Assembly: GCF_030929495.1 (NCBI RefSeq)
Contig: NZ_JAVFWN010000003.1
Coordinates: 124,001-188,000 of the forward strand
DNA: 64,000 bases
Origin: Nocardioides sp. LHD-245
Lineage (GTDB): Bacteria > Actinomycetota > Actinomycetes > Propionibacteriales > Nocardioidaceae
Direction of reading: 5' to 3'
Shown: in pieces, positions 1-64,000 of the stretch
Layout of the letters: every line of letters starts with the position of its first letter
How positions within the stretch are numbered: position 1 is the first letter of the stretch
Program-made: the position numbers and the translations under genes
The notes under the pieces: model-generated
Database searches by the model: none
What the model was told of the DNA's origin: nothing
What the model saw: only the letters and a program-made list of their open reading frames with translations

Positions 1-5
1 GGGGA

Positions 6-983
6 TCACGCGCAGCGTGGACAGGGGTGCCCGGCGCCCGGCCAGCCGCGGACCTGCAGCAGGCGGGCCACCTTGACCGCGGTCGCGCAGCCGCGCTCGA
101 ACACCTGGCCGTAGCCGAGGCGCACGGTGTGCTCCCGGTCGAGGGCGGCGTCGAGGTCGCGTTCGAGGTCCTTGTCCCGTCCGCCGGTGCCGTCGTGACC
201 CAGTCGCCCGTCGAGCTCGACGATCTGCGTCCAGGTCCGTCGGCGATCGCGATAGACGATGTCGCGGAGCAGGGCTCGATGGTCACCGCCGAGCGCTGCG
301 ACCTGACGCTCGCCGCGGGGGAGGCCGTGGGGCCGCTCGACCAGGGTGAGATAGCCATGCTCCAGGACCGAACAGGTGCCCTGCGCGACGTCGTCGAGGA
401 TCCTGGCGAGCCACGCGCGCCGGTGGAGCCGCGGCAGCTGGTCCAGGCGCTCGCGCAGGCGGGCGGCGGTCGTACGCCGGGCGCCGCAGGCATCGGCGAG
501 GGTGGCGATCGCATCGAGCTCGCGGGCGGTCCCGTCGGCTACCCGGAGCACCGCGTCGTCGTACCGGAGGCGCGGCGGGGACAGGTTCCACTGGGCCGCG
601 GTGTCGAACTGGGCCGAGCGATGGACGACGACCCCGGACGGCGGCCGGATCCTTCGCTCGCGGGCCACGATGACCTCGATCGGCCGGTTCTCGGCACCGC
701 TCCGCCCGGGTCCCTCGTGGGCCCGGATCGCGGACCGGCCCTCCAGCGCCGCCGGCCAGCACGCGAGTACGGCGGACCACGCCCGCTGCTGCCAGGTGAG
801 GGCCCCGGTGTGATCGACGTAGACGCAGGGGTGGACCGTGGACCACGCCCGCCGGCGGAGCATCCTATCGACGTCGTGGCGGGTCAGGCCACCGGCGAGT
901 GCCTGACGCCGGGCGACGACGCCGGCCTGGACCTCGAGCAGCGCGAGCAAGGATGCGGGCAGGCCCGGATCTGGCGGGGACAT
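6..983 (-). CDS. AbiEi/DUF559-type protein (type IV toxin-antitoxin-like)
   Basis: The product is about 325 aa. Its N-terminus (LLALLEVQAGVVARRQAL, then a winged-helix-like stretch with RRRAW and YVDHTG) resembles the AbiEi_4 domain of type IV antitoxin and regulator proteins. The C-terminal third (VELDGRLGH, later DKDLERD) resembles a DUF559/Vsr-like nuclease fold. Proteins of this build are common in many copies in actinomycete genomes and rarely have a known role. The ATG at 983 (MSPPDPGL) fits family N-termini better than the upstream ATG at 1073, which would add 30 low-complexity residues. No partner toxin gene lies next to it. Family assignment is moderately secure; function is unknown. 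Confidence 0.6.
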   Translation of the reverse strand: MSPPDPGLPASLLALLEVQAGVVARRQALAGGLTRHDVDRMLRRRAWSTVHPCVYVDHTGALTWQQRAWSAVLACWPAALEGRSAIRAHEGPGRSGAENRPIEVIVARERRIRPPSGVVVHRSAQFDTAAQWNLSPPRLRYDDAVLRVADGTARELDAIATLADACGARRTTAARLRERLDQLPRLHRRAWLARILDDVAQGTCSVLEHGYLTLVERPHGLPRGERQVAALGGDHRALLRDIVYRDRRRTWTQIVELDGRLGHDGTGGRDKDLERDLDAALDREHTVRLGYGQVFERGCATAVKVARLLQVRGWPGAGHPCPRCA

Positions 984-1118
984 GCCCGACGGATTCCCCG
1001 GTCCGGCCGCCGTCGCACCCGCGACTCCTGGGCTGTGGACAAGGCGCCCGGACCACGGCGGCGACGTACCCACTTTCGAGGGGTGTGATGGCGGTCACCG
1101 GGGCGTCACCATGGGGGC

Positions 1119-2744
<1,626 letters not shown>

Positions 2745-2749
2745 GCGCC

Positions 2750-2894
2750 GACCCGGCGCAGCTTGAACCGCGATCACCGCCGACCCGGCGCAGACTGAAC
2801 TCTGATCGCCCTCGACCCGGCGCAGGTTGAACCCCACCCTGTTCAATCTGCGCCGGGTCGGTGCGTTTTTTGACTCCATCTGCGACGGGTCGGC
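2750..2894. repeat. 32-bp-spaced direct repeats plus inverted copies
   Basis: The 19-bp unit GACCCGGCGCAGNNTGAAC occurs at 2750-2768, 2782-2800 and 2814-2832, exactly 32 bp apart. An inverted copy lies at 2841-2859 and a decayed inverted copy (TCTGCGACGGGTCGG) at 2880-2894. It sits just after the acyl-CoA ligase stop. Only the last direct copy with the inverted copy is needed to form a terminator hairpin; the first two copies are unexplained. Confidence 0.85.
2814..2871 (+). terminator. Rho-independent terminator after the acyl-CoA ligase
   Basis: The arms 2814-2832 and 2841-2859 pair over 19 bp with one or two mismatches around an 8-nt loop. They are followed within 7 bases by a run of six T (2866-2871). 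This is one of the few hairpins with a T-tract in this GC-rich window. Confidence 0.8.
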
Positions 2895-2896
2895 GA

Positions 2897-2940
2897 GATG
2901 ACATCGGAGTGACTTGAAATGACGTCATGGTGATGTCACA
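2897..2940. promoter_or_regulatory. Palindrome cluster upstream of the RHH gene
   Basis: TGACATC (2899-2905) is repeated inverted as GATGTCA (2932-2938), and a perfect 10-bp palindrome ATGACGTCAT (2919-2928) lies between them. The cluster ends within 10 bases of the RHH gene start, so it is a plausible operator, perhaps autoregulatory because RHH proteins often bind their own promoters. Binding is inferred only. Confidence 0.45.
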
Positions 2941-2949
2941 GTGATGCAC

Positions 2950-3495
2950 ATGGACATCACGCCGTACGTCGACAGCCTCCGCCGGGACCTCCTGGCGGCT
3001 GCCGACAGCGCCGGGCCGCAGGCGCGGGAGGTGGCCGAGCGACTGGGCTACGCGCTGGACCCGGCCGTACGGCTCGCCGTGATGGAGGCGATCAGTCAGG
3101 CGGCGGCGGAGATCACCGCGACGATGTCCGCCGGCAGCGTCGACGTCCGGCTCGACGGTCGCGACCTCGACTTCGTGGTCACGCCGGGCGCGCCGGACGA
3201 GCCGGCGCTGCCGCAGCAGGTCACCGGCCCGGCGCCGGCCGACCCGCCCGCCGAGGACGAGGGGCAGGCCCGGGTCAGCCTGCGGCTGCCGGAGTCGCTC
3301 AAGGCCCGTGCCGACGACGCCGCCGCCCACGCCGGGCAGTCGCTCAACACCTGGCTGGTCACCCTGATCCGCGCGGCCACCGGCGAGCGCGCGCTCCGGG
3401 TCGACGTCGACCTGTCCAGCCGGCCGTTCGCCGGTGACTTCCCGTTCGGTACGACGCCCGGCGGCGGCAATCGCCGGATGACCGGCTGGCTCTGA
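2950..3495 (+). CDS. Ribbon-helix-helix (HicB-type antitoxin-like) protein
   Basis: The product is about 181 aa. The C-terminal part (RVSLRLPESLKARADDAAA followed by SLNTWLVTLIRAA) is a typical ribbon-helix-helix DNA-binding fold as found in Arc and HicB antitoxins. The N-terminal 100 residues form an uncharacterised helical domain starting MDITPYVDSLRRDLL. The ATG at 2950 was chosen over GTG 2941 and ATG 2944 because MDITPYVD is where the conserved region begins. No HicA toxin is adjacent. The gene is followed by a DUF4097 gene, a pairing I know from other actinomycetes, so it probably acts as a transcriptional regulator of that pair rather than as an antitoxin. Confidence 0.7.
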   Translation: MDITPYVDSLRRDLLAAADSAGPQAREVAERLGYALDPAVRLAVMEAISQAAAEITATMSAGSVDVRLDGRDLDFVVTPGAPDEPALPQQVTGPAPADPPAEDEGQARVSLRLPESLKARADDAAAHAGQSLNTWLVTLIRAATGERALRVDVDLSSRPFAGDFPFGTTPGGGNRRMTGWL

Positions 3496-3552
3496 CCCCC
3501 CGCGCCCACCCTCACCGTGCTCACCCCCTCGCCCACCGACACAGGAGACCCG

Positions 3553-4389
3553 ATGCCCGCCCACGAACCCCTCCGCCAGGTCCTCGAGACTCCCGGCCCG
3601 GTGAAGCTCCACGTCGAGAACGGCCGCGGCCGGATCGTCGTCCGGGCCGCCGACCAGGCGACCACCGACATCACGGTCACCGGCGCCCGTGCCGACGAGG
3701 TGCGGGTGACCCAGGACCACCGCCGTGTCGCCGTTCGCGCGCCGAGGCCCCGTGGTGGCATCTTCGGCGGCGGCGACGAGCTGCACATCGAGGTCGTCGT
3801 ACCGCTCGACAGCGACCTCGACGCCCGCAGTGGCAGCGCGTCGATCACCGCCGGCGGCCGGTTCATGACGGCGCGGCTCAAGAGCGGCTCGGGCGTGGTC
3901 ACCCTCGACCAGGCCAGGACCGTCGTCGTCGAGACCGGCTCCGGCGACATCAGCGTCGCCGAGGTGGAGGGCGACGTCCGGGTCCGCACCGGGTCGGGCG
4001 CCGTCGACCTCGGCCGGCTCGCCCGCACCGCCACGGTGTCCACCGGGTCGGGCGACGTGTGCCTGGGCCAGGCGCTCGGCACGGTGGTCGTCAAGACCGG
4101 CTCCGGCGACCTCGAGGTCGGCGAGAGCCGGGCCGACGTCACCAGCAAGACGGGGTCCGGTGATGTCGTCGTCCGTACGGCGCACCGCGGCCGGATCCAG
4201 GTCAAGGGCGCGTCCACGCGGGTGCACGTCGGCATCCCCGCGGGCACGCCGGTGTGGACCGACGTCACCACCGTGACCGGCCGGGTCAGCTCGACCCTGC
4301 CGCCGGTCGGGCGCCCCGAGCCCGGCGCCGACCACGTGGAGCTCCGTGCGACCACGGTCTCCGGCGACATCGCCCTCGTCCCCGCCTGA
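3553..4389 (+). CDS. DUF4097 beta-repeat protein
   Basis: The product is about 278 aa and rich in the repeated motif (T/V)xTGSGDxxV, seen as TGSGDISV, TGSGAVDL, STGSGDVCL, KTGSGDLEV and KTGSGDVVV. This pattern is characteristic of DUF4097, a right-handed beta-helix-like domain often linked to surface or envelope-stress modules. No signal peptide is visible. The ATG at 3553 has a good ribosome-binding site (AGGAGA at 3543-3548); the GTG at 3517 has none and would add a Pro/Thr-rich tail. It lies 57 bp after the RHH gene and is likely cotranscribed with it. Confidence 0.8.
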   Translation: MPAHEPLRQVLETPGPVKLHVENGRGRIVVRAADQATTDITVTGARADEVRVTQDHRRVAVRAPRPRGGIFGGGDELHIEVVVPLDSDLDARSGSASITAGGRFMTARLKSGSGVVTLDQARTVVVETGSGDISVAEVEGDVRVRTGSGAVDLGRLARTATVSTGSGDVCLGQALGTVVVKTGSGDLEVGESRADVTSKTGSGDVVVRTAHRGRIQVKGASTRVHVGIPAGTPVWTDVTTVTGRVSSTLPPVGRPEPGADHVELRATTVSGDIALVPA

Positions 4390-4513
4390 GGCAGGGCGCG
4401 GTCGCTGCCGCGGCGGAACTACCCCAATTGCGGTGACGCCGGATCTCGGAGCGCCGTCCTACCGTCGCGACAACGGCTGTACCGGCAGCCGGGTGGACCT
4501 GGGGGAGTGGCTC

Positions 4514-5676
4514 ATGAGGCGACGGTTGCGGGGCATGTGCATCGCGGTGGTGGTGCTGGCGACGACGGCGCTCGCGGCCGTCGCCCAGGCGAGTCCGTCG
4601 TCGACGACGACGTCGACCGCGAAGGTCGACTGCGTGGTGTACGACGACGCGGCCGCGCGCTGCACGGTCGTCGGCGTGGTCTACGCGATCACGCAGATCG
4701 GCGACACGACGTACCTCGGCGGCTCCTTCGCCGCGGTCAACGGCGCCCCACGCGCCAACCTGGCCGCGGTGCGCGCGGACGGCTCCCTCGACCCGACGTG
4801 GACCCCGGCGACCGACGGCATCGTCTATGCGCTCGCGGCGTCCGCCGACGGCAGCAAGGTGTACGTCGGCGGCACCTTCGCCACCATCAACGGCCAGCCG
4901 CGTCGGCTCGCCGCGGTCACCGCGGACACCGGCGCACTCGTCACCGGGTGGTCGACGACCACCTCGAACAACACGGTTCGCGCGCTGGCCGCCGACAGGA
5001 CCGGTCGCCTCTACGTCGGCGGCAGCTTCAGCCGGGTCGGCGGGCGCGCCATCGCTCGGCTCGCGGCGCTCGACCAGACGACCGGTGCGGTCGACCCGGC
5101 GTTCGCACCCCAGCCCAACAACACGGTCCGCGCACTCGGGCTCACCGACGACGGCTCCCGCCTCTATGCCGGTGGCTCCTTCTCCGTCATGGGCGGACAG
5201 TCCCGTCCCGGCGCGGCGGAGCTGACGCCCGCCGGTGCCACGACGGCGTTCGCGCCGACGGAGGGCGGTGTCGCGATCTCGCTCGACGTCTCGCCGACGG
5301 GCCGGCTCTTCTTCGGCACGACCAACAACCGGACGTGGGCCTACGACCGACGCTCAGCAGCCTGCCGCTGTACCGCGTCCGCACCTCGGGAGACGTCCAG
5401 GCCATCGCGGCCACGGCGGACGAGGTGTACGTCGGCGGACACTTCTCCGGCTTCCCCGAGGCGAAGCTCAACCGCCTCCACCTCGGCTCGTTCCTCGCGG
5501 CCGACGGCGCACCGACCGCGTGGGATCCCGGCGCCAACGGCACCTACGGGGTGTGGGCCCTCGGGCTGACCCGCGACGGCCCGGTGGCCGGCACGGTCGA
5601 CGCCCTCTCGGTCGGTGGTGACTTCACCCGGGTCGCCGGCGCCGCGCGTCGCGGCTACGCGCGCTTCCTGTTCTGA
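4514..5676 (+). pseudogene. Secreted beta-propeller-like (delta-60 repeat) protein, frameshifted
   Basis: The gene starts at ATG 4514 behind a GGGGGAG ribosome-binding site and encodes a signal peptide (hydrophobic core AVVVLATTALAAV, cleavage near AQA-SPSS). Repeats of the type VYVGGTFxxINGxxRxxLAAV and LYVGGSFSRVGG follow, as in delta-60 repeat/beta-propeller proteins. After NNRTWAYD, near 5345-5352, the similarity moves to the next frame (SSLPLYRVRTSGDVQAI, then VYVGGHFSGF) and continues to a stop at 5676. The change equals loss of one base or gain of two. It may be a real mutation or a sequencing error; no classical slippery heptamer is visible. The two halves together give about 387 aa. 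Confidence 0.75.
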
Positions 5677-5761
5677 GGCCGCCGGCGGGCGAAGCGGCCC
5701 CGCGTGACCGACGCCACCCTCCGGTCGTTACCCGTGAGTAGACCACGGGAGGGACCTCCGG

Positions 5762-7837
5762 ATGACCGACCACGCCCTGCGCCGCCGCCTGGTGGCGGCC
5801 CTGCTCAGCACCGGCCTCGCCGCCGGCTTCGTGCTCCCCCTCGCCGGCGATGCCGCCGGTACGCCGGCCGACGGCGCCGCACGGCACGCGGCATCGGCCG
5901 AGCGGTCCGGCGCGGCCGCACCGGTCGCGCAGAAGCCGAAGAAGTGCAAGAAGGCCGCGAAGCACAAGAAGCACAAGAAGTGCCGCAAGGCGAAGAAGGG
6001 CGCGGCGGCGGTCCCCCTGCCGACCGCGGTCCCGCCGGCGAGCGGACCCGGCACCACGACGGCACCCGCCCCGGCGGTGGTCGCGCCGTGGACCCCGCGT
6101 CCGGCCGACTACAGCGCCACCGTCGCGACCCGGGACATCCCCATCGTGATGGACGACGGCGTCGTCCTCCGCGGTGACCTCCAGCGCCCGGCCGGTGCCG
6201 ACGGCGAGCCGGTCGCCACCCCGCTCCCGGTCATCGTCACCATCACCGCCTACAACAAGACGGTCCTCTCCGCCGGCGCGGGCGCGGTCCTCTCCGGGGC
6301 CGACCCGGCGTACCTCGTCAAGCGCGGCTACGCCCAGCTCACCGTCGACGCGCGGGGCACCGGCGGCTCCCAGGGCCAGTGGGGCGCGTTCAGCGCCCGG
6401 GAGGGCAAGGACGCCGGCGCGATCGTCGAGTGGGCGTCCGCCCAGCCGTGGAGCAACGGCAAGGTCGGCATGACCGGCGCGTCGTACATGGGCATCTCCC
6501 AGCTGTTCGCCGCGGCCCAGCAGCCCAAGGGGCTCAAGGCGATCTTCCCGCAGGTCCCGGCGGCCGACGTCTACCGCGACGTCGTCGCGTCCGGCGGGCA
6601 GATCGACGTCGGCTTCATCCCGCTGTGGCTCGGGTTGGTCACCGCGACCGGCGTGGTCCCGCCGGCCTACGGACTGCAGGAGCCGCAGGCCGGGATCGCG
6701 ATGGTCCTCGACCATCTGATGGGCGGGCTCACCTTCACCCTGCCGCTCGCCACCCAGGCGCTGCTGGGCGGCGACCCGGCGTACGACGGCCCGTTCTACC
6801 GCGAGCGATCGCCGATCGACGTCCTCGACAAGGTCACCGTCCCGACCTTCCTCGTCGGTGGCGAGTTCGACCTCTTCCAGCGCGGCACCCCGCTCGTCTT
6901 CGAGCGGCTCCAGCAGCGCGGCGTGCCGACGAAGCTGATCCTCGGCCCGTGGGACCACCTCCAGGGCTCGGCCGGCGCCGAGGTCGGGAAGGCGGGCTAC
7001 GGCTCGCTCGCCGAGCTGCAGCTGCGCTGGTTCGACCAGTACATCCGCGGGATCGACGGCCAGCTCGACCGGATCGCGCCGCTCACCTACTACGAGCAGG
7101 GGTCCGGCGCGTGGGTGCGGAAGGCGAAGTGGATCGACGACGACCTCGCCGCGCGCAGCTACCGGCTCTCGGGCTCCGCCGCGGTCGGCGGGAAGGCCGG
7201 CGCCCTGACCACCGGTACGCCGGAGGCGGGCTCGGCCGTCGTACCGCCGCTGCCGGTGACGGGACTGTGCACCCGCTCGGCCAACCAGTGGACCGCGGGC
7301 CTGCCGAACGCGCTGCTCCCGGACCTGCCGTGCTTCGAGGACAACAAGCTCAACGACCTCGGCGGCGTCACCTTCGACACCGCGCCGCTGGATGCCGACG
7401 TGCGCTTCCAGGGCCCGCTCAACGCCCGGCTGCACGTCTCGACCCCGAGCGGTGACGGGATGCTGTCGGTGGCCGTCGAGGACGTCGCGCCGGACGGCAC
7501 GGTCTCCCGGATCAGCGGGGGCTGGCAGACCATCGCGCACCGCGCGCTCGACGAGGAGCGCTCGCGCTATCTCGACGGGGAGCTGCTGCAGGCCTATCAC
7601 CCGTTCACACGGGAGGCGAAGGCCACGCTGCCCGCCGGTCAGGTGGCGCCCGTCGACGTGGAGATCTTCCCGACCGGCGCGGTGATCGCGAAGGGCCACC
7701 GGCTGCGGATCGCGGTACAGGCCTTCGACGTCCCGCACCTGCTCTCGCCGGTCACCGACCTGCTCACGCAGCTGGTTCCGGTCACCGTCCACACCGGGCC
7801 GCAGTACCCGTCGGTGTTGACCATGGCGGTGCGCTGA
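5762..7837 (+). CDS. Secreted CocE/NonD-family alpha/beta hydrolase
   Basis: The 691-aa protein belongs to the X-Pro dipeptidyl-peptidase (S15)/cocaine esterase group. An N-terminal signal sequence (LVAALLSTGLAAGFVLPLAG) is followed by an unusual Lys/His/Cys-rich segment at residues 58-79 and a Pro/Ala linker. The alpha/beta-hydrolase domain then carries the nucleophile elbow GASYMG (Ser241), with likely acid Asp in GGEFDLFQ and His in GPWDHLQG. The C-terminal 220 residues form the beta-sandwich domain typical of the family (LNARLHVSTPSGDG, later GHRLRIAVQAFD). It probably hydrolyses an ester or acyl amide outside the cell; the substrate is unknown. A ribosome-binding site GGGAGG precedes the ATG. 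Confidence 0.88.
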   Translation: MTDHALRRRLVAALLSTGLAAGFVLPLAGDAAGTPADGAARHAASAERSGAAAPVAQKPKKCKKAAKHKKHKKCRKAKKGAAAVPLPTAVPPASGPGTTTAPAPAVVAPWTPRPADYSATVATRDIPIVMDDGVVLRGDLQRPAGADGEPVATPLPVIVTITAYNKTVLSAGAGAVLSGADPAYLVKRGYAQLTVDARGTGGSQGQWGAFSAREGKDAGAIVEWASAQPWSNGKVGMTGASYMGISQLFAAAQQPKGLKAIFPQVPAADVYRDVVASGGQIDVGFIPLWLGLVTATGVVPPAYGLQEPQAGIAMVLDHLMGGLTFTLPLATQALLGGDPAYDGPFYRERSPIDVLDKVTVPTFLVGGEFDLFQRGTPLVFERLQQRGVPTKLILGPWDHLQGSAGAEVGKAGYGSLAELQLRWFDQYIRGIDGQLDRIAPLTYYEQGSGAWVRKAKWIDDDLAARSYRLSGSAAVGGKAGALTTGTPEAGSAVVPPLPVTGLCTRSANQWTAGLPNALLPDLPCFEDNKLNDLGGVTFDTAPLDADVRFQGPLNARLHVSTPSGDGMLSVAVEDVAPDGTVSRISGGWQTIAHRALDEERSRYLDGELLQAYHPFTREAKATLPAGQVAPVDVEIFPTGAVIAKGHRLRIAVQAFDVPHLLSPVTDLLTQLVPVTVHTGPQYPSVLTMAVR

Positions 7838-7844
7838 GGCCGGG

Positions 7845-8609
7845 CTACAGCCCGCCGGGGCGGCGGGCCAGGGTGCTCGCGAGCGCCGTCGCGGCTGCGC
7901 GGACGGCGTTCTGGTGCGCCTCGGGCCGGAAGCGCCCGATCGGTCCGGTGACGCTGATCGCCGCGACCGCGGTCGCCCCGTCGGGCTGGAGCACGGGCGC
8001 GGCGACGCACAGCAGTCCCGGCGTCGACTCCTCGCGCTCGAAGGCCAGTCCGGCCTCGAGGGCCCGGTCCAGCTGCTGTTCGAGCAACCCGGGCGCGACG
8101 ATCGTGTGCGGCGTACGCCGGGGGAGCGGGCCGGACAGGACGGCCGAGCGGACCGCGGGGTCGGCGTGCGCGAGCAGCACCTTGCCGAGGGCGGTGCAGT
8201 GCATCGGCATCCGGCCGCCGGCGCGTGAGGGGCTGCGCGCCTGCCGGTGCCCGCCGATCTTGGCGACGTAGACCACCTCGGTGCCGTCGCGGACGCCGAG
8301 GTGGACCGTCTCGTGGGTGCGCTCGTAGAGGTCCTGCAGGAAGGGCATCGCCACCTCCAGCAGGGTCCGCTCGGTCGCCGCGCGCATGCCGAGCTCGAAC
8401 AGCCCGCCGGCGAGGCGGTAGCCGTGCTCGGTCTTCTCCAGGAGGCGGTGGTGGACCAGGTCGCCGGCGACGCGGTGCACGGTGCCCTTGGGGAGTCCGG
8501 TCCGGCGGACCAGCTCGGCGAGGGGGAGCAGCCGGTCGTCGGCCCCGAACGCGCGCAGCAGGGCGACGGCCTTGCCGAGAACGGTGTCCAGGCCCTGCTC
8601 GTCCGCCAC
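7845..8609 (-). CDS. IclR-family transcriptional regulator
   Basis: The product is about 254 aa. The N-terminal winged helix (LGKAVALLRAFG, then LAELVRRTGLPKGTVHRVAGDL) and the C-terminal ligand-binding IclR domain (PMHCTALGKVLLA, then LLCVAAPVL and AAISVTGP) are both complete. GTG 8609 or the near GTG 8615 is the probable start; a -10-like TACGCT ends 7 bases before 8609, suggesting a leaderless message. Upstream in-frame ATG codons would add about 48 Arg-rich residues with no family similarity. It is divergent from the meta-cleavage lower-pathway genes at 8678-11504, so it most likely controls them in response to an aromatic-derived metabolite (inference from context). Confidence 0.88.
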   Translation of the reverse strand: MADEQGLDTVLGKAVALLRAFGADDRLLPLAELVRRTGLPKGTVHRVAGDLVHHRLLEKTEHGYRLAGGLFELGMRAATERTLLEVAMPFLQDLYERTHETVHLGVRDGTEVVYVAKIGGHRQARSPSRAGGRMPMHCTALGKVLLAHADPAVRSAVLSGPLPRRTPHTIVAPGLLEQQLDRALEAGLAFEREESTPGLLCVAAPVLQPDGATAVAAISVTGPIGRFRPEAHQNAVRAAATALASTLARRPGGL

Positions 8610-8677
8610 CCCCACAGCGTACCGGTCAGTGGAACGCCGGGGTGGCTGCCTGCAGCCGGGACCCCGAGAGTGGGTGC

Positions 8678-9517
8678 ATGACGGAATCCGCCGCTCTCGA
8701 CTCTGCCGCCGATGCCGCGGTCGGTGCCGCCGCCGAGCGCCTCCACGCCGCACTGGTCGAGAACCGCCCCTGCGCCCCGGTCCGCGACCTCATCGGCGAT
8801 CGCGACATCACCCTCGCCTACGCCGTGCAGCAGCAGCTCAACGCGCACCGGCTCGAGGCCGGGGCCGTCGTGGTCGGCCGCAAGATCGGCGCGACCTCGG
8901 TCGCCGTCCAGCAGCAGCTGGGCGTCGACACCCCGGACCTCGGTGTGCTCTTCGACGACATGGAGTACGACGCCTCCGCGCCCGTCGACATCAGCGGTCT
9001 GCTGCAGCCGAAGGTCGAGGGCGAGATCGCCTTCGTGCTCGGCGCCGACCTCGACCAGGGCGACCTCGATCTCGAGCAGGTCGCCGCCGCCGTCGCGTAC
9101 GCCGTCGCCGCGATCGAGGTCTGTGACAGCCGGATCGCCGACTGGGACATCAGCTTCGCCGACACGGTCGCCGACAACGCCTCCGCGGGCGGCTACGTGC
9201 TCGGCACCGACCGACGTACCCTCGACGGCTCCGACGGCCGTGGCGCCTTCGTGCCGAAGGACGCGGCCATGACGATGACCGTCACCGGCCAGGACGACTC
9301 GGTCGGCACCGGCGCCGCCTCCCTCGGGGACCCGCTCATCGCCCTGCAGTGGCTGGCCCGCCAGGCCCGCGACCTCGGCGACCCGCTGCGCGCCGGCCAG
9401 GTGGTCCTCTCCGGTGCCCTCGGCCCGATGCGCCCGGCCGCGCCCGGCGCCGACGTCGAGCTCGCCATCGACGGACTCGGCTCCGTCGCCCTCAGCTTCA
9501 GCAAGAAGGAGTCCTGA
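8678..9517 (+). CDS. 2-keto-4-pentenoate hydratase (MhpD/HsaE-type)
   Basis: The 279-aa enzyme of the fumarylacetoacetate-hydrolase-like hydratase family adds water to 2-hydroxypenta-2,4-dienoate (or an alkyl homologue), giving 4-hydroxy-2-oxovalerate. Family signatures are [32 protein letters not shown] and [10 protein letters not shown] near the C-terminus. It is first of three genes: the acetaldehyde dehydrogenase begins 2 bases after its stop and the aldolase overlaps that. Together they complete the lower part of a meta-cleavage pathway. No ring-cleavage dioxygenase is in the window, so the upstream substrate (phenylpropionate, catechol or a steroid ring product) is not determined. Confidence 0.92.
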
Positions 9518-9519
9518 CC

Positions 9520-10476
9520 ATGGCCAGCACCGGCAAGACGAAGGTGGCGATCATCGGGTCCGGCAACATCGGCACCGACCTGATGATCAAGATCCTGCAG
9601 ACCGCACAGCACGTCGAGATGGGAGCGCTCGTCGGCATCGACCCCGACTCCGACGGCCTCGCGCGTGCCCGCGACCTCGGCGTCCCGACCACCCACGAGG
9701 GTGTCGAGGGCCTGATCGCGATGCCGGAGTTCGCCGACATCGACATCGTCTTCGACGCCACGTCGGCGAAGGCGCACCTCCACAACGACGCGCTGCTGCG
9801 CCCGCTCGGCAAGCGGCTGATCGACCTGACGCCCGCCGCCATCGGCCCGTTCGTGATCCCGGCCGTCAACATCGACGAGCACCTCGACGCGGCCAACCTC
9901 AACATGGTCACCTGCGGTGGGCAGGCCACGATCCCGATCGTCGCCGCGATCTCCCGCGTGGTCCCGGTGGAGTACGCCGAGATCGTCGCCTCGATCTCCT
10001 CGAAGTCCGCCGGCCCGGGCACCCGCGCCAACATCGACGAGTTCACCGAAACCACCTCCGGCGCGATCGCCGCGGTGGGCGGGGCGAAGCGTGGCAAGGC
10101 CGTGATCATCCTCAATCCGGCCGAGCCGCCGCTGATGATGCGCGACACCGTCTTCGCCCTCGTCCATGCGCCCGATCCCTCGTTGCACGACGAGATCCGG
10201 GCGAGCGTGGAGAAGATGGTCGCCGACGTGGCGGCGTACGTCCCCGGCTACCGCCTGGTCCAGAAGGTCCAGATCGCCGAGATCCCCGCCGACCAGCCGG
10301 TCGAGACGCTGCTGGTCGACGGCGCGGAGCGCCCGACCCACCAGGTGTCGGTGTTCCTCCAAGTCACCGGTGCCGGCCACTACCTCCCGGCGTACGCCGG
10401 CAACCTCGACATCATGACCTCGGCCGGCCTGCAGGTCGCCGAGCGGATCGCTGCGGCGAAGGAGAGTGCGTTGTGA
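9520..10476 (+). CDS. Acetaldehyde dehydrogenase, acetylating (MhpF/HsaG-type)
   Basis: The 318-aa NAD-dependent enzyme converts acetaldehyde (or propionaldehyde) plus CoA into the acyl-CoA. The N-terminal Rossmann motif [16 protein letters not shown] and the catalytic-cysteine region [13 protein letters not shown] (Cys at about residue 131) are intact, and the length is that of BphJ/HsaG. The ATG at 9520 lies 2 bases after the hydratase stop, with GAAGGAG upstream inside the hydratase gene. The product channels with the following aldolase in characterised homologues, and the 4-base overlap here fits a coupled complex. Confidence 0.94.
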
Positions 10477-11504
10477 CCGAGAAGACCAAGATCTTCGTCC
10501 AGGACGTCACCCTGCGTGACGGCATGCACGCGATCCGGCACCGGATCTCGCCCGCCGACGTGAAGCGGATCGTGGTCGCTCTCGACGAGGCCGGCGTCGA
10601 CGCGCTCGAGGTCGCCCACGGCGACGGCCTGGCCGGCGGCTCGGTCAACTACGGCCCGGGCTCGCACACCGACTGGGAGTGGCTCGAGGCCGCCGCGTCG
10701 GTGCTGAAGAACGCGCGCCTGACCACGCTGCTGCTGCCCGGCGTCGGCACCGTCCACGAGCTGAAGCGCGCCTACGACCTCGGCGTCCGCTCGGTGCGGA
10801 TCGCGACCCACTGCACCGAGGCCGACGTCTCCGCGCAGCACATCGCGGCGGCCCGCGAGCTCGGCATGGACGTCTCCGGCTTCCTGATGCTCTCGCACAT
10901 GGCTCCCCCGGAGGAGCTGGCCCGGCAGGCCAAGCTGATGGAGTCGTACGGCGCCCACTGCGTCTACGTCACCGACTCCGGCGGCCGGCTGACCATGGAC
11001 GACGTCGCCGCCCGGATCCAGGCCTACCGCGCGGTCCTCGACGAGGGCACCGAGATCGGCATCCACGCCCACGAGAACCTCTCGCTCTCGGTCGCCAACT
11101 CGGTCGTCGCCGTCCAGAACGGCGTCTACCGCGTCGACGCCTCCCTCGCCGGCCACGGCGCCGGCGCGGGCAACTGCCCGATCGAGCCGTTCATCGCGGT
11201 CGCCGACCTGATGGGCTTCGAGCACCGCTGCGACGTCTTCAAGCTCCAGGACGCCGCCGACGACATCGTCCGCCCGCTCCAGGACCGCCCGGTCCGGGTC
11301 GACCGCGAGACGCTCACCCTCGGCTACGCCGGCGTCTACTCGTCGTTCCTGCGCCACGCCGAGCGCGCCGCCGAGCAGTACGACGTCGACGTCCGCGACA
11401 TCCTCATGGAGTGCGGTCGCCGCCGTCTCGTCGGCGGCCAGGAGGACATGATCGTCGACATCGCGCTGACCATCGTCGCCGAGCGCGAGGCCGCTCTGGT
11501 CTGA
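10473..11504 (+). CDS. 4-hydroxy-2-oxovalerate aldolase (MhpE/HsaF-type)
   Basis: The 343-aa class II pyruvate aldolase of the DRE-TIM family cleaves 4-hydroxy-2-oxoacids to pyruvate and an aldehyde. The signature [12 protein letters not shown] at the N-terminus contains the catalytic Arg and metal-binding Asp; [15 protein letters not shown] provides metal-binding His residues; [13 protein letters not shown] and the C-terminal communication domain follow. Its GTG start overlaps the stop of the dehydrogenase gene (GTGA), implying translational coupling and fitting the known bifunctional aldolase-dehydrogenase complex that channels the aldehyde. A long hairpin follows the stop. Confidence 0.94.
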
Positions 11505-11517
11505 TCCGCCTCTCGCC

Positions 11518-11578
11518 GTCGTACCGGACAGAACGGTCGCGAATCCGCTGAATTCACGACCGTTTCGTCCGGTACGAC
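11518..11578. terminator. Long hairpin between convergent genes
   Basis: Arms of 22 bases (11518-11539 and 11557-11578, starting GTCGTACCGGAC) pair with only two central mismatches around a 17-nt loop. It lies between the aldolase stop and the stop of the convergent siderophore-interacting protein gene, so it can serve both directions. There is no T-run. Confidence 0.6.
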
Positions 11579-11587
11579 GGGTGCGGG

Positions 11588-12577
11588 TCAGGAGCGCATC
11601 GAGACGCCCTCGCGCCAGTAGCCCATGAAGGCGACCTGGCGCCGGTCCAGCCCGAGGTCGTTGACGAGCTTGCGCCGCAGGCCGGTCACGACCTTGGACT
11701 CGCCGGCGATCCACGCGTAGAGCCCGGCGTACGGCGCGTCGCCGGTCGGGACCGCCGTCTCCGCGGCGACCTCCTCGCCGGAGGAGGAGTGGACGGGGGT
11801 CTCCCACAGGTCCGGGTCGATCTCCTCGTCGGACACCACGATCGCCTCGACGGGGGCGGTGCCGGTCAGGTGCGCCAGGACGGCCGTGTGCAGCTCCTCG
11901 CCGCGGGCGCCGCCGTCGCGGGGCAGCCAGGTCACGCTCACGCCCGCCGGCGCGACGAGCTCCTGGATGTCGGCAGCGACCGGCACCTCGACGTACGCCG
12001 CGCCGGTCGCGTCGGCCGGCAGGTCGCGCAGCACCCCGCGGATGGCGGGGACGGCGGTCTCGTCGCCGACGAGCAGCAGACGGCTCGCGTCGCCGGGCGA
12101 CCACTCGATGCCGCCGAACTCGTGGCCCTTCCGTGGGGCCATCGCCACCAGCCGCTGCCCCGGCGCCGCCTGGAGTGCCCAGCGGTTGCCGGCGCCGTCC
12201 AGCAGATCGGCGTCCCCGTGGCCGTCGGCGTCGTGCACCACGATGTCGACGACCAGGCGGGTGTCCGCGCCATCGCCGAGGACGTCGCGGATCGTGTAGG
12301 TCCGCATCGACCCGCGCTCGTGCTCGGGGATCTCCATCCAGGTGGTCCACCACGACTCGTCCGCGTCCGCGAACGACGGCAGCGTGCCGGCGGCGTTGGG
12401 GAAGATCAGCTTGATCCGCTGGTCGTAGACCGGTCCGTCCGGACCGAGCTCCGCGAGCGCGTCGCCGCCGAGCGCGACCCGCACGAACGAGGGGGAGACC
12501 CGTTCCACCTCGAGCACCTCGACCTCGGTGAGGAGCATGGGCAGGGTGGCGACGTACTCGTTCTGCTCGACGGTCAT
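11588..12577 (-). CDS. Siderophore-interacting protein (NAD(P)H-dependent ferric reductase)
   Basis: The 329-aa SIP-family flavoprotein reduces ferric siderophores in the cytoplasm to release iron. The N-terminal FAD-binding barrel carries RTYTIRD near residue 92 and the C-terminal SIP domain carries LLVGDETAVPAI and LYAWIAGESKVV, ending in the typical RRQVAFMGYWREG. It has its own promoter with an iron box overlapping the start codon, so it should be derepressed when iron is scarce. No siderophore synthesis or uptake genes lie beside it. Confidence 0.93.
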   Translation of the reverse strand: MTVEQNEYVATLPMLLTEVEVLEVERVSPSFVRVALGGDALAELGPDGPVYDQRIKLIFPNAAGTLPSFADADESWWTTWMEIPEHERGSMRTYTIRDVLGDGADTRLVVDIVVHDADGHGDADLLDGAGNRWALQAAPGQRLVAMAPRKGHEFGGIEWSPGDASRLLLVGDETAVPAIRGVLRDLPADATGAAYVEVPVAADIQELVAPAGVSVTWLPRDGGARGEELHTAVLAHLTGTAPVEAIVVSDEEIDPDLWETPVHSSSGEEVAAETAVPTGDAPYAGLYAWIAGESKVVTGLRRKLVNDLGLDRRQVAFMGYWREGVSMRS

Positions 12578-12595
12578 GAGGTCAGGCTAACCTAA
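12577..12595 (-). promoter_or_regulatory. DtxR/IdeR iron box
   Basis: Read on the minus strand, TTAGGTTAGCCTGACCTCA matches the known IdeR/DtxR consensus TTAGGTTAGSCTAACCTAA at 17 of 19 positions. Its last base is the A of the ATG of the siderophore-interacting protein gene, so Fe-bound repressor would block the promoter and possibly the ribosome site. Confidence 0.85.
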
Positions 12596-12609
12596 CCCCG
12601 CAGACGTTC

Positions 12610-13185
12610 TCAGATCGTGGTGCGGTGGAAGTTCTGGAACGACCGCGACGGCGTGGGGCCGCGCTGACCCTGGTAGCGCGAGCCGTACCTCTCCGAGCCG
12701 TACGGGTGCTCGCTCGGCGAGGACAGCCGGAAGAAGCAGAACTGACCGATCTTCATCCCCGGGTAGAGCTTGATCGGCAGCGTCGCGACGTTCGCCAGCT
12801 CGAGCGTCACGTGCCCCGAGAAGCCGGGGTCCACGAAGCCGGCGGTCGCGTGGGTCAGCAGGCCGAGCCGGCCGAGCGAGGACTTGCCCTCGACCCGGGC
12901 GGCGATGTCGTCGGGCAGCGTCACGACCTCGTACGTCGAGCCGAGCACGAACTCCCCGGGGTGCAGGATGAACGGCTCGTCGCCCTCCGGCTCCACCACG
13001 CGGGTGAGGTCGGACTGGTCGGCCGCCGGGTCGATCGAGGGGTACTTGTGGTTGTCGAAGACCCGGAAGAACCGGTCCAGGCGGAAGTCCACCGACGACG
13101 GCTGCATCAGCCCGGGGTCGTACGGTTCCAGGCCGATCCGGCCGGCGTCGATCTCGGCGGTGATGTCGCGGTCGCTGAGCAGCAC
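12610..13185 (-). CDS. dcd: dCTP deaminase
   Basis: The 191-aa trimeric nucleotide deaminase converts dCTP to dUTP (or to dUMP in the bifunctional actinobacterial and archaeal forms) for thymidylate synthesis. Hallmarks are [22 protein letters not shown], the catalytic region [12 protein letters not shown] and [20 protein letters not shown], and the C-terminal [21 protein letters not shown]. Length matches mycobacterial Dcd. The start is GTG 13185 (VLLSDRD); longer upstream frames lack similarity. A -10-like TAGGGT ends 9 bases before the start, suggesting a very short or absent leader. Confidence 0.96.
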
Positions 13186-13249
13186 GCCCCGCACCCTACC
13201 GGCCGGTGCCGGTTGCGCGTGGCGCCGATCACGGGCGCAGAATGCTGGG

Positions 13250-14023
13250 ATGACGTTCAGCAGGTACGTCGCCCTGGGCGACTCGTTCACCGAAGGGGTC
13301 GGTGACCCCGACCCGGCGCGTCCCAACGGCCTGCGGGGATGGGCCGACCGGACGGCGGAGGCCCTCGCCGCGCACGCGAGCGCGGAGGGTGTCGACTTCG
13401 GCTACGCCAACCTCGCCATCCGCGGCCGCAAGCTGCCCGCGATCATCGCCGAGCAGGTCGACGCGGCCCTCGCGCTCGGCCCGGACCTGGTCAGCATCCA
13501 CGGTGGCGGCAACGACGTGCTGCGTCCCAAGGTCGACATCGACGCCCTCGCGGCGTCGTACGACGAGGCGATCGGCCGGCTCGCGGCCGGCGGTGCCCAT
13601 GTCGTGCTGTTCACCATCGCCGACCCCGGCCTCAACGGGGTGATCAAGGTGATTCGCGGCCGGACCGCGATCTTCAACGAGTGGGTCCGCGAGATCGCGG
13701 AGCGGCACGGCGCCACCCTGGTCGACATGTGGCGGATGCGCGGCTGGAAGGTCGCCGAGGTGATGGACGAGGACCGGCTGCACCTCAACGCCGTCGGCCA
13801 CCAGGCGATCGCGATCGCCGCCCTGGACGCGCTCGGCGTCGACCACGGCCTGCAGCCACTCGATCCGGTCCGGGCACCGGTCCTGACCGCACGCGAGCAG
13901 CGTGCGGCCGACCTCGCGTGGGCGCGCACCCACCTGGCGCCCTGGGTGCAGCGCCGGGTCACCGGTCGCTCGTCGGGCGACGGGGTGGCACCGAAGCGAC
14001 CCACCTTCGCGCCCATCGGGTAG
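13250..14023 (+). CDS. SGNH/GDSL hydrolase
   Basis: The 257-aa cytoplasmic SGNH-fold esterase or lipase has block [10 protein letters not shown] (nucleophile Ser), the Asn block IHGGGNDV, and [11 protein letters not shown] containing the catalytic Asp-x-x-His pair. No signal peptide or TM segment is visible. The ATG at 13250 directly precedes [12 protein letters not shown]. It is divergent from dcd and shares a 64-bp intergenic region with it. Substrate is unknown; relatives hydrolyse simple esters, lipids or acetylated sugars. Confidence 0.9.
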
Positions 14024-14053
14024 CATCCTCCACGCTCCGGTTCGCCGGGGTCT

Positions 14054-14126
<73 letters not shown>

Positions 14127-14431
14127 CGGATTGAATGGCGTGAGCGTGTCGCCGCTGATCGGCGCCTCACCGTCCTCGGGCGGAGCCCTCGCTCCGGTCG
14201 CTCGTTCCTCGCTCTCTGCGCTCGCACTCCGCCCGAGCCCGGTCATGGCGCCGGCGGCGACACGCTGCCACGCCGCGGTCGGGTTGGGCGCGTCCCGGCT
14301 TGGCATGGCGGCAAGACGGCAACTCGCTTGCCACCCACGGTCGGGGCGGGTCCCTCCTGACTTGGCATGGCGGCGAGACGGCGCCTGCGCGACGCCACGC
14401 TGCCGGGCAGGCGATCGGGTTGAATGGGGCC
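14127..14431. repeat. Non-coding stretch after the tRNA with repeats
   Basis: No gene is supported here. It holds an 11-bp perfect inverted repeat CTCGGGCGGAG/CTCCGCCCGAG (14175-14185 and 14227-14237). It also holds a REP-like unit at 14191-14220 that recurs at 32321-32350 with one mismatch, and a 22-bp direct repeat starting CTTGGCATGGCGGC at 14299-14320 and 14361-14382 (one mismatch). The first two look like a dispersed element family; the last is local. Confidence 0.75.
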
Positions 14432-15208
14432 ATGGCACACGCGGAGCCACCGCCCTTCACCTTCGAGCCCCGGCGCCGCCGGCCGCTCGGGCTCCTCACC
14501 GCGCTGTGCCTGCTCCTGATCGGCGGTGTGTACGCCGGCTACGGCATCGGTTGCACGGTGATCGACGCGTACGAGGACGCGCCGCCGTCGTACGTCGCGG
14601 GGGACTCGGTCGGCCTCGTCACGGTCGGCGGGATGCTGGCCGCCGTCGTCGGTTGGCTGACGTGGTCGCTCCTCGTCGACCGCCACCCGCGCGCCCTCGG
14701 CCAGCTCCACGCCCCGGGCGTCCTGCTCCCGGCGGTCGCGGCCGGACTGCTGCTCGCGGCGGCCGAGCTGGACGTCGCCGGCTGGTACGTCGGTGCCGCC
14801 GTCATCGCAGCCGCGGTCGGCGTCGGCCTCTTGCTGTCGGCCGTCGCAGCCGCGGCGGCCCGTCGGCGACGTTGGCGCCTCGAGCTCGACCTGATCGCCT
14901 GCGGCACTCCGGTGTCGGCGACCGTCGTGGAGCCCGGTCTCGACCCCTACGACTTCGAGGAGGCCTCCAACGTGATCACCACGGCCGCCTTCCGCTTCAC
15001 CGGGGCCGACGGCACCGTCTACCGCGTCCACCGCCGCGTCGTGATCCCCAGCAGCGCCCCGCTCGTCGAGGGGCAGCGGACGACGATCTGGTACGACCCC
15101 GACCGCCCCACCGACGACCGGCGGATCGTGGTCGGCATCCAGCACGCGTTGCGCTGGAACGTGCCGGTCCCGCGGGTGTCGACCGACCGGCCCGCCGTAC
15201 CCTCCTGA
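14432..15208 (+). CDS. Membrane protein, DUF3592-like
   Basis: The product is about 258 aa. It has TM segments at about residues 19-38 (LGLLTALCLLLIGGVYAGYG), 63-83, 95-110 and 118-140, then an Arg-rich turn and a soluble domain (TPVSATVVEPG, then AFRFTGADGTVYRVHRR and GQRTTIWYDPDRP). That pattern is typical of DUF3592 proteins, whose function is unknown. The DUF2461 gene starts 1 base after its stop, so the two are probably cotranscribed. Confidence 0.7.
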   Translation: MAHAEPPPFTFEPRRRRPLGLLTALCLLLIGGVYAGYGIGCTVIDAYEDAPPSYVAGDSVGLVTVGGMLAAVVGWLTWSLLVDRHPRALGQLHAPGVLLPAVAAGLLLAAAELDVAGWYVGAAVIAAAVGVGLLLSAVAAAAARRRRWRLELDLIACGTPVSATVVEPGLDPYDFEEASNVITTAAFRFTGADGTVYRVHRRVVIPSSAPLVEGQRTTIWYDPDRPTDDRRIVVGIQHALRWNVPVPRVSTDRPAVPS

Positions 15209-15209
15209 C

Positions 15210-15842
15210 GTGGACTTCACCGGTTTCCCCGTCGCGGCGCTCGACTTCTACGACGATCTCGAGGTCGACAACACCAAGTCGTTCTGGGAGGCGCACAAGG
15301 CCGTCTACACCGAGAGCGTCAAGGCGCCGATGGTGGCGCTGACCGACGCGCTCGGCCAGGAGTTCGGCGCGGCCAAGGTGTTCCGGCCCTACCGCGACGT
15401 GCGCTTCGCGAAGGACAAGACGCCCTACAAGACCCACCAGGGTGCGTTCGTCGGCGTCGGCCCGGCGACCGGGTGGTACGTCGAGGTGGCGGCGCCCGGC
15501 GTCCGGGTGGGCGGCGGGATCTACGAGGCGTCCGGTGCCCGCCTCGCCCGGCTGCGCGAGGCGATGGCCGAGGAGAAGACAGGCAAGGTGCTGCAGCGGA
15601 TCCTGCGCGACCTGGAGCGCGGCGGCTTCGAGGTGGCCGGCGAGCGGCTCAAGACTGCGCCCCGGGGCTACGAGAAGGACCACCCGCGCATCGAGCTGCT
15701 CAAGATGAGGACCGTGCTCGGTATGCGGTCCTACGGCTTCGAGCCGTTCGTGCACACCGCCGAGCTGCTCGACCGGGTCCGCGACGACTGGCGCCGGCTG
15801 CGCCCGCTCGTCACCTGGGTCGCCGACGCGATCACCGAGTAG
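15210..15842 (+). CDS. DUF2461 protein (TIGR02453 family)
   Basis: The 210-aa protein has the family hallmarks FYDDLEVDNTKSFWEAHK, FRPYRDVRFAKDKTPYKTH and GWYVEVAAPGVRVGGG, and the C-terminal LVTWVADA. It starts at GTG 15210, one base after the preceding stop. The biochemical role of this widespread family is unknown. A second, deleted copy with high nucleotide similarity is at 21061-21282, on the far side of a lower-GC operon, which suggests this gene was involved in an insertion or duplication event. Confidence 0.87.
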   Translation: MDFTGFPVAALDFYDDLEVDNTKSFWEAHKAVYTESVKAPMVALTDALGQEFGAAKVFRPYRDVRFAKDKTPYKTHQGAFVGVGPATGWYVEVAAPGVRVGGGIYEASGARLARLREAMAEEKTGKVLQRILRDLERGGFEVAGERLKTAPRGYEKDHPRIELLKMRTVLGMRSYGFEPFVHTAELLDRVRDDWRRLRPLVTWVADAITE

Positions 15843-15925
15843 TCGGAGCAGTCGGAGTAGTCCGATCTGTTGCTCATCCTCCTGGAACGGGCGGCTCACC
15901 CAGCACACCGCTCGACCAGGTCAGG

Positions 15926-17095
15926 TCAGACGTTGCCCTGTGACCAGTCCGTCCAAGCAGCCGTGCTGGCCGGCACCTCGATGTCGGCGACCCGAGTAGA
16001 GCGCCCGACCAGTGCGGCCTCATCCACCTCGATGCCCAGGCCCGGCCCCGTCGGCACCACGAACGCACCGCTGTCCAGGTGCTCGAGGGTGAAGGGGTTC
16101 GAGTCGAGGATCTCGTGCCACGGCTCCGCCATCGAGTAGGGGAACTCCACCAGGCGGAGCGTCTTGAGGGCACTGGAGGCGTGCAGGTTCGCCGCGAAGG
16201 CGACCGGGCCGGCGGCCGAGTGCGGCATGACCGGCACACTGGCCAGTTCGGCGAGCTCCCCGATCCGCACCATCTCCAGCAGCCCTCCCGAAGTGGCCGG
16301 GTCCGGCTGGAGGACGTCGGCACGCCCGTCCCTGATCGCGCGGTCGTACTCCCCCGACATGCCGAAGTGCTCGCCGTACCCGATCGCCACCGCCGACTGA
16401 TCCACCAGCCGTTGCACGCCCAGGTGCCGCTCCTGGGGGATGGGCTCCTCGAACATCGAGACCCCCAGGTCGGCTAGGGCCCGGCTGACGCGCAGGGCCG
16501 TGTCCAGGCTGTAGTGCTCGGTGCCGTCCACGAAGATGTCGACCGTCGGCCCCAGTCGATCGCGCACCTGAGCCAGGGTGGCCAGGTCCGTACGCCAGTC
16601 CAGTCCCAGCCGGAGCTTCACCGCCCCCACCCCGCGCGCCAGCCAGGGCTCGAGGTTGTGCACGTGCCAGTCGGCGTCGCCCTGGAAGAGGAAGTGGCTG
16701 GAGGCGTAGACCCCGAGACGCTCCCGGTGGCCGCCCAGCATGCTGCGCACGCTGAGCCCGTCCCGGCGACCCACCGCGTCCCACAGGGCCATCTCGACCG
16801 CGCTCACGGCGTGGCCGACCGGGCCGGCGAGTCCGGGGCGGCGCCGCAGCTCCGACTTCAGTAGACCGGCGACCTGGGGCACCGAGACCATGCCCGGTCG
16901 ACCCAGCAGCGGCGCCAGCACCTCCTGCACGATCGTGCGCAGCAGGCCGGGATGGGCGAACCCGTATCCATCGCTCGCCTCGCCGAATCCCGTCACCCCC
17001 TGGTCGAGTCGCACCCGCACCATGGCGTGTGGCAACCCATCGAACTCGAACTCGTACACACGCAGGTCCTCGACCCTGAACACAGGCAACGACAT
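15926..17095 (-). CDS. Enolase-superfamily enzyme, mandelate racemase/muconate lactonizing type
   Basis: The 389-aa protein has the N-terminal capping domain followed by the (beta/alpha)7-beta barrel. Visible active-site residues are Lys160-x-Arg162 (KLR, instead of the common KxK), metal ligands Asp190 (FVDG), Glu216 (FEEP) and Glu242 (GEHF), and the Asp265/His292 pair (LQPDPA, MPHSA) of mandelate-racemase-like members. It should abstract the alpha proton of a carboxylate, giving dehydration, racemization or cycloisomerization. GGAGGGGAG precedes ATG 17095. It is last in a five-gene leftward operon with an ABC importer and an HD-type oxygenase, so it probably acts late on the imported compound. 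Substrate unknown. Confidence 0.85.
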   Translation of the reverse strand: MSLPVFRVEDLRVYEFEFDGLPHAMVRVRLDQGVTGFGEASDGYGFAHPGLLRTIVQEVLAPLLGRPGMVSVPQVAGLLKSELRRRPGLAGPVGHAVSAVEMALWDAVGRRDGLSVRSMLGGHRERLGVYASSHFLFQGDADWHVHNLEPWLARGVGAVKLRLGLDWRTDLATLAQVRDRLGPTVDIFVDGTEHYSLDTALRVSRALADLGVSMFEEPIPQERHLGVQRLVDQSAVAIGYGEHFGMSGEYDRAIRDGRADVLQPDPATSGGLLEMVRIGELAELASVPVMPHSAAGPVAFAANLHASSALKTLRLVEFPYSMAEPWHEILDSNPFTLEHLDSGAFVVPTGPGLGIEVDEAALVGRSTRVADIEVPASTAAWTDWSQGNV

Positions 17096-17198
17096 CTCCC
17101 CTCCTCCACTCCGGACCGTGACGAACTCCCCAGCTACCCGCGGCCGGGGTACAGCGGGCGCGGGCGGGGCCGGCCCGAGCCAGCCCCGACCCCACCGG

Positions 17199-17753
17199 TC
17201 AGAACGAGTTCCTGCGGGACAGGATCTTGTGCACCAACGGCTCGAAGTGCTCCAGCGGGGCACTCACGTAGTCCGGGTCGAACGCGGCCTGGTCGTACTT
17301 GAAGCAGAACTCCTCGGTGTACTCGAAGTACTCGGAGCCGCGGAACTTCTCCCGGGTGTTGCGGTCCCACCCCAGGTGGTGCCAGAAGTAGTACCCCTGG
17401 AAGACGTCATGGTTGGCGACCATCCAGTGGTTCGCCTCGGAGACGAACGGCTTCAGTACCGCCGCGGCGATGTCGGGGTGGTTGGCCGGAGCCATCACGT
17501 CCCCGATGTCGTGCAGCAACGCGCAGAGGATGTACTCCTCGTCCCGACCATCTGCCTCGGCGCGGGTGGCCGTCTGCAGGGAGTGTTCGAGCCGAGTGAT
17601 CGGGAACTCACCCTTGGCGTCCCCCAGAGTCCGCAACATCTGCAGGGCGTGCTCGGGCACCTTGCTCTGTTCGGTCGCCCAGCCCGGCGTGATGAGGTCC
17701 CAGTCCTCCTTCGTGGACTCGATCATGCTGGTGAACTTGACTCCGGAACTCAC
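17199..17753 (-). CDS. HD-domain protein of the PhnZ/MIOX mixed-valent diiron oxygenase type
   Basis: This 184-aa HD protein reads LEHSLQTA (His57), ALLHDIGD (His81-Asp82), NHPD (His92), MVANHD (His115) and FKYDQ (Asp154). This H-HD-H-H-D ligand set is that of PhnZ and myo-inositol oxygenase, which use a mixed-valent Fe(II)/Fe(III) pair and O2 to cleave C-P or C-C bonds. The LEHSLQ to LLHD spacing (24 residues) equals that in PhnZ as I recall it. A phosphohydrolase role cannot be excluded. GTG 17753 is preferred because AGAAGG lies 8 bases upstream; GTG 17762 abuts that site. The neighbours are an importer and an enolase-family enzyme, which fits oxidative catabolism of the imported substrate. 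Confidence 0.72.
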   Translation of the reverse strand: MSSGVKFTSMIESTKEDWDLITPGWATEQSKVPEHALQMLRTLGDAKGEFPITRLEHSLQTATRAEADGRDEEYILCALLHDIGDVMAPANHPDIAAAVLKPFVSEANHWMVANHDVFQGYYFWHHLGWDRNTREKFRGSEYFEYTEEFCFKYDQAAFDPDYVSAPLEHFEPLVHKILSRRNSF

Positions 17754-17842
17754 AACGAACACCTTCTTCTTTCACTCATCTGTGGACTCTTGAACGTCAC
17801 TGCCGGCCGCCCGTCCGCGCGGGCCCCGGGCCGGCTCCGGCA

Positions 17843-18700
17843 CTACTTGGGGGCGCGGCCGTGGTTGTCCCACCACAGGATCCGACGGCGCAGCAGCGTC
17901 AACGCGGCGACGAAGAGCAGACCCAGCACGCAGAACATCGAGATTCCGGCCCAGGTCACCTCGAGGTTCGCCTGGGATGCGGCGATGGAGACCATGGCTC
18001 CCAACCCGGCCGCCTCTCCGGCAGCCACGAACTCGGCGACCGCGGCCCCGATGATGGCGAAGGGGATGGCGATCCTCAGCCCGGCGAAGAAGTAGGGCAT
18101 GCTCCCCGGGAACCGCAGCCTCCAGAAGATCTCCCACCTGCTCGCGTCGACCACCCGGAGCACGTCCAGCGTGCCCGGGTCCACCGCCCTGAGCCCGGCC
18201 AGCGAGTTGATCAGGATCGGGAAGATCGCGACGATGATGGTGACGATGTACTTGGGCAGCATCCCGAATCCGAAGGCCACCACCAGGGCCGGAGCGATCG
18301 CGATGACCGGCGTCACCATGATGACCATCACGACCGGCATGAGTGCGCGTTCCAGAATCTTGAACTCGCACATCAGCACGGCCAACAGATAGCCCAGGAC
18401 GATGGCAGCGCCGCCTCCCACAGCCACCTCTTTCAGGGTGACCACGAGATTGTTCCAATAGGCGCTGGGGTCGTTTGCGATGCTCCCGGCAATGTCTCCC
18501 AGGGGCGGGATGACGAAGGGTTTCGAGTGGGCCACATATTCCCATGAGCTCCCCAGCAGGACGAAGGTGACCAGGGGTGGGACCCAGAGGCCGAAACGCC
18601 AGCGCGCCCGGGCAGAACCCTGGGGAACCGCACTCTTCACGGTCTTTCCGGCGGCGTTCTCGGTACTTGGTCGACGCGTTTGCTCCAGCTCCATGGTCAT
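17843..18700 (-). CDS. ABC transporter permease (SsuC/TauC/ThiX type)
   Basis: The 285-aa inner-membrane permease of the BPD_transp_1 family has about six TM segments (for example VPPLVTFVLLGSSWEYVA and VVMVIMVTPVIAIAPALVVAF) and an EAA-type loop near VDASRWEIFWRLRFPGSMPYFFAGLR. It pairs with the ATPase upstream in the operon. The ATG at 18700 has GAGAAGG 8 bases upstream and lies 13 bases after the ATPase stop; the ATG at 18727 would overlap that gene and lacks a site. GC drops here (34 of 60 bases at 18421-18480), unlike flanking genes. Confidence 0.9.
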   Translation of the reverse strand: MTMELEQTRRPSTENAAGKTVKSAVPQGSARARWRFGLWVPPLVTFVLLGSSWEYVAHSKPFVIPPLGDIAGSIANDPSAYWNNLVVTLKEVAVGGGAAIVLGYLLAVLMCEFKILERALMPVVMVIMVTPVIAIAPALVVAFGFGMLPKYIVTIIVAIFPILINSLAGLRAVDPGTLDVLRVVDASRWEIFWRLRFPGSMPYFFAGLRIAIPFAIIGAAVAEFVAAGEAAGLGAMVSIAASQANLEVTWAGISMFCVLGLLFVAALTLLRRRILWWDNHGRAPK

Positions 18701-18713
18701 GCTGGATGCCTTC

Positions 18714-19520
18714 TCAGTCCTGGGCATTCTTCATCACCCTCCTCAGCCCCTCCCGGATTCGGATCTCGTACTCACGGAACTGCGGACTCAGGAACACCGA
18801 TTCGTCCCGGGGCCGGGGCAGGTCGATCTCGGTGATCTCGGCGATTCGTCCCGGTCGAGCCGCCATCAGCACCACCCGATCCGAAAGCAGGATCGCCTCG
18901 GGAACCGAGTGCGTGATGAACATGACCGAACGCCGGTTGGACTGCCAGAAGTCCAGGAGCCCCAGCCGTTGCTGGTCTCGCGTGATCTCGTCCAGGGCCG
19001 AGAACGGCTCGTCCATGAGCAGGACGGGCGGGTCGAACACGAAGGCGCGTGCGATCGCGACGCGCTGCTGCATGCCACCGGACAGCTGCCGCGGGTACTT
19101 GCGCAGGTCCTTGCCCAAGCCGAAGGAGGTGAGCAGCTCGTCGACGTCCAACAGGTTGCGGCCCGCGTTGGCAGCGGTGTTCACCTGAGTGGGCAGCAGG
19201 ACGTTGTCGCGTACCGAGCGCCAGGGCAGCAGGGCCGGGGTCTGCGGCACGAGTCCCATCGCCTTGTGGCGGATCGCCTGGGGAACCGCCTCGCCGTTGA
19301 TCGCGACCGAGCCCTCGTCGGCATCCAGGAGGCCGGCAATGATGCGCAGCAGGGTGGACTTGCCGCAGCCGCTGGGACCGATCACCGAGACGAACTCGCC
19401 CGGGGCGATGCGCAGATCGACGTCATCGAGAACCGTGACCGGTTGGCCCCGGACGCCGAACCTCTTGGTGACTCCTCGTGCCGTGACCTCGGCACCCGCG
19501 GTGGTCAGCGCCGCGTTCAT
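18714..19520 (-). CDS. ABC transporter ATP-binding protein (SsuB/TauB/ThiZ type)
   Basis: The 268-aa ATPase has Walker A GPSGCGKST, Q-loop LVPQTP, signature LSGGMQQR, Walker B VLLMDEPF and switch His in ITHS, and a short C-terminal tail typical of the nitrate/sulfonate/taurine/thiamine-pyrimidine importer group. Its ATG overlaps the stop of the binding-protein gene (ATGA, 19517-19520), so translation is coupled. Confidence 0.93.
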   Translation of the reverse strand: MNAALTTAGAEVTARGVTKRFGVRGQPVTVLDDVDLRIAPGEFVSVIGPSGCGKSTLLRIIAGLLDADEGSVAINGEAVPQAIRHKAMGLVPQTPALLPWRSVRDNVLLPTQVNTAANAGRNLLDVDELLTSFGLGKDLRKYPRQLSGGMQQRVAIARAFVFDPPVLLMDEPFSALDEITRDQQRLGLLDFWQSNRRSVMFITHSVPEAILLSDRVVLMAARPGRIAEITEIDLPRPRDESVFLSPQFREYEIRIREGLRRVMKNAQD

Positions 19521-20638
19521 TCGCCGGGCCAGATCAGCATGTTGTTGGCGTCGTACAGGTCCGTGACCAGGTCGAAGTCGACCACAGTGTCGAGATCCGG
19601 GATCTCCTTCACTTCGCTGAACTCCCGGGTCAGCGCAGCGGCTGCCTCCCACTCCTCACGGGTGTGGGCACCCAGCGGCTTGACCGTGCTGTCCCGGATC
19701 CACTGCGACTCCACGGCCCAGGTCCGCCTCTGCTGGTCCAACGGGAACGAGTCGCCCTGGTTGTCCTCGGCGGCCAGTTCGGTCACGTGCTCCACGCACT
19801 TGTCCTCGTTGTCCAGGCAGTACTGGAGCGCCTTCAGCGTGGCCCGCATGAAGTCGGCGGCGGTCTCCCGGTGCTCCTCCAGGAAGGTCGAGTTCACCTC
19901 CATCACGCTGTAGGTGCTCTCGACGCCTGCATCGGCCGGCAGGAACTCGCTGAACTCGATGCCCTGGTCCTTGAGGCTGGCGCACTGACTCGACGCGTAG
20001 GCGATCTCGGCGTCGATCGTGCCGCGGGTGACGATGGTCGGGTCGTAGTTGGTGATCTTGGTGAACTTCACCTTGTCCAGGTCGACGCCGGCCTTGGCGA
20101 GCTGTGCTCGGGCGACCGGGGCGACCTGAGTGAAGTAGCCGAGCCGCTTGCCCTCCAGGTCCTTGAGGGTCTTGATGTTCTTGTTGGCCAGGATGCAGTG
20201 GGGGTCGGTGGTGCCGTAGGTCGCGACTGCGGTGATGTTGTCGGCGTTGACCACGGTGTCCAGGACACTGGGCGCCGACCCCACGGAGGTGAACTGGGCC
20301 TTGTTGGCGTTGACCAGTTGCTGGCCCGACGCACCGGCGGTGTTCATCTCGACGTTGAGGCACAGGGCGTCGTAGTAGCCCAGGTCTCGCGCCATGAAGA
20401 CGTCCATGATCGAGCCGCTGGCGGCGTAGCTGTAGGATGAGATGTAGGTGATCTTCCCTGCATCCTTGTTCCGCTGACATGCCGCGTCGTCGGGGGCGTA
20501 GCCCGCGGTGTCGGTAGCGCCTTCCACCGGTTGACGGGCCGACTTGTCGGCAGCGTTCGAGCCCGAGCCACACGCACTTATCGTCAATCCGAGAACAATG
20601 GTCAATCCGCTGAGCGCAAGCTTTGAAATGGTCTTCAT
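19517..20638 (-). CDS. NMT1/SsuA-type substrate-binding lipoprotein
   Basis: The 373-aa lipoprotein is first gene of the operon. Its signal peptide ends in the lipobox ISAC (Cys about residue 23), anchoring it to the membrane outer face. The NMT1-like periplasmic-binding fold follows (YAASGSIMDVFMARDLGYYDA, then TLKDLEGKRLGYF). It lacks the WFPNxxH motif of pyrimidine-binding ThiY proteins that the second importer of this window has, so the ligand is probably different (sulfonate, phosphonate or an aromatic/amino compound). The ATG at 20638 is followed by MKTISKLALSG. Upstream DNA is AT-richer than the flanks. Confidence 0.86.
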   Translation of the reverse strand: MKTISKLALSGLTIVLGLTISACGSGSNAADKSARQPVEGATDTAGYAPDDAACQRNKDAGKITYISSYSYAASGSIMDVFMARDLGYYDALCLNVEMNTAGASGQQLVNANKAQFTSVGSAPSVLDTVVNADNITAVATYGTTDPHCILANKNIKTLKDLEGKRLGYFTQVAPVARAQLAKAGVDLDKVKFTKITNYDPTIVTRGTIDAEIAYASSQCASLKDQGIEFSEFLPADAGVESTYSVMEVNSTFLEEHRETAADFMRATLKALQYCLDNEDKCVEHVTELAAEDNQGDSFPLDQQRRTWAVESQWIRDSTVKPLGAHTREEWEAAAALTREFSEVKEIPDLDTVVDFDLVTDLYDANNMLIWPGE

Positions 20639-21060
20639 AGTTCCTCACTTGTAGGCAGCGATTGGATTTGTTGGGTCGCAAAAAAGGATCGCGCCCGGAA
20701 TCAGAGGGTCACGAATTGACGTCGCGGGAACGACGTCGAATCAGAGACGGGGTGTCGCGGTTTCAGTAACGGCCGACGAGCGTCTTGGTACTGAGTGGCG
20801 AGTGCGACCCATAGGGGATGAGTCGCAGCAGATGATGATGTATTCGGATCGACTCCTTTCTGACGTAGCGTCCGTCACGCGCGATTGATGGCGTGCATCC
20901 GAACGATTGGATACGTCAGCAGAAGGTCGGCCATCCGGGGCACTCGGCATCACCGGGACCGTCGATCTACATCTCGACCGCTTGAAGAACATGATTCACG
21001 TCAAGCGATACGCCATGTTGGCATGCGGGATAAGCTGGTGTCAACGATTTCCGTTGCCCT
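20639..21060. other. Lower-GC upstream region of the importer operon
   Basis: I see no gene in these 422 bases. Base composition is low for the window (31 of 60 G or C at 20641-20700). An inverted repeat GACGTCG/CGACGTC (20718-20724 and 20731-20737) within ATTGACGTCG...CGACGTCGAAT is a possible operator for the leftward operon. The region ends at 21061, where sequence similar to the DUF2461 gene abruptly starts. Confidence 0.5.
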
Positions 21061-21282
21061 GACGTCCGCTTCGCGAAGGACAAGACGCCGTACAAGACGC
21101 ACCCCGGCGCGTTCGTGGGCGTCGGACCGCCGACCGGCCGGTACGTCGAGGTGGCGGTGCCCGGCGTCCGCGTCGGGGGCGGGATCTACGCGGCCTCGGG
21201 TGCGCACCTGGCCCGGCTGCGCGAGGACTGGCGGTGCCGGCGTCCGCTCGTCACCTGGGTCGCCGACGCGATCGCGGAGTGA
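21061..21282 (+). pseudogene. DUF2461 gene remnant (truncated, internally deleted)
   Basis: The 74 codons read DVRFAKDKTPYKTH, GAFVGVG, YVEVAVPGVRVGGG, LARLRE and then directly DWRCRRPLVTWVADAIAE-stop. Compared with the intact gene at 15210-15842, the first 63 or so codons are missing, and a block of about 80 codons between LARLRE and the DDW segment is deleted; the rest is highly similar in DNA and still in frame. No start codon is present. It marks the right edge of the lower-GC operon. Confidence 0.85.
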
Positions 21283-21289
21283 GGGGCCC

Positions 21290-21781
21290 TCAGCCGCGCA
21301 CTCGGCGCAGGAAGGCCGCCAGGTTGTCGGTCAGCCGCCCGACCTGCTGCTCGACGGTCAACGACTCCGGCAGCCGGCCCTGGTCGCTGACCTTCTTGCC
21401 CCGCACGTACAGCGAGCACTGCAGGTCGGCGCACATGTAGGTGCCCACCGAGTCGCCGTTCTGCCCGGCCTTCCCGGCCCGCGGCGCGACCATCAGCACC
21501 ACTCCGCCGGAGCCGTGCGGGGTCAGGCACAGGGTGCAGAGATTCTTGCGCGGCGTGCCGGCGCTCCCGTCGGTCGCGCGGAGCACGATGCCGTACGGCG
21601 TCCCGTCGACCTCCGCGACGACGTACCCCCGCACCCGCGACTGCGGGTCGCGCCAGCCGAGGAAGTCGAGCTGCTCCCAGGGCAGCTCGCTCAGCGAGCG
21701 CGGGACGTTGAGCCGCTTCGCCTCGCCCTTCGAGCAGTTCACGAAGGAGGCGCGGATCTGTTGCTCGGTGAGGGGCTCCAC
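21290..21781 (-). CDS. FBP-domain protein (EF-G-binding, FusB-like zinc finger)
   Basis: The product is about 163 aa. The region VEPLTEQQIRASFVNCSKGEA, then LDFLGWRDP, NLCTLCLTPHG and TYMCADLQCSLYVRGKK matches the FBP C-terminal treble-clef zinc-finger proteins related to FusB, which bind elongation factor G. The four zinc ligands are the CxxC and CxxxxC pairs. GTG 21781 was chosen because AAGGTGG lies 6 bases upstream and family members begin at this point. It is a single-gene unit; whether it gives fusidic-acid tolerance is unknown. Confidence 0.8.
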   Translation of the reverse strand: MEPLTEQQIRASFVNCSKGEAKRLNVPRSLSELPWEQLDFLGWRDPQSRVRGYVVAEVDGTPYGIVLRATDGSAGTPRKNLCTLCLTPHGSGGVVLMVAPRAGKAGQNGDSVGTYMCADLQCSLYVRGKKVSDQGRLPESLTVEQQVGRLTDNLAAFLRRVRG

Positions 21782-21828
21782 GTCGATCCACCTTACGAAC
21801 CGGCGCCACCCATTTACCGCCCGGCGGC

Positions 21829-22281
21829 TCAGGCGGAGGTGAAGCTCGCCATCGTCCGGTCCGGCTCCCAGAACGCCTTCATCGACTTCACCCGGCCGTC
21901 GTCGTCGACGACGTAGACCATGATCAGGTCGGTCGTGGTGTGCGAGCCGTCCGGGAAGGACGTCTTGATCCGGCCGATGTTGGCGCAGGTGTTGCCGCCC
22001 GGATTGGCGAACGAGTCGTTGATCTGGAACTCGAAGGTCGCGATCGGCGCGATCGCCTTCTCCCAGAACGCCGAGATGCCGGCGTGGCCGTGGTGCCCGG
22101 TGCCCTCGGGGTCGAACATCGACGGACCGACCGGGTCCTCGAGCACGGCGTCCTCGGCGTACACGGTCAGCCACTCGGCCAGGTCGCCCTTCGCGACGGC
22201 GGAGTAGGAGCGCTGGGACGCCGCGCGAGCCGGGTGTGGGTCGTCGGGGGCGTTCCAGACGATCGCGTCGGAGGTGATCAT
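21829..22281 (-). CDS. NTF2-like (SnoaL/ketosteroid-isomerase-like) protein
   Basis: The 150-aa protein with an NTF2-type cone fold shows AKGDLAEWLTVYAEDAVLEDP, GHAGISAFWEKAI and the C-terminal MKAFWEP. Relatives include delta5-3-ketosteroid isomerases, limonene-epoxide hydrolases and polyketide cyclases; sequence alone does not settle which. The region just upstream holds a perfect KstR-type operator (22303-22316), so a role in steroid or related isoprenoid catabolism is a reasonable guess. Confidence 0.75.
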   Translation of the reverse strand: MITSDAIVWNAPDDPHPARAASQRSYSAVAKGDLAEWLTVYAEDAVLEDPVGPSMFDPEGTGHHGHAGISAFWEKAIAPIATFEFQINDSFANPGGNTCANIGRIKTSFPDGSHTTTDLIMVYVVDDDGRVKSMKAFWEPDRTMASFTSA

Positions 22282-22302
22282 GCGGCCATCGTAGGGCGAA
22301 TC

Positions 22303-22316
22303 TAGAACGTGTTCTA
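22303..22316. promoter_or_regulatory. KstR-type operator candidate
   Basis: TAGAACGTGTTCTA has perfect 6-bp arms and fits the published KstR consensus TnnAACnnGTTnnA of cholesterol-catabolic regulons at every fixed position. It lies 22 bp upstream of the NTF2-like start and 97 bp upstream of the divergent gene at 22413. Binding is an inference. Confidence 0.6.
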
Positions 22317-22412
22317 CCCCTTCTCCCTTCCCGGCTTCCTGACCGCCTTCCTGACGGCTGCGCGTCGCCGGCCGTTCACGGACCGCTCATCGTGGCCTGC
22401 CACGGTGCGAGC

Positions 22413-23081
22413 ATGGCGAAGAAGCAGAAGGCCTGGATCCACGTGGGCATGCCCGGCGCGGGCGATGTCGTCGAGTCCGCCCTCGCCCACCATCACGCCG
22501 CGCTCGTCGAGCTCGGCGTCGCCTCCGTCGCCCGGTCGACCGCGGAGAGCTTCCGGGCCGCGGTCGAGATGACCCGCTCCCACAAGGACTGGGGCCTCAA
22601 GCGCGCCGACGTCGAGGGCCAGTGGGCGCGCCTGGTCCGCCGGGCCCGCAAGGGTCGCTGTGACCTGGTCTTCAGCCAGTCGCTGCTGGCGGCGGCCACC
22701 CCCGACCAGGTCGCGCTCCTCGTGGACGCCCTGGCGGACCACCAGGTCCACGTCGTGCTCACCACGGGCCACGACGACGAGGCCCCGGTGATCGCGCGAT
22801 GGCATGGCGCCTGCCGCAAGCCGGAGCGCCTGCACGTCATCGAGACCGACGGCCTCGAGCCCGGCCAGGTCTGGTCGGCGTTCGGTCGCACCGTCGGCTT
22901 CGGTACGGCGTCCCTGCGGCTCGATGGTGTCCCGCGCGCGACGGCCACGCTGCAGACGCTCCCCGAGGCGCTGCGCGAGGTCGAGCGGCTCGCCCGGCGC
23001 AACGCCTCGCTCGAGGTCCGGCTCGAGGAGCTGGACCGCAAGCGCCGCAAGCTCAAGCGGCGGCTGAACAGCGCGGCCTGA
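22413..23081 (+). CDS. Hypothetical protein with degenerate sulfotransferase-like P-loop and C-terminal coiled coil
   Basis: The 222-aa product starts MAKKQKAWIHVGMPGAGDVVESAL. This resembles the PAPS-binding loop of actinobacterial sulfotransferase-like proteins (normally PKTGTTxLQ), but the Lys and Thr residues are gone, so sulfotransfer is doubtful. The last 40 residues (EVERLARRNASLEVRLEELDRKRRK) form a charged coiled coil. The function is not recognised. It is divergent from the NTF2-like gene and shares its candidate KstR site. Confidence 0.6.
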   Translation: MAKKQKAWIHVGMPGAGDVVESALAHHHAALVELGVASVARSTAESFRAAVEMTRSHKDWGLKRADVEGQWARLVRRARKGRCDLVFSQSLLAAATPDQVALLVDALADHQVHVVLTTGHDDEAPVIARWHGACRKPERLHVIETDGLEPGQVWSAFGRTVGFGTASLRLDGVPRATATLQTLPEALREVERLARRNASLEVRLEELDRKRRKLKRRLNSAA

Positions 23082-23159
23082 GCGGTTCAACTACCGAATG
23101 TGTCGCCAGGGCGCGCGTCTCGCGACAGATCTGGTAGGTGAACTGCCGTGGGGGAGTCG

Positions 23160-23618
23160 TCAGTGCGGAGCCCAGGCGTCGTCGTCGGCGGTCCGCGAGG
23201 TCACGGTGTCGGGGAGCTCGCCGTCGGCGAGCTGCTGGATCGAGACGTCCTCGAACACCTCGCGCAGGGCCCGGCGGGCGGCGATCCAGACGTGCTGGAG
23301 GACCTCGGCGGCGGCGTTGTAGTTGACCGCCTCGGGGCGCAGCCCGTAGACGGAGACGAGCGGGCCGTCGACGGCGCGGATCACGTCGGCGACCGAGACC
23401 GTCGTGGCCTCGCGGGCCATCCGCCAGCCGCCGGACTGGCCGCGCTGGGACATCACGATGCCCGCGCGGCGCAGGTCGGCGAGGATCGCCTGGAGGAAGC
23501 CGTGGGGGATGTCCTGGAGCCGGCCCAGCTCCTCGGCGCTCACCGCCCGACCGTCGGACCGGCTCGCCATGGCGATCAGGGCCCGCAGTGCGTAGTCGGA
23601 CTTGGCGGAGACGCGCAT
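23160..23618 (-). CDS. Rrf2-family transcriptional regulator (no cysteines)
   Basis: The 152-aa protein has the Rrf2 winged helix MRVSAKSDYALRALIAMA, then IPHGFLQAILADLRRAGIV and RGQSGGWRMAR. The sensing loop lacks all three cysteines that hold the Fe-S cluster in IscR/NsrR-type members; indeed the whole protein has no Cys. Sensing must therefore be by another ligand, as in CymR-like members. A 13-bp palindrome lies 26 bases upstream of its start and may be an autoregulatory site. Confidence 0.88.
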   Translation of the reverse strand: MRVSAKSDYALRALIAMASRSDGRAVSAEELGRLQDIPHGFLQAILADLRRAGIVMSQRGQSGGWRMAREATTVSVADVIRAVDGPLVSVYGLRPEAVNYNAAAEVLQHVWIAARRALREVFEDVSIQQLADGELPDTVTSRTADDDAWAPH

Positions 23619-23643
23619 GGGGACAGTCTGTCAGATTGCTCGA

Positions 23644-23656
23644 TCGACTCAGTCGA
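23644..23656. promoter_or_regulatory. Palindrome upstream of the Rrf2 gene
   Basis: TCGACTCAGTCGA is a perfect 6+1+6 palindrome in the region between the Rrf2 gene and the divergent acyl-CoA dehydrogenase gene. It may be the Rrf2 operator (inference from position). Confidence 0.4.
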
Positions 23657-23733
23657 CCTAGGTGGGGTTCGCGGGCCCCGTGTCCTGGACCGCTGGGCGG
23701 CGGCGGGTGTGAGCGATCCCGCGACCCCCGTGC

Positions 23734-23779
23734 TTGCCCGCAGCTAGCACCCCCCGTATGATGAAGTTACTGGCGAGTA
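23734..23779 (+). promoter_or_regulatory. Promoter and inverted repeat for the acyl-CoA dehydrogenase gene
   Basis: TTGCCC (23734-23739), a 17-base spacer and TATGAT (23757-23762) form a strong sigma-A-type promoter. Six bases after the -10 box, TACT-GGCG-AGTA (23768-23779) is an inverted repeat at the expected transcription start, well placed for a repressor. Confidence 0.65.
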
Positions 23780-23824
23780 GCAGCCAATGAGAACCCTCTC
23801 CGAACCCTGGAAATGGTGGGAACT

Positions 23825-25690
23825 GTGAGCCACTACAAGAGCAACCTGCGCGACATCGAGTTCAACCTCTTCGAGCTCTTCAACGTGCAGGACTACCTCG
23901 GCACCGGCCTCTACGAGGAGATGGACGCCGACACCGCGCGCGAGATCCTCGCCGAGGTCGAGCGGATCGCCCGCGAGGACCTCGCGGCCTCCTTCGTCGA
24001 CTCCGACCGCAACCCGCCGGTCTTCGACCCGGCGACCAACACCGCGCCGGTCCCGGCGTCCTTCAAGAAGTCCTACGACACCTGGATGGAGTCCGGCTTC
24101 TGGGGCCTGGGCCTGCCCGAGGAGATCGGCGGCACCACCGCGCCGCCGTCGCTGGTCTGGGGCAGCGCCGAGATGGTGCTGGGCGCGCACGCGCCGATCT
24201 GGATGTACTGCACCGGCCCGTCGATGGGCTCGGTCGTCTTCAAGAACGCCAACGGCGTCGCCCGCGACATCCGGATCGCCGAGATCATGGTCGAGCGCCT
24301 GTGGGGCGCCACCATGGTGCTGACCGAGCCCGACGCGGGCTCCGACGTCGGCGCCGGCAAGACCTATGCCACGCCCAACGAGGACGGCTCCTGGAACATC
24401 ACCGGCGTCAAGCGCTTCATCACCAGCGCCGAGTCGGACCTGCAGGAGAACATCATGCACCTCGTCCTCGCCCGCCCGAAGGGCGTCGAGGGCATCGGCG
24501 GCCCGGGCACGAAGGGCCTGAGCCTCTTCCTCGTGCCGAAGTACCACTTCGACCACCAGACCGGTGAGCTGACCGGCGAGCGCAACGGCGTCTACGTCAC
24601 CAACGTCGAGCACAAGATGGGCATCAAGGTGTCCAACACCTGCGAGCTCACCTTCGGCGACCCGCAGGTCGGCGGCGGCGAGGCCGCCCAGGGGTGGCTG
24701 CTCGGTGAGGTCCACGACGGCATCCGCCAGATGTTCGACGTCATCGAGAACGCCCGGATGATGGTCGGCACCAAGGCCATCGCGACCCTGTCCACCGGCT
24801 ACCTCAACGCGCTCGACTACGCCAAGGAGCGGGTCCAGGGCTCCGACCTCACCCAGGCCTCCGACAAGGCGGCGCCGCGGGTCACGATCACGCACCACCC
24901 CGACGTACGCCGCTCGCTGATGACCCAGAAGTCCTTCGCCGAGGCGATGCGCTCGCTGGTCCTCTACACCGCGACCTGGCAGGACACGGTCTACCGCGCC
25001 AAGGCCGCCGGTGAGCGCGACGAGCTGGCCGAGGCCGTCAACGACCTGCTGCTCCCGATCGTCAAGGGCTACGGCTCGGAGCGCTCCTGGGTGCTGCTCG
25101 GCACCGAGTCGCTGCAGACCTTCGGCGGCTCGGGCTTCCTGCAGGAGTACCCGATCGAGCAGTACGTCCGCGACGCCAAGATCGACACCCTCTACGAGGG
25201 CACCACCGCGATCCAGGGCCAGGACTTCTTCTTCCGCAAGATCGTCAAGGACCAGGGCAAGGCGCTGGGCCACCTCGCCGGCGAGATCAAGGCGTTCCTG
25301 GAGTCGGAGGCCGGCAACGGCCGGCTCAAGAACGAGCGCGAGCTCCTCGCGACCGCCCTCGCCGACGCCGAGGCGATCGTCGGCCTGATGATCAACGACC
25401 TCATGTCCGCCCAGGACGAGATCCGCAACATCTACAAGGTCGGCCTCAACACCACCCGCGTCCTCATGGCGCTCGGGGACGTGGTCTGCGCCTGGCTGCT
25501 GCTCCGCGGCGCCGAGGTGGCGCTGGAGAAGCTCGGCGGCGACGCGGGTGCCGACAAGTCCTTCTACGAGGGCAAGGTCGCCGCGGCGCAGTGGTTCGCG
25601 CAGCTCAACCTGCCGCGCATCTCGGCCGAGCTCACGATCGCCCAGGCCACCGGCCTGGACGTGATGGACCTCGACGAGGCCGCGTTCTGA
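23825..25690 (+). CDS. Acyl-CoA dehydrogenase (FadE5/DmdC-like, long form)
   Basis: The product is about 621 aa, longer than classical 380-aa acyl-CoA dehydrogenases and matching the FadE5-like subgroup with an extra C-terminal helical domain. Visible are [18 protein letters not shown], the FAD/substrate motif [15 protein letters not shown], and [11 protein letters not shown] containing the catalytic Glu. It oxidises acyl-CoA to enoyl-CoA in beta-oxidation; FadE5 relatives are broad-range. GTG 23825 is chosen because the family begins MSHYKSN; the ATG at 23813 adds four residues. A promoter and possible operator lie just upstream and a hairpin terminator follows. Confidence 0.92.
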
Positions 25691-25721
25691 TCGCACCCTG
25701 ACGCCGACGGCCTCGGCGCCT

Positions 25722-25757
25722 ACGACGGCCGCCCCGGGCAACCGGGGCGGCCGTCGT
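25722..25757. terminator. GC-rich hairpin between convergent genes
   Basis: Perfect 16-bp arms (25722-25737 and 25742-25757) around a 4-nt loop lie between the acyl-CoA dehydrogenase stop and the response-regulator stop. There is no T-run, as is usual for this genome. Confidence 0.7.
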
Positions 25758-25791
25758 CGTACGCCGGGGCGCGATCCGCCCGGCCCGGTGC

Positions 25792-26430
25792 TCAGGAGCG
25801 CAGGTAGGCGAGGACGGCGAGCACCCGGCGGTGCCCGCTGTCGGACGCCACGAGCCCGAGCTTGGCGAAGATGTTGCCGATGTGCTTGCTGACCGCCGTC
25901 TCGGTCACGACCAGCCGGGCGGCGATCGTGCCGTTGTCGAGGCCCTCCGCCATCAGGCCGAGCACCTCCCGTTCCCGGGGCGTGAGCGAGCGCACCGGAT
26001 CGTCGGCGCGCCGGCGGCTCAGCAGCTGGGAGATCACCTCGGGATCCATCACCGTGCCCCCGGCGGCGACCCGGCGCAGGGCGTCGACGAAGGCGGCCAC
26101 CTTGCCGACGCGCTCCTTGAGCAGGTAGCCGAGGCCGTCGGCACCGCGCGCGAGCAGCTCGCCGGCGTACCGGTCCTCGACATAGGCCGACAGCACGAGC
26201 ACCGGGAAGCCGGGACGCCGGGCCCGGGCCTCGGCGGCGGCCTTCAGGCCCTCGCTGGTGAAGGTCGGCGGCATCCGCACGTCGAGCACGGCGGCGTCGG
26301 CCTCGTCGAGCCGGGCGAGGAAGTCGTCGGCGTTGTCCACGGCGGCGACCACGTCGAAACCCTCGCTGCGCAGCAGCAGTGCGAGCCCCTCGCGCAACAG
26401 GGTGTCGTCCTCGGCGATCAGGATCCGCAT
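25792..26430 (-). CDS. NarL/FixJ-type response regulator
   Basis: The 212-aa protein has an N-terminal receiver domain (ILIAEDD, phospho-acceptor Asp in AVLDVRMPP, conserved Lys in YLLKERV) and a C-terminal LuxR-type HTH (SLTPREREVLGLMAEGLDNGTIAARLVVTE). It is translated from an ATG lying within the last codons of the kinase gene. It probably activates the divergent ABC exporter at 27759-31036, an arrangement common for this kinase/regulator type. Confidence 0.94.
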   Translation of the reverse strand: MRILIAEDDTLLREGLALLLRSEGFDVVAAVDNADDFLARLDEADAAVLDVRMPPTFTSEGLKAAAEARARRPGFPVLVLSAYVEDRYAGELLARGADGLGYLLKERVGKVAAFVDALRRVAAGGTVMDPEVISQLLSRRRADDPVRSLTPREREVLGLMAEGLDNGTIAARLVVTETAVSKHIGNIFAKLGLVASDSGHRRVLAVLAYLRS

Positions 26431-27650
26431 GTCAGCTCCGCCCTCACGGTCGTCGGCCCACCCTCGGGGCTCGTCATGGTCAGCCGGCCCTCGAAGGCCT
26501 CGACCCGGCGCCGCATGCCGGCCAGGCCGCCGCCGGGACGCTCGACGGCCCCCCCGGTGCCGTCGTCGGTGATCTCGACGTGCAGCAGGTCGCGGTCGGC
26601 GGCGACCCGGACCCGCGCGGTGTCGGCCGCGCTGTACTTGTTCACGTTGTTGAGCGCCTCCGCGACGATGAAGTAGGTGGCCGACTCGACGGCCGCGGGG
26701 ACGCGGCCGACGTCACCGAGCTCGAGGGTGCACGGTACGACGCTGCGGCCGGCGAGCGACGCGAGCGCGCCTTCGAGACCGAGCTCGTCGAGGATCGGGG
26801 GGTAGATGTCGTGCACGGTCCGGCGCAGGCCGGCGAGCGCATCGCTCGCGGCCTCCTGCGCCCGCCGCAGGTGGGGAAGACCGTCCTCGCCGTTCTCGAA
26901 GGCACGCTCGGCGAGGCCCATCATCATGGTGACGCTGACCAGCCGGTTCTGGGCGCCGTCGTGCAGGTCGCGCTCGATGCGACGCAGCTCGGCGGCGTGC
27001 GCATCCAGCGCAGCGGCGCGGCTGAGCGTCAGCGAGTCGACCCGGGCCCGCAGCTCGAGACGGCGGTCCGGGGTCAGCAGGCGCGCCGATACGGCGGCGA
27101 CCGCCCGGGCCGCGGCAGGGACGAGGTACCACGAGACGACGGCGTACCCGACCGCCACCAACGGCATCGTCGCGGCCAGGCCCCACGAGGTCACCGGGTA
27201 CGGCGCGACGACCGGCTCGTCGGCCGGCACCAGGAACCAGTAGAACGGCACCAGCAGCGAGTTGAGGATCCCGAGCGGGATCGCGAGGCAGACCAGGCCC
27301 ACGGTGAACGTGGGCAGCGCGTGGATCGTCAGCCACCCGACCTCGCGTGCCGTCTGCCGCGAGAACGCGAAGTGCAGCCGGGCGTCGATCGTGCGGTCGG
27401 CGGGCTGCTGGACGCGTGGCGCGGCGATCGGCGTACCGCGGAACGCACCGATGCGGACCCGGGCGCGATCGCTCCACCGCCGCAGCAGCCGGGCCGCCTC
27501 CGGGAGCACGAGGACGCCCCCGGTCAGCAGCATGAACGGAGTGAGCAGCAGGAGGGCCATGAAGAGCACCAGCGACCCGGCGGACGCACCGACCTCGACG
27601 GCGAGGAAGCGCCAGCTGCGCGTCCACGAGCGCAGCCGGTCCGACGTCAT
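26418..27650 (-). CDS. Sensor histidine kinase (HisKA_3, DesK/NarX type)
   Basis: The product is about 410 aa. The N-terminal half has four or so TM segments (LVLFMALLLLTPFMLLTGGVL, VGLVCLAIPLGILNSLLVPFY) with short loops, so it likely senses the membrane itself. The dimerisation/phosphoacceptor motif ERDLHDGAQNRL is followed by a HATPase domain (ALNNVNKYS as N-box, then DDGTGG and GGGLAGMRRRV). The start is ATG 27650 (MTSDRLRSW). Its 3' end overlaps the regulator start by 13 bases. Confidence 0.92.
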   Translation of the reverse strand: MTSDRLRSWTRSWRFLAVEVGASAGSLVLFMALLLLTPFMLLTGGVLVLPEAARLLRRWSDRARVRIGAFRGTPIAAPRVQQPADRTIDARLHFAFSRQTAREVGWLTIHALPTFTVGLVCLAIPLGILNSLLVPFYWFLVPADEPVVAPYPVTSWGLAATMPLVAVGYAVVSWYLVPAAARAVAAVSARLLTPDRRLELRARVDSLTLSRAAALDAHAAELRRIERDLHDGAQNRLVSVTMMMGLAERAFENGEDGLPHLRRAQEAASDALAGLRRTVHDIYPPILDELGLEGALASLAGRSVVPCTLELGDVGRVPAAVESATYFIVAEALNNVNKYSAADTARVRVAADRDLLHVEITDDGTGGAVERPGGGLAGMRRRVEAFEGRLTMTSPEGGPTTVRAELTCGS

Positions 27651-27758
27651 GACCCCAGTCTGCCGGGCCCCGCGCCGGAGCACGGTAGAGCCAGCTCCAC
27701 CATCGGAACGGCACTCAGCCGGATTCTTCGGAGCGCCGCGAATTCCTAGCGTGGAGGC

Positions 27759-28538
27759 ATGATCCGACGAACCCGTGCGGCACAGGTCGCCGCCCCGTCC
27801 CTCCCCTCCGCCGGCGAGGCGCTCCGCCTCGACGGCGTCGTCAAGAAGTACGGCACCGGGGCCTCCGCGACCGTCGCGCTGCGCGGCGTCGACCTGGTGC
27901 TCGCACCCGGGTCGTTCACAGCGATCATGGGACCCTCGGGCTCGGGCAAGAGCACCCTGCTGCACGCGGCGGCCGGCCTCGACAGTCCGACCAGCGGAAG
28001 CGTCCGGCTGGGCGGGACGGAGATCTCCGGCCTGCGCGCCGCGCAGCGCACCCGCTTCCGGCGGGACCACGTCGGGTTCGTCTTCCAGGCCTACAACCTG
28101 CTGCCTGCCCTGACCGTCGAGCAGAACGTGGCACTCCCGCTGATGCTGGGCGAGCGCGCGGTCGAGCCGGCCTGGCTCGACTTCCTGATCTCGTCGGTCG
28201 GGCTCGTCGAGCAGCGTCGCCGCCTCCCCAGCGCCCTGTCCGGCGGTCAGCAGCAGCGCGTCGCCATCGCCCGCGCCCTGGTCACCCGCCCCCATGTCGT
28301 GTTCGCCGACGAGCCGACCGGCGCCCTCGACTCGCGCGCCGGCCAGCAGGTACTCGATCTCCTCGCGCACACGACGCGGGAGCTCGACCAGACGGTGGTG
28401 ATGGTGACCCACGACCCCGTGGTCGCGGCGCACGCGGACCGGGTCATCTTCCTGGCCGACGGCGCGTTCGCCGGCCACCTCGACGGAGCGTCGGCGGCGC
28501 AGATCACCCAGTACCTGACCGGTCTGGGGGACTGGTGA
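27759..28538 (+). CDS. ABC transporter ATP-binding protein (MacB/LolD type)
   Basis: The 259-aa ATPase carries Walker A GPSGSGKST, Q-loop FVFQAYN, signature LSGGQQQR, Walker B VVFADEPTGALDS and switch His MVTHD. It works with the FtsX-like permease that follows (1-base TGATG overlap). A TAGCGT box ends 6 bases before the ATG and the GGAGG is too close to act as a ribosome site, so the message may be leaderless. Control by the divergent two-component system is likely. Confidence 0.94.
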   Translation: MIRRTRAAQVAAPSLPSAGEALRLDGVVKKYGTGASATVALRGVDLVLAPGSFTAIMGPSGSGKSTLLHAAAGLDSPTSGSVRLGGTEISGLRAAQRTRFRRDHVGFVFQAYNLLPALTVEQNVALPLMLGERAVEPAWLDFLISSVGLVEQRRRLPSALSGGQQQRVAIARALVTRPHVVFADEPTGALDSRAGQQVLDLLAHTTRELDQTVVMVTHDPVVAAHADRVIFLADGAFAGHLDGASAAQITQYLTGLGDW

Positions 28539-31036
28539 TGAGCGCTGGTCGCCCCGGCCTGGGCCCGTTGGTCCGCGCCGACCTCCGCCGCAACCGGAGC
28601 AGCTTCGCGGGCGTCGCGCTCGCCATCCTCGTCGCGACCATGGTGGTCACCGGCTTGGGCGTGCTCGTCGAGTCCGGGATCCGCGGCGGACTCGCCCCGC
28701 AGCGGTACGCCGGCGCCCCGCTCGTGGTCACGGGCAAGCAGAGCGTGCCCGTCCCGGAGGATCTCGCCATCGGCCTCGCCGAGCGGGCGCCGGCGCCGGA
28801 CGCCTCGCTGATCGCCGCCGTGCCCGGCGTGACCCGCGTCGTCGCGGACCTCACCGTGCCGCTCCTCGAGACACGGGAGGGCGCACCGATCGGGCCCGTG
28901 GAGGCCCATCCCTGGGGCGCGACCCGGCTGACGCCGTACTCACTGACCGAGGGCCGCGAGCCCGCGGCCGCGGACGAGGTCGCCATGGTCGCGGGAAGCG
29001 CGGCCGTGGGCGATCACGTCACCCTGGCGCACGGCGGCGTCCGTGCGTCGTACCAGGTGGTCGGACTGGTGTCGCCGGCGACGACGGTGGATCGCGCGCG
29101 CCACGCCTTCCTCACCTCAGCCCGGATCGCCGAGCTGGACCCGCACGACGGCGCCGCGCAGGCGCTGGGTGTCTTCACCGAGGGCGACCCCGACCGGCTC
29201 GCGGACCGGATCCGCGAGCGGCACCCCGACCTCACCGTGGCCACCGGATCCGCACGAGGCGACGCGGAGTTCCTCGACTCCGGGTCCTCGCGGGCGACGC
29301 TCGTCGCCATCGGCAGCGCCTTCGCCGGCACCAGCCTTCTCGTCGCGCTGTTCATCGTGGCCGGCACCTTGTCGTTGTCCGTGCAGTCGCGCCGCCGGGA
29401 GTTCGCGCTGCTGCGTGCGGTCGGCGCCCTGCCCAGGCAGGTCCACGCCCTCGTGGCGCGGGAGGTGCTCGTGATCGCGGGGGTCGCCGCCCTCCTCGGC
29501 GTCGGCCCCGGCTACCTCCTCGCCGGGGTCCTGCAGCGCGCGTTCGTCTCTGGAGAGGTGATCCCCGGCGACTTCGCCCTCGCGTACGGACCCCTTCCCG
29601 CCGTCGGTGCCGTGCTCGTGGTCCTGCTGACGGCCTGGGCCGCGGCTCGGCTCGCCGCCCGCCGGCCGGCGAACCTGGATCCGGTCGCCGCGCTCCGCGA
29701 AGGTGCGACCGGGCCGACGGCGATGGGCACCGTGCGGATCGTCATCGGCGTCGTGATCGTCGCGGCCGGGCTCGTCCTGTCCCTGATCCCGATCTGGGTC
29801 CGCGGCGAGGCGGCGGCCGGCGCCTCGGCCAGCGCCGCGCTCGTGCTCATCATCGGCGCGGCGGTGCTCGGTCCCTGGCTCGTCGCGGTCGCCGTCCGGG
29901 CGGCGCAGGCGGCACTCGGCCGGACCTCGCCGGCAGCCTTCCTCGCCACGGCGAACGGCCGGGCCAACAGCCGTCGGCTCGCCGGTGCGGTGACCCCCAT
30001 CGCGCTCGGCATCGCCCTCGGTCTGGTTCAGCTCGGCGCGCCGGCGATCGTCGCCGACGAGGCCGCGGTCCAGGCGACCGAAGGCGTCACCGCCGACCTG
30101 CGTGTCGTCGTACCGGCGGGCCTCTCGGCGCCGGCCCTCGACGCGGTCGCCGACCTGCCGTCCGTCACCGCGGTCTCCCCGGTGACGATCAGCCAGGCGA
30201 TCCTCGACCACCGGACGTTCGACGGCACCCTCGAGCGCAGCGACCAGGTGCTCCAAGGCGTCGACCCGGCCACGTCGGACGACGTCCTCGACCTGCGGGT
30301 GCGGGAGGGGGCGCTCGACGCGCTGGCCGGCGCCGGCCAGGTCGCCCTCAGCACGGACGCCGCCCGCAGCCTCGGCGTCGGGGTGGGCGACGAGGTCACC
30401 GGCAGGTTCGGCGACGGCGCCCCGCTGCGGGCCGGCGTCGTGGCGATCTACGAACGGGGACTCGGCTTCGGCGGCGTCACGATGGACGAGGCCACGGTGC
30501 GCTCCCACACCACCGCCGGCCTCGCTTCCTTCGCCCTCGTCGCGAGTGACGACCCGAGCGCCGCCCGCGCCGCCGTCGGCGACCTCGGCCTGCCCGTGGC
30601 CGACGGATCGGGAGAGGCGGCCGGCGCCGATGCGCAGGCCCAGCAGGGCTGGGTGAACCTGATCGCCCTCTTCGTGATCCTCGGCTACATCGCGATCGCC
30701 GTCGTCAACACCTTGGCCATGGCGACCGGAGAGCGCTCCCGTGAGTTCGCGCTCATGCAGCTCGTGGGTGCCACCCGCGGCCAGGTCCGCGCCATGATGC
30801 GCCTCGAGTCGGTCCTCGTCGCGTCGATCGCCGCCCTCCTCGGCATCGGTCTCGCCCTGCCGCCGCTGGTCGGGATCAGCATCGGCATCTCGGGAGAGCC
30901 CCTGCCGAGCCTTGACCTGCTGGGCAGCGCGACGGTCGTCGCCGGCATGGCCGCGCTCGCACTGATCTCGCTCGGGGTCGCCACCCGGGCCGCCCTGCGC
31001 ACCCGTCCCACCAGCGAGATCGGCTCCCGGCAGTAG
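28538..31036 (+). CDS. FtsX-like ABC permease
   Basis: The product is about 832 aa with two FtsX modules. One TM near the N-terminus (FAGVALAILVATMVVTGLGVLV) is followed by a large extracytoplasmic domain, a TM cluster (SAFAGTSLLVALFIVAGTLSL, then EVLVIAGVAALLGVGPGYLLA), a middle TM block, a second extracytoplasmic domain and a C-terminal TM cluster (LIALFVILGYIAIAVVNTLAM). The motifs RREFALLRAVGA and SREFALMQLVGAT are the paired cytoplasmic coupling segments. It probably exports a peptide, lipid or antibiotic, or transmits force, together with the ATPase. Substrate unknown. Confidence 0.9.
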   Translation: MSAGRPGLGPLVRADLRRNRSSFAGVALAILVATMVVTGLGVLVESGIRGGLAPQRYAGAPLVVTGKQSVPVPEDLAIGLAERAPAPDASLIAAVPGVTRVVADLTVPLLETREGAPIGPVEAHPWGATRLTPYSLTEGREPAAADEVAMVAGSAAVGDHVTLAHGGVRASYQVVGLVSPATTVDRARHAFLTSARIAELDPHDGAAQALGVFTEGDPDRLADRIRERHPDLTVATGSARGDAEFLDSGSSRATLVAIGSAFAGTSLLVALFIVAGTLSLSVQSRRREFALLRAVGALPRQVHALVAREVLVIAGVAALLGVGPGYLLAGVLQRAFVSGEVIPGDFALAYGPLPAVGAVLVVLLTAWAAARLAARRPANLDPVAALREGATGPTAMGTVRIVIGVVIVAAGLVLSLIPIWVRGEAAAGASASAALVLIIGAAVLGPWLVAVAVRAAQAALGRTSPAAFLATANGRANSRRLAGAVTPIALGIALGLVQLGAPAIVADEAAVQATEGVTADLRVVVPAGLSAPALDAVADLPSVTAVSPVTISQAILDHRTFDGTLERSDQVLQGVDPATSDDVLDLRVREGALDALAGAGQVALSTDAARSLGVGVGDEVTGRFGDGAPLRAGVVAIYERGLGFGGVTMDEATVRSHTTAGLASFALVASDDPSAARAAVGDLGLPVADGSGEAAGADAQAQQGWVNLIALFVILGYIAIAVVNTLAMATGERSREFALMQLVGATRGQVRAMMRLESVLVASIAALLGIGLALPPLVGISIGISGEPLPSLDLLGSATVVAGMAALALISLGVATRAALRTRPTSEIGSRQ

Positions 31037-31102
31037 CAGGCCGCGTGGCGGCCTCGCCGCGTCGTCGTACGCCGGGGGCCCGGTGTGGCCTATGGTCTGC
31101 GG

Positions 31103-32200
31103 GTGTCTCGACCCGCTCCCCGTCTCGCCTCCGTCCTCGCCGTCCTCGCCGCGCTGGTGCTGACCCTGTGCGGGACGCCGGCCCGGGCCGACGACCGGCG
31201 CGAGGGCTACCCGGAGCCGTTCTTCAACGGCAACGTGGGGGACCCCAGCGTCGCCATGGTCGGCAAGCGGATGGTCGTCGTGGCGACCGGACCGCAGATC
31301 AACCGCGCGTACAAGGACCCCGGCCGGACCTGGCGCTACGAGCAGCCGGTGCTGACCCGGCGCCCGGCATGGGCGGCGGAGCAGGGCGGCATCTGGGCCG
31401 CCGACATCGCGAAGGTCGGCAAGAAGTGGGTCCTCTACTTCGCGGTGCCGGTCGCCGGGCTCGGCGAGTTCGGGCGCTGCATCGGCGTCGCCGTGGCCAA
31501 GAAGGCACTCGACCCGTTCAAGCCGGTCGGCAAGCGGCCGCTGGTGTGCCCGTCGCGGGCGCTGGTGCCGACCGCGCACGACCCCGTCGCCACGCCGGAC
31601 CTGCCCAGCCGGGGCGTCATCGACCCGTCGCTCTACACCGAGGGCAAGCAGCACTACCTGCTCTACAAGACCGACGGCCGTCCCTCGTCGATCCGGCTGC
31701 TCCCGCTGAGCAGGAGCGGGCGCAAGGTGCGCACCGGCCAGAACCCGGCCGACCCGAGCGTCGAACTGGTGCGCACCGAGGGCGTCATCGAGAACCCGGC
31801 GCTGCTGCGCAACGCCGCTGGCTACTACCTCTTCGCCTCCGAGGGCGACTTCGCCCGCTGCTCCTATCAGCAGACCTGGCGCCACTCCCTGTCGCTGACC
31901 GACTGGACCGCGGCGGTCCCGGGCGTCCTGCTCGACAGCACCATCACCCAAGGTCTCTGCGGCCCGGCCGGCGGCGACGTGCTCAAGCACAAGGGACGCA
32001 CCACGCTCTACTTCCACGGCTGGGTGCGGCTGCACTCCTCGAAGCCGAAGGGCGCGGGCTACTGGGCCTGGAACGGCGGGGAGAAGTACGGCCGCCGGGC
32101 GATGTACGCCGCGCGGCTCACCTTCCCGGCCGGCGTACCGACCGTGAAGAAGTACCTCACCCGCAAGGGCGTCCCGGCGCGCGTTCCCACGCCCTATTGA
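31103..32200 (+). CDS. Secreted GH43-like glycoside hydrolase/five-bladed propeller protein
   Basis: The product is about 365 aa with a signal peptide (SVLAVLAALVLTLCGTPARA). The mature protein shows GNVGDPSVAMVG, GGIWAADIAKVGKKWVLYF, GVIDPSLYTE and GVIENPALL, matching the spaced Asp, Asp and Glu residues of glycoside hydrolase family 43 (arabinanase/xylosidase-type five-bladed propellers). It may act on arabinose- or xylose-containing polymers. GTG 31103 is preferred: a TATGGT box ends 6 bases upstream, suggesting a leaderless message, and the signal peptide then starts normally. GTG 31085 is the alternative. Confidence 0.72.
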   Translation: MSRPAPRLASVLAVLAALVLTLCGTPARADDRREGYPEPFFNGNVGDPSVAMVGKRMVVVATGPQINRAYKDPGRTWRYEQPVLTRRPAWAAEQGGIWAADIAKVGKKWVLYFAVPVAGLGEFGRCIGVAVAKKALDPFKPVGKRPLVCPSRALVPTAHDPVATPDLPSRGVIDPSLYTEGKQHYLLYKTDGRPSSIRLLPLSRSGRKVRTGQNPADPSVELVRTEGVIENPALLRNAAGYYLFASEGDFARCSYQQTWRHSLSLTDWTAAVPGVLLDSTITQGLCGPAGGDVLKHKGRTTLYFHGWVRLHSSKPKGAGYWAWNGGEKYGRRAMYAARLTFPAGVPTVKKYLTRKGVPARVPTPY

Positions 32201-32214
32201 GTCGGCGCGAGCGC

Positions 32215-32350
32215 GTCGCTCGTTCCTCGCGCCGCGCTGCCGCGCTCGCGGTTGGCCCGCGTACGGCCACCGTCCGCCTGGCGGCAACACGGCGGCGCGG
32301 CGGGAAGGCCGTGCTCCTCGGCTCCGGTCGCTCGTTCCTCGCTCCCTGCG
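32215..32350. repeat. REP-like GC-rich repeat region
   Basis: The 16-base core GTCGCTCGTTCCTCGC occurs at 32215-32230 and 32327-32342, and also at 14197-14212 after the tRNA. The longer 30-base unit at 32321-32350 matches 14191-14220 at 29 of 30 positions. The stretch 32201-32407 carries no gene apart from this. Confidence 0.75.
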
Positions 32351-32407
32351 CCTCCTCGACCGGCGTTCCCGCCGCTGGCCGCTGCCCGGGTCGGTAGGGT
32401 CGGAGGT

Positions 32408-33223
32408 ATGAGCGACCGCGACCTCCTGGCCGGCTACGTCGAGAACTGGTGGAGCGCGGTCGGTGACTTCGTCGCCCTGCTGGAGGAGCTCGGCCCCGAC
32501 GACTGGAGCACGCCGACGGACCTCGCCGGATGGGACGTCAAGGCGGTCGCCTCGCACACCGCCCACCTGGAGTCGATCCTGGCCGGCGGGCCCGAGGAGA
32601 CCGCCGACATCGGTGCCCCGTCGCACGTCACGGGGCCGATGGGACAGTTCACCGAGATCGGGGTGGTCACCCGTCGCGACCGCGCGCCGGCGGCCATCGT
32701 CGACGAGATCCGTACGGCGACGACAGCGCGTCGCGCGGCCCTCGACGCCGCGCCGCCGACGGACGCCACCGCCCCCGCCGACGGCATCTTCGGCCTGATC
32801 GGCTGGAACACCCGCACTCTGCTGCGCAATCGTCCGCTCGACGTGTGGATGCACGAGCAGGACATCCGGCGCGCGGTCGGCCGCCCCGGTGGCCTCGACA
32901 CCCCGGGCGCCCAGCACACGGCCGACTACCTCGTCGAGGCCTTCGGCTTCGTCGTCGGCAAGCGGGCCGCCCCGCCGGCCGGTACGACGGCGGTGCTCGC
33001 CGTCGAGGGCAGCACGCCGATCGCGGTGCGGGTCGGCGACGACGGCCGCGCGCAGCGCCTGGACGTCGTACCCGACGCGCCGACGGTGTCGCTCGCCATG
33101 GACCGGGAGAGCTTCATCGTGCTCGCCGGCGGCCGTCGTGCGGCCGCGCCCGGTGCCGTCACCGTCTCGGGGGACCAGGAGCTCGGCGGGCGGATCGTCG
33201 CCGGGCTCGCCACCACGCCCTAA
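32408..33223 (+). CDS. Maleylpyruvate isomerase-family mycothiol-dependent protein
   Basis: The 271-aa protein has the DinB-like four-helix bundle of the MDMPI N-terminal domain: DDWSTPTDLAGWDVKAVASHTAHLES (metal-binding His), LRNRPLDVWMHEQDIRRAVG (second metal site), then the smaller C-terminal SCP2-like domain. Such proteins use mycothiol, an actinobacterial thiol, for isomerase or transferase reactions; the actual reaction is not predictable. A TAGGGT box ends 7 bases before the ATG, suggesting leaderless translation. The SDR gene follows 9 bases later. Confidence 0.85.
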   Translation: MSDRDLLAGYVENWWSAVGDFVALLEELGPDDWSTPTDLAGWDVKAVASHTAHLESILAGGPEETADIGAPSHVTGPMGQFTEIGVVTRRDRAPAAIVDEIRTATTARRAALDAAPPTDATAPADGIFGLIGWNTRTLLRNRPLDVWMHEQDIRRAVGRPGGLDTPGAQHTADYLVEAFGFVVGKRAAPPAGTTAVLAVEGSTPIAVRVGDDGRAQRLDVVPDAPTVSLAMDRESFIVLAGGRRAAAPGAVTVSGDQELGGRIVAGLATTP

Positions 33224-33232
33224 GGAACACCG

Positions 33233-34159
33233 ATGTCTGACTGGAACGTCGCCGACCTGCCCGACCAGTCCGGCCGCACCGTCGTGGTGACCGGCCCGAC
33301 CCTCGGCGGGCTCGGCCACCACACCGCGCTCGAGCTGGCCCGTCGCGGCGCCCGGGTGATCCTCGCCGGCCGCAACCCGGCCAAGGTCGAGGAGACCGTC
33401 GCCGCGATCCGGGCCGAGGTCGCCGGCGCCCAGCTCGAGGCGCTGCACCTCGACCTCGCCAGCCTCAGCTCGGTCCGCACGGCCGCCGCGGCGGTCGCGC
33501 AGGTCGGCCCGATCGACGTCCTGGTCAACAACGCCGGCGTGATGGGCACGAAGTACTCCCGCACGGCCGACGGACTCGAGCTGCAGATGGCGACCAACCA
33601 CTTCGGACCCTTCCTGCTGACCGGGCTGCTGCTGCCGCAGCTCGTGCAGAGCGCCGACGGCCGCGTGGTCACCGTGTCCTCGCTGTTCCACACCTTCGCC
33701 GGCAAGGCCCCGCTCGGCGACCCGCGCGAGCAGACCGGCCGCTACCACACCTGGCGGGTCTACGGGCAGACGAAGCTCGCCAACCTCTACCTCACCGCCG
33801 AGCTCGACCGCCGCCTGCGCGCGGCCGACCTCCCGGTCCGCGCGCTGGCCGCCCACCCCGGCTTCGCGGGGACCCACCTCGCCGCCAACGGCCAGTACGG
33901 CCGCTCGTCCGGCGGCATCGCCACGATCCTCGACGCCGGCGTGAAAGCGGTCTCCCAGTCCGCCGAGGCCGGCGCCTGGCCGTCGCTGATGGCCGCGACC
34001 GCCGACCTGCCCGGGAACTCCTTCGTGGGCCCGGGCGGGTTCCGCCAGCTCTCCGGCCGGCCCCGCACGGTCGGCCGCAGCAAGCTGGCGCGCAACGCCG
34101 AGAACGCGCGCCGGCTGTGGGAGATCAGCGAGGAAACCGCGGACCTGCGGTATCCGTGA
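33233..34159 (+). CDS. Short-chain dehydrogenase/reductase
   Basis: The 308-aa Rossmann-fold oxidoreductase resembles the retinol dehydrogenase/protochlorophyllide reductase-like SDR group. Cofactor motif TGPTLGGLG, NNAGV, catalytic Ser in VTVSSLF and the YGQTK motif are present. The cofactor loop has one more residue than the usual TGxxxGIG, which is odd. It probably forms an operon with the mycothiol-dependent protein. Its 3' end overlaps the convergent acyl-CoA ligase by 35 bases. Confidence 0.87.
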   Translation: MSDWNVADLPDQSGRTVVVTGPTLGGLGHHTALELARRGARVILAGRNPAKVEETVAAIRAEVAGAQLEALHLDLASLSSVRTAAAAVAQVGPIDVLVNNAGVMGTKYSRTADGLELQMATNHFGPFLLTGLLLPQLVQSADGRVVTVSSLFHTFAGKAPLGDPREQTGRYHTWRVYGQTKLANLYLTAELDRRLRAADLPVRALAAHPGFAGTHLAANGQYGRSSGGIATILDAGVKAVSQSAEAGAWPSLMAATADLPGNSFVGPGGFRQLSGRPRTVGRSKLARNAENARRLWEISEETADLRYP

Positions 34160-35717
34160 CCCGGCGCTCCGGGCGCTCGTACGTCGGCACGTCCGCGAAC
34201 ACCTCGCCGAACGCCGACTTGCTCACCTTCCCGGTGGGTGTCTTCGGCAGGGCGTCGACGAACGCGACATAGCGTGGCACCTGGAAGCGGGCCATCGTCG
34301 CCTCACTGTGCTTCCAGATGGAGGCGGCGTCGACGCCGCTGCCGGGACGGGACACCACGAAGACCTTGACCTCCTCCTCGGTGAGCTCGCTGGGCACGCC
34401 CACCGCTGCGCACTCGAGGACGTCGGGATGCGCCTCGATGCCCTCCTCCACCTCCAATGCGCTGATGTTCTCGCCGCGCCGCCGGATCGAGTCCTTCCCG
34501 CGGCCGACGAAGAACACGTTGCCGTCGCCGTCGCGACGGGCCAGGTCGCCACTGTGGAACCACAGGCCGCGGAAGGCGCCCGCCGTCGCCTCGGGGTTCG
34601 CGAAGTAGGCGTCGAGCACGGTGCCCGCGATGCGGGGGCGGATCAGCAGCTCGCCCACCTCCCCGTCCGGTACGTCGTCGCCCCCCTCGTCGGCGAGCCG
34701 GATCTCGAACTCGGGGGTGACCCGGCCACAGGAGCCGAGCACCCTGGGCTGATCCCACGGCTGGGTGATGGGGATGTTCGCCTCGACGCTGCCGTAGAGC
34801 TCGACGACCCGCAGTCCGAAGCGCCGCTCGAACTCGGGCGCCCAGTCCGGGACCGGCACACCCCAGGCCAGCCGCACCTCGTGGTCGCGGTCGTCGGCCC
34901 GCGGGTCGGCCTTGTAGAGGATCGAGAGGGTCGCGCCCATGAAGTCGAAGACCGTGGCGCCGGTGGCGCGGACCTCGTCCCAGAACCGCGACGCGGAGAA
35001 CCGCCGCGACAGCGCGGCGGTCGCGCCGACCAGCAGCGCGGGCACCGTGGTGAGGGCGGTCGCGTCGGCATGGAAGAGGGGGAACGGGCAGTACAGGACG
35101 TCATCCTCAGCCAGCCCGAAGTCGCGCACCGCGATCGCCGCCTGCGAGACGAAGTAGCGGTGGGACAGCACGCACGCCTTCGAACGGCCGGTGGTGCCCG
35201 AGGTGTAGAGCATCCCGGCAGTGTCCGTCGACCGCTGCTCGGCCGGAGGCAGGCCGGTGCCGCCCATCCACCTGGCGAGCGAGGCGACCCCGTCCGGCAT
35301 CGCGGCGGTCAGCAGCGGGGCCCGGAGATCGTCGCCCAGGGCGTCGCGGAGCGCGTCGGCGAGGTCGCCGTCCGCGACGACGACGGCGGGGTCGGCGAGC
35401 GCGATCGCGTTGTGGAGCGTCTGGCCGCGCCATTCGGTGTTGACGGGGACCCAGGAGGCGCCCAGCCAGGTGGCGGCGAACCAGGTCTGCACGCAGGCGA
35501 GCGAGTTGCGCATGAAGACGTTCAGCCGGGTGCCCGGGCCGAGGCCGTGCTCGGCCAGCCCGTTCGCGAGTCGCGTGACCTGGTCGCGGAACTCGGCGAA
35601 CGTCGTGTCGACGCCGTCGATGCGCAGGAAGACCCGGTCCGGCCACCGGCGGGCGGCTCGGTCCAGCAGCTCGGGGAGGGTGCGATCGACGTCGAGCTTG
35701 CCGACGAGCACGCTCAT
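34125..35717 (-). CDS. Acyl-CoA ligase (CaiC-like AMP-binding enzyme)
   Basis: The 530-aa adenylate-forming ligase has P-loop MLYTSGTTGRSKA, ELYGSVEAN, the HSGDLA motif, the hinge GRGKDSIRRRGENIS and the C-terminal catalytic lysine in TPTGKVSKS. Most similar in style to crotonobetaine/carnitine- and other CaiC-like CoA ligases. It is last of a leftward seven-gene unit whose first five genes form a Liv-type importer, so it should activate the imported carboxylic acid. Its ATG overlaps the stop of the enoyl-CoA hydratase gene by 4 bases. Confidence 0.9.
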   Translation of the reverse strand: MSVLVGKLDVDRTLPELLDRAARRWPDRVFLRIDGVDTTFAEFRDQVTRLANGLAEHGLGPGTRLNVFMRNSLACVQTWFAATWLGASWVPVNTEWRGQTLHNAIALADPAVVVADGDLADALRDALGDDLRAPLLTAAMPDGVASLARWMGGTGLPPAEQRSTDTAGMLYTSGTTGRSKACVLSHRYFVSQAAIAVRDFGLAEDDVLYCPFPLFHADATALTTVPALLVGATAALSRRFSASRFWDEVRATGATVFDFMGATLSILYKADPRADDRDHEVRLAWGVPVPDWAPEFERRFGLRVVELYGSVEANIPITQPWDQPRVLGSCGRVTPEFEIRLADEGGDDVPDGEVGELLIRPRIAGTVLDAYFANPEATAGAFRGLWFHSGDLARRDGDGNVFFVGRGKDSIRRRGENISALEVEEGIEAHPDVLECAAVGVPSELTEEEVKVFVVSRPGSGVDAASIWKHSEATMARFQVPRYVAFVDALPKTPTGKVSKSAFGEVFADVPTYERPERRVTDTAGPRFPR

Positions 35718-36514
35718 CGAGCGCCCGCCACGGTGCCGCTGGTCGTGAACCGCTCGAAGGTGGCCTCGGCCTCGGCCGACGCGAAGCAGTAGAGCGCCGC
35801 CTCGACCTCCAGGCGCAGGGTCGGCTCGAGCTGGGTCGAGCAGGCCGCCTCGACGGCGCGCTTGGTCGCCGCGAGCGAGCGCGCCGGCTGGCCGCCGAGC
35901 GTGGCGGCCAGGTCGAGGGCGGCGCGGGACGCGTCGTCGGCCACCGTGGTGACCAGGCCGATACGTGCGGCCTCCTCGGCATCGATCCAGCGGCCGGTGA
36001 AGAGCAGCTCCTTGGCCCGCATCAGTCCGACCAGCTGCGGAAGCCGGGCACTGATGCCGCCGGTGTGCGCGTGCCCGATCGGCACTTCGGGGAACCGGAT
36101 GCGGGTACCCCGCTCGAGCACCACGAGGTCGGCCGCGAGCGCGATCTCGGCACCGCCGCCGACGGCGTACCCCTGAACGGCGGCGACCACCGGGGCGGGA
36201 TTGCCCACCATCAGCCGGGTGACGTCCTGGAGCAGCTCGAACGCGGCCCGCAGCTCCTCGGCCGTGCCGGTCCGTGGCGCGAGGGTCTCCTTGAGGTCCT
36301 CGCCCACGCAGAACGCGCGCCCGGCGCCGCGGACGACGACCGGCCCGCCGTCCCGGACCTCGCGCAGGGCATCGGTGAGGCCGACCAGCAGGTCGACGTT
36401 GAGGGCGTTGAGCGCCTGCGGGCGGTTCAGGGTGATCACGGCGACGTCGCCGGGGGCGGACTCGACGACGACCGGGGCGGAGGTCGGGGTCGGGCTCGGG
36501 ACGGGGGTGGTCAT
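35714..36514 (-). CDS. Enoyl-CoA hydratase/isomerase family protein
   Basis: The 266-aa crotonase-fold enzyme has ITLNRPQALNALNVDL, the oxyanion-hole segment RAFCVGEDLKE, and AAVQGYAVGGGAEIALAADLVV containing the second oxyanion Gly, with SEFPEVP-like FPEVPIGHAHTGG after it. It hydrates or isomerises an enoyl-CoA in a pathway following the CoA ligase. GAGGAG precedes the ATG and the LivF-type gene stops 33 bases upstream. Confidence 0.9.
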   Translation of the reverse strand: MTTPVPSPTPTSAPVVVESAPGDVAVITLNRPQALNALNVDLLVGLTDALREVRDGGPVVVRGAGRAFCVGEDLKETLAPRTGTAEELRAAFELLQDVTRLMVGNPAPVVAAVQGYAVGGGAEIALAADLVVLERGTRIRFPEVPIGHAHTGGISARLPQLVGLMRAKELLFTGRWIDAEEAARIGLVTTVADDASRAALDLAATLGGQPARSLAATKRAVEAACSTQLEPTLRLEVEAALYCFASAEAEATFERFTTSGTVAGAR

Positions 36515-36547
36515 GGGTACTCCTCTGGTCGGTGGGGACGGCCCGGG

Positions 36548-37276
36548 TCAGGCCGCGGGCTCGGGGGAGGGGGCGGCGCCGAGGTAGATCTCGCGCACCA
36601 TCGGGTCTGTCGCCAGCTCCTGGCTGGCCCCCTCCTTGACGATCTCGCCGCTGCGCATCACGTAGCCGCGAGTGGTGACCGCGAGCGCCTGGCCGGCGTT
36701 CTGCTCGACGAGCAGGAGCGCCGTACCGGACGCGTGGATCGCGGCGACGGCCTCGAACACGGTGGTCACCATGAGTGGGGAGAGGCCGAGGCTCGGCTCG
36801 TCGAGCAGGAGCAGCGACGGTCGCGACATCAGGGCGCGCGAGATCGCCACCATCTGCTGCTCGCCGCCCGAGAGCGTCCCGGCCTCCTGGTCGAGGCGTT
36901 CGCGCAGCCGGGGGAAGAGGTCGAGCTGGGCGTCGAGATCCTGCTGGACCTGCCGGTCCTTGCGGTGGAAGGCGCCGAGGCGGAGGTTCTCGCGCACGCT
37001 CATCCGCGGGAACAGGCGACGCCCCTCGGGGACGTGCGCGATCCCGCGCCGGGCGATCACGTGAGTGGGTGCCCCGGCGATGTCCGTGCCGTCGTGCCGG
37101 ACCGCGCCCGACCGCGGCGTGAGCATGCCGCTCAGCGTCTTCAGGGTGGTGCTCTTGCCCGCCCCGTTGCTGCCGATCAGGGCCACCGCCTCGCCGTCCC
37201 CGATCCGCAGGCTGACGCCCTTGAGGGCGTTGACCGCGCCGTAGCCGACCTCCAGGTCCGTCGCGTCGAGCGTCAT
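36548..37276 (-). CDS. Branched-chain amino-acid-type ABC ATPase (LivF-like)
   Basis: The 242-aa ATPase has Walker A GSNGAGKST, the HVPEGRRLFPRMSVREN motif typical of LivF, signature LSGGEQQM, Walker B LLLLDEPSLGLSP and switch region LLVEQN. Its ATG overlaps the stop of the LivG-like gene by 4 bases. Confidence 0.93.
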   Translation of the reverse strand: MTLDATDLEVGYGAVNALKGVSLRIGDGEAVALIGSNGAGKSTTLKTLSGMLTPRSGAVRHDGTDIAGAPTHVIARRGIAHVPEGRRLFPRMSVRENLRLGAFHRKDRQVQQDLDAQLDLFPRLRERLDQEAGTLSGGEQQMVAISRALMSRPSLLLLDEPSLGLSPLMVTTVFEAVAAIHASGTALLLVEQNAGQALAVTTRGYVMRSGEIVKEGASQELATDPMVREIYLGAAPSPEPAA

Positions 37277-38052
37277 CGGGCCACCGCCGTTCCGAGATAG
37301 GCGTCGATGACGCGCTGGTCGCTGAACACCTCGGCGGGCCGGCCGGCGCAGAGCGGCCTGCCGTACTCGATCACCGAGACCGTCGAGCAGGTGTGGGTCA
37401 CCAGGTCCATGTCGTGCTCCACCAGGACCACGGACAGGCCGTAGCGCTCCGGCAGGGTGCGGATCAGCTCGGCCGCCGCGCGCTTCTCCGCGCTGTTGAG
37501 CCCGGCGGCCGGCTCGTCCAGCAGCAGGATCCGTGGCGACGACGCGAGGGCGCGGGCGATCTCGACCCGGCGCTGCTCGCCGTACGAGAGGCTGCCGGCG
37601 AGGTGGTCGACCCTCGTGCCGAGGCCGAGCGCGTCCAGCACCGCGAGGGCGGTGTCGAACGCGTCCTGCTCGGCCCGGGCGACCCGGGGGCCGCCGAGGA
37701 TGCCGCCGGCGATCCAGCCGCGGGTCTGCGCGTGCATGCCGACGACGACGTTCTCGAGGACGGTCATCCCGCCGAAGAGCCGGATGTTCTGGAAGGTACG
37801 GCGCAGCCCGAGCGCAGCCCGCTGGGCGGCGTTGCGGCGGGTGATGTCCGCGCCGTCGAGCAGGATCGTGCCCTCGTCGGCGCGCAGCGCGCCGCTGAGC
37901 AGGTTGAGCAGCGTCGTTTTGCCGGCGCCGTTGGGCCCGATGATGCCGACGATCCGGCGTTCCGGGACGGCGAAGTCGACACCGTCGACCGCGACCAGCC
38001 CCCCGAAGCGCTTGGCGAGCCCGCGGGCCACGAGCAGGTGCTCGGTGGTCAT
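37273..38052 (-). CDS. Branched-chain amino-acid-type ABC ATPase (LivG-like)
   Basis: The 259-aa ATPase has Walker A GPNGAGKTT, the LivG-type LRRTFQNIRLFGGMTVLENV segment, signature LSYGEQRR, Walker B ILLLDEPAAGLN, and switch VLVEHDMD. It pairs with the LivF-like subunit to power the importer. The start ATG 38052 overlaps the LivM-like stop. Confidence 0.94.
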   Translation of the reverse strand: MTTEHLLVARGLAKRFGGLVAVDGVDFAVPERRIVGIIGPNGAGKTTLLNLLSGALRADEGTILLDGADITRRNAAQRAALGLRRTFQNIRLFGGMTVLENVVVGMHAQTRGWIAGGILGGPRVARAEQDAFDTALAVLDALGLGTRVDHLAGSLSYGEQRRVEIARALASSPRILLLDEPAAGLNSAEKRAAAELIRTLPERYGLSVVLVEHDMDLVTHTCSTVSVIEYGRPLCAGRPAEVFSDQRVIDAYLGTAVAR

Positions 38053-39170
38053 GACCTGCCTCCTCGGTCGGTGGGACGGCGCAGCCGCCGTCGGATCCGG
38101 TTCCCGAGCGTGCCGGGGGCGCGGATGCCGGGACTGCGGGACCCGAACAGGCCCTGCGGCCGCAGGCGCATCACGAGCACCAGGACCAGACCGAAGATGA
38201 GCAGCCGGTACTGGTCGAACTCCCGCAGCAGCTCGGGCATGAGCACCAGCATCAGGGCGCCCGCGAGGGCGCCCCAGACGCTGCCGATGCCGCCGAGCAC
38301 GACCATCGCCAGCACCTTGATGGACTCCGAGAACAGGAAGCTGTCGGGGAACACCGAGCCGTACCAGGCGGCGGTCAGCACGCCCGCCCCGCCGGCCACG
38401 CTGGCGCCGAACACGAAGGCCGACATCTTGGCCCGCACGATGCTGACACCGCACGAGCTGGTCGCGGCCTCGCTCTCGCGCATCGCCCGCCAGGCGCGGC
38501 CGAGCCGCGCGTCGCGGAGGCGGAGCGCGCAGTACATCACCGCGGCGACGTACAGCGTGGCGAGGACGAAGAACTGCATCGTCGGTGTCAGGCCGAAGGC
38601 CCCGAGGAAGACGCCCTCCTTGCCGACCTCCCAGCCGCCGATCGACGGCAGGTCGATGCCGAGCACCCCCTGCGGCCCGTTGGTGATGTTGACCGGCCGG
38701 TCCAGGTTCACGAGCAGGATGAAGACGATCTCCCCGAAGCCGAGCGTCACGATCGCGAGGTAGTCGCCGTGCGTGCGCAGCGCCGGCAGCCCGACCAGGA
38801 CGCCGAGCATCGCGGCGACCAGCATGCCGACCGGCAGCAGGACCCAGAAGTTGAGATGGATGTCGTGCAGGTCGCTCGCCAGCAGTGCGTAGGTGTACGC
38901 GCCGACGCCGAAGAACGCGATGAAGCCCAGGTCGAGCAGGCCGGCGAGACCGACCACGACGTTCAGCCCCATCGCCAGGGCGGCGTAGACGAGCACCAGG
39001 GTCGCGATCCGGACCGAGTAGTCGCTGGGCGCGGCGAGGATGACGAGCAGGCAGACGGCCACGAGGACACCGACCTGCTTGGCGGCGGTACGCCGTGACG
39101 CGGCGTCGGGTGAGGAGGCGCGACGGGCCGGCTCGGTCTCGACCGGCGGGGACGGGGCGAGGGTGGTCAT
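38049..39170 (-). CDS. Branched-chain amino-acid-type ABC permease (LivM-like)
   Basis: The product is about 373 aa with eight or more TM segments. Family motifs are GLNVVVGLAGLLDLGFIAFFGVGAY near residue 70 and VVLGGIGSVWGALAGA toward the C-terminus, followed by RPQGLFG. It has an Ala/Pro-rich N-terminal cytoplasmic extension of about 30 residues. The ATG at 39170 overlaps the LivH-like stop by one base. Confidence 0.93.
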   Translation of the reverse strand: MTTLAPSPPVETEPARRASSPDAASRRTAAKQVGVLVAVCLLVILAAPSDYSVRIATLVLVYAALAMGLNVVVGLAGLLDLGFIAFFGVGAYTYALLASDLHDIHLNFWVLLPVGMLVAAMLGVLVGLPALRTHGDYLAIVTLGFGEIVFILLVNLDRPVNITNGPQGVLGIDLPSIGGWEVGKEGVFLGAFGLTPTMQFFVLATLYVAAVMYCALRLRDARLGRAWRAMRESEAATSSCGVSIVRAKMSAFVFGASVAGGAGVLTAAWYGSVFPDSFLFSESIKVLAMVVLGGIGSVWGALAGALMLVLMPELLREFDQYRLLIFGLVLVLVMRLRPQGLFGSRSPGIRAPGTLGNRIRRRLRRPTDRGGRS

Positions 39171-40108
39171 CACACCCGCTCCAGGGTCTTGCGGCCGAGC
39201 AGGCCGGCGGGCCGGATGGCGAGCACCAGGACGAGCAGCGCGAACGCGATGAGGTCCTTGTAGGCCGCCGACATGAAGGTGGCCGCGAAGGCTTCGGTGA
39301 CGCCGAGCACGAGGCCGCCGGCCATCGCGCCCCGGATGCTGCCGATACCGCCCAGCACCGCGGCGGCGAAGGCCTTGATCCCGGCGCTGAAGCCCATCGT
39401 GTAGTCGATCTGCGTGTAGTAGAGCGCCACGAGGCACCCAGCCGCACCGGCCAGCCCGGAGCCGATGAGGAAGGTCCGGGTGATCACCCCCGAGACGTTG
39501 ATGCCCATCAGACCCGCGACCTCCGGGTCCTGGGCGGTGGCCCGCATCGAGCGACCGAGCGAGCTGCGCGTGACCAGTGCGCCGAGAGCGAGCATCAGCA
39601 CGATGCTCACGCCGAACACCAGCCCCGCGGTGTGGCTGATCCGCACGCCGAGCACGTCCCAGCCGCCGGCCGGGACGACCTCGCCCGCGGCCACGAACTG
39701 CGGGCGGGAGTCGCCCTGGAAGCGCACCTGCAGGAGCATCACGATGTTCTGCAGGATGAGGCTGACGCCGATCGCGCTGATCAGCGGAGCGAGGCGGCTG
39801 CTCCGGCGCAGGGGCCGGTAGGCCAGTCGTTCGACGGCCACCCCGAGCGCGCCGCTGGCCACCATCGCGGCCAGCAGCATGAGCAGGAGCAGCACCGGTC
39901 CCCAGGACACCACTCCGCCGATGCCCGTCAGAGCGGTCAGGGTGAGCAGGGAGGCGAACGCGCCGACCATGAACACCTCGCCGTGCGAGAAGTTGATGAA
40001 CTCGAGCACGCCGTAGACCATCGAGTAGCCGAGCGCGATCATCGCGTAGACGGAGCCGAGGGCCAGCCCGTAGACCAGCTGCTGTGGCAGTGATTCGAGG
40101 ACGTCCAT
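39170..40108 (-). CDS. Branched-chain amino-acid-type ABC permease (LivH-like)
   Basis: The 312-aa permease with about eight TM segments has GLALGSVYAMIALGYSMVYGV and EFINFSHGEVFMVGAFA at the N-terminus, and AAAVLGGIGSIRGAMAGG toward the end; all are LivH hallmarks. Start ATG 40108 overlaps the binding-protein stop (TGATG). Confidence 0.93.
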   Translation of the reverse strand: MDVLESLPQQLVYGLALGSVYAMIALGYSMVYGVLEFINFSHGEVFMVGAFASLLTLTALTGIGGVVSWGPVLLLLMLLAAMVASGALGVAVERLAYRPLRRSSRLAPLISAIGVSLILQNIVMLLQVRFQGDSRPQFVAAGEVVPAGGWDVLGVRISHTAGLVFGVSIVLMLALGALVTRSSLGRSMRATAQDPEVAGLMGINVSGVITRTFLIGSGLAGAAGCLVALYYTQIDYTMGFSAGIKAFAAAVLGGIGSIRGAMAGGLVLGVTEAFAATFMSAAYKDLIAFALLVLVLAIRPAGLLGRKTLERV

Positions 40109-41319
40109 CAGCGGAACTCGTCCGGGTTGAGGACGGCGGCCTCGTCGAACGCGCCGTCGGCCACCGTGAAGATGTGGACCTGAGCGTTGGCGTTGTCGCC
40201 CTGGTCGTCGAACTCGATCGGGGCACCGCCCTCGACGGGTTCGTAGGTGATGGCGCCGATGGCGTCCACGACGGCGTCGCGGCTCAGGTCGTCGACGTCG
40301 GCGAGTGCCTGGAGCACCAGCCGGGCGGCGTTGTACTCCAGCAGGCCGTAGCCGGACGGCTGGCCGTAGTCGGCGCGGTAGGCGTCGAGGAACGCCTGGG
40401 CGTCGTCGGTCGGGTTGCCGGCGCTGGCGGTGAGGAGCGTGCCCTCGACCGCCGTGCCGCCCTTGAGCAGGTCGGGGTCGTAGAGCCCGTCGCCCCCGGC
40501 GAGCAGTACGTCGAGGCCGACCTCCCGCGCCTGCTGCGCAAGGAGCGCGGCATCGGCGGGATAGCCGCCGAAGTAGATCACCTGGGTCTCGTCGGGGAAG
40601 GAGCCGAGGACCGCTCGGAAGTCCTTGTCGCCTGCCTTGATGGCTGCCGACTTGATGATGTCGAGGCCGGCCTGCTCCGCCTTGGCCGTGAACTGGTCGA
40701 CCAGCCCGACGCCGTAGCTGGACTGGTCGTCGATGGTGCCGATCCGGGTGAGGTCGGTCTTCGTCGCGAGGTACGTCGCGAGCGCGGGGCCCATGTAGTC
40801 GTCGCGCGCGCCGATCCGGAAGATGTTCTCTAGGCCTCGGCTGGTGACCTCGGGGTTGGAGCTCAGCGGAGAGACCTGGGCCAGGCCGCACCGCTGGTAG
40901 ACGTCGGAGGCGGGGATGGTGACGCCGCTGTTGTAGTGGCCGATCACCGCCACGACCGCGTCGTCGTCGCAGAACTTCTGGGCGACGGACTGACCGGTCT
41001 GGGGCTCGCCCTGGTCGTCGCCCTCGAGCACCTTGACCTTGCGCCCGTCGATCCCGCCGGACTCGTTGATCTCGGCGACCGCGATCTTGACGGCGTTGAC
41101 CGTCTCCCGGCCGGCCCGGGCGTAGGGGCCCGACAGCGGGACGCCGACGCCGATGGCGAGGTCGCCGTCCGCGACGCCGGTCGTCGTGTCGCGGCTCGCG
41201 CAGGCCGTGCCGGCGAGGGCGACGGCGGCCACCGCGAGCCCGACGCCCGCGAGTCGCCGGCGGTGGCGGTGGCGGGGGTGAGTGGTGGCCCGAGATCCCG
41301 TGCCGGTGTTCGCGACCAT
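40108..41319 (-). CDS. Branched-chain amino-acid-type substrate-binding lipoprotein (LivK-like)
   Basis: The 403-aa Peripla_BP_6 protein begins with a His/Arg-rich n-region, a hydrophobic core and lipobox AGTAC. The mature part shows GVGVPLSGPYARAGRETVNAVK and the two-lobed fold (VIGHYNSGVTIPASDVYQ; GGYPADAALLAQQARE). It heads the seven-gene operon. AGGAGG precedes the ATG. As an acyl-CoA ligase and hydratase follow, the ligand is more likely an aromatic or aliphatic carboxylate than an amino acid (inference). Confidence 0.92.
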   Translation of the reverse strand: MVANTGTGSRATTHPRHRHRRRLAGVGLAVAAVALAGTACASRDTTTGVADGDLAIGVGVPLSGPYARAGRETVNAVKIAVAEINESGGIDGRKVKVLEGDDQGEPQTGQSVAQKFCDDDAVVAVIGHYNSGVTIPASDVYQRCGLAQVSPLSSNPEVTSRGLENIFRIGARDDYMGPALATYLATKTDLTRIGTIDDQSSYGVGLVDQFTAKAEQAGLDIIKSAAIKAGDKDFRAVLGSFPDETQVIYFGGYPADAALLAQQAREVGLDVLLAGGDGLYDPDLLKGGTAVEGTLLTASAGNPTDDAQAFLDAYRADYGQPSGYGLLEYNAARLVLQALADVDDLSRDAVVDAIGAITYEPVEGGAPIEFDDQGDNANAQVHIFTVADGAFDEAAVLNPDEFR

Positions 41320-41352
41320 GCTGCGCCTCCTGAGGTGGTGCTTACTAGGTGT

Positions 41353-41367
41353 ACTGGTAGGACCAGT
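41353..41367. promoter_or_regulatory. FadR/GntR-type operator candidate
   Basis: ACTGGTAGGACCAGT is a perfect 6+3+6 palindrome containing TGGT-N3-ACCA, the core of sites known for FadR-subfamily GntR regulators such as FadR and PdhR. It sits between the divergent Liv operon and the thioesterase-HAD-GntR operon, the last gene of which encodes such a regulator. Confidence 0.7.
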
Positions 41368-41451
41368 GTGCTAGAGTGAAGAGCAGGAAAGTGATCCATG
41401 TCAAGCGCCCGTGGGAAATTCGCCCGGGCGACGACCTGCGAGAGGACCGCG

Positions 41452-41850
41452 ATGAACGACCCCACCCCCGCCGCGCGCACGGCGACGCTCACCCGGGAGG
41501 TGAGCGCCGCCGACACCGCGCGCGCCTTCGGCCCCGACTTCCCCGAGGCCGCCGCCACGCCGTTCGTCCTCGGGCTCGCCGAGGTCGCCTGTCACGAGGC
41601 GATCGCCGCCGAGCTGGCCGACGGGCAGATCACCGTCGGCGTGGCCGCGACGGTGAGCCACCGGGCGCCGACGCCGGTGGGGGAGACGCTGACCGCGGTG
41701 GCGAGCGAGATCGCCCGGGAGGGCCGGCGCCTGCGGTTCCGGGTGGTTCTCAGCGACGCCCTGGGCGAGTGCGCGGTGGTCGAGCACGAGCGGGCGATCG
41801 TCGACGCGCGGCAGATCGCCGACCGACTCCGGGATCGGACGCGGCGATGA
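41452..41850 (+). CDS. FlK-like hotdog acyl-CoA thioesterase
   Basis: The 132-aa hotdog protein resembles fluoroacetyl-CoA thioesterase FlK. Thr36 (ATPFVLGL), Glu44 (LAEVAC) and His70 (VSHRAPTP) match the FlK triad Thr42/Glu50/His76 with identical spacings (8 and 26 residues); the central helix and EGRRLRFRV strand also agree. The wider family hydrolyses assorted acyl-CoAs, so fluoroacetyl-CoA is only one option. ATG 41452 has GAGAGGA upstream; ATG 41398 would add 18 unconserved residues. The HAD gene overlaps its stop. Confidence 0.75.
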   Translation: MNDPTPAARTATLTREVSAADTARAFGPDFPEAAATPFVLGLAEVACHEAIAAELADGQITVGVAATVSHRAPTPVGETLTAVASEIAREGRRLRFRVVLSDALGECAVVEHERAIVDARQIADRLRDRTRR

Positions 41851-42521
41851 CGACCGAGCGCGGCTGGCTGACATTCGACTGCTACGGCACCCTGGTCGAC
41901 TGGCGCACCGGCATGGAGGACGCCCTGGCCCGGGTCGACCCGGCCCGGGTCGCCGACCTGCTCGCCGGCTACCACCGCGCGGAGCCGGGGCTGCAGCAGC
42001 GGCGTCCGCTGCTGAGCTATCGCGAGGTGCTGCGCGACGGGCTGCTGGCGTCCGCGCGGGAGCTCGGGGTCGACGTACCGGACGGGTTGGGCACGGTGCT
42101 CGCCGACACGATGCCGACCTGGCAGCCGTTCGCCGAGACGGCCGGTGTGCTGCGGGCACTGCGGGCCGCCGGCTGGCGCCTGGCCATCCTCTCGAACGTC
42201 GACAACGACGTCATCGCGCAGACGCTCGACCTGCTCGGCGCGCCGATCGACGTCGTGGTCACGGCCGAGGACGTCGGCTCCTACAAGCCCGACCTCGGCC
42301 ACTTCGAGGAGTTCCGGCGTCGCGCGCTGCCGGCCGACGGCCGTTGGATCCATGTGGCCTGCAGCTGGTTCCACGACGTCCTCCCGGCGGGCCGGGCCGG
42401 AGTACCGTCGGTGTTCGTCGACCGCGAGCGCGAGGGCCGGGACCCGGCGCAGGTCGTCGGGGTCCTCCCGGATCTCACCGGGTTGCCGGATACGCTCGCC
42501 TCGCTCGACCTTCCGAACTAG
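41847..42521 (+). CDS. HAD-superfamily hydrolase, haloacid dehalogenase type II-like
   Basis: The 224-aa protein has motif I FDCYGTLVDW (nucleophile Asp), motif II LSNVDND, motif III Lys in GSYKPD and motif IV around HVACSWFHDV. These and the length fit L-2-haloacid dehalogenases and related HAD phosphatases; the active-site detail cannot separate the two. The ATG overlaps the thioesterase stop (ATGA), so both are made together. Next to a FlK-like thioesterase this raises, but does not prove, a haloacid-handling role. Confidence 0.82.
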   Translation: MTTERGWLTFDCYGTLVDWRTGMEDALARVDPARVADLLAGYHRAEPGLQQRRPLLSYREVLRDGLLASARELGVDVPDGLGTVLADTMPTWQPFAETAGVLRALRAAGWRLAILSNVDNDVIAQTLDLLGAPIDVVVTAEDVGSYKPDLGHFEEFRRRALPADGRWIHVACSWFHDVLPAGRAGVPSVFVDREREGRDPAQVVGVLPDLTGLPDTLASLDLPN

Positions 42522-42545
42522 CCGCGATCCCGAGGAGTCCAGGCG

Positions 42546-43325
42546 GTGACAAGCTCCCGCGACGAGGCCCGGCCTCAGTTCACCAGCGTCACCCCGGTGC
42601 GCGCCTACGAGAGCGTCGTGGCGCAGATCGAGGACGCGGTGTTCACCGGCCAGCTCGTGCCCGGTGATCGGCTGCCCTCCGAGCGTGACCTGATGGCGCA
42701 GTTCGGCGTCTCGCGCGGCACCGTCCGCGAGGCGCTGCGGGTCCTGGAGAGCGGCGGCCTGATCCGGTCGCGTCCCGGCGACCCGGGCGGCGCCACGGTC
42801 CAGGCGAACTCCTCGGCGCGGCTGGCGAAGGCGCTGACGACCTTCGTCAAGCTCGGTCAGATCGGCGTCGGCGAGCTGATCGAGTTCCGGATGGTGGTCG
42901 AGGGCAGCGCCGTGCGCCTGGCGGCCGAGCTGCACGACGAGGCCGCGCTGGGGGCGATGGAGGAGGCGTTCGCCCGGATGGAGGAGGCGGCCGGCGTCTC
43001 CTACGAGGCGTTCTCCGCGGCCGACGTCGCCTTCCACCTCGCTGTCGCGTCGTGCTCGAGCAATTCGCTCTTCAGCGCCTGCAGCGAGTTCGCGCGGGAC
43101 ACGGTGCTGGCGCTGACCACCGAGAACCTCAAAGAGTCCGGGGACCCGTCGGAGCGGATCCAGGAGACGCTGCGGCGCCACGGCGCCTACCTGCAGGCGA
43201 TCCGCGACCGGGACGGCCGGACTGCCGAGGCTTTGGCCCGCCAGGACCTCGTCGACTACTACGGGCCGCACCTGAGCCCGGACGAGCGGGCCCGGATCCG
43301 GCTGCTCCTGCTGCCGGTCGGCTAG
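42546..43325 (+). CDS. FadR-type GntR regulator (FCD domain)
   Basis: The 259-aa protein has an N-terminal GntR winged helix (RLPSERDLMAQFGVSRGTVREALRVLESGGLI) and a C-terminal all-helical FCD ligand domain (EFRMVVEGSAVRLAAE; ADVAFHLAVASCSSN with metal-binding Asp/His). GTG 42546 has AGGAG 9 bases upstream. It probably binds the TGGT-N3-ACCA palindrome at 41353-41367 and so controls both its own operon and the divergent Liv/CoA-ligase operon. Confidence 0.92.
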   Translation: MTSSRDEARPQFTSVTPVRAYESVVAQIEDAVFTGQLVPGDRLPSERDLMAQFGVSRGTVREALRVLESGGLIRSRPGDPGGATVQANSSARLAKALTTFVKLGQIGVGELIEFRMVVEGSAVRLAAELHDEAALGAMEEAFARMEEAAGVSYEAFSAADVAFHLAVASCSSNSLFSACSEFARDTVLALTTENLKESGDPSERIQETLRRHGAYLQAIRDRDGRTAEALARQDLVDYYGPHLSPDERARIRLLLLPVG

Positions 43326-43453
43326 GACACGATCTCGTCCCGAGGCGCGGCGCTCCGGGCGCCGTACCGGCGGGCCATCCCCGACCAAAGTCGGACGGAA
43401 CCGGTCCGTCGGAGGATGTGCGCGGTCGGCTCCCCTCCTACCGTGGAGGCATC

Positions 43454-44176
43454 ATGAGCAACAAGCCCCCGGTGCAGGTGTGGGAGGGAGTCGTCGAGGG
43501 ACGTCACCACCGCGTCGAGATGAGCGGCGGACTGATACCTCTCATCTCCTGGACCATCGACGACGAGCCCGTGGCGACCAAGAAGGTCACCGACGCCAAG
43601 GTCATGCTCGCCGAGCCGCACGAGCGTGAGGGCGCCGCGGTGCGGCTCGTCGTACGGACCACCCGGCTCTCGACCCGGCCCCGGCGGGCGACCGTGCTGG
43701 GGCCGGAGGAGCTGATCGGCGGGATCGACCTCACACCGGCGCCGGGCTCTCCGGTCGCGGTCCACCACGACAAGGTGCTCGCGCATCCGCGCCGCTACAC
43801 CGCGATCACCACGTTGGGCGCCGCCGCCGGCGTCATCGTCCCGATCGTGGTCATCGCCCTGCTGGCCCGCCTCGCGACGAAGATCCCCTGGCCGGACATC
43901 CCGTGGCCCGACATCGACCTGCCGAGCATCCCCTGGCCGAGCATCGACCTGCCGAGCATCCCGTGGCCGAGCGTCGACCTGCCGGACGTCACGGTGCCGG
44001 GCTGGGTCGAGTTCGTCCTCGACAACGCCCAGTACGTCGTACCGGTGGTGGTCGCCTTCGTCGTCGCCCGCGCCGAGATCCGTCGGCGCCGAGGGCAGCA
44101 GCTGCCGGCCGAGGAGCGGGCGAGGACCGGCGACGGGAGTGACGAGGTCCGCGACGAGGTCCGCGACGAGGGGTGA
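43454..44176 (+). CDS. Membrane protein with tandem IPWPSIDLPS repeats between two TM helices
   Basis: The 240-aa product is not of a family I recognise. Residues 1-115 are soluble and beta-rich (VQVWEGVVEGRHHRVEMSGG; PRRATVLGPEE). TM helices are at about 118-140 and 186-206. Between them, residues 144-183 consist of near-repeats of IPWPSIDLPS, probably forming an extended Pro/Trp-rich spacer outside the membrane. The C-terminus is charged, with VRDEVRDEG. A TACCGT box ends 9 bases before the ATG, and the GGAGGC is near the start. It stands alone, just before two small cysteine-rich genes on the other strand. Confidence 0.7.
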   Translation: MSNKPPVQVWEGVVEGRHHRVEMSGGLIPLISWTIDDEPVATKKVTDAKVMLAEPHEREGAAVRLVVRTTRLSTRPRRATVLGPEELIGGIDLTPAPGSPVAVHHDKVLAHPRRYTAITTLGAAAGVIVPIVVIALLARLATKIPWPDIPWPDIDLPSIPWPSIDLPSIPWPSVDLPDVTVPGWVEFVLDNAQYVVPVVVAFVVARAEIRRRRGQQLPAEERARTGDGSDEVRDEVRDEG

Positions 44177-44198
44177 TCCGCGGAGCCCCGCGATCGTC

Positions 44199-44354
44199 TC
44201 AGGCGGCCAGGGCGGCGGAGCCCGGCAGCACCGTCGGCGCGCAGTCGCAACTGTCGCTGCACGCGAGGAAGGTGTGCACGGCGTGGCCGCACGCGGGGCA
44301 CGGCAGGTCGTGGCTGAGGTGCTGGTGCTGGGTGCTCGGGGTGGTGGTCCACAT
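44199..44354 (-). CDS. Cysteine-rich small protein A (51 aa)
   Basis: The reading frame begins at ATG 44354 behind a strong ribosome site (AAGGAG, 7-8 bases upstream) and ends at 44199. Key residues are HDLPCPACGHAVHTFLACS with Cys19, 22, 32, 36 and 38, then CAPTV and GSAALAA. The CxxC plus CxxxCxC set could hold zinc. It is a clear paralogue of the 46-aa protein encoded 108 bases upstream on the same strand (44463-44603). No known family is recognised and there are no modification genes beside it, so calling it a RiPP precursor would be speculation. Conservation of frame, ribosome site and Cys pattern in both copies supports it as real. Confidence 0.7.
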   Translation of the reverse strand: MWTTTPSTQHQHLSHDLPCPACGHAVHTFLACSDSCDCAPTVLPGSAALAA

Positions 44355-44462
44355 GGCCGCGTCTCCTTCGTGATCGGTGCCTGCTTCTACAAGGACGACG
44401 AAGCCGGGCGTACGGATACGACACGGTGGACGCGGGAACCTTGCGGAAATCCCGGAAGCCGG

Positions 44463-44603
44463 TCAGGCGACGGCGAAGGCGGCGGACCCGGGCATCACGG
44501 TCGGGGCGCAGGCGCAGGTGTCGCTGCACGCGAGGAAGGGGTGCGCCGCGTGCCCGCAGGCGAGGCAGGGCAGGTCGTGGCTGAGGTGCTCGGCGCGGTC
44601 CAT
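44463..44603 (-). CDS. Cysteine-rich small protein B (46 aa)
   Basis: ATG 44603 follows GAGGAGGGG and the frame runs to a stop at 44463. It shares with protein A the blocks HLSHDLPC, ACGHA, HxFLACSD, CAPTV and PGSAA; Cys residues are at 13, 16, 26, 30 and 32 with the same spacing as in A. The N-terminus (MDRAE) and last residues differ. The two genes look like a tandem duplication that kept the metal-binding-like core. Function unknown; a small zinc-ribbon-like or metal-carrying protein is the simplest guess. Confidence 0.7.
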   Translation of the reverse strand: MDRAEHLSHDLPCLACGHAAHPFLACSDTCACAPTVMPGSAAFAVA

Positions 44604-44749
44604 GGTGGCCCCTCCTCTCGGCTCGTTCGGCGCGGTGCTGCGACGGTCCGACCAGGATGACCCGATCGCGACTCCCGACTCATCGGCCGTTCGGGCCCGA
44701 ACCGGGATGGTCCGGACGGACCAGGGTGTGACCCGACCGGGCCAAGGGC

Positions 44750-45556
44750 TCAGCGGCCGCGGGGGCCGTAGACCGCGTCGGCCTTCTTGAACGCGGCCTC
44801 GCGGGCCGCCTTCGTGTTGCGCGCGGCGAGGAGGTAGGCCTGCTCGATCCGCTCGCGAGCGAAGGTACGACGGGGGGAGGACGTCCACGTGTCGTTGAAG
44901 AGGCGCTTGGCGGCGGCGAGGGCGTCGGGCGAGCGACGGGAGAGCTCCTCAGCCAGGCGGAGGGCACCGGAGACCGGGTCGTTGTCGAGCCGGGTGACGA
45001 GGCCGAGCTCGTGGGCGCGGGAGCCGTCGACGACCTCGGCGGTCATGGTGAGGAGCTTGGCCTGGTCGATGCCGACGAGCTCCTTGAGGGCCTGGACGCC
45101 GGACATGTCGGGGATCAGGCCCCACTTGCCCTCGAGCACCGACCAGCGCGAGTCGGGGGTGGCGATCCGAAAGTCCGCGGCGAGCGCGATCTGGAGGCCG
45201 CCGCCGAGGCAGTGCCCGTGGACCGCCGCGATCACGGGGACCGGAATCCGCCGGAAGGCCCACGGGGCCTCCTGGAAGGTGTTGGTGCCTCGCAGCGGCC
45301 GGGGGACGAACGCCTTGGCGATCCCCGCCGGGTTGCGCATCACCGACGCGAAGTCGAGGCCGGCGCAGAACGCGTCCCCCTCGCCGCTGACGACGACCGC
45401 GCGCAGCGTCTTGTCGCGCCGCAGGTCGTGTGCCGTCGTGACGAGGTCCTCGAGGATGTCGAGCGTCAGCGCGTTGAGCTTGTCGGGACGGTCCAGCCGG
45501 ACGTGGGCGATGCCGTCGGTGAGGGTGCAGCTGACCTGGCCGTCGCGGGTGCTCAT
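44750..45556 (-). CDS. Enoyl-CoA hydratase/isomerase family protein (crotonase)
   Basis: The product is about 268 aa: VRLDRPDKLNALTLDIL, oxyanion segment DAFCAGLDFASVM and AAVHGHCLGGGLQIALAADFRI, then LEGKWGLIPDMSG with Asp in the position of the isomerase acid. This pattern fits enoyl-CoA isomerases or hydratases of fatty-acid metabolism. ATG 45556 (MSTRDGQ) is chosen over ATG 45619 because the region between them is a large inverted repeat that looks regulatory. It is likely monocistronic. Confidence 0.88.
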   Translation of the reverse strand: MSTRDGQVSCTLTDGIAHVRLDRPDKLNALTLDILEDLVTTAHDLRRDKTLRAVVVSGEGDAFCAGLDFASVMRNPAGIAKAFVPRPLRGTNTFQEAPWAFRRIPVPVIAAVHGHCLGGGLQIALAADFRIATPDSRWSVLEGKWGLIPDMSGVQALKELVGIDQAKLLTMTAEVVDGSRAHELGLVTRLDNDPVSGALRLAEELSRRSPDALAAAKRLFNDTWTSSPRRTFARERIEQAYLLAARNTKAAREAAFKKADAVYGPRGR

Positions 45557-45558
45557 GG

Positions 45559-45588
45559 CCCCGATGCTACCCGCAGGTAACATCGGGG
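45559..45588. promoter_or_regulatory. Inverted repeat immediately upstream of the crotonase gene
   Basis: CCCCGATGCTACC (45559-45571) pairs with GGTAACATCGGGG (45576-45588) over 13 bp with a single mismatch and a 4-base loop. It begins 2 bases before the start codon and includes TACC-N4-GGTA, so it is either a repressor site or a 5' hairpin that can hide the start. Confidence 0.6.
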
Positions 45589-45622
45589 TCGAGTGGGTGT
45601 CGGCCGGGGCCGGGGGCACGGC

Positions 45623-45706
45623 TTCATCACGTTATGTAGCCGAAGCGTCGCTTCTGTAGCGGGGCACCGCTACAGAAGCACCGGCTCACCTACATACCGT
45701 GATGAA
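45623..45706. terminator. Nested double inverted repeat
   Basis: The outer arms TTCATCACGTTATGTAG (45623-45639) and its inverted copy (45690-45706) match at 16 of 17 positions. The inner arms GCTTCTGTAGCGG and CCGCTACAGAAGC (45650-45662, 45667-45679) are perfect with a 4-base loop. It lies between the amidohydrolase stop and the crotonase promoter, so it may end amidohydrolase transcription. It is unlike the other hairpins here and could be a small mobile element remnant. Confidence 0.55.
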
Positions 45707-45735
45707 ACAGAGGCCCCCGCCAGGGATCGGGCGGC

Positions 45736-47304
45736 TCAGGGGCGACCGTGTCGCGGCACGGAGCGTGCGTTGAAGAGCGTCCCGCCGACGACCTCGCGGG
45801 CGTAGGGATCGCGGTAGATGTCGGGTAGCACACCGCTGACGAGATGCCCCAGCTCCTGGTGTCGCCGGGTGCGTGCGTCCGGCCGGTAGACCCGCGAGCG
45901 CAGCGCGGACTCCAGCTCGATCGCGAGGGCCGCTTCGTCGATGGTCGTCAGGACACCGTCGTCCATGACGACCTGTCCGTTGATCAGCACGGTGCGCAGG
46001 TCGTGGCGCTGGGCGCGGTCGATCAGGATGTCGAGGAACGGAGTCGTGTCGTAGCGGCCAGCGGGCGCGGTGATGCGGGTGCGGTCGAGGACGAGCAGGT
46101 CGGCGAGCAGCCCGGGTGCGAGGCGCCCGATCCGATCGTCGTGGCGGACGGCGCGCGCGCCGTTCTCCCCGGCGGTCCGCAGCAGCCGCTCGCTGTCGGC
46201 GCGGACGTGTTCGAAGTCGCGCGGATCCCGATACAGGTACGACGCCAGGCGCAGCTCGGCGAACATGTCCTCGTCGTCGTTGAAGGAGATGCCGTCGGTG
46301 CCGAAGGCGACCCGGCCGCCGGTCGCCATGATGTCGCGGGTGCGCGCGATGCCCGCTGACAGCCGCAGGTTCGACCCGGGGTTGTTCGACGCCACCGCCC
46401 CGCTGTCGGCGAAGATCCGCAGCTCCTCGTCGGTGACCCACACGAAGTGGGCGCAGACCATGTCGGGGCCGAGCACGCCGAGGCGGTGGAGGCGCTCGAC
46501 GGCCGACATCCCGTAGCGGTCGTGGCTGAAGTGCATCTCGGCCCGGGTCTCCAGGACGTGCGAGGTGATGCCCGTGTCGTACTCGTCGGCCAGCCGGCGG
46601 CAGCGCAGGTAGAGCTCGTCGGAGCAGGCCGGCGTCCAGTCGGGGGCCAGCACGGTGCGGATCCGGCCGTCGTACCCGTCCCAGGCGCGGGCCAGGTGCT
46701 CGTAGGTGCCGAGGACCTCGTCGAGCGGCCAGGCGTAGCCCATGGGGGAGGCCCGCACCTCGGCCGCGAGCTCGGGAGGGAGTCGCTCGAGGAAGCACTC
46801 GTCGGCCTCGTGCGCGTAGATGTGCTGATCGCGTGCCACCAGCCCGAAGGCCACCCGGAAGCCACTGTCGGCGTAGGCCTGTAGCACCGGCTCGGTGCCG
46901 AACCGCGGCAGGGACGGGCGGCCGTAGTACATGTCGACCGCCGCGGTCTGTCCGCCTCGGATCATCGCGGCGATGGAGTGCTGGGCGATGAGGTAGAGGT
47001 CGCGTTCCAGGGCTGGGCCGTAGCCGCCGTGCACGTGCACGTTCGCCTGCTCGAAGACGTACTGGTAGTGCCCGGGGCCCACGGAGAGCTCGGAGTGGAA
47101 GTGCCCGTTGACCAGGCCCGGCATCACGACATGGTCGGGGCCGCCGATGATCCGGTCGAACGGCCCGCGGGCGGCCAGGTCCGCGCGGGGCCCGACGGCC
47201 TCGATGGTGGTGCCCGTGACGATGACCGCCCCGTCCTCGATGGTCGCGGTCCGGTCGAGCGACACGACCGGATCGCCCAGGACGAGAGTGCGAAGAGCAG
47301 GCAT
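45736..47304 (-). CDS. Amidohydrolase of the cytosine deaminase/TrzN/SsnA type
   Basis: The product is about 522 aa. The metal-dependent amidohydrolase core has NGHFHSE (His68, His70), SHVLE, CAHFVW and the GTDG Asp motif, with the composite beta domain at both ends (LADLLVLDRTRI). Enzymes of this type deaminate or hydrolyse N-heterocycles (pyrimidines, triazines, guanidines). It is divergent from a TenA gene and shares a compact two-promoter region with it. In Bacillus, an amidohydrolase (YlmB) and TenA process formylaminopyrimidine from degraded thiamine; this one may do a comparable step (inference). The ATG at 47304 appears leaderless. Confidence 0.86.
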   Translation of the reverse strand: MPALRTLVLGDPVVSLDRTATIEDGAVIVTGTTIEAVGPRADLAARGPFDRIIGGPDHVVMPGLVNGHFHSELSVGPGHYQYVFEQANVHVHGGYGPALERDLYLIAQHSIAAMIRGGQTAAVDMYYGRPSLPRFGTEPVLQAYADSGFRVAFGLVARDQHIYAHEADECFLERLPPELAAEVRASPMGYAWPLDEVLGTYEHLARAWDGYDGRIRTVLAPDWTPACSDELYLRCRRLADEYDTGITSHVLETRAEMHFSHDRYGMSAVERLHRLGVLGPDMVCAHFVWVTDEELRIFADSGAVASNNPGSNLRLSAGIARTRDIMATGGRVAFGTDGISFNDDEDMFAELRLASYLYRDPRDFEHVRADSERLLRTAGENGARAVRHDDRIGRLAPGLLADLLVLDRTRITAPAGRYDTTPFLDILIDRAQRHDLRTVLINGQVVMDDGVLTTIDEAALAIELESALRSRVYRPDARTRRHQELGHLVSGVLPDIYRDPYAREVVGGTLFNARSVPRHGRP

Positions 47305-47311
47305 ATCGCAT

Positions 47312-47340
47312 ATCTGATGCGATTTCGGCGAGCACGTCAA
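47312..47340 (-). promoter_or_regulatory. Amidohydrolase promoter with overlapping TCAGAT motif
   Basis: On the minus strand TTGACG (47340-47335), a 17-base spacer and TCAGAT (47317-47312) are followed 7 bases later by the ATG at 47304, which implies a leaderless message. The -10 box is itself the TCAGATAT motif that recurs at other promoters of this cluster. Confidence 0.6.
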
Positions 47341-47357
47341 CCCTCGTGGCGAGGCCG

Positions 47358-47403
47358 TTGACCTGATGTGGCGCCGCGGCTACTGTCATCTTATATCTGA
47401 TAT
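47358..47403 (+). promoter_or_regulatory. TenA-1 promoter and operator candidate
   Basis: TTGACC (47358-47363), a 17-base spacer and TACTGT (47381-47386) form a good sigma-A promoter. ATATCTGATAT (47393-47403), the TCAGAT motif on the other strand, lies at the expected start point. Confidence 0.65.
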
Positions 47404-47418
47404 GCGAAAGGTGATGAG

Positions 47419-48117
47419 ATGACCGCACAGGCGCTCGACGCCGGTTTCAGTGAGTCCGCCCGACGCGCGGTGGTGCAGGTGTGGGACGCGCTGCCGGAGC
47501 ACCCGTTCGTGCGGGGGATGGCGGACGGCTCGCTCCCGCCGCGGGTCTATCGGCACTACGTCACCCAGAACCTCCTGTATCTGCCGCACTACGCGCGCGC
47601 GATCGCGATGGCTGTCGCGAAGGCGCGCGACGACGACGAGCTCCGCCGCTACGCCGACGCCCTCGCCAATATCGTCGACGTCGAGATCCCGCAGAACCGA
47701 CGGCTGTTGGACCGGGTCCGCGAGCTGTGCGACGACCAGGAGGAGACGCAGGTCGTGATGGCGGCCGGGACCCGCAACTACACCTCGTATCTGCTCGGCG
47801 TCGCGGGGCGCTGCGACGTCGTGGCGATCGGCGCGGCGATCCTGCCGTGCGCGTGGAGCTACGGCGAGATCGCGCGGCGGCACGCCGCCCGGGTGGTTGA
47901 GCACCCGGTCTATGCCGAGTGGTTCCGCTTCTTCGCCACGGCGGAGTACGCCGCGCTGGTGGCCGGGATGCGGGAGCGCTTGGATGCCGACGTGGCGCCG
48001 CTGCCGCCGGCCGAGGTGGACCGGCTGACCCGCATCTTCGCCGATGCGACCCGGCTCGAGAGCGAGTTCTGGGACATGGCGATGGACGCGGCGCGCCTTC
48101 CCGTGATTTCGGGCTAG
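47419..48117 (+). CDS. TenA-family (thiaminase II-like) protein 1
   Basis: The 232-aa all-helical TenA fold shows HPFVRGMADGSLPPRVYRHYV and FWDMA. The catalytic Cys144 (LPCAWSYGE) and Glu214 (TRLESEFWD) of TenA are present, so hydrolase activity on an aminopyrimidine-type substrate is plausible. The Asp that binds the pyrimidine amino group in Bacillus TenA (QDxxY motif) is Asn51 here (TQNLLYL), unlike both other paralogues in the window, pointing to a changed substrate. AAAGGTGA precedes the ATG. It is divergent from the amidohydrolase and is followed by the importer operon. Confidence 0.88.
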   Translation: MTAQALDAGFSESARRAVVQVWDALPEHPFVRGMADGSLPPRVYRHYVTQNLLYLPHYARAIAMAVAKARDDDELRRYADALANIVDVEIPQNRRLLDRVRELCDDQEETQVVMAAGTRNYTSYLLGVAGRCDVVAIGAAILPCAWSYGEIARRHAARVVEHPVYAEWFRFFATAEYAALVAGMRERLDADVAPLPPAEVDRLTRIFADATRLESEFWDMAMDAARLPVISG

Positions 48118-48160
48118 TCAACCCGCAGGTCCACCTCTATGCTGCTGTGGACATCATATG

Positions 48161-48173
48161 TCAGATCTCACAT
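48161..48173. promoter_or_regulatory. TCAGATCTCACAT motif upstream of the importer operon
   Basis: This 13-mer is identical to 52534-52546 upstream of the second amidohydrolase and shares its core TCAGAT with the two sites at 47312-47403. It lies 17 bases before the chosen ATPase start and is a candidate site for the GntR regulator of the cluster. Confidence 0.55.
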
Positions 48174-48190
48174 CCGAACCTTGGAGTGAC

Positions 48191-48991
48191 ATGCGCTCAC
48201 AAACCGGGAGCCAGCTCCCCTCCGCACAGAGCCGCTCGGGCGACGGCGTCGATCTCATCAATGTCGTGAAACGGTTCGGGGAGACCGTTGCCGTCTCCGG
48301 AGCCGACCTCTCCCTGCCTCGCCACGGTCGCATGTCGATCATCGGCCCCAGTGGATGCGGGAAGTCGACGATCCTGTCGATGATCTCGGGTCTGCTCGAC
48401 CCGACCGAGGGAGTCGTCCGGGTCGAGGGTGCGACGACGATGAAGGAGCGGCTCGCGCGGTGCGCGTGGATGCCGCAGCGCGACCTCCTCCTGCCCTGGC
48501 GCGATGTCGCGGGCAATGCCGCCCTGGCGCTGGAGAACCACGGGATCTCCAAGAAGGAGTCCCGCGAGCGGGTGCTCGAGCTGATCGACCGGTTCGGCCT
48601 GTCCGGCTTCGAACGGAAGTTCCCGCACCAGCTCTCGGGCGGCATGCGGCAGCGGGTTTCCTTCCTGCGGACCATGGCGGCGGGCAAGGACGTGCTCCTG
48701 TTCGACGAGCCGTTCGGTGCACTCGACTCCATCACCCGTGCGGACCTCCAGCAATGGCTGCGCCGCACCCTCGAGGAGGCGCCGCGTACGACGGTGCTGG
48801 TGACGCACGACGTCGAGGAGGCACTGCTGCTGGGCGACACCGTCGTCGTGATGAGCGCGCGGCCGGGCCGCATCGTGCAGACCGTCGACGTGGAGCTCCC
48901 GCAGACGGAGAACCGACGCGAGCTGATCCGCCACCCGGCCTTCGCCGAGCTGCGCGACGAGCTCCTGTCCCTGCTGGAGGTGGCCGAATGA
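48191..48991 (+). CDS. ABC importer ATPase (ThiZ-like)
   Basis: The product is about 266 aa. Walker A GPSGCGKST, Q-loop WMPQRD, signature LSGGMRQR, Walker B VLLFDEPFGALDS and switch His VTHDVEEA are present. The ATG at 48191 has GGAG 5 bases upstream; the alternative ATG at 48158 overlaps the candidate operator and lacks a ribosome site. The permease ATG overlaps its stop. It is the energy subunit of the four-gene operon ATPase-permease-binding protein-TenA 2. Confidence 0.9.
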   Translation: MRSQTGSQLPSAQSRSGDGVDLINVVKRFGETVAVSGADLSLPRHGRMSIIGPSGCGKSTILSMISGLLDPTEGVVRVEGATTMKERLARCAWMPQRDLLLPWRDVAGNAALALENHGISKKESRERVLELIDRFGLSGFERKFPHQLSGGMRQRVSFLRTMAAGKDVLLFDEPFGALDSITRADLQQWLRRTLEEAPRTTVLVTHDVEEALLLGDTVVVMSARPGRIVQTVDVELPQTENRRELIRHPAFAELRDELLSLLEVAE

Positions 48992-49836
48992 CGCTCGCCG
49001 AGACCGTCCGGTCGTCCCGGACCAAGGCGCCGACGCCCGGCGATCGGCAGGCCAGACGTCAGCGGCGGCTGGCCGCGGTCGTGAAGCGGATCCTCCCGCC
49101 GACCGGGATCCTCCTGGTCGTGGGGGTCCTCTGGCAGGTGGCCAGCGACTCCTTCGGCGTCCCGAAGTACATCCTGCCCTCGCTGAGCGACATCTGGACC
49201 TCGGCCAGCGAGCGCTGGTCCGACACCTTCTCCAGCGCGACGTGGGTGACCCTGCAGGAGGTGCTGATCGGCTTCGCCTTCGCGATCGCCGTGGGTGTCG
49301 TCATCGCGCTGGCGCTGCACCTGTCCGCTACGTTGCGGACCGCCTTCATGCCGCTGCTCATCGGCTCGCAGGCCGTGCCGATCGTCGTCATCGCGCCGGT
49401 CCTGGCCATCATCTTCGGCTACACCTTGATGCCGAAGGTGATCGTGGTGGCGTTGATCTGCTTCTTCTCGATCGTGGTCAACACCATGCACGGCCTCTCG
49501 TCCGTCGACCCCGAGCTCATCAAGGTGATGCGCACCCTCGACGCGAGCCGGTGGGCGATCCTGCGGCGGGTCGAGATCCCCGCGGCGCTCCCGTCGTTCT
49601 TCACCGGACTGCGGATCTCGGCGACCTATGCCTCCGTGGGCGCGGTCTTCGGTGAGTTCGCCGGGTCCTTGGACGGGCTGGGCTACGTGATGATCCAGGC
49701 GACGTCGCAACTGCAGACGGACATGGTGTTCGTGGCGATCTTCATCCTCACGTTCATGTCCATCTCACTCTTCTTGGCCGTATCGATCGTCGAACGGCTC
49801 GTGTGCCCTTGGGCAAGAAAGGAAGATCGCCGATGA
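48988..49836 (+). CDS. ABC importer permease (ThiX-like)
   Basis: The 282-aa BPD_transp_1 permease has about six TM segments (PPTGILLVVGVLWQVA; VLIGFAFAIAVGVVIALAL; AVPIVVIAPVLAIIFGY) and the EAA loop region LDASRWAILRRVEIPAALPSFFTGL. ATGA overlaps with both neighbours show tight coupling. Belongs to the same family as the permease at 17843-18700 but with independent sequence. Confidence 0.92.
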   Translation: MTLAETVRSSRTKAPTPGDRQARRQRRLAAVVKRILPPTGILLVVGVLWQVASDSFGVPKYILPSLSDIWTSASERWSDTFSSATWVTLQEVLIGFAFAIAVGVVIALALHLSATLRTAFMPLLIGSQAVPIVVIAPVLAIIFGYTLMPKVIVVALICFFSIVVNTMHGLSSVDPELIKVMRTLDASRWAILRRVEIPAALPSFFTGLRISATYASVGAVFGEFAGSLDGLGYVMIQATSQLQTDMVFVAIFILTFMSISLFLAVSIVERLVCPWARKEDRR

Positions 49837-50861
49837 GCAATCTCAGCGTCCGCCGGAGGGCGACTCTTCTCGGGACCAGTCTGCTGCTCGCTGCCGGCAT
49901 CATGACGGCGTGCGGCGACGACGGCGCCGGCTCGGGTGCCGACGGCAAGGTGAGCGTGCTGTTGGAGTGGTTCCCCAATCCCGACCACATCTCGCTCTAC
50001 ACCGCCCAGGACATCGGAGCCTTCGAGGACGAGGACCTGACGGTCAAGTTCCAGCCGCCGTCCAACAACACCGACTCCCTGAAGATGGTCAGCCTGGGGC
50101 AGATGCCGCTGGCGATCTCCTATGCCAACGCGGTGATCAACGCCGAGGCGCAGGGGCTCGACGTCGTGGCCGTAGCGGCCCTGATCCCGACCACCCTCAA
50201 CTCCCTGATCCTCAACCGCACCGACGACGTGCAGGAGATCGCGGACCTCAAGGGCAAGCCGATCGGCTCCTCGGGCGACCCGGTCTCGGAGGCCATGTGG
50301 GCGTACGCGCTCAAGGAGAACGGGTTCACCGACAAGGACATCAAGTTCGTCGCGATCAACCAGGGCTACTCGCCGGCGATGATCTCCGGCCAGGTCAGCG
50401 CGATCATCGGCGCCTACCCCAACATCGAGAGCGTGGAGCTCAAGGAGAACGGACTCGACCCCGTCTCCTACGCGGTGGGCGACGTCGGCGTCCCGAAGTA
50501 CGACGAGCTCGTGCTCATCGCCAATCGGTCCAAGCTGGCCAAGGACGAGGACTACCAGGACGTCGTCAAGCGGTTCCTGGCCGGAGTGGCCGAGGGCGCT
50601 GCTCGTGCGCAGGAGGACCCCGAGGCGGCACTCGAAGCGATCAAGCCGGTGGCCAAGGGCTACAGCGAGGAGAGCCTGCGCGACATGGTCGACCTGACCG
50701 CGCCCCTGCTGGAGAACCCCGACGGCTTCGGGCAGATGGACGTCGCCGAGTGGCAGGCGCTGGCCGACTGGCTGCTCGCGAACGGACAGCTGGACAAGGA
50801 GGTCGACGCGGCCGATGTCGTGAACACCGACTTCCTGCCGGCCGGCGGTGCCGCGCAATGA
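49833..50861 (+). CDS. ThiY/NMT1-type substrate-binding lipoprotein
   Basis: The 342-aa lipoprotein has lipobox MTAC (Cys about residue 27). Directly after maturation it reads VLLEWFPNPDHISLYTA, the WFPNxxHxxxY signature of ThiY/THI5-like proteins that bind formylaminopyrimidine or HMP phosphate. Ligand-fold segments LKGKPIGSSGDPVSE and GYSPAMISGQV follow. ATG 49833 has AAGGAAG upstream and overlaps the permease stop. Together with the TenA gene that overlaps its 3' end, this indicates uptake of a thiamine-derived or similar pyrimidine. Confidence 0.88.
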   Translation: MSNLSVRRRATLLGTSLLLAAGIMTACGDDGAGSGADGKVSVLLEWFPNPDHISLYTAQDIGAFEDEDLTVKFQPPSNNTDSLKMVSLGQMPLAISYANAVINAEAQGLDVVAVAALIPTTLNSLILNRTDDVQEIADLKGKPIGSSGDPVSEAMWAYALKENGFTDKDIKFVAINQGYSPAMISGQVSAIIGAYPNIESVELKENGLDPVSYAVGDVGVPKYDELVLIANRSKLAKDEDYQDVVKRFLAGVAEGAARAQEDPEAALEAIKPVAKGYSEESLRDMVDLTAPLLENPDGFGQMDVAEWQALADWLLANGQLDKEVDAADVVNTDFLPAGGAAQ

Positions 50862-51556
50862 CGGTCCAGGTCGCCCAGCGTCGGCGCGAGGGCTGGACGG
50901 GTGAGCTGTGGGAGGCGATCGAGCCCACCCATCTGCGCATCCTCGAGCACCCGTTCATCACCGGCCTCACGACCGGTGAGCTGGCGCCCGAGGCGTTCCT
51001 CCGCTTCCTGGCCCAGGACACCTACTACGTCAACGAGTACGCCCGCTCGCTCGCGGCCCTCAGCGCGACCGCGCCCACGATGGCGCTGACCCGCTCGCTG
51101 CTCGAGCACGCGTCCGGTGCGGTCGCGGCCGAGTCGACCCTGCACGCGGAGCTGGTCTCCCTGCTGGGTGCGCCGGCCGACCTCCTCGCGCGGGTGGAGC
51201 CCAGTCCCACCGCTGCGGCGTACGTCGACTTCGTGACCGCGCGGGTGCACACGGGTTCGTTCTTCGAGGGGCTGGCGGCCGTGCTGCCGTGCATGTGGGT
51301 CTATGCCGAGGTGGGCGTGCACCTCGTGGCGCGGGGGTCCTCGCATCCGGCGTACCAGCGCTGGATCGACAACTACGCGGGCTCCGGCTACCTCGACGAG
51401 GTCGACCGGATCCTCGACGACGTCGACGTCCTGGCGCAGGTGACCGGCGGTCAGGAGCGGGCGCGGGCCGGCGAGATCGCGCTCACGGCGACGCGCTACG
51501 AGTGGATGTTCTGGGACGCGGCCTATGCCGGGGAGCAGTGGCCGGCACTCGTCTGA
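50858..51556 (+). CDS. TenA-family (thiaminase II-like) protein 2
   Basis: The 232-aa TenA protein has HPFITGLTTGELAPEAFLRFL, Asp54 in AQDTYYV, Cys145 in LPCMWVYAEVG and Glu215 in TRYEWMFWDAAY; all canonical catalytic positions are kept. It is the most typical TenA of the three and is translationally coupled to the binding-protein gene, so it probably acts first on the imported pyrimidine. Confidence 0.92.
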   Translation: MTVQVAQRRREGWTGELWEAIEPTHLRILEHPFITGLTTGELAPEAFLRFLAQDTYYVNEYARSLAALSATAPTMALTRSLLEHASGAVAAESTLHAELVSLLGAPADLLARVEPSPTAAAYVDFVTARVHTGSFFEGLAAVLPCMWVYAEVGVHLVARGSSHPAYQRWIDNYAGSGYLDEVDRILDDVDVLAQVTGGQERARAGEIALTATRYEWMFWDAAYAGEQWPALV

Positions 51557-51716
51557 TCCCGCGGCGGAGGCCGGCCGCGCGCCGTCCTCCGCCGCGGTAC
51601 GCGAGCCCGGGGGCGTGGCGCGACAGGTGCTGTGCGGGAGGACGCGCGATATCGGGTGCGCGGTGCCTGGTGCAGTAGTCTCGCTCCACCACATCGACAT
51701 CACTCGAGGGAGTCAC

Positions 51717-52388
51717 ATGGGCGTGGACGACCAGGGTCGACTGGAGCACATGCAGCTGAAGGATCGCGTCTACCACCACCTGCGCGACGGGATCATCGAC
51801 GGCACCTACGACGTCGGCGCGGCGCTGCGCGAGGTCGAGATCGCGTCGCGGCTCGGCGTCAGCAAGACCCCCGTCCGTGAGGCCTTCGTCCGTCTCGAGA
51901 AGGACCGTCTGGTCGAGCTGATCCCCTACCGTGGCGCGGTGGTCGCCGGCTACACCGCCGCCGACCTCGAGGAGATCTCCCAGGTCCGCCAGCTCGTCGA
52001 GGGCGCGTGCGCGCGGTCCGCAGCTCGGCATGCGACCGAGCAGGACGTCGCCGAGATCGAGCGCAACGTCGAGCAGTCCCGCGAAGCCCTGGGCAAGGGC
52101 CGGGTGGACCGGGTCGCGCAGCTCCTCGACGCCTTCGACCAGCTGATGTACCGCCACTCCCGCAACAAGTGGCTCGACGAGCTCGTGGAGAACCTGGAGG
52201 GCCACCAGCGCCGGATCGGGCGGCTGACGGTCGACATCCCCGGCCGGCTCGAGAAGTCGGTCGACCAGCACCAGCGGATCCTCGACGCGATCCGCAACCG
52301 TGACGAGCGTCGGGCCGAGCGCGCGATGCAGTCCCACATCGCCAGCGTCATGGACGACCGGCTGAAGGCGTTCGTCCGGGCCTCCTGA
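51717..52388 (+). CDS. GntR-family regulator (FCD domain)
   Basis: The 223-aa protein has an N-terminal winged helix (YHHLRDGIIDGTYDVGAALREVEIASRLGVSKTPVREAFVRLEKDRLV) and a helical FCD ligand domain. ATG 51717 follows GGGAG. It lies in the middle of the TenA/amidohydrolase cluster, and the shared motif TCAGATCTCACAT near three promoters of the cluster is the best candidate for its binding site. Confidence 0.9.
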   Translation: MGVDDQGRLEHMQLKDRVYHHLRDGIIDGTYDVGAALREVEIASRLGVSKTPVREAFVRLEKDRLVELIPYRGAVVAGYTAADLEEISQVRQLVEGACARSAARHATEQDVAEIERNVEQSREALGKGRVDRVAQLLDAFDQLMYRHSRNKWLDELVENLEGHQRRIGRLTVDIPGRLEKSVDQHQRILDAIRNRDERRAERAMQSHIASVMDDRLKAFVRAS

Positions 52389-52409
52389 CCGCGCCCTCCT
52401 CTCGCCGCC

Positions 52410-52443
52410 TGGCGTACGTCGCCGGGGCCGGCGACGTACGCCA
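52410..52443. terminator. Hairpin after the GntR gene
   Basis: Perfect 16-bp arms (52410-52425 and 52428-52443, TGGCGTACGTCGCCGG and its complement) with a 2-base centre follow the GntR stop by 21 bases. No T-run. Confidence 0.6.
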
Positions 52444-52503
52444 TGGGCGCCACCGCCGCCGCGTCGCGCCGTCCGGCTGACCTCACTGATCTCGTCCGGG
52501 CCA

Positions 52504-52562
52504 TTGTCGCCTCGTCGTCGACGGGCTACGATTTCAGATCTCACATGCAAAACATGATCTGA
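52504..52562 (+). promoter_or_regulatory. Promoter and operator of the second amidohydrolase operon
   Basis: TTGTCG (52504-52509), a 17-base spacer and TACGAT (52527-52532) form a promoter. TCAGATCTCACAT (52534-52546) begins 1 base after the -10 box. A further inverted GATCTGA lies at 52556-52562, giving TCAGATC...GATCTGA across the start site. Confidence 0.65.
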
Positions 52563-52593
52563 CTTCCCGGCCCTGATCCGAAGGACCCGCCCC

Positions 52594-53601
52594 GTGATCA
52601 TCGACGCCCACACCCACATCCTCGGCCTGGCCGCCGATCCCGAGTTCACCGCGAGGTACGGCCGCGAGGGCGCCCTGTGCATCTACCGCGCGCGGGGCGA
52701 GCTGCCCAGCCACCGGATGCCCACCGAGGCGGAGTACGGCGCCTGCGGGCTCGCCCACGACGGGTTCTTGGAGATCGGCCCGGAGGAGATGATCGCCGCG
52801 CATCCGGGATTCGACCGGATCGTCCTGCTGGCGATGTCACCGCAGTTCCTCGACGGCCGGCTGATCGGCACGGTCGACAACCTCGGTGTCACGTCGGTGG
52901 CGGGACCGCCGACGCCGGAGAAGTGCAACGACTACATCGCCGACCTGCAGGCCCAGCACCCGGACGTGTTCATCGGCTTCGGCTCGGTCAACCCCAACCA
53001 TCGGGGGGTGAAGGCCGCTGTCGCCGAGCTCGAGAGGTCCGTGGTCGAGCTCGGCCTCCGGGGCCTCAAGCTGTACCCGATGTACCAGCACTGGTCACCG
53101 GCCGACCCGATCCTGTCCTTCCCGATCTTCGAGAAGGCGGCGGAGCTCGACATCCCGGTGCTGGTGCACCAGGCAGGCTCCACCCGGGTCGATGCGCGGA
53201 TGGAGTTCGCCCGTCCGGCGCTCCTCGACGACGTCGGTCGCCACTTCCCCGACGTGCGCCTCCTCATCGCCCATTGCGGGACACCGTGGGTCGAGGAGGC
53301 CATGTTCATGTGCACGAAGCACCCGAACTTCTTCGCCGAGCTGAGCTACCACGTGTCCACCGTGACCTCCGAGGAGCTGTACCGGTGGCTGCTGCACCTG
53401 GAGCAGATGTTCGTGCCGCTGGAGAAGGTGGTCTTCGGGTCGGACTACCCGGGCTTCACCTACGACCCGGTGCTGCTGCGGGACAAGGTGCTGGGGGTCA
53501 ACGAGGTCGCACGTCGGCTGGACATGCCGGAGATCGCGCAGGTCAAGCTCGACGGCATCGTCGGCGACAACTTCGCCCGGATCATGAGGCTGGTCGACTG
53601 A
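52594..53601 (+). CDS. Amidohydrolase_2 family protein (ACMSD/decarboxylase-like)
   Basis: The 335-aa metal-dependent barrel has IIDAHTHI (HxH), GLKLYPMYQHW, VHQAG (His), IAHCG (His) and FGSDYPG (Asp). This is the Amidohydro-rel family that includes 2-amino-3-carboxymuconate semialdehyde decarboxylase, resorcylate decarboxylase and LigY-type hydrolases; the exact reaction is open. GTG 52594 has AAGGA upstream. First gene of a rightward run through TenA 3, the flavin oxidase, aldehyde dehydrogenase and VOC protein. Confidence 0.87.
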   Translation: MIIDAHTHILGLAADPEFTARYGREGALCIYRARGELPSHRMPTEAEYGACGLAHDGFLEIGPEEMIAAHPGFDRIVLLAMSPQFLDGRLIGTVDNLGVTSVAGPPTPEKCNDYIADLQAQHPDVFIGFGSVNPNHRGVKAAVAELERSVVELGLRGLKLYPMYQHWSPADPILSFPIFEKAAELDIPVLVHQAGSTRVDARMEFARPALLDDVGRHFPDVRLLIAHCGTPWVEEAMFMCTKHPNFFAELSYHVSTVTSEELYRWLLHLEQMFVPLEKVVFGSDYPGFTYDPVLLRDKVLGVNEVARRLDMPEIAQVKLDGIVGDNFARIMRLVD

Positions 53602-53602
53602 G

Positions 53603-54349
53603 ATGGGCGACGGAGGCAGAGTGGCGCGGGCAGCGCGAGGAGAGGGCGAGCCGGAGATGGCCGAGTCGACCGCACGCTGGCTGCGGGCGTCCTGTCCGCA
53701 GGTCTGGGGCTCACTGCACGGGCATCCGTTCCTGCGGGACATGGCCACCGGGACGCTGAGCCTGGAGCGCTTCCGGTTCTACCTCGAGCAGGACACGATG
53801 TACCTGGTCGAGTACGCCAAGTGCATGGCCCTGGGTGCGGCGCGAGCCCGGTCGGTCGACGAGGTGGCCTGGCTCCGGGACTCCATGGACAACATCGTGG
53901 ACAACGAGCTGCCGAAGAACCGGGAGCTGCTGCAACGGGTGATCGACCTCGGGGCGCGGGACCGCGGCGGCTCGAGGGGCATGGCGCCCACGACACTGGC
54001 CTACACCTCGTTCCTCACCTCGACGGCCTACCGCGGCGACGCCCTCGACGTGATGACGGTGATCATGCCGTGTGCGGTGAGCTATCGGGAGATCGCGCTG
54101 GAGCTCGTCGACCAGATCGCTCCCGACTCGCTCTACACCGGTTGGATGGAGTTCTTCGTCGGCGACTTCTACGGCGCCCGGCTGGCCCGGATGCAGGCGA
54201 ACCTCGACGAGCTCGCCGAGCGTGCCGGTCCGGGCCGGCGCGAGCTGTTGCGCGAGGAGTTCGCCACCGCCAGCCGGCTCGAGGTCGCGTTCTGGGACAT
54301 GGCCTACGAGTGCCGCCAGTGGCCGGACCTCGCGGTGGCGCCGGACTGA
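53603..54349 (+). CDS. TenA-family (thiaminase II-like) protein 3
   Basis: The product is 248 aa from ATG 53603 or 230 aa from ATG 53657; the first overlaps closely with the previous stop (TGAGATG), the second removes an 18-residue Gly/Arg-rich tail. Numbered from 53603, catalytic-type residues are Asp64 (LEQDTMYL), Cys157 (MPCAVSYRE) and Glu227 (SRLEVAFWDMAY). It has an acidic stretch NIVDNELPKNRELL similar to TenA 1 (NIVDVEIPQNRRLL), so 1 and 3 are closer to each other than to TenA 2. Confidence 0.9.
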   Translation: MGDGGRVARAARGEGEPEMAESTARWLRASCPQVWGSLHGHPFLRDMATGTLSLERFRFYLEQDTMYLVEYAKCMALGAARARSVDEVAWLRDSMDNIVDNELPKNRELLQRVIDLGARDRGGSRGMAPTTLAYTSFLTSTAYRGDALDVMTVIMPCAVSYREIALELVDQIAPDSLYTGWMEFFVGDFYGARLARMQANLDELAERAGPGRRELLREEFATASRLEVAFWDMAYECRQWPDLAVAPD

Positions 54350-54397
54350 GCCGGGTCCCCGCCCGCACCCACGACATACGACGACAGGAGCGCAGTC

Positions 54398-55627
54398 ATG
54401 CCATGGTCCAACTGGTACGGAAACCAGACGTGCTCGCCGGCCGCGGTGCTGCGGCCCCGTGCCGAGGACGAGGTGGTCGCGGCCGTCGAGCGGGCCGTCC
54501 GGGACGGACAGGTGGTGCGGGCAGCCGGCTCCGGCCACTCCAATGTCGCGCTGGTGCCGACCGACGGTCAGGTCCTCGACCTGCGTGAGCTGACCGGCCT
54601 GGTCGACGTCGACCGGGAGGCGCGGCAGGTGCGGGTGCGCGCGGGCACCCGGATCCACGACCTGGGGCCGTTGCTGTGGGAGCACGGCCTGAGCCTGGCC
54701 AACCAGGGCGACATCGACGGACAGCAGATCGCGGGCGCGATCGCGACCGGCACGCACGGAACGGGTCGGCAGCTCGGGTCGTTGTCGAGCGCGGTCGTTG
54801 GGGCCCGCCTGGTGCGGGCCGACGGCAGCGTCGTATCCATCGACGCGTCGACACCGGAGTGGCTGCGTGCCGCGCGGACGTCGCTGGGCGCTCTCGGCGT
54901 CCTGACCGAGCTGACCCTCCAGGTCGCCGACGCCTACTGCCTGGCTGCCGAGCTCGAGCCCTGCACGTTCGCCGAGCTGGCCGACACCTGGCGCGAGCGC
55001 CTGGCGCGACACCGGCACTTCCTCTGCTACTGGTTCCCGAGCTCGGCGGCAGCGCGGGCCTGGTTCACCTTCGATCCGCCGCTGGGCGACGACACCGTGC
55101 TGATCAAGACGATGGACCAGGTGCCCGCGGACGCGGAAGCGGAAGAGACGCCGCGCCGGATCGACCGCGCGTACCGGGTCTTCGCCGACCCGTGCGAGCC
55201 GACCTTCCACGAGCTCGAGTTCATGGTCCCCCTCGAGCGGGCCGTCGACGCGCTCGGTGAGCTGCGCACGATGCTGCGCTCAGGCCACCCGGAGCACCCG
55301 TTGCCCCTGGAGGTGCGGTTCGTCGCGGCGGACGATGCCTACCTCAGCCCCTTCGCGGCGCGGGCGTCGTGTGCCATCTCCGTGTCCGGGGTGATGGGAG
55401 CGGACAACGCCGCGGTGTTCGCCGACTGCGAGCGGGTGTTCGCGCAGTTCGGCGGCCGACCGCACTGGGGCAAGTGGCATCCGTACGGCGCCGCCGACCT
55501 GTCCCGCCGCTACCCGGCGTGGGAGGACTTCCGCGCCGTCCGGGCCGCCTTCGACCCCGGCGGCACCTTCACCAACCCTTATCTCGAGCACCTGCTCGGG
55601 CCGATCGGATCCGGAGCCGCCCGATGA
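54398..55627 (+). CDS. FAD-linked oxidase (alditol/aldonolactone oxidase type)
   Basis: The 409-aa VAO-fold flavoprotein has an N-terminal FAD_binding_4 domain (AAGSGHSNVALV with the His that carries FAD covalently in alditol oxidases; ATGTHGTG) and the ALO-type C-terminal domain ending HWGKWH and FDPGGTFTNPYL. Such enzymes oxidise a primary alcohol or lactone with O2. It overlaps the aldehyde dehydrogenase gene, so the likely pair of reactions is alcohol to aldehyde to acid. Confidence 0.88.
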   Translation: MPWSNWYGNQTCSPAAVLRPRAEDEVVAAVERAVRDGQVVRAAGSGHSNVALVPTDGQVLDLRELTGLVDVDREARQVRVRAGTRIHDLGPLLWEHGLSLANQGDIDGQQIAGAIATGTHGTGRQLGSLSSAVVGARLVRADGSVVSIDASTPEWLRAARTSLGALGVLTELTLQVADAYCLAAELEPCTFAELADTWRERLARHRHFLCYWFPSSAAARAWFTFDPPLGDDTVLIKTMDQVPADAEAEETPRRIDRAYRVFADPCEPTFHELEFMVPLERAVDALGELRTMLRSGHPEHPLPLEVRFVAADDAYLSPFAARASCAISVSGVMGADNAAVFADCERVFAQFGGRPHWGKWHPYGAADLSRRYPAWEDFRAVRAAFDPGGTFTNPYLEHLLGPIGSGAAR

Positions 55628-57057
55628 CCATCGCACCCGCCCCCTTCGCCAACCTGGTCGACGGAAAGCAGATCGAGGCCGAGTCGGGAGCACGGCTCCC
55701 GGTCGTCGATCCCTCGACGGGGGAGGCCTTCACGACGGCGCCGGACTCGGGACGAGAGGACGTCGACCGTGCGGTCGCCGCGGCGACCCGGGCGGCTCGT
55801 ACCTGGGGCGAGACGACGCCGGGCCACCGGTCGGGTGTGCTGCTCGCGCTGGCCGACGCCATCGCCGCGCAGCGCGACGCGTTCGTCGCCGATGACTCCC
55901 AGAACGCCGGGAAGCCGATCGGCACGGTGGGCGACGAGGTCGACGGCGGTCTCGACAGCCTGCGCTACTTCGCGGGTGCGGCGCGGGTCCTGGAGGGCAG
56001 GAGCGCCGGGGAGTACCTGCCCGGCGCGACCTCGCTGGTGCGCCGGGAGCCGGTCGGCGTGGTCGGCCAGATCGCCCCGTGGAACTACCCGCTGATGATG
56101 GCGCTGTGGAAGATCGGGCCGGCACTGGCGGCCGGGAACACCGTCGTGCTCAAGCCGGCTCCGCTGACCCCGGTGTCGACCCTGCGCCTGGCGGCCGTGG
56201 CGGCCGAGGTGCTCCCGCCCGGTGTGCTGAACGTGGTCGCCGGCGGCAACGATGTCGGTGCCGCGATCGTCGAGCATCCCGACGTCGCGATGGTCGCGCT
56301 GACCGGCTCGGTCGCGACCGGCCGCGCGATCGCCCGGGCGGCGGCGACCACCCTGAAGCGGGTACACCTCGAACTGGGCGGGAAGGCGCCGGTCGTGGTC
56401 TTCGACGACGCCGACGTCGCGGCGGCCGCAGCCGCCATCGTGGGCGGCGGCTTCTGGAACGCCGGACAGGACTGCACCGCCGCGACCCGGGTCCTGGTGA
56501 CGCCGGCCCGCTACGACGAGCTGGTCGCGGAGGTCGTCCGCGGCGCCCGCGGCCTGGTCCTGGGCGACCCGGGCGACCCGGCGACGACCCTCGGTCCGCT
56601 CATCAGCGCGTCCCAGCGTGCGCGGGTCGCGGGTCTGGTCGAGGGGCGTGGGCCCGGGGTGGAGGTCCTGACCGGGGGCGTCGCCCCCGAGCGGCCGGGG
56701 TTCTACTTCGAGCCGACGGTCGTCACGGGAGCGAGCGACGCCGACGACCTGATCCAGCAGGAGATCTTCGGTCCGGTCGTGACGATCCAGCGGGTGGCCG
56801 ACGAGCAGGAGGCGGTGCGCGCGGCGAACGCGACGCCGTACGGCCTGGTCGCGTCGGTCTGGACCCATGACGTCGGCCGGGCGATGCGGATGACGAAGGC
56901 GCTGAGGTTCGGGACCGTCTGGGTCAACGACCACTTCCCGGTCACCCCGGAGATGCCCTTCGGCGGCTGCAAGCAGTCGGGCTACGGCAAGGACCTGTCC
57001 AGCTATGCGCTGGAGGAGTACACCTTCGTCAAGCACGTCCTCCTCCGCCATGGCTGA
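55624..57057 (+). CDS. NAD(P)-dependent aldehyde dehydrogenase
   Basis: The 477-aa ALDH has APWNYPLMMALWKIGPALAAGN, LTGSVATGR, the catalytic Glu in LELGGKAP and Cys in NAGQDCTAAT, most like aminobutyraldehyde/betaine-aldehyde dehydrogenases. It is complete. ATG overlaps the oxidase stop (ATGA). It should oxidise the aldehyde made by the preceding flavin oxidase. Confidence 0.93.
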   Translation: MTIAPAPFANLVDGKQIEAESGARLPVVDPSTGEAFTTAPDSGREDVDRAVAAATRAARTWGETTPGHRSGVLLALADAIAAQRDAFVADDSQNAGKPIGTVGDEVDGGLDSLRYFAGAARVLEGRSAGEYLPGATSLVRREPVGVVGQIAPWNYPLMMALWKIGPALAAGNTVVLKPAPLTPVSTLRLAAVAAEVLPPGVLNVVAGGNDVGAAIVEHPDVAMVALTGSVATGRAIARAAATTLKRVHLELGGKAPVVVFDDADVAAAAAAIVGGGFWNAGQDCTAATRVLVTPARYDELVAEVVRGARGLVLGDPGDPATTLGPLISASQRARVAGLVEGRGPGVEVLTGGVAPERPGFYFEPTVVTGASDADDLIQQEIFGPVVTIQRVADEQEAVRAANATPYGLVASVWTHDVGRAMRMTKALRFGTVWVNDHFPVTPEMPFGGCKQSGYGKDLSSYALEEYTFVKHVLLRHG

Positions 57058-57481
57058 GGCCCCGGCGGTGCCGGTCCTGCGGCGGATCCACCACGTCGCC
57101 TTCGCGGAGGAGGAGGGCGCCGCGCTGGTGGGACGCCTGCAGGAGCTGTTCGGCGTCGAGGTCGACAGCGAGGAGAGGGCGCCCGGCTTCGTCGAGCGGA
57201 TGCTCCCGGTCGGCGACTGCCATCTGCAGGCTCTCGAGGCGACCGGCGACGGTGTCGTGCGCAGCTCGCTCGCACGTCGTGGCCCGGGACTGCACCACAT
57301 CGCCTTCGAGGTCGACGACCTCGCGGCCGTGCTCCGCCATCTCGCTGACAACGGTGTCGAGCTGATCGACCCGTCCCCGCGGCGGGGCGGGGGCGGGCAC
57401 TGGATCGCCTTCACGCACCCGCGCTCCTTCGGCGGGGTCCTGGTCGAGCTCGTGGAGACCTCCCCGCCCGCCCGGACCTGA
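57050..57481 (+). CDS. Glyoxalase/VOC-family protein (epimerase-like)
   Basis: The product is about 143 aa. The paired beta-alpha-beta3 modules of the vicinal-oxygen-chelate fold start RRIHHVAFA (metal His) and GLHHIAFEVDD (second His), and end GVLVELVE (metal Glu), a pattern seen in methylmalonyl-CoA epimerases. ATG 57050 overlaps the aldehyde dehydrogenase gene by 8 bases. A role on an acyl-CoA or alpha-carbonyl product of the same pathway is likely. Confidence 0.83.
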   Translation: MAEAPAVPVLRRIHHVAFAEEEGAALVGRLQELFGVEVDSEERAPGFVERMLPVGDCHLQALEATGDGVVRSSLARRGPGLHHIAFEVDDLAAVLRHLADNGVELIDPSPRRGGGGHWIAFTHPRSFGGVLVELVETSPPART

Positions 57482-57485
57482 CCGC

Positions 57486-59147
57486 TCACCGCCCGGCGCG
57501 GGCCACCTCCTGGTCCCGCAGCACGTTGCGCCGGATCTTGCCGGTCTGGGTCTTCGGCAGGTCCGGCACGAGGTGCACGACCCGTGGGCACTTGTAGGCC
57601 GCGAGCCGGTCGCGGACGAACGCGACCAGCTCCTCCGGTGTCACGGACGCTCCGGCTTCGAGTGACACGTAGGCCATCACCACCTCCCCGCGGTAGTCGT
57701 CCGGGACGCCGACGACCGCCGCCTCGTGCACCGCCGGATGCAGGTAGAGGGTGTCCTCCACCTCCCGGGGCCAGACCTTGTAGCCCGAGGTGTTGATCTG
57801 GTCCTTGAGCCGGTCGACCAGATACACCCAGCCGTCGGCGTCGATGATCGCTCCGTCGCCGGTGTGCAGCCAGCCGCCGGGCAGAGCCGCCGCGGTCTCC
57901 TCCGGCTTGTGCCAGTACCCGGGCACGACCTGCGGGCCCCGGAGCACCAGCTCGCCCTGCTCGCCGGGGGACACCGGATGCCCCGAGGGGTCCACGACCT
58001 GCGCGTCGAGTCCCGGGAGCGGCACTCCGATCGACAGGGTTCCGCTGGCCTCGTCGATCGGAGCCTCCGCACCCAGGGGCACGGCGATGACGCCGGACGA
58101 CGTCTCCGTCATGCCGTAGATGTTGTGGATGTAGACCCCGAAGCGCTCGCGGAACCGACCGATCGTCGCGGGCGGGATGGGTGCTCCGCCGCTGTACACC
58201 GACCTCAGCGAGGCGAAGTGCTCGCGGGACGCGTGCGGGAGCTGGGCGATGGCGTTGAAGGCGGTGATCGAGCCGATCGTGAAGGTGACCCGATGCTCCA
58301 CGAAGGCGTCGATCGCCACCTCGGGGTCGAACCGCCCCGTCATCACGAGCAGAGCGTCGTGGAGCAGCGCGAGTGTCGCATTGATGACCGCTCCGGTGAT
58401 GTGGAACAGCGGGGCCATGGCGAACACGGCGTCCCCGGGGCGGAGCTCGATCCAGCTGGCGTAGGTGCCGGCGACGGCGAGCAGGTTGGCATGGGTGTTC
58501 ATGGCACCCTTCGGAGGGCCCGTGGTGCCGGACGTGTAGGTCAGCAGGGCGATGTCGCTGCCGGTCAGCCGCACCGGCAGGGGCCCGGTGTCGCGGAACT
58601 CCGCGATCAGCTCCTCGACGTCGTACTCCGCGGGCACGAGGCGGTGCGCGGCGTCCGCGAACACGCGGGGGTCGTTGCGGGACTGGAAGGCGAGGGCGCT
58701 GGTGCTGACCATCCACTCGACCGTGCTGCCGACCAGGGTCTCCGCGGCGTCGGGCACCTCGGCGTCGGCACACACGATGCCGACGGCCTCCGCGTCGTCG
58801 ATCAGCCGGCGCAGCTCCTGCCCGCGGTACATCGGGTTCAGCACCAGGCCCACCGCGCCGAGCTTCCAGAGGGCGATGAGACACAGGGCGAACTGCGGGA
58901 TGTTCTGCAGGTGGATCCCGACCCGGTCGCCGCGACGGGTGCCGAGGGAGTGGAAGCCGGCGGCCAGCGCGTCGGTGAGCTCATCGACCTCGCGTGCGGT
59001 CAGCACCGTGTCGAAGTAGGCGAGCGCCGGTGCGTCCGGCCGGCGATCGACCCGGGCGCGCCACGCGTCGACCAGGGAGCGGGCGGGGGTGAGCTCGGCC
59101 CGCTTGACCGCGTCGGTGTAGAGGGCGGTCCACCGCCTGTTCTCCAT
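57486..59147 (-). CDS. Acyl-CoA ligase (AMP-binding enzyme)
   Basis: The 553-aa adenylate-forming enzyme has P-loop LLTYTSGTTGPPKGA, IYGMTETSSG, GWLHTGDGA, the hinge VDRLKDQINTSGYKVWP and catalytic lysine TQTGKIRRN. The stop is 4 bases from the convergent VOC gene stop. It could activate the carboxylic acid made by the aldehyde dehydrogenase; acid type unknown. Confidence 0.91.
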   Translation of the reverse strand: MENRRWTALYTDAVKRAELTPARSLVDAWRARVDRRPDAPALAYFDTVLTAREVDELTDALAAGFHSLGTRRGDRVGIHLQNIPQFALCLIALWKLGAVGLVLNPMYRGQELRRLIDDAEAVGIVCADAEVPDAAETLVGSTVEWMVSTSALAFQSRNDPRVFADAAHRLVPAEYDVEELIAEFRDTGPLPVRLTGSDIALLTYTSGTTGPPKGAMNTHANLLAVAGTYASWIELRPGDAVFAMAPLFHITGAVINATLALLHDALLVMTGRFDPEVAIDAFVEHRVTFTIGSITAFNAIAQLPHASREHFASLRSVYSGGAPIPPATIGRFRERFGVYIHNIYGMTETSSGVIAVPLGAEAPIDEASGTLSIGVPLPGLDAQVVDPSGHPVSPGEQGELVLRGPQVVPGYWHKPEETAAALPGGWLHTGDGAIIDADGWVYLVDRLKDQINTSGYKVWPREVEDTLYLHPAVHEAAVVGVPDDYRGEVVMAYVSLEAGASVTPEELVAFVRDRLAAYKCPRVVHLVPDLPKTQTGKIRRNVLRDQEVARAGR

Positions 59148-59192
59148 CGGGACCTCCTGGTATGGGACCGAGCCGGCGGTCGGTCCTCGCTA

Positions 59193-59855
59193 CTACGGGA
59201 TCTGGTGCAGGAGCAGCCGCACGATGTGGTCCACGCGCCGGTTCTGGAACGCTCGGGTCCATCCCCGCTGGCCCATGCCGGCGACGATCGTGGCGTCGTG
59301 CTCGAGGGGGAAATAGCACATGCCGATGAGGCTCAGGAAGAGCTGGTCGGGGGCGAGGGTCGCCTCGGCGACCCCTGCCCGGGTCATCACCGCGACCATC
59401 CGGTCGGCGAAGCGCTGGTCGTGGCGGGGGAGCTCCTCGCGCCGACCCGCGTGCTCCAGGGCGTCGCGGGTCAACAACCAGACGAAGGTCGGGTTGGCGA
59501 GAAGGAAGTCGACGTAACCGCGGATGAGCAGACGCAGCGCCTCCTCGCCGGCCTCGGGGGCTTGATCCAGGACCTGCTCGGCCTGGGTCGCCACCTCGTC
59601 CAGTGCCTCGTTGCGCCGATCGAACACACGCTGCAGCACGGCGTCGTGCAGCTCCTCCTTGGAGCCGAAGAAGTAGCCGGGCAGTCCGACGGAGACGTGC
59701 GCACGATCCGCGATCGCGGCCAGCGAGGCGCCCTGGAAGCCGAGGTCGGCGAAGAGCCGCTCGGCCGCGTCGAGGATCGCCGCCCGTGATCGATCCGCGT
59801 CGCGGACCCGTCCGGCCCGCTTTCCGGCCGGCGCCGTGTCCACCTGCTCGTTCAT
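59193..59855 (-). CDS. TetR-family regulator
   Basis: The product is about 220 aa. The N-terminal HTH (AILDAAERLFADLGFQGASLAAIADRAHVSVGLPGYFFGSKEELH) is standard TetR; the C-terminal ligand domain is divergent. ATG 59855 (MNEQVDT) has GGAGG just upstream. It shares the region 59856-60127 with the divergent lactonase/Liv operon, and a large palindrome there is its probable operator. It may also act on the acyl-CoA ligase gene that follows it. Confidence 0.9.
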   Translation of the reverse strand: MNEQVDTAPAGKRAGRVRDADRSRAAILDAAERLFADLGFQGASLAAIADRAHVSVGLPGYFFGSKEELHDAVLQRVFDRRNEALDEVATQAEQVLDQAPEAGEEALRLLIRGYVDFLLANPTFVWLLTRDALEHAGRREELPRHDQRFADRMVAVMTRAGVAEATLAPDQLFLSLIGMCYFPLEHDATIVAGMGQRGWTRAFQNRRVDHIVRLLLHQIP

Positions 59856-59929
59856 CGGCCTCCGTCCCTGGGTTCCGGTCGTGTTCCCCCGCAGAGTACG
59901 GCACAACCGCGCACGATGCTCGGTTCTTC

Positions 59930-59953
59930 CTAACTATTTGATCGTCTAGTTAG
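59930..59953. promoter_or_regulatory. TetR-type operator candidate
   Basis: CTAACTA and TAGTTAG (59930-59936 and 59947-59953) form perfect 7-bp arms around a 10-base centre. The site lies in an AT-richer patch between the TetR gene and the divergent lactonase-like gene. No gene lies in 59856-60127. Confidence 0.65.
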
Positions 59954-60127
59954 TACTTCCCAGCACCTCAATTCTCGGCTAGTGTCCCGACTCACAGCAG
60001 GAAAACAGGCCGAATCGACGGCCGTCACCCACTAGCTGTATCAGCGTTCAGTTAAGGCTCGGGCTCGGACCCCGGGTCCGGCACAGGCCCAGGAGGCGCC
60101 GGATCGGCGCCGGAGGAGGATCGTCCC

Positions 60128-60919
60128 TTGTTCACCATCGAGCCGCTGGTCGTGGCCTACGGCCCGCACCGCGAGAAGAGCCGGTTCACCTACATGCACA
60201 ACGCCGGCGTGCCCATCGACATCCCGTACGTCGCCTGGCTGGTGCGGGGACAGGGGTTCGCCGCTCTCGTCGACGTCGGGTGCAGCGCCGACGACTACAA
60301 CCAGCACATCCGTCCGGTCGACCGCGAGCTGGTGCACGTCGGCCAGGTCTTCGCCGACGTCGTCGACGTCAAGCCCATCGAGTCGCACCTGCGCGAGCGC
60401 GGCATGAAGCCCTCGGACATCGACGTCACGATCCTGACCCACCTCGACTGGGACCACTGCATGACGATGGAGCCCTTCGGCAACAGCGAGATCCTGGTGC
60501 AGCGGGAGGAGTGGCAGCGCACGCCCTCGCACGAGATGTTCGCGACGTCGTTCGCCCCGGCCGAGCACTACCAGCGGGTCGAGGACATGGGGCTGACCCA
60601 GCTCGACGGCGACTACCAGATCGCCGACGGCTTCGACCTCCTGCTCACTCCGGGCCACACCCACGGGGGGCAGTCCGCGGTGGTCAAGACGTCGGAGGGC
60701 ACCTACGTGATCGCCGGCATGTGCGTGCTCAAGGAGAACTTCTACCCCTCCGAGGAGGAGGCCGAGCACTTCCAGGTCATCCCCCCCGGAGGCCACACCG
60801 ACCTCTTCCAGGCGTACGACCAGATGGTGCGCCTCAAGGAGCTGGGCGGCGACAACGTGCTGCCGCTGCACATGACCGAGGCCTTCGACCTCGGCCAGAT
60901 CGGAACCCTGCCCGACTGA
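60128..60919 (+). CDS. MBL-fold hydrolase (N-acyl-homoserine-lactonase-like)
   Basis: The 263-aa metallo-beta-lactamase-fold protein has THLDWDH (the HxHxDH motif with Asp in place of the second His), LTPGHTHGGQS and the C-terminal LPLHMTEAF. Overall order resembles AHL lactonase-like proteins such as AttM. The start is TTG 60128, behind AGGAGGA at 60116-60122. It precedes a Liv-type importer. Lactone or ester hydrolysis is likely, but the substrate need not be a signal molecule. Confidence 0.8.
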   Translation: MFTIEPLVVAYGPHREKSRFTYMHNAGVPIDIPYVAWLVRGQGFAALVDVGCSADDYNQHIRPVDRELVHVGQVFADVVDVKPIESHLRERGMKPSDIDVTILTHLDWDHCMTMEPFGNSEILVQREEWQRTPSHEMFATSFAPAEHYQRVEDMGLTQLDGDYQIADGFDLLLTPGHTHGGQSAVVKTSEGTYVIAGMCVLKENFYPSEEEAEHFQVIPPGGHTDLFQAYDQMVRLKELGGDNVLPLHMTEAFDLGQIGTLPD

Positions 60920-61021
60920 CCCACCCATTCCCTCGCCCACCCCTCTCCCGATCCGTCACCCCGCCCGAACCCGGCGACCCGAACTCACGTGATGTGCGCG
61001 ACGACTCCACGGAGGAGACAC

Positions 61022-62209
61022 ATGCGGAAGAAGATCTCCACGCTCCTGACCTGCTCGGTCCTCTTGGCCCTGTCCGCCTGCGGCCTCGGCAGCTCGGGCT
61101 CCGACACCGACAGCGACGACACGATCAAGATCGGCACCCTCTTCTCGGTCTCGGGAGCGGGAGCCAACCTCGGCGACAAGATGCGCAAGGGCGCCGAGCT
61201 GGCCGTCAAGCAGGTCAACGCCGACGGCGGCATCGACGGCAAGAAGATCGACTGGGTGTTCTACGACCCCGCGGGAGACACCTCCACGGCTGTGCAGCAG
61301 ACCAACCGGATGCTCGACAGCGACGGCGTCGAGCTGGTCGTCGGCGGTGGCGGCTCATCGGGCATCGCCTTGGCGATGGACCCGATCACCAGCGGCCGCG
61401 GTGTCGCGTTCATCGCGACCGAGGGCGCCCGCCAGATCGTCGAGCCCGCTGCCGAAGCGCATCCGTTGACGTTCAAGACCACCTTCAACGACACCGTCAT
61501 GGTGGAGCGGCTGATCGCCTTCTGGAAGGCCAACGGCATCACGCGGGTCGCCTTCATGCCGGACACGTCGAGCTTCGGGCAGTCGGCGCAGGAGGAGCTC
61601 GAGCGGCTCGCCCCCGAGGCGGGGATCAAGGTCTTCACAGCTGCGTTCGACCCGGCCGCCAACGACCTCACCCCGCAGGTGAAGCGGTTGGCCGGCAACG
61701 ACCCACAGGCCTACCTGGCCTGGACGATCACCCCCGCGGGGGTGACCTTCCTCAAGAACATCCGCAGCGTGATCGGCGAGCGGGACGTGATGGTGATGCA
61801 CGGCTTCGGGTTCGTGGACGACCGGTACATGGAGCAGGCCGGGGCGGCGTCGACGGGCACGATCCTGGTCTCGCCGAAGCTGCCCGTCTGGGACCAGATC
61901 GACGCGAGCGACCCGCAGCAGCCGGTCATGGAGGACTTCGCCACCGCCTACGCCGAGGAGTACGGCGGCGAGCAGCCCAACGTCTACGCGGGCCAGGCCT
62001 ATGACGCGATGATGGTCGCCGTCGCAGCCCTGCGCGCCACCGGCGGAGACACGGACGGGGAGAAGATCGCCGACGCCATCGAGGGCCTGGGCACCCATGT
62101 GGGCGTGACCGGCGCCTTCAAGTTCACCGCCGACGACCACAGCGGTCTCACGGTGGACGACGTCGCCGTGATCCAGTGGGACGGCTCCCGCTTCCTTCCC
62201 GTGGAGTGA
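61022..62209 (+). CDS. Branched-chain amino-acid-type substrate-binding lipoprotein
   Basis: The 395-aa Peripla_BP_6 lipoprotein has signal peptide ending LSAC (lipobox), then IKIGTLFSVSGAGANLGDKMRKGAEL and GVELVVGGGGSSGIALAMDP. ATG 61022 follows GGAGGAG. The following permease gene starts 3 bases after its stop. Second Liv-type importer of the window; its ligand probably feeds the neighbouring catabolic genes. Confidence 0.92.
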   Translation: MRKKISTLLTCSVLLALSACGLGSSGSDTDSDDTIKIGTLFSVSGAGANLGDKMRKGAELAVKQVNADGGIDGKKIDWVFYDPAGDTSTAVQQTNRMLDSDGVELVVGGGGSSGIALAMDPITSGRGVAFIATEGARQIVEPAAEAHPLTFKTTFNDTVMVERLIAFWKANGITRVAFMPDTSSFGQSAQEELERLAPEAGIKVFTAAFDPAANDLTPQVKRLAGNDPQAYLAWTITPAGVTFLKNIRSVIGERDVMVMHGFGFVDDRYMEQAGAASTGTILVSPKLPVWDQIDASDPQQPVMEDFATAYAEEYGGEQPNVYAGQAYDAMMVAVAALRATGGDTDGEKIADAIEGLGTHVGVTGAFKFTADDHSGLTVDDVAVIQWDGSRFLPVE

Positions 62210-62212
62210 TCC

Positions 62213-63094
62213 ATGGACACCGGTCTGCTCATCCAGGTCATCTTGTCCGGGCTCAGCGTCGGCGCGATCTACGCACTCGTCGCGGTCGGCTTCGGCGTGA
62301 TCTTCAACGCCACGGGGGCGATCAACTTCGTCCAGGGCGAGTACGTCATGGTCGGCGGTCTGAGCGCGGCGATGCTCTACGAGGCCTGGGACGTGCCCGT
62401 CCTGGTCGCCATCGTGGCCGCGGTCGCCGTGACGGTCCTGCTCGGTGTGCTCACCGAGTTCGGCCTGCTCGGCTTCGGACGGTTGCGCACCCCCGCGAGC
62501 ATCACCATCGCGACCATCGCGATCGCCGTGATCGTCAAGGGCTCGGCGATGCTGATCTCCGACCGCGACACCTACGCCCTGCCGTCGGTCCTCGGAACGG
62601 ACTCGCTGCAGGTGCTGGGCGCCTCGACGAGTCGGCAGACGGTGCTGAACCTGCTCCTCGCGGTCGCGGCGGTTGCGGCGCTCACCCTGTTCTTCCAGTG
62701 CACCAAGCTGGGCACGACCCTGCGGGCGGCAGCCGGTGACTCGGAGACGCTCCAGACCTTCGGTGTCTCCTACCGGACCACCGCGCGCTGGGCGTTCGTC
62801 ATCGCCGCTGCGTTGGGGGCCCTGGCCGGCGCCGGGCTGGCACCGCTGACGGTCATGTCGTTCGACTCGGGCACCCTGCTCGGGCTCAAGGGCTTCGCCG
62901 CCGCGATGCTCGGCGGGCTCGGCAACCCGCGGGGCGCCCTGGCCGGAGGCCTGCTGCTGGGGATCGCCGAGGCCGTCATGTCGGGCTACGGCGCTGCGGC
63001 GTACGCCGACGTGGTCGCCTTCGTCGTGCTGCTGGCGATCCTCACGCTGCGGCCCACCGGCATGTTCGGCACGGCGCGGGCGGTGCGGACATGA
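62213..63094 (+). CDS. Branched-chain amino-acid-type ABC permease (LivH-like)
   Basis: The 293-aa permease has GLSVGAIYALVAVGFGVIFNA and NFVQGEYVMVGGLSA at the N-terminus, and GFAAAMLGGLGNPRGALAGG near the end. About eight TM segments. Its stop overlaps the LivM-like start (ATGA). Confidence 0.92.
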   Translation: MDTGLLIQVILSGLSVGAIYALVAVGFGVIFNATGAINFVQGEYVMVGGLSAAMLYEAWDVPVLVAIVAAVAVTVLLGVLTEFGLLGFGRLRTPASITIATIAIAVIVKGSAMLISDRDTYALPSVLGTDSLQVLGASTSRQTVLNLLLAVAAVAALTLFFQCTKLGTTLRAAAGDSETLQTFGVSYRTTARWAFVIAAALGALAGAGLAPLTVMSFDSGTLLGLKGFAAAMLGGLGNPRGALAGGLLLGIAEAVMSGYGAAAYADVVAFVVLLAILTLRPTGMFGTARAVRT

Positions 63095-64000
63095 GGGGCC
63101 GTCGCGACGCGGCCGGTGTGGTCCGGCGCCGACGCAAGGCCTGGGAGCTGTGGATCACGATCGGGCTGCTGGTGGTGTTGCCGCTGATCTCCGCGACGGA
63201 CTACTCCCTGCACATCTGGACCCGGATGGCGATCTTCCTGATCCTGCTCACCGGCCTGAACCTGATCCAGGGCGTGGCCGGGATGACCTCCCTGGCGCAG
63301 GCGGGCTTCTTCGGTCTCGGTGCGTACGCCGCGGGGATCTCCGCCGTGCGCTATGACCTGCCACCACTCGCGGCGCTCGTCGTGGCGCCGGTGGTCGTCA
63401 CGCTGGTCGCGCTGCTGGTGGGCGTGCTGTCGATGCGGCTCAAGGAGATCTACTTCACGATGGCGACCCTCGGTGCCGGGTTCGTGCTCTTCCTCCTGTT
63501 CGGGCGGATGGTCGAGCTGACCGGCGGCCCCAACGGGCTGGTCGGCATCCCGCCCTTCTCGATCGGCGGGCTGGAGTTCACCGAGCCGATCATGAGATAC
63601 GCCCTGGTCGCGGTCCTGGCGGCCCTGGGCGCCGTGGTGGCGCACAACCTCCTGGTGTCCCGGACCGGGCGGGCGCTGCGGGCCTACGGCGCCTCGGAAC
63701 CGGCCGCCCTGGCCGTCGGTGCCAGCCCCTTCCGGCTGCGTCTGCTGGCCTTCGGCCTGAGCGGCTTCTACGCCGGCGTCGCGGGTGCCCTCGAGGCGTT
63801 CGACGCGCGCTTCATCAGCCCGTCGACGTTCGACTTCATGACGGCGGTGCTGCTGGTCGTCGCGCTGGTGGTCTCCGGCGCCGGCCGGATGGTCGGGCCG
63901 ATCCTCGGTGCCCTGCTGCTCACCGGCATCGAGGTGTTCGCGGCCGACTACGCCGACTACGAGCCGCTGATCATGGGCGTGATCTTCCTGGTCGCGGTGC
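63091..64000 (+). CDS. Branched-chain amino-acid-type ABC permease (LivM-like), cut by window end
   Basis: The ATG at 63091 opens MRGRRDAAGVVRRRR, followed by TM segments (WITIGLLVVLPLIS), LTGLNLIQGVAGMTSLAQAGF and GAYAAGISA, then RTGRALRAYGASEPAALAVG and VVSGAGRMVGPILGALLLTG. The frame is open to base 64000 with no stop, so the C-terminus, and presumably LivG/LivF-like ATPase genes, lie beyond the window. Confidence 0.9.
   Translation, partial: MRGRRDAAGVVRRRRKAWELWITIGLLVVLPLISATDYSLHIWTRMAIFLILLTGLNLIQGVAGMTSLAQAGFFGLGAYAAGISAVRYDLPPLAALVVAPVVVTLVALLVGVLSMRLKEIYFTMATLGAGFVLFLLFGRMVELTGGPNGLVGIPPFSIGGLEFTEPIMRYALVAVLAALGAVVAHNLLVSRTGRALRAYGASEPAALAVGASPFRLRLLAFGLSGFYAGVAGALEAFDARFISPSTFDFMTAVLLVVALVVSGAGRMVGPILGALLLTGIEVFAADYADYEPLIMGVIFLVAV

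Follow-up and report, generated by a model that had tools for sequence, protein, structure and literature searches.

Why does one locus of a soil Nocardioides hold three TenA genes beside a ThiXYZ importer, and does it serve salvage or breakdown? A sequence-only reading of the window, the whole 64,000-nucleotide stretch of DNA analysed here, had described three different TenA genes in an uptake-and-catabolism cluster that goes beyond salvage. Profile searches recovered all the genes it named at or near the positions it gave, in the families it assigned. Its span also held, except that the acyl-CoA ligase and an adjoining TetR gene lie past its end (57486-59855). The cluster (45736-59147) comprises three TenA genes, ThiXYZ, two amidohydrolases, a GntR regulator, an AldO-type FAD oxidase, an aldehyde dehydrogenase (ALDH), a VOC protein and an acyl-CoA ligase:

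45736..47304, minus strand: amidohydrolase 1 (amh1), Atz/Trz/deaminase type (PF01979, 146.2 bits)
47305..47418, no strand: amh1/tenA1 divergent promoter region, two exact ATATCTGAT sites at 47310 and 47393
47419..48117, plus strand: tenA1, Asn44-type TenA-family protein (TIGR04306, 145.3 bits)
48161..48170, plus strand: operator-like site TCAGATCTCA ahead of thiZ-thiX-thiY-tenA2 (one of four exact genome copies)
48191..48991, plus strand: thiZ-like ABC ATPase (PF00005, 96.2 bits, scored on the longer ORF)
48988..49836, plus strand: thiX-like ABC permease (PF00528, 106.1 bits)
49833..50861, plus strand: thiY-like binding lipoprotein, NMT1/THI5 family (PF09084, 174 bits)
50858..51556, plus strand: tenA2, with Asp44 and Tyr163 as usual in TenA (TIGR04306, 131.0 bits)
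51717..52388, plus strand: GntR/FCD regulator (PF00392 and PF07729)
52534..52543, plus strand: operator-like site TCAGATCTCA ahead of amh2-tenA3-oxidase-ALDH-VOC (one of four exact genome copies)
52594..53601, plus strand: amidohydrolase 2 (amh2), anchor of the cluster family (PF04909, 119.6 bits)
53657..54349, plus strand: tenA3, cluster-clade TenA with Asp44 and Phe163 (TIGR04306, 140.3 bits)
54398..55627, plus strand: AldO-type FAD alcohol oxidase, ALO family, GSGHS motif (TIGR01679, 338 bits, cut-off 292.25)
55624..57057, plus strand: aldehyde dehydrogenase (PRK13473 model, 656.6 bits, cut-off 615)
57050..57481, plus strand: VOC protein, methylmalonyl-CoA epimerase-like (TIGR03081, 96.7 bits, below the cut-off of 114.95)
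57486..59147, minus strand: acyl-CoA ligase (PRK06187 model, 407.1 bits, cut-off 476)
59193..59855, minus strand: TetR regulator adjoining the ligase (profile search)

The longer thiZ reading frame opens at 48158; with the operator-like site lying between that position and the ATG at 48191, we favour the latter as the start.

The grouping was compared across 41 orthologous loci anchored on amh2, with 40 control loci matched in total length. TenA occurs in 27 of the 41 and in none of the controls, so the consistent neighbourhood on which the sequence-only reading depended does hold. All 27 TenA-bearing loci carry an Atz-type deaminase homologue. Matches of the amh1 type are present in 16 of the 41 (61-64% identity in L069-L073) and ThiZ-type matches in 17; TenA is joined by ThiX, ThiY and ThiZ together in 13. 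The wider core is amh2, an Atz-type deaminase and TenA, mostly of the Asn44 type described below, with ThiXYZ, alcohol dehydrogenase (ADH) and/or ALDH, M20 hydrolases and LLM flavin enzymes as frequent companions, and a NicX-like or RutA-like ring-cleavage candidate in 15 loci. Fourteen loci, several of them short contigs, lack TenA in the DNA examined, and three of these have TenA elsewhere in the genome. Four genomes with no TenA in the amh2 stretch examined carry an Asn44-type TenA elsewhere: in G614 and G346 it follows M20b, ThiXYZ and ALDH2 about 16.5 kb from amh2, still on that contig; in G600 it occupies a different contig and adjoins ThiZ/ThiX and ALDH2, and in G569 likewise a different contig, adjoining ALDH2 and ADH. 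G583 (the record of L081) has amh2 and amh1 with no listed TenA match in its genome. The family spreads over many genera; it is widely conserved and, as far as found, undescribed. The nearest named relative with the entire window set is Nocardioides carbamazepini (amh2 98%).

A shared candidate operator ties these genes to a second module in the host genome. The 10-mer TCAGATCTCA has four exact copies in the 5.93-Mb genome, all ahead of regulon genes and distributed over both modules, and its reversed-pattern control has none; beyond the window it precedes ALDH2-ADH-atz2 and M20b. The 9-mer ATATCTGAT has only two copies within the window, both in the amh1/tenA1 divergent region. The GntR/FCD protein, whose paralogue in the second module is 57% identical to it, is presumed to be the regulator. 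That the genes are chance neighbours without joint function is hardly credible. Although VOC proteins, ligases and FAD oxidases are common families, the co-occurrence and the operator-like site counts contradict this view, and the grouping is therefore more than chance.

The three TenAs are the only PF03070 matches in the 5.93-Mb genome and belong to different lineages in the tree. Among 394 genomes sampled across the class, 162 have a PF03070 match (E 0.001), and 10 of these 162, the host counted, have three; the number is therefore unusual, not unique. All three score above the cut-off of 130 of the curated thiaminase II model TIGR04306. Cys135, Tyr112, Tyr139 and Glu205 (B. subtilis numbering throughout) are kept in the window TenAs and in 41 of 41 cluster copies, whereas the pyrimidine-binding Asp44 is replaced by Asn in 25 of the 41, compared with none of 20 background copies. 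TenA2 and TenA3 have Asp at this position. TenA1 has Asn, and because of this we assign it to a TenA-family subclade rather than to canonical thiaminase II. All but one of the 26 Asn44 rows (the window's among them) belong to a single clade (support 93/90), inside which TenA3 (Asp44, Phe163) nests; TenA2 lies outside the cluster-specific clade and has B. subtilis TenA as its best PDB match. Judged from these alignments, one TenA clade marks the clusters, with its catalytic residues intact. As described in PMC5623701, Asp43/44 of TenA hydrogen-bonds amino groups of the ligand, and activity of the B. subtilis enzyme is significantly lower in D44A.

Ordinary salvage, in which three broad-specificity TenAs recover the thiamine pyrimidine from degradation products, would agree with the thiaminase II scores of all three proteins, with the usual active site of TenA2 and its place outside the cluster clade, and with the presence of ThiXYZ. 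We nevertheless consider it quite improbable. No TPP riboswitch was found at the Rfam gathering score in the window or in the 27 TenA-bearing related loci, whereas a thi operon with two TenAs, used as control, gave one. No thi kinase or thi synthase appeared among the cluster proteins scanned with profile models. The host carries thiC and therefore should make HMP, and TCAGATCTCA also stands ahead of ALDH2-ADH-atz2 and M20b, in a module that has genes for ring cleavage, CoA chemistry and a mutase. For the gene set, the claim that the locus goes beyond salvage is borne out.

The description of an amidohydrolase as YlmB-like did not stand. YlmB is an M20-family enzyme; amh1 is of the Atz/Trz/deaminase type, and amh2 belongs to Amidohydro_2 within the ACMSD/LigJ fold group. 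The best PDB match of amh1 is the methylthioadenosine/S-adenosylhomocysteine deaminase 4f0r, and inspection of its translation by eye finds the HxH, H, H, D and E motif; we propose that it is a ring C4-amino deaminase. In amh2, H6, H8, H192, H227 and D284 are invariant (27-row alignment), and its structure model (pLDDT 90) has the ACMSD/LigJ group as fold neighbours. It is probably a metal enzyme of this group, acting as a decarboxylase, hydratase or hydrolase. An M20 ArgE/DapE-like protein (M20b) is encoded beyond the window (G000:C3:197559-198767), and a copy of the operator-like site lies about 45 bp ahead of it.

The second module lies 14-26 kb downstream, beyond the window, and holds genes for a mutase, a CoA-transferase, M20a, an LLM enzyme, a NicX-like protein, a GntR regulator, ALDH, ADH and atz2. 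The NicX-like protein, found in 10 of the 41 loci and in the host genome, has 2,5-dihydroxypyridine dioxygenase as a remote best PDB match (E 7.1e-7; next 0.26) and no NCBIfam match at E 1e-10; its counterpart in L069 scores 20.6 against Pfam Peptidase_M29, below the cut-off of 27. A RutA-like protein occurs in five loci and a flavin reductase in two. Its best PDB match is RutA (2.8e-52; next enzyme 3.3e-25), while the L101 protein, at 219.9 bits, is far under the RutA equivalog cut-off of 498.3, and no such gene was seen in the window or in the second module of the host. Overall, the mutase most resembles 2-hydroxyisobutyryl-CoA mutase, yet it has Tyr and Arg, as in methylmalonyl-CoA mutases, where that enzyme has Ile and Gln. 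Between the modules lie a sulfurtransferase-like gene and one that we read as persulfide dioxygenase-like, the latter with no family match at E 1e-20.

Gene content, conservation, the shared operator-like site, the riboswitch result and the TenA active-site change together suggest, with a probability of roughly 0.6, a GntR-controlled catabolic regulon for a thiamine-derived aminopyrimidine, in which components of salvage (uptake by ThiXYZ, a candidate deacylase/deformylase of the M20 type, and TenA) are joined to degradative enzymes. ThiXYZ would bring in formylaminopyrimidine or a similar product of thiamine degradation by base, from which M20b would take off the N-acyl group. The ring 4-amino group would be converted to 4-oxo by an Atz-type deaminase, either amh1 or atz2. 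On the ring deaminated in this way, the Asn44-type TenA would hydrolyse the exocyclic CH2-NH2 (or CH2-thiazolium) to give CH2OH, with the Asp44-bearing TenA2 and TenA3 acting on the 4-amino form. Asn44 could also hold a neutral 4-aminopyrimidine, and the 4-oxo prediction is therefore not forced. The CH2OH would be oxidized to COOH by ADH/ALDH, or in Nocardioides by the FAD oxidase and ALDH. Ring opening may fall to the NicX-like dioxygenase in the host and, in certain other genera, to the RutA-like flavin monooxygenase, with M20a and amh2 hydrolysing or decarboxylating the products. The 2-methyl carbon would yield acetate, and C4-C5(-CH2-)-C6 a branched C4 acid that could enter central metabolism through the CoA-transferase and the B12 mutase with its methylmalonyl-type residue pair. 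The order of steps and the reaction of amh2 are the least certain parts.

The substrate is predicted from family resemblance: the best solved relative of the ThiY-like protein is the FAMP-binding ThiY 3ix1 (133.6 bits), but other ligands are possible for relatives of ThiY/NMT1 and TenA. Salvage proteins could have been recruited to catabolize another N-heterocycle, such as a pyrimidine or pyridine natural product, an antivitamin or a pollutant with a CH2-N or CH2OH side chain, thiamine itself not being the substrate. The altered TenA pocket (Asn44), the use of NicX-like and Atz-type enzymes (PDB names) in pyridine and triazine degradation, and N. carbamazepini as nearest named relative are in keeping with this alternative. 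We judge it rather unlikely, as ThiY, TenA and an M20 enzyme jointly form the known salvage set for the thiamine pyrimidine, the cluster occurs in many genera without evident link to carbamazepine, and the branched C4 plus C2 skeleton of HMP suits the mutase, the epimerase-like VOC protein and the M20 hydrolases.

The regulon for a thiamine-derived aminopyrimidine may carry an extension in Nocardioides. The oxidase-dehydrogenase-ligase chain of the sequence-only reading is real as a set of genes, but is confined to four Nocardioides loci of the 41. The co-occurring unit of TenA, oxidase and dehydrogenase likewise exists in these four alone, as tenA3-ox-aldh-voc; the ligase, with TetR, is kept in three. 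In the DNA examined for L076-L078, the three closest oxidase-bearing Nocardioides relatives, no Asn44-type TenA was found. The FAD oxidase has an ALO domain, the GSGHS flavin-binding histidine motif and xylitol (alditol) oxidase 2vfr as best PDB match; its plasmid homologues are at most 42% identical, and the relatives examined occupy other gene contexts. A thiamine oxidase with covalent FAD is known. As an addition to the main reading rather than an alternative, whole-thiamine degradation is possible though doubtful: TenA3 would cleave thiamine, the oxidase, ALDH and ligase would turn the hydroxyethylthiazole side chain (or intact thiamine) into an acid and its CoA ester, and the downstream sulfur genes would process the thiazole sulfur. 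The conserved unit and its AldO motif, the ADH and ALDH2 already there for another alcohol, and the two sulfur-related genes between the modules point this way. Against it, the FAD oxidase was not found in the other 37 loci, the sulfur genes lack an exact TCAGATCTCA upstream, and the persulfide dioxygenase assignment has no family match. A full vitamin B1-eating pathway, with deamination first and thereby committing the vitamin ring to breakdown, the Asn44-type TenA on the 4-oxo pyrimidine, RutA- or NicX-like opening, the B12 mutase, and thiazole consumption in Nocardioides by the oxidase-ALDH-ligase chain and nearby sulfur genes, is unlikely as a whole.

The cluster can be compared with several known systems. 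Salvage of formylaminopyrimidine (FAMP) by TenA, ThiXYZ and YlmB in Bacillus, reportedly set out by Jenkins and colleagues in 2007, shares the TenA family, a ThiXYZ-type importer and an M20-family hydrolase, here with an operator-like site. In contrast, the present cluster has GntR and that site in place of a TPP riboswitch, an Asn44 TenA clade, ties to deaminase, oxidation, ring-cleavage and CoA genes, and a host with thiC. RutA/RutF pyrimidine utilization has its counterparts in the RutA-like monooxygenase and flavin reductase; the monooxygenase scores below the equivalog cut-off and was not seen in either host module. The remote NicX-like protein resembles NicX of nicotinate degradation, but is combined with TenA, ThiXYZ and deaminase homologues, and, across the 41 loci, the AldO-type oxidase is a neighbour of TenA in Nocardioides alone. 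The lum operon of Nocardioides simplex for riboflavin/lumichrome (PMC12746152) is also vitamin-catabolic, with hydrolases and conversion of a ring CH2OH to carboxylate; it differs in its P450, TPP-dependent decarboxylase, and Rieske and catechol dioxygenases, and the main text of that paper contains neither 'TenA' nor 'vitamin B1'. Genes for a P450, a Rieske or a catechol dioxygenase were not seen in the gene lists of the window and the second module.

The chemistry of thiamine breakdown by soil bacteria has been known for decades, and we found no gene cluster for it in the open-access literature searched. If the proposed regulon is correct, it would provide candidate genes for how soil bacteria consume vitamin B1, together with the range of taxa that carry them, Asn44 as a specificity residue and a candidate operator. 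TenA and ThiXYZ in a genome would then not necessarily indicate thiamine salvage, a point of importance when vitamin auxotrophy, or the exchange of vitamins in communities, is predicted.

The gene cluster at 45736-59855 of the window is best read, with a probability of about 0.62, as a catabolic regulon for a thiamine-derived pyrimidine. Its gene set, first described in the sequence-only reading, was borne out. The window is Nocardioides-like and corresponds to C3:124001-188000 of a genome of 5.93 Mb.

Genes of the cluster (window positions)
45736-47304, minus strand: amh1, amidohydrolase 1 (Atz/Trz/deaminase type)
47419-48117: tenA1
ending at 48991: thiZ
48988-49836: thiX
49833-50861: thiY
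50858-51556: tenA2
51717-52388: gntR
52594-53601: amh2, amidohydrolase 2 (Amidohydro_2)
53657-54349: tenA3
54398-55627: FAD oxidase
55624-57057: ALDH
57050-57481: VOC
57486-59147, minus strand: acyl-CoA ligase
59193-59855, minus strand: TetR

Overlaps of 4-8 bases (thiZ-thiX, thiX-thiY, thiY-tenA2, oxidase-ALDH and ALDH-VOC) suggest an arrangement in operons. Elsewhere in the window, a second ABC transporter of the ThiXYZ kind lies at 17843-20638 (minus strand), with a permease at 30% to thiX, an ATPase at 40% to thiZ and a putative binding protein. Beside the TetR gene, at 60128-63094, come an MBL protein with a weak, below-cut-off likeness to AHL lactonases, then an ABC binding protein of the branched-chain type and an ORF resembling a permease; the MBL and binding proteins are kept in Nocardioides carbamazepini (L075).

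Conservation was followed with amh2 as the anchor. Among 394 genomes of the class, a search at E 1e-30 gave 15 matches: the window, six orthologues (62-71%) adjoining amh1-type, GntR-type or TenA genes, and eight matches at 38-41% over partial length. A species-genome collection scanned with a seven-row amh2 alignment yielded 173 relatives, and among the best 80 of these, 40 were at least 58% identical (L075-L114), followed by a gap to at most 33%; the closest named relative was N. carbamazepini, at 98% in amh2. These 40 and L074 (genome G512) form the set of 41 loci, totalling 607 kb (10 loci are shorter than 10 kb), which was compared with 610 kb from the 40 control loci L115-L154. Loci L069-L073 were excluded, four of them being the same records as L079, L081, L084 and L087; the remaining one, L071 (G346), would add a locus that has no TenA within 10 kb, though an Asn44-TenA, as defined below, lies 16.6 kb away. 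On plasmids, only remote amh2 relatives (30-40% identical) were found.

TenA was present in 27 of the 41 loci and 0 of the 40 controls, a contrast biased in favour of association because the controls, distant homologues from many phyla, are not taxon-matched and the gene panel was drawn from the clusters themselves. In a tblastn panel search at E 1e-15, ALDH, counted with two pooled queries, was the sole gene with a nonzero control (14/41 against 2/40). The other genes, each at 0 in the controls, were Atz2-type deaminase (31), GntR (19) and amh1-type (16), where amh1 and atz2 are homologous and one locus may score for either; ThiZ (17), ThiY (14) and ThiX (13); LLMc (17), ADH (12), M20a (12), NicX-like (10), CaiB (10) and VOC (9); NtaA-type LLMb (8), mutase (6), M20b (5) and RutA-like (5); and FAD oxidase (4) and acyl-CoA ligase (3). 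TenA, ThiX, ThiY and ThiZ occur together in 13 loci. The fetched DNA of 14 loci holds no TenA; three of their genomes, and a fourth outside the 41, encode an Asn44-TenA elsewhere. In G614 and G346 some 16.5 kb of one contig separate it from amh2, and it comes after M20b, ThiXYZ and ALDH2; elsewhere it is on a different contig from amh2, where it adjoins ThiZ/ThiX and ALDH2 (G600) or ALDH2 and ADH (G569). A genome search of G583 gave no TenA match. Overall, TenA occurs in 6 of 7 amh2-bearing genomes against 162 of 394 in the whole class sample.

TenA1, TenA2 and TenA3 all score above the cut-off of the curated thiaminase II model, and no further PF03070 gene was found in the whole genome. A tree of 63 rows places TenA1 and TenA3 on different branches within a single clade (30 rows; support 93/90). 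TenA2 falls outside it, grouping with its N. carbamazepini orthologue and the second TenA of L085 (100/99). These separate positions bear out the earlier description of three different TenA genes and show that they are not recent duplicates.

Many TenAs of the 41 loci share an Asn at the position of Asp44 in Bacillus subtilis TenA, whose numbering is used here. Asn44 occurs in 25 of the 41 TenA copies of the 41 loci, spread over 24 of 27 TenA loci; the exceptions, L076-L078, are Nocardioides relatives bearing the oxidase. Among 20 background TenAs, hand-picked from one order's list to span scores and including two without any catalytic residues and another with Ala at Cys135, the position held 18 Asp, 2 Arg and 0 Asn. 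Cys135, Glu205, Tyr112 and Tyr139 are retained in all 41 cluster copies, and Phe163 accompanies Asn44 in 24 of 25. Five TenA3-type rows inside the 93/90 clade have Asp44, which is probably a reversion. In five metagenome bins (L108-L112, two titled Acidimicrobiia), TenA and amh1 are divergent from amh2 and the TenA carries Asn44, Phe47 and Leu51, a further subtype. A PF03070 protein at L174 (G012:C1:131890-132486) has Ala at the Cys135 position, His at 163 and a very long branch, and is probably not a thiaminase.

According to a passage of PMC5623701, Asp43/44 forms hydrogen bonds with the amino groups of the pyrimidine ligand, and the D44A substitution causes a significant drop in B. subtilis TenA activity. 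Asn44 would fit a ring in which the 4-amino group has been converted to 4-oxo, which agrees with the deaminase homologue found in all 27 TenA loci. A neutral 4-aminopyrimidine could be bound by Asn44 as well, and 4-oxo specificity therefore stays a prediction. The main rival reading, that the catabolic substrate is another N-heterocycle, appears rather unlikely.

Control of the cluster is not of the salvage type. Neither the window nor any of the 27 TenA-bearing loci has a TPP riboswitch at or above the gathering score; the positive control, a thi operon of the congener G177, gave one. Its two tandem TenA-like ORFs (L047:9168-12000), overlapping or fused with thi genes, represent ordinary salvage. 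The window genome has thiC and should therefore make the thiamine pyrimidine itself; roughly 4 kb upstream of thiC, and on its strand, is a TPP element that narrowly misses the threshold (53.7 bits against a gathering score of 54.3).

A second module lies 14-26 kb beyond the window's TetR gene, on the same contig (C3).

Second module (contig positions)
C3:197559 to C3:209891: M20b, B12-binding domain and mutase, CoA-transferase, M20a, LLMc, NicX-like (66%, at C3:204098), GntR (57% identical to the window GntR), ALDH2, ADH, atz2 (second Atz-type deaminase; 65%, at C3:208587)

In L076-L078, three Nocardioides loci of which one is from N. caldifontis, the greater part of this module is adjacent to amh2-tenA3-oxidase. 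The operator-like 10-mer TCAGATCTCA has four exact copies in the whole window genome, every one of them on the forward strand. One precedes thiZ and another amh2; the remaining two stand some 45 bp upstream of M20b and some 24 bp upstream of ALDH2. As a control the pattern was reversed, which gave 0 copies. With one mismatch, the genome has 48 sites (44 inexact) against 7 for the control, so specificity resides in the exact form, in which alone the site is diagnostic. The octamer AGATCTCA has 42 copies in 20 of the 41 loci (reversed control, 1), and the 40 control loci, drawn from other phyla, hold 12; 25 of the 42 copies lie outside called ORFs, in DNA that accounts for 9.6% of the sequence of those loci. 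A sigma-70 promoter scan was uninformative (0 sites, 0.7 expected).

Between the modules (C3:189.6-197.4 kb; L181:1600-9400) are sulfurtransferase-like, Rid-family, molybdenum hydroxylase, MBL-fold and TauE-like genes. The rhodanese is 3-mercaptopyruvate sulfurtransferase-like (149.8 bits, cut-off 250), the molybdenum hydroxylase set xanthine-dehydrogenase-like and the MBL-fold protein read as persulfide dioxygenase-like; neither the latter nor the TauE-like membrane protein matched NCBIfam at E 1e-20. These genes might serve the thiazole sulfur; the exact operator-like site is absent from them.

Several conserved proteins are candidates for steps of ring breakdown. The closest PDB entry to amh1 is a methylthioadenosine/S-adenosylhomocysteine deaminase. 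The RutA-like protein of other cluster variants falls below the RutA cut-off, with RutA as its best solved relative (2.8e-52; next enzyme, 3.3e-25), and the only PDB match of the NicX-like protein below E 0.2 is 2,5-dihydroxypyridine dioxygenase (7e-7). A model of amh2 (27 sequences, pLDDT 90) has as fold neighbours the Amidohydro_2 enzymes BB4693 (uncharacterised), dihydroxybenzoate decarboxylases, ACMSD, LigJ hydratase and LigY hydrolase. BB4693, another uncharacterised amidohydrolase and dihydroxybenzoate decarboxylases head its VIA list, and LigJ, BB4693 and LigY its Foldseek list; isoorotate decarboxylase ranks low in each. As uncharacterised, hydratase, hydrolase and decarboxylase folds share the top, the view of amh2 as a proven decarboxylase was abandoned. 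Overall, the mutase scores highest against 2-hydroxyisobutyryl-CoA mutase (508.6 bits, as against 450 for human methylmalonyl-CoA mutase), but its alignments show the Tyr and Arg of methylmalonyl-CoA mutases where the former has Ile and Gln; these residues (Tyr89/Arg207) read the carboxylate. On chemical grounds, breakdown of the thiamine pyrimidine ring would yield a branched C4 acid and an acetyl unit.

The FAD oxidase is AldO-like, with a GSGHS motif. The series tenA3-oxidase-ALDH-VOC occurs in only 4 of the 41 loci, all Nocardioides, with ligase and TetR nearby in three; the unit of TenA, oxidase and dehydrogenase, whose recurrence in other genomes had been raised earlier, is thus found in these four but not in the other 37. 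Thirteen same-order stretches with oxidase relatives (the best from eleven-odd congeners, 43-44% identical), a second, smaller control, all lacked TenA in the panel search. Beside two plasmid homologues lie genes for an aminobutyraldehyde-type dehydrogenase or for transport, none of them annotated as TenA, and a scan of viral contigs with the oxidase gave no match. The oxidase was therefore rejected as a conserved core or anchor. On the conjugative plasmid pYJN5-2 of Paenarthrobacter sp. YJN-5 (L052:10339-13218), an AldO-type oxidase is accompanied by an amino acid permease and a dehydrogenase of the aminobutyraldehyde type, again with no TenA annotated, an arrangement suggesting that oxidase-ALDH pairs may also act on other alcohols. 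The wider cluster is already served by ADH and ALDH2, so the oxidase unit may treat a second alcohol; that this is the thiazole side chain, as the sequence-only reading proposed, is a guess.

The catabolic pathway that reading envisaged, for thiamine, its moieties or a similar N-heterocycle, is thus partly supported, and extended: the TenA association is conserved, but the oxidase is confined to four Nocardioides loci. Searches of open-access papers did not find the present gene combination or the Asn44 TenA subfamily. Vitamin-catabolic gene clusters already exist for B2 (riboflavin), as described in PMC12746152; compared with that account, the combination here would likewise be vitamin-catabolic but comprises different genes, with an Asn44 subfamily of TenA.
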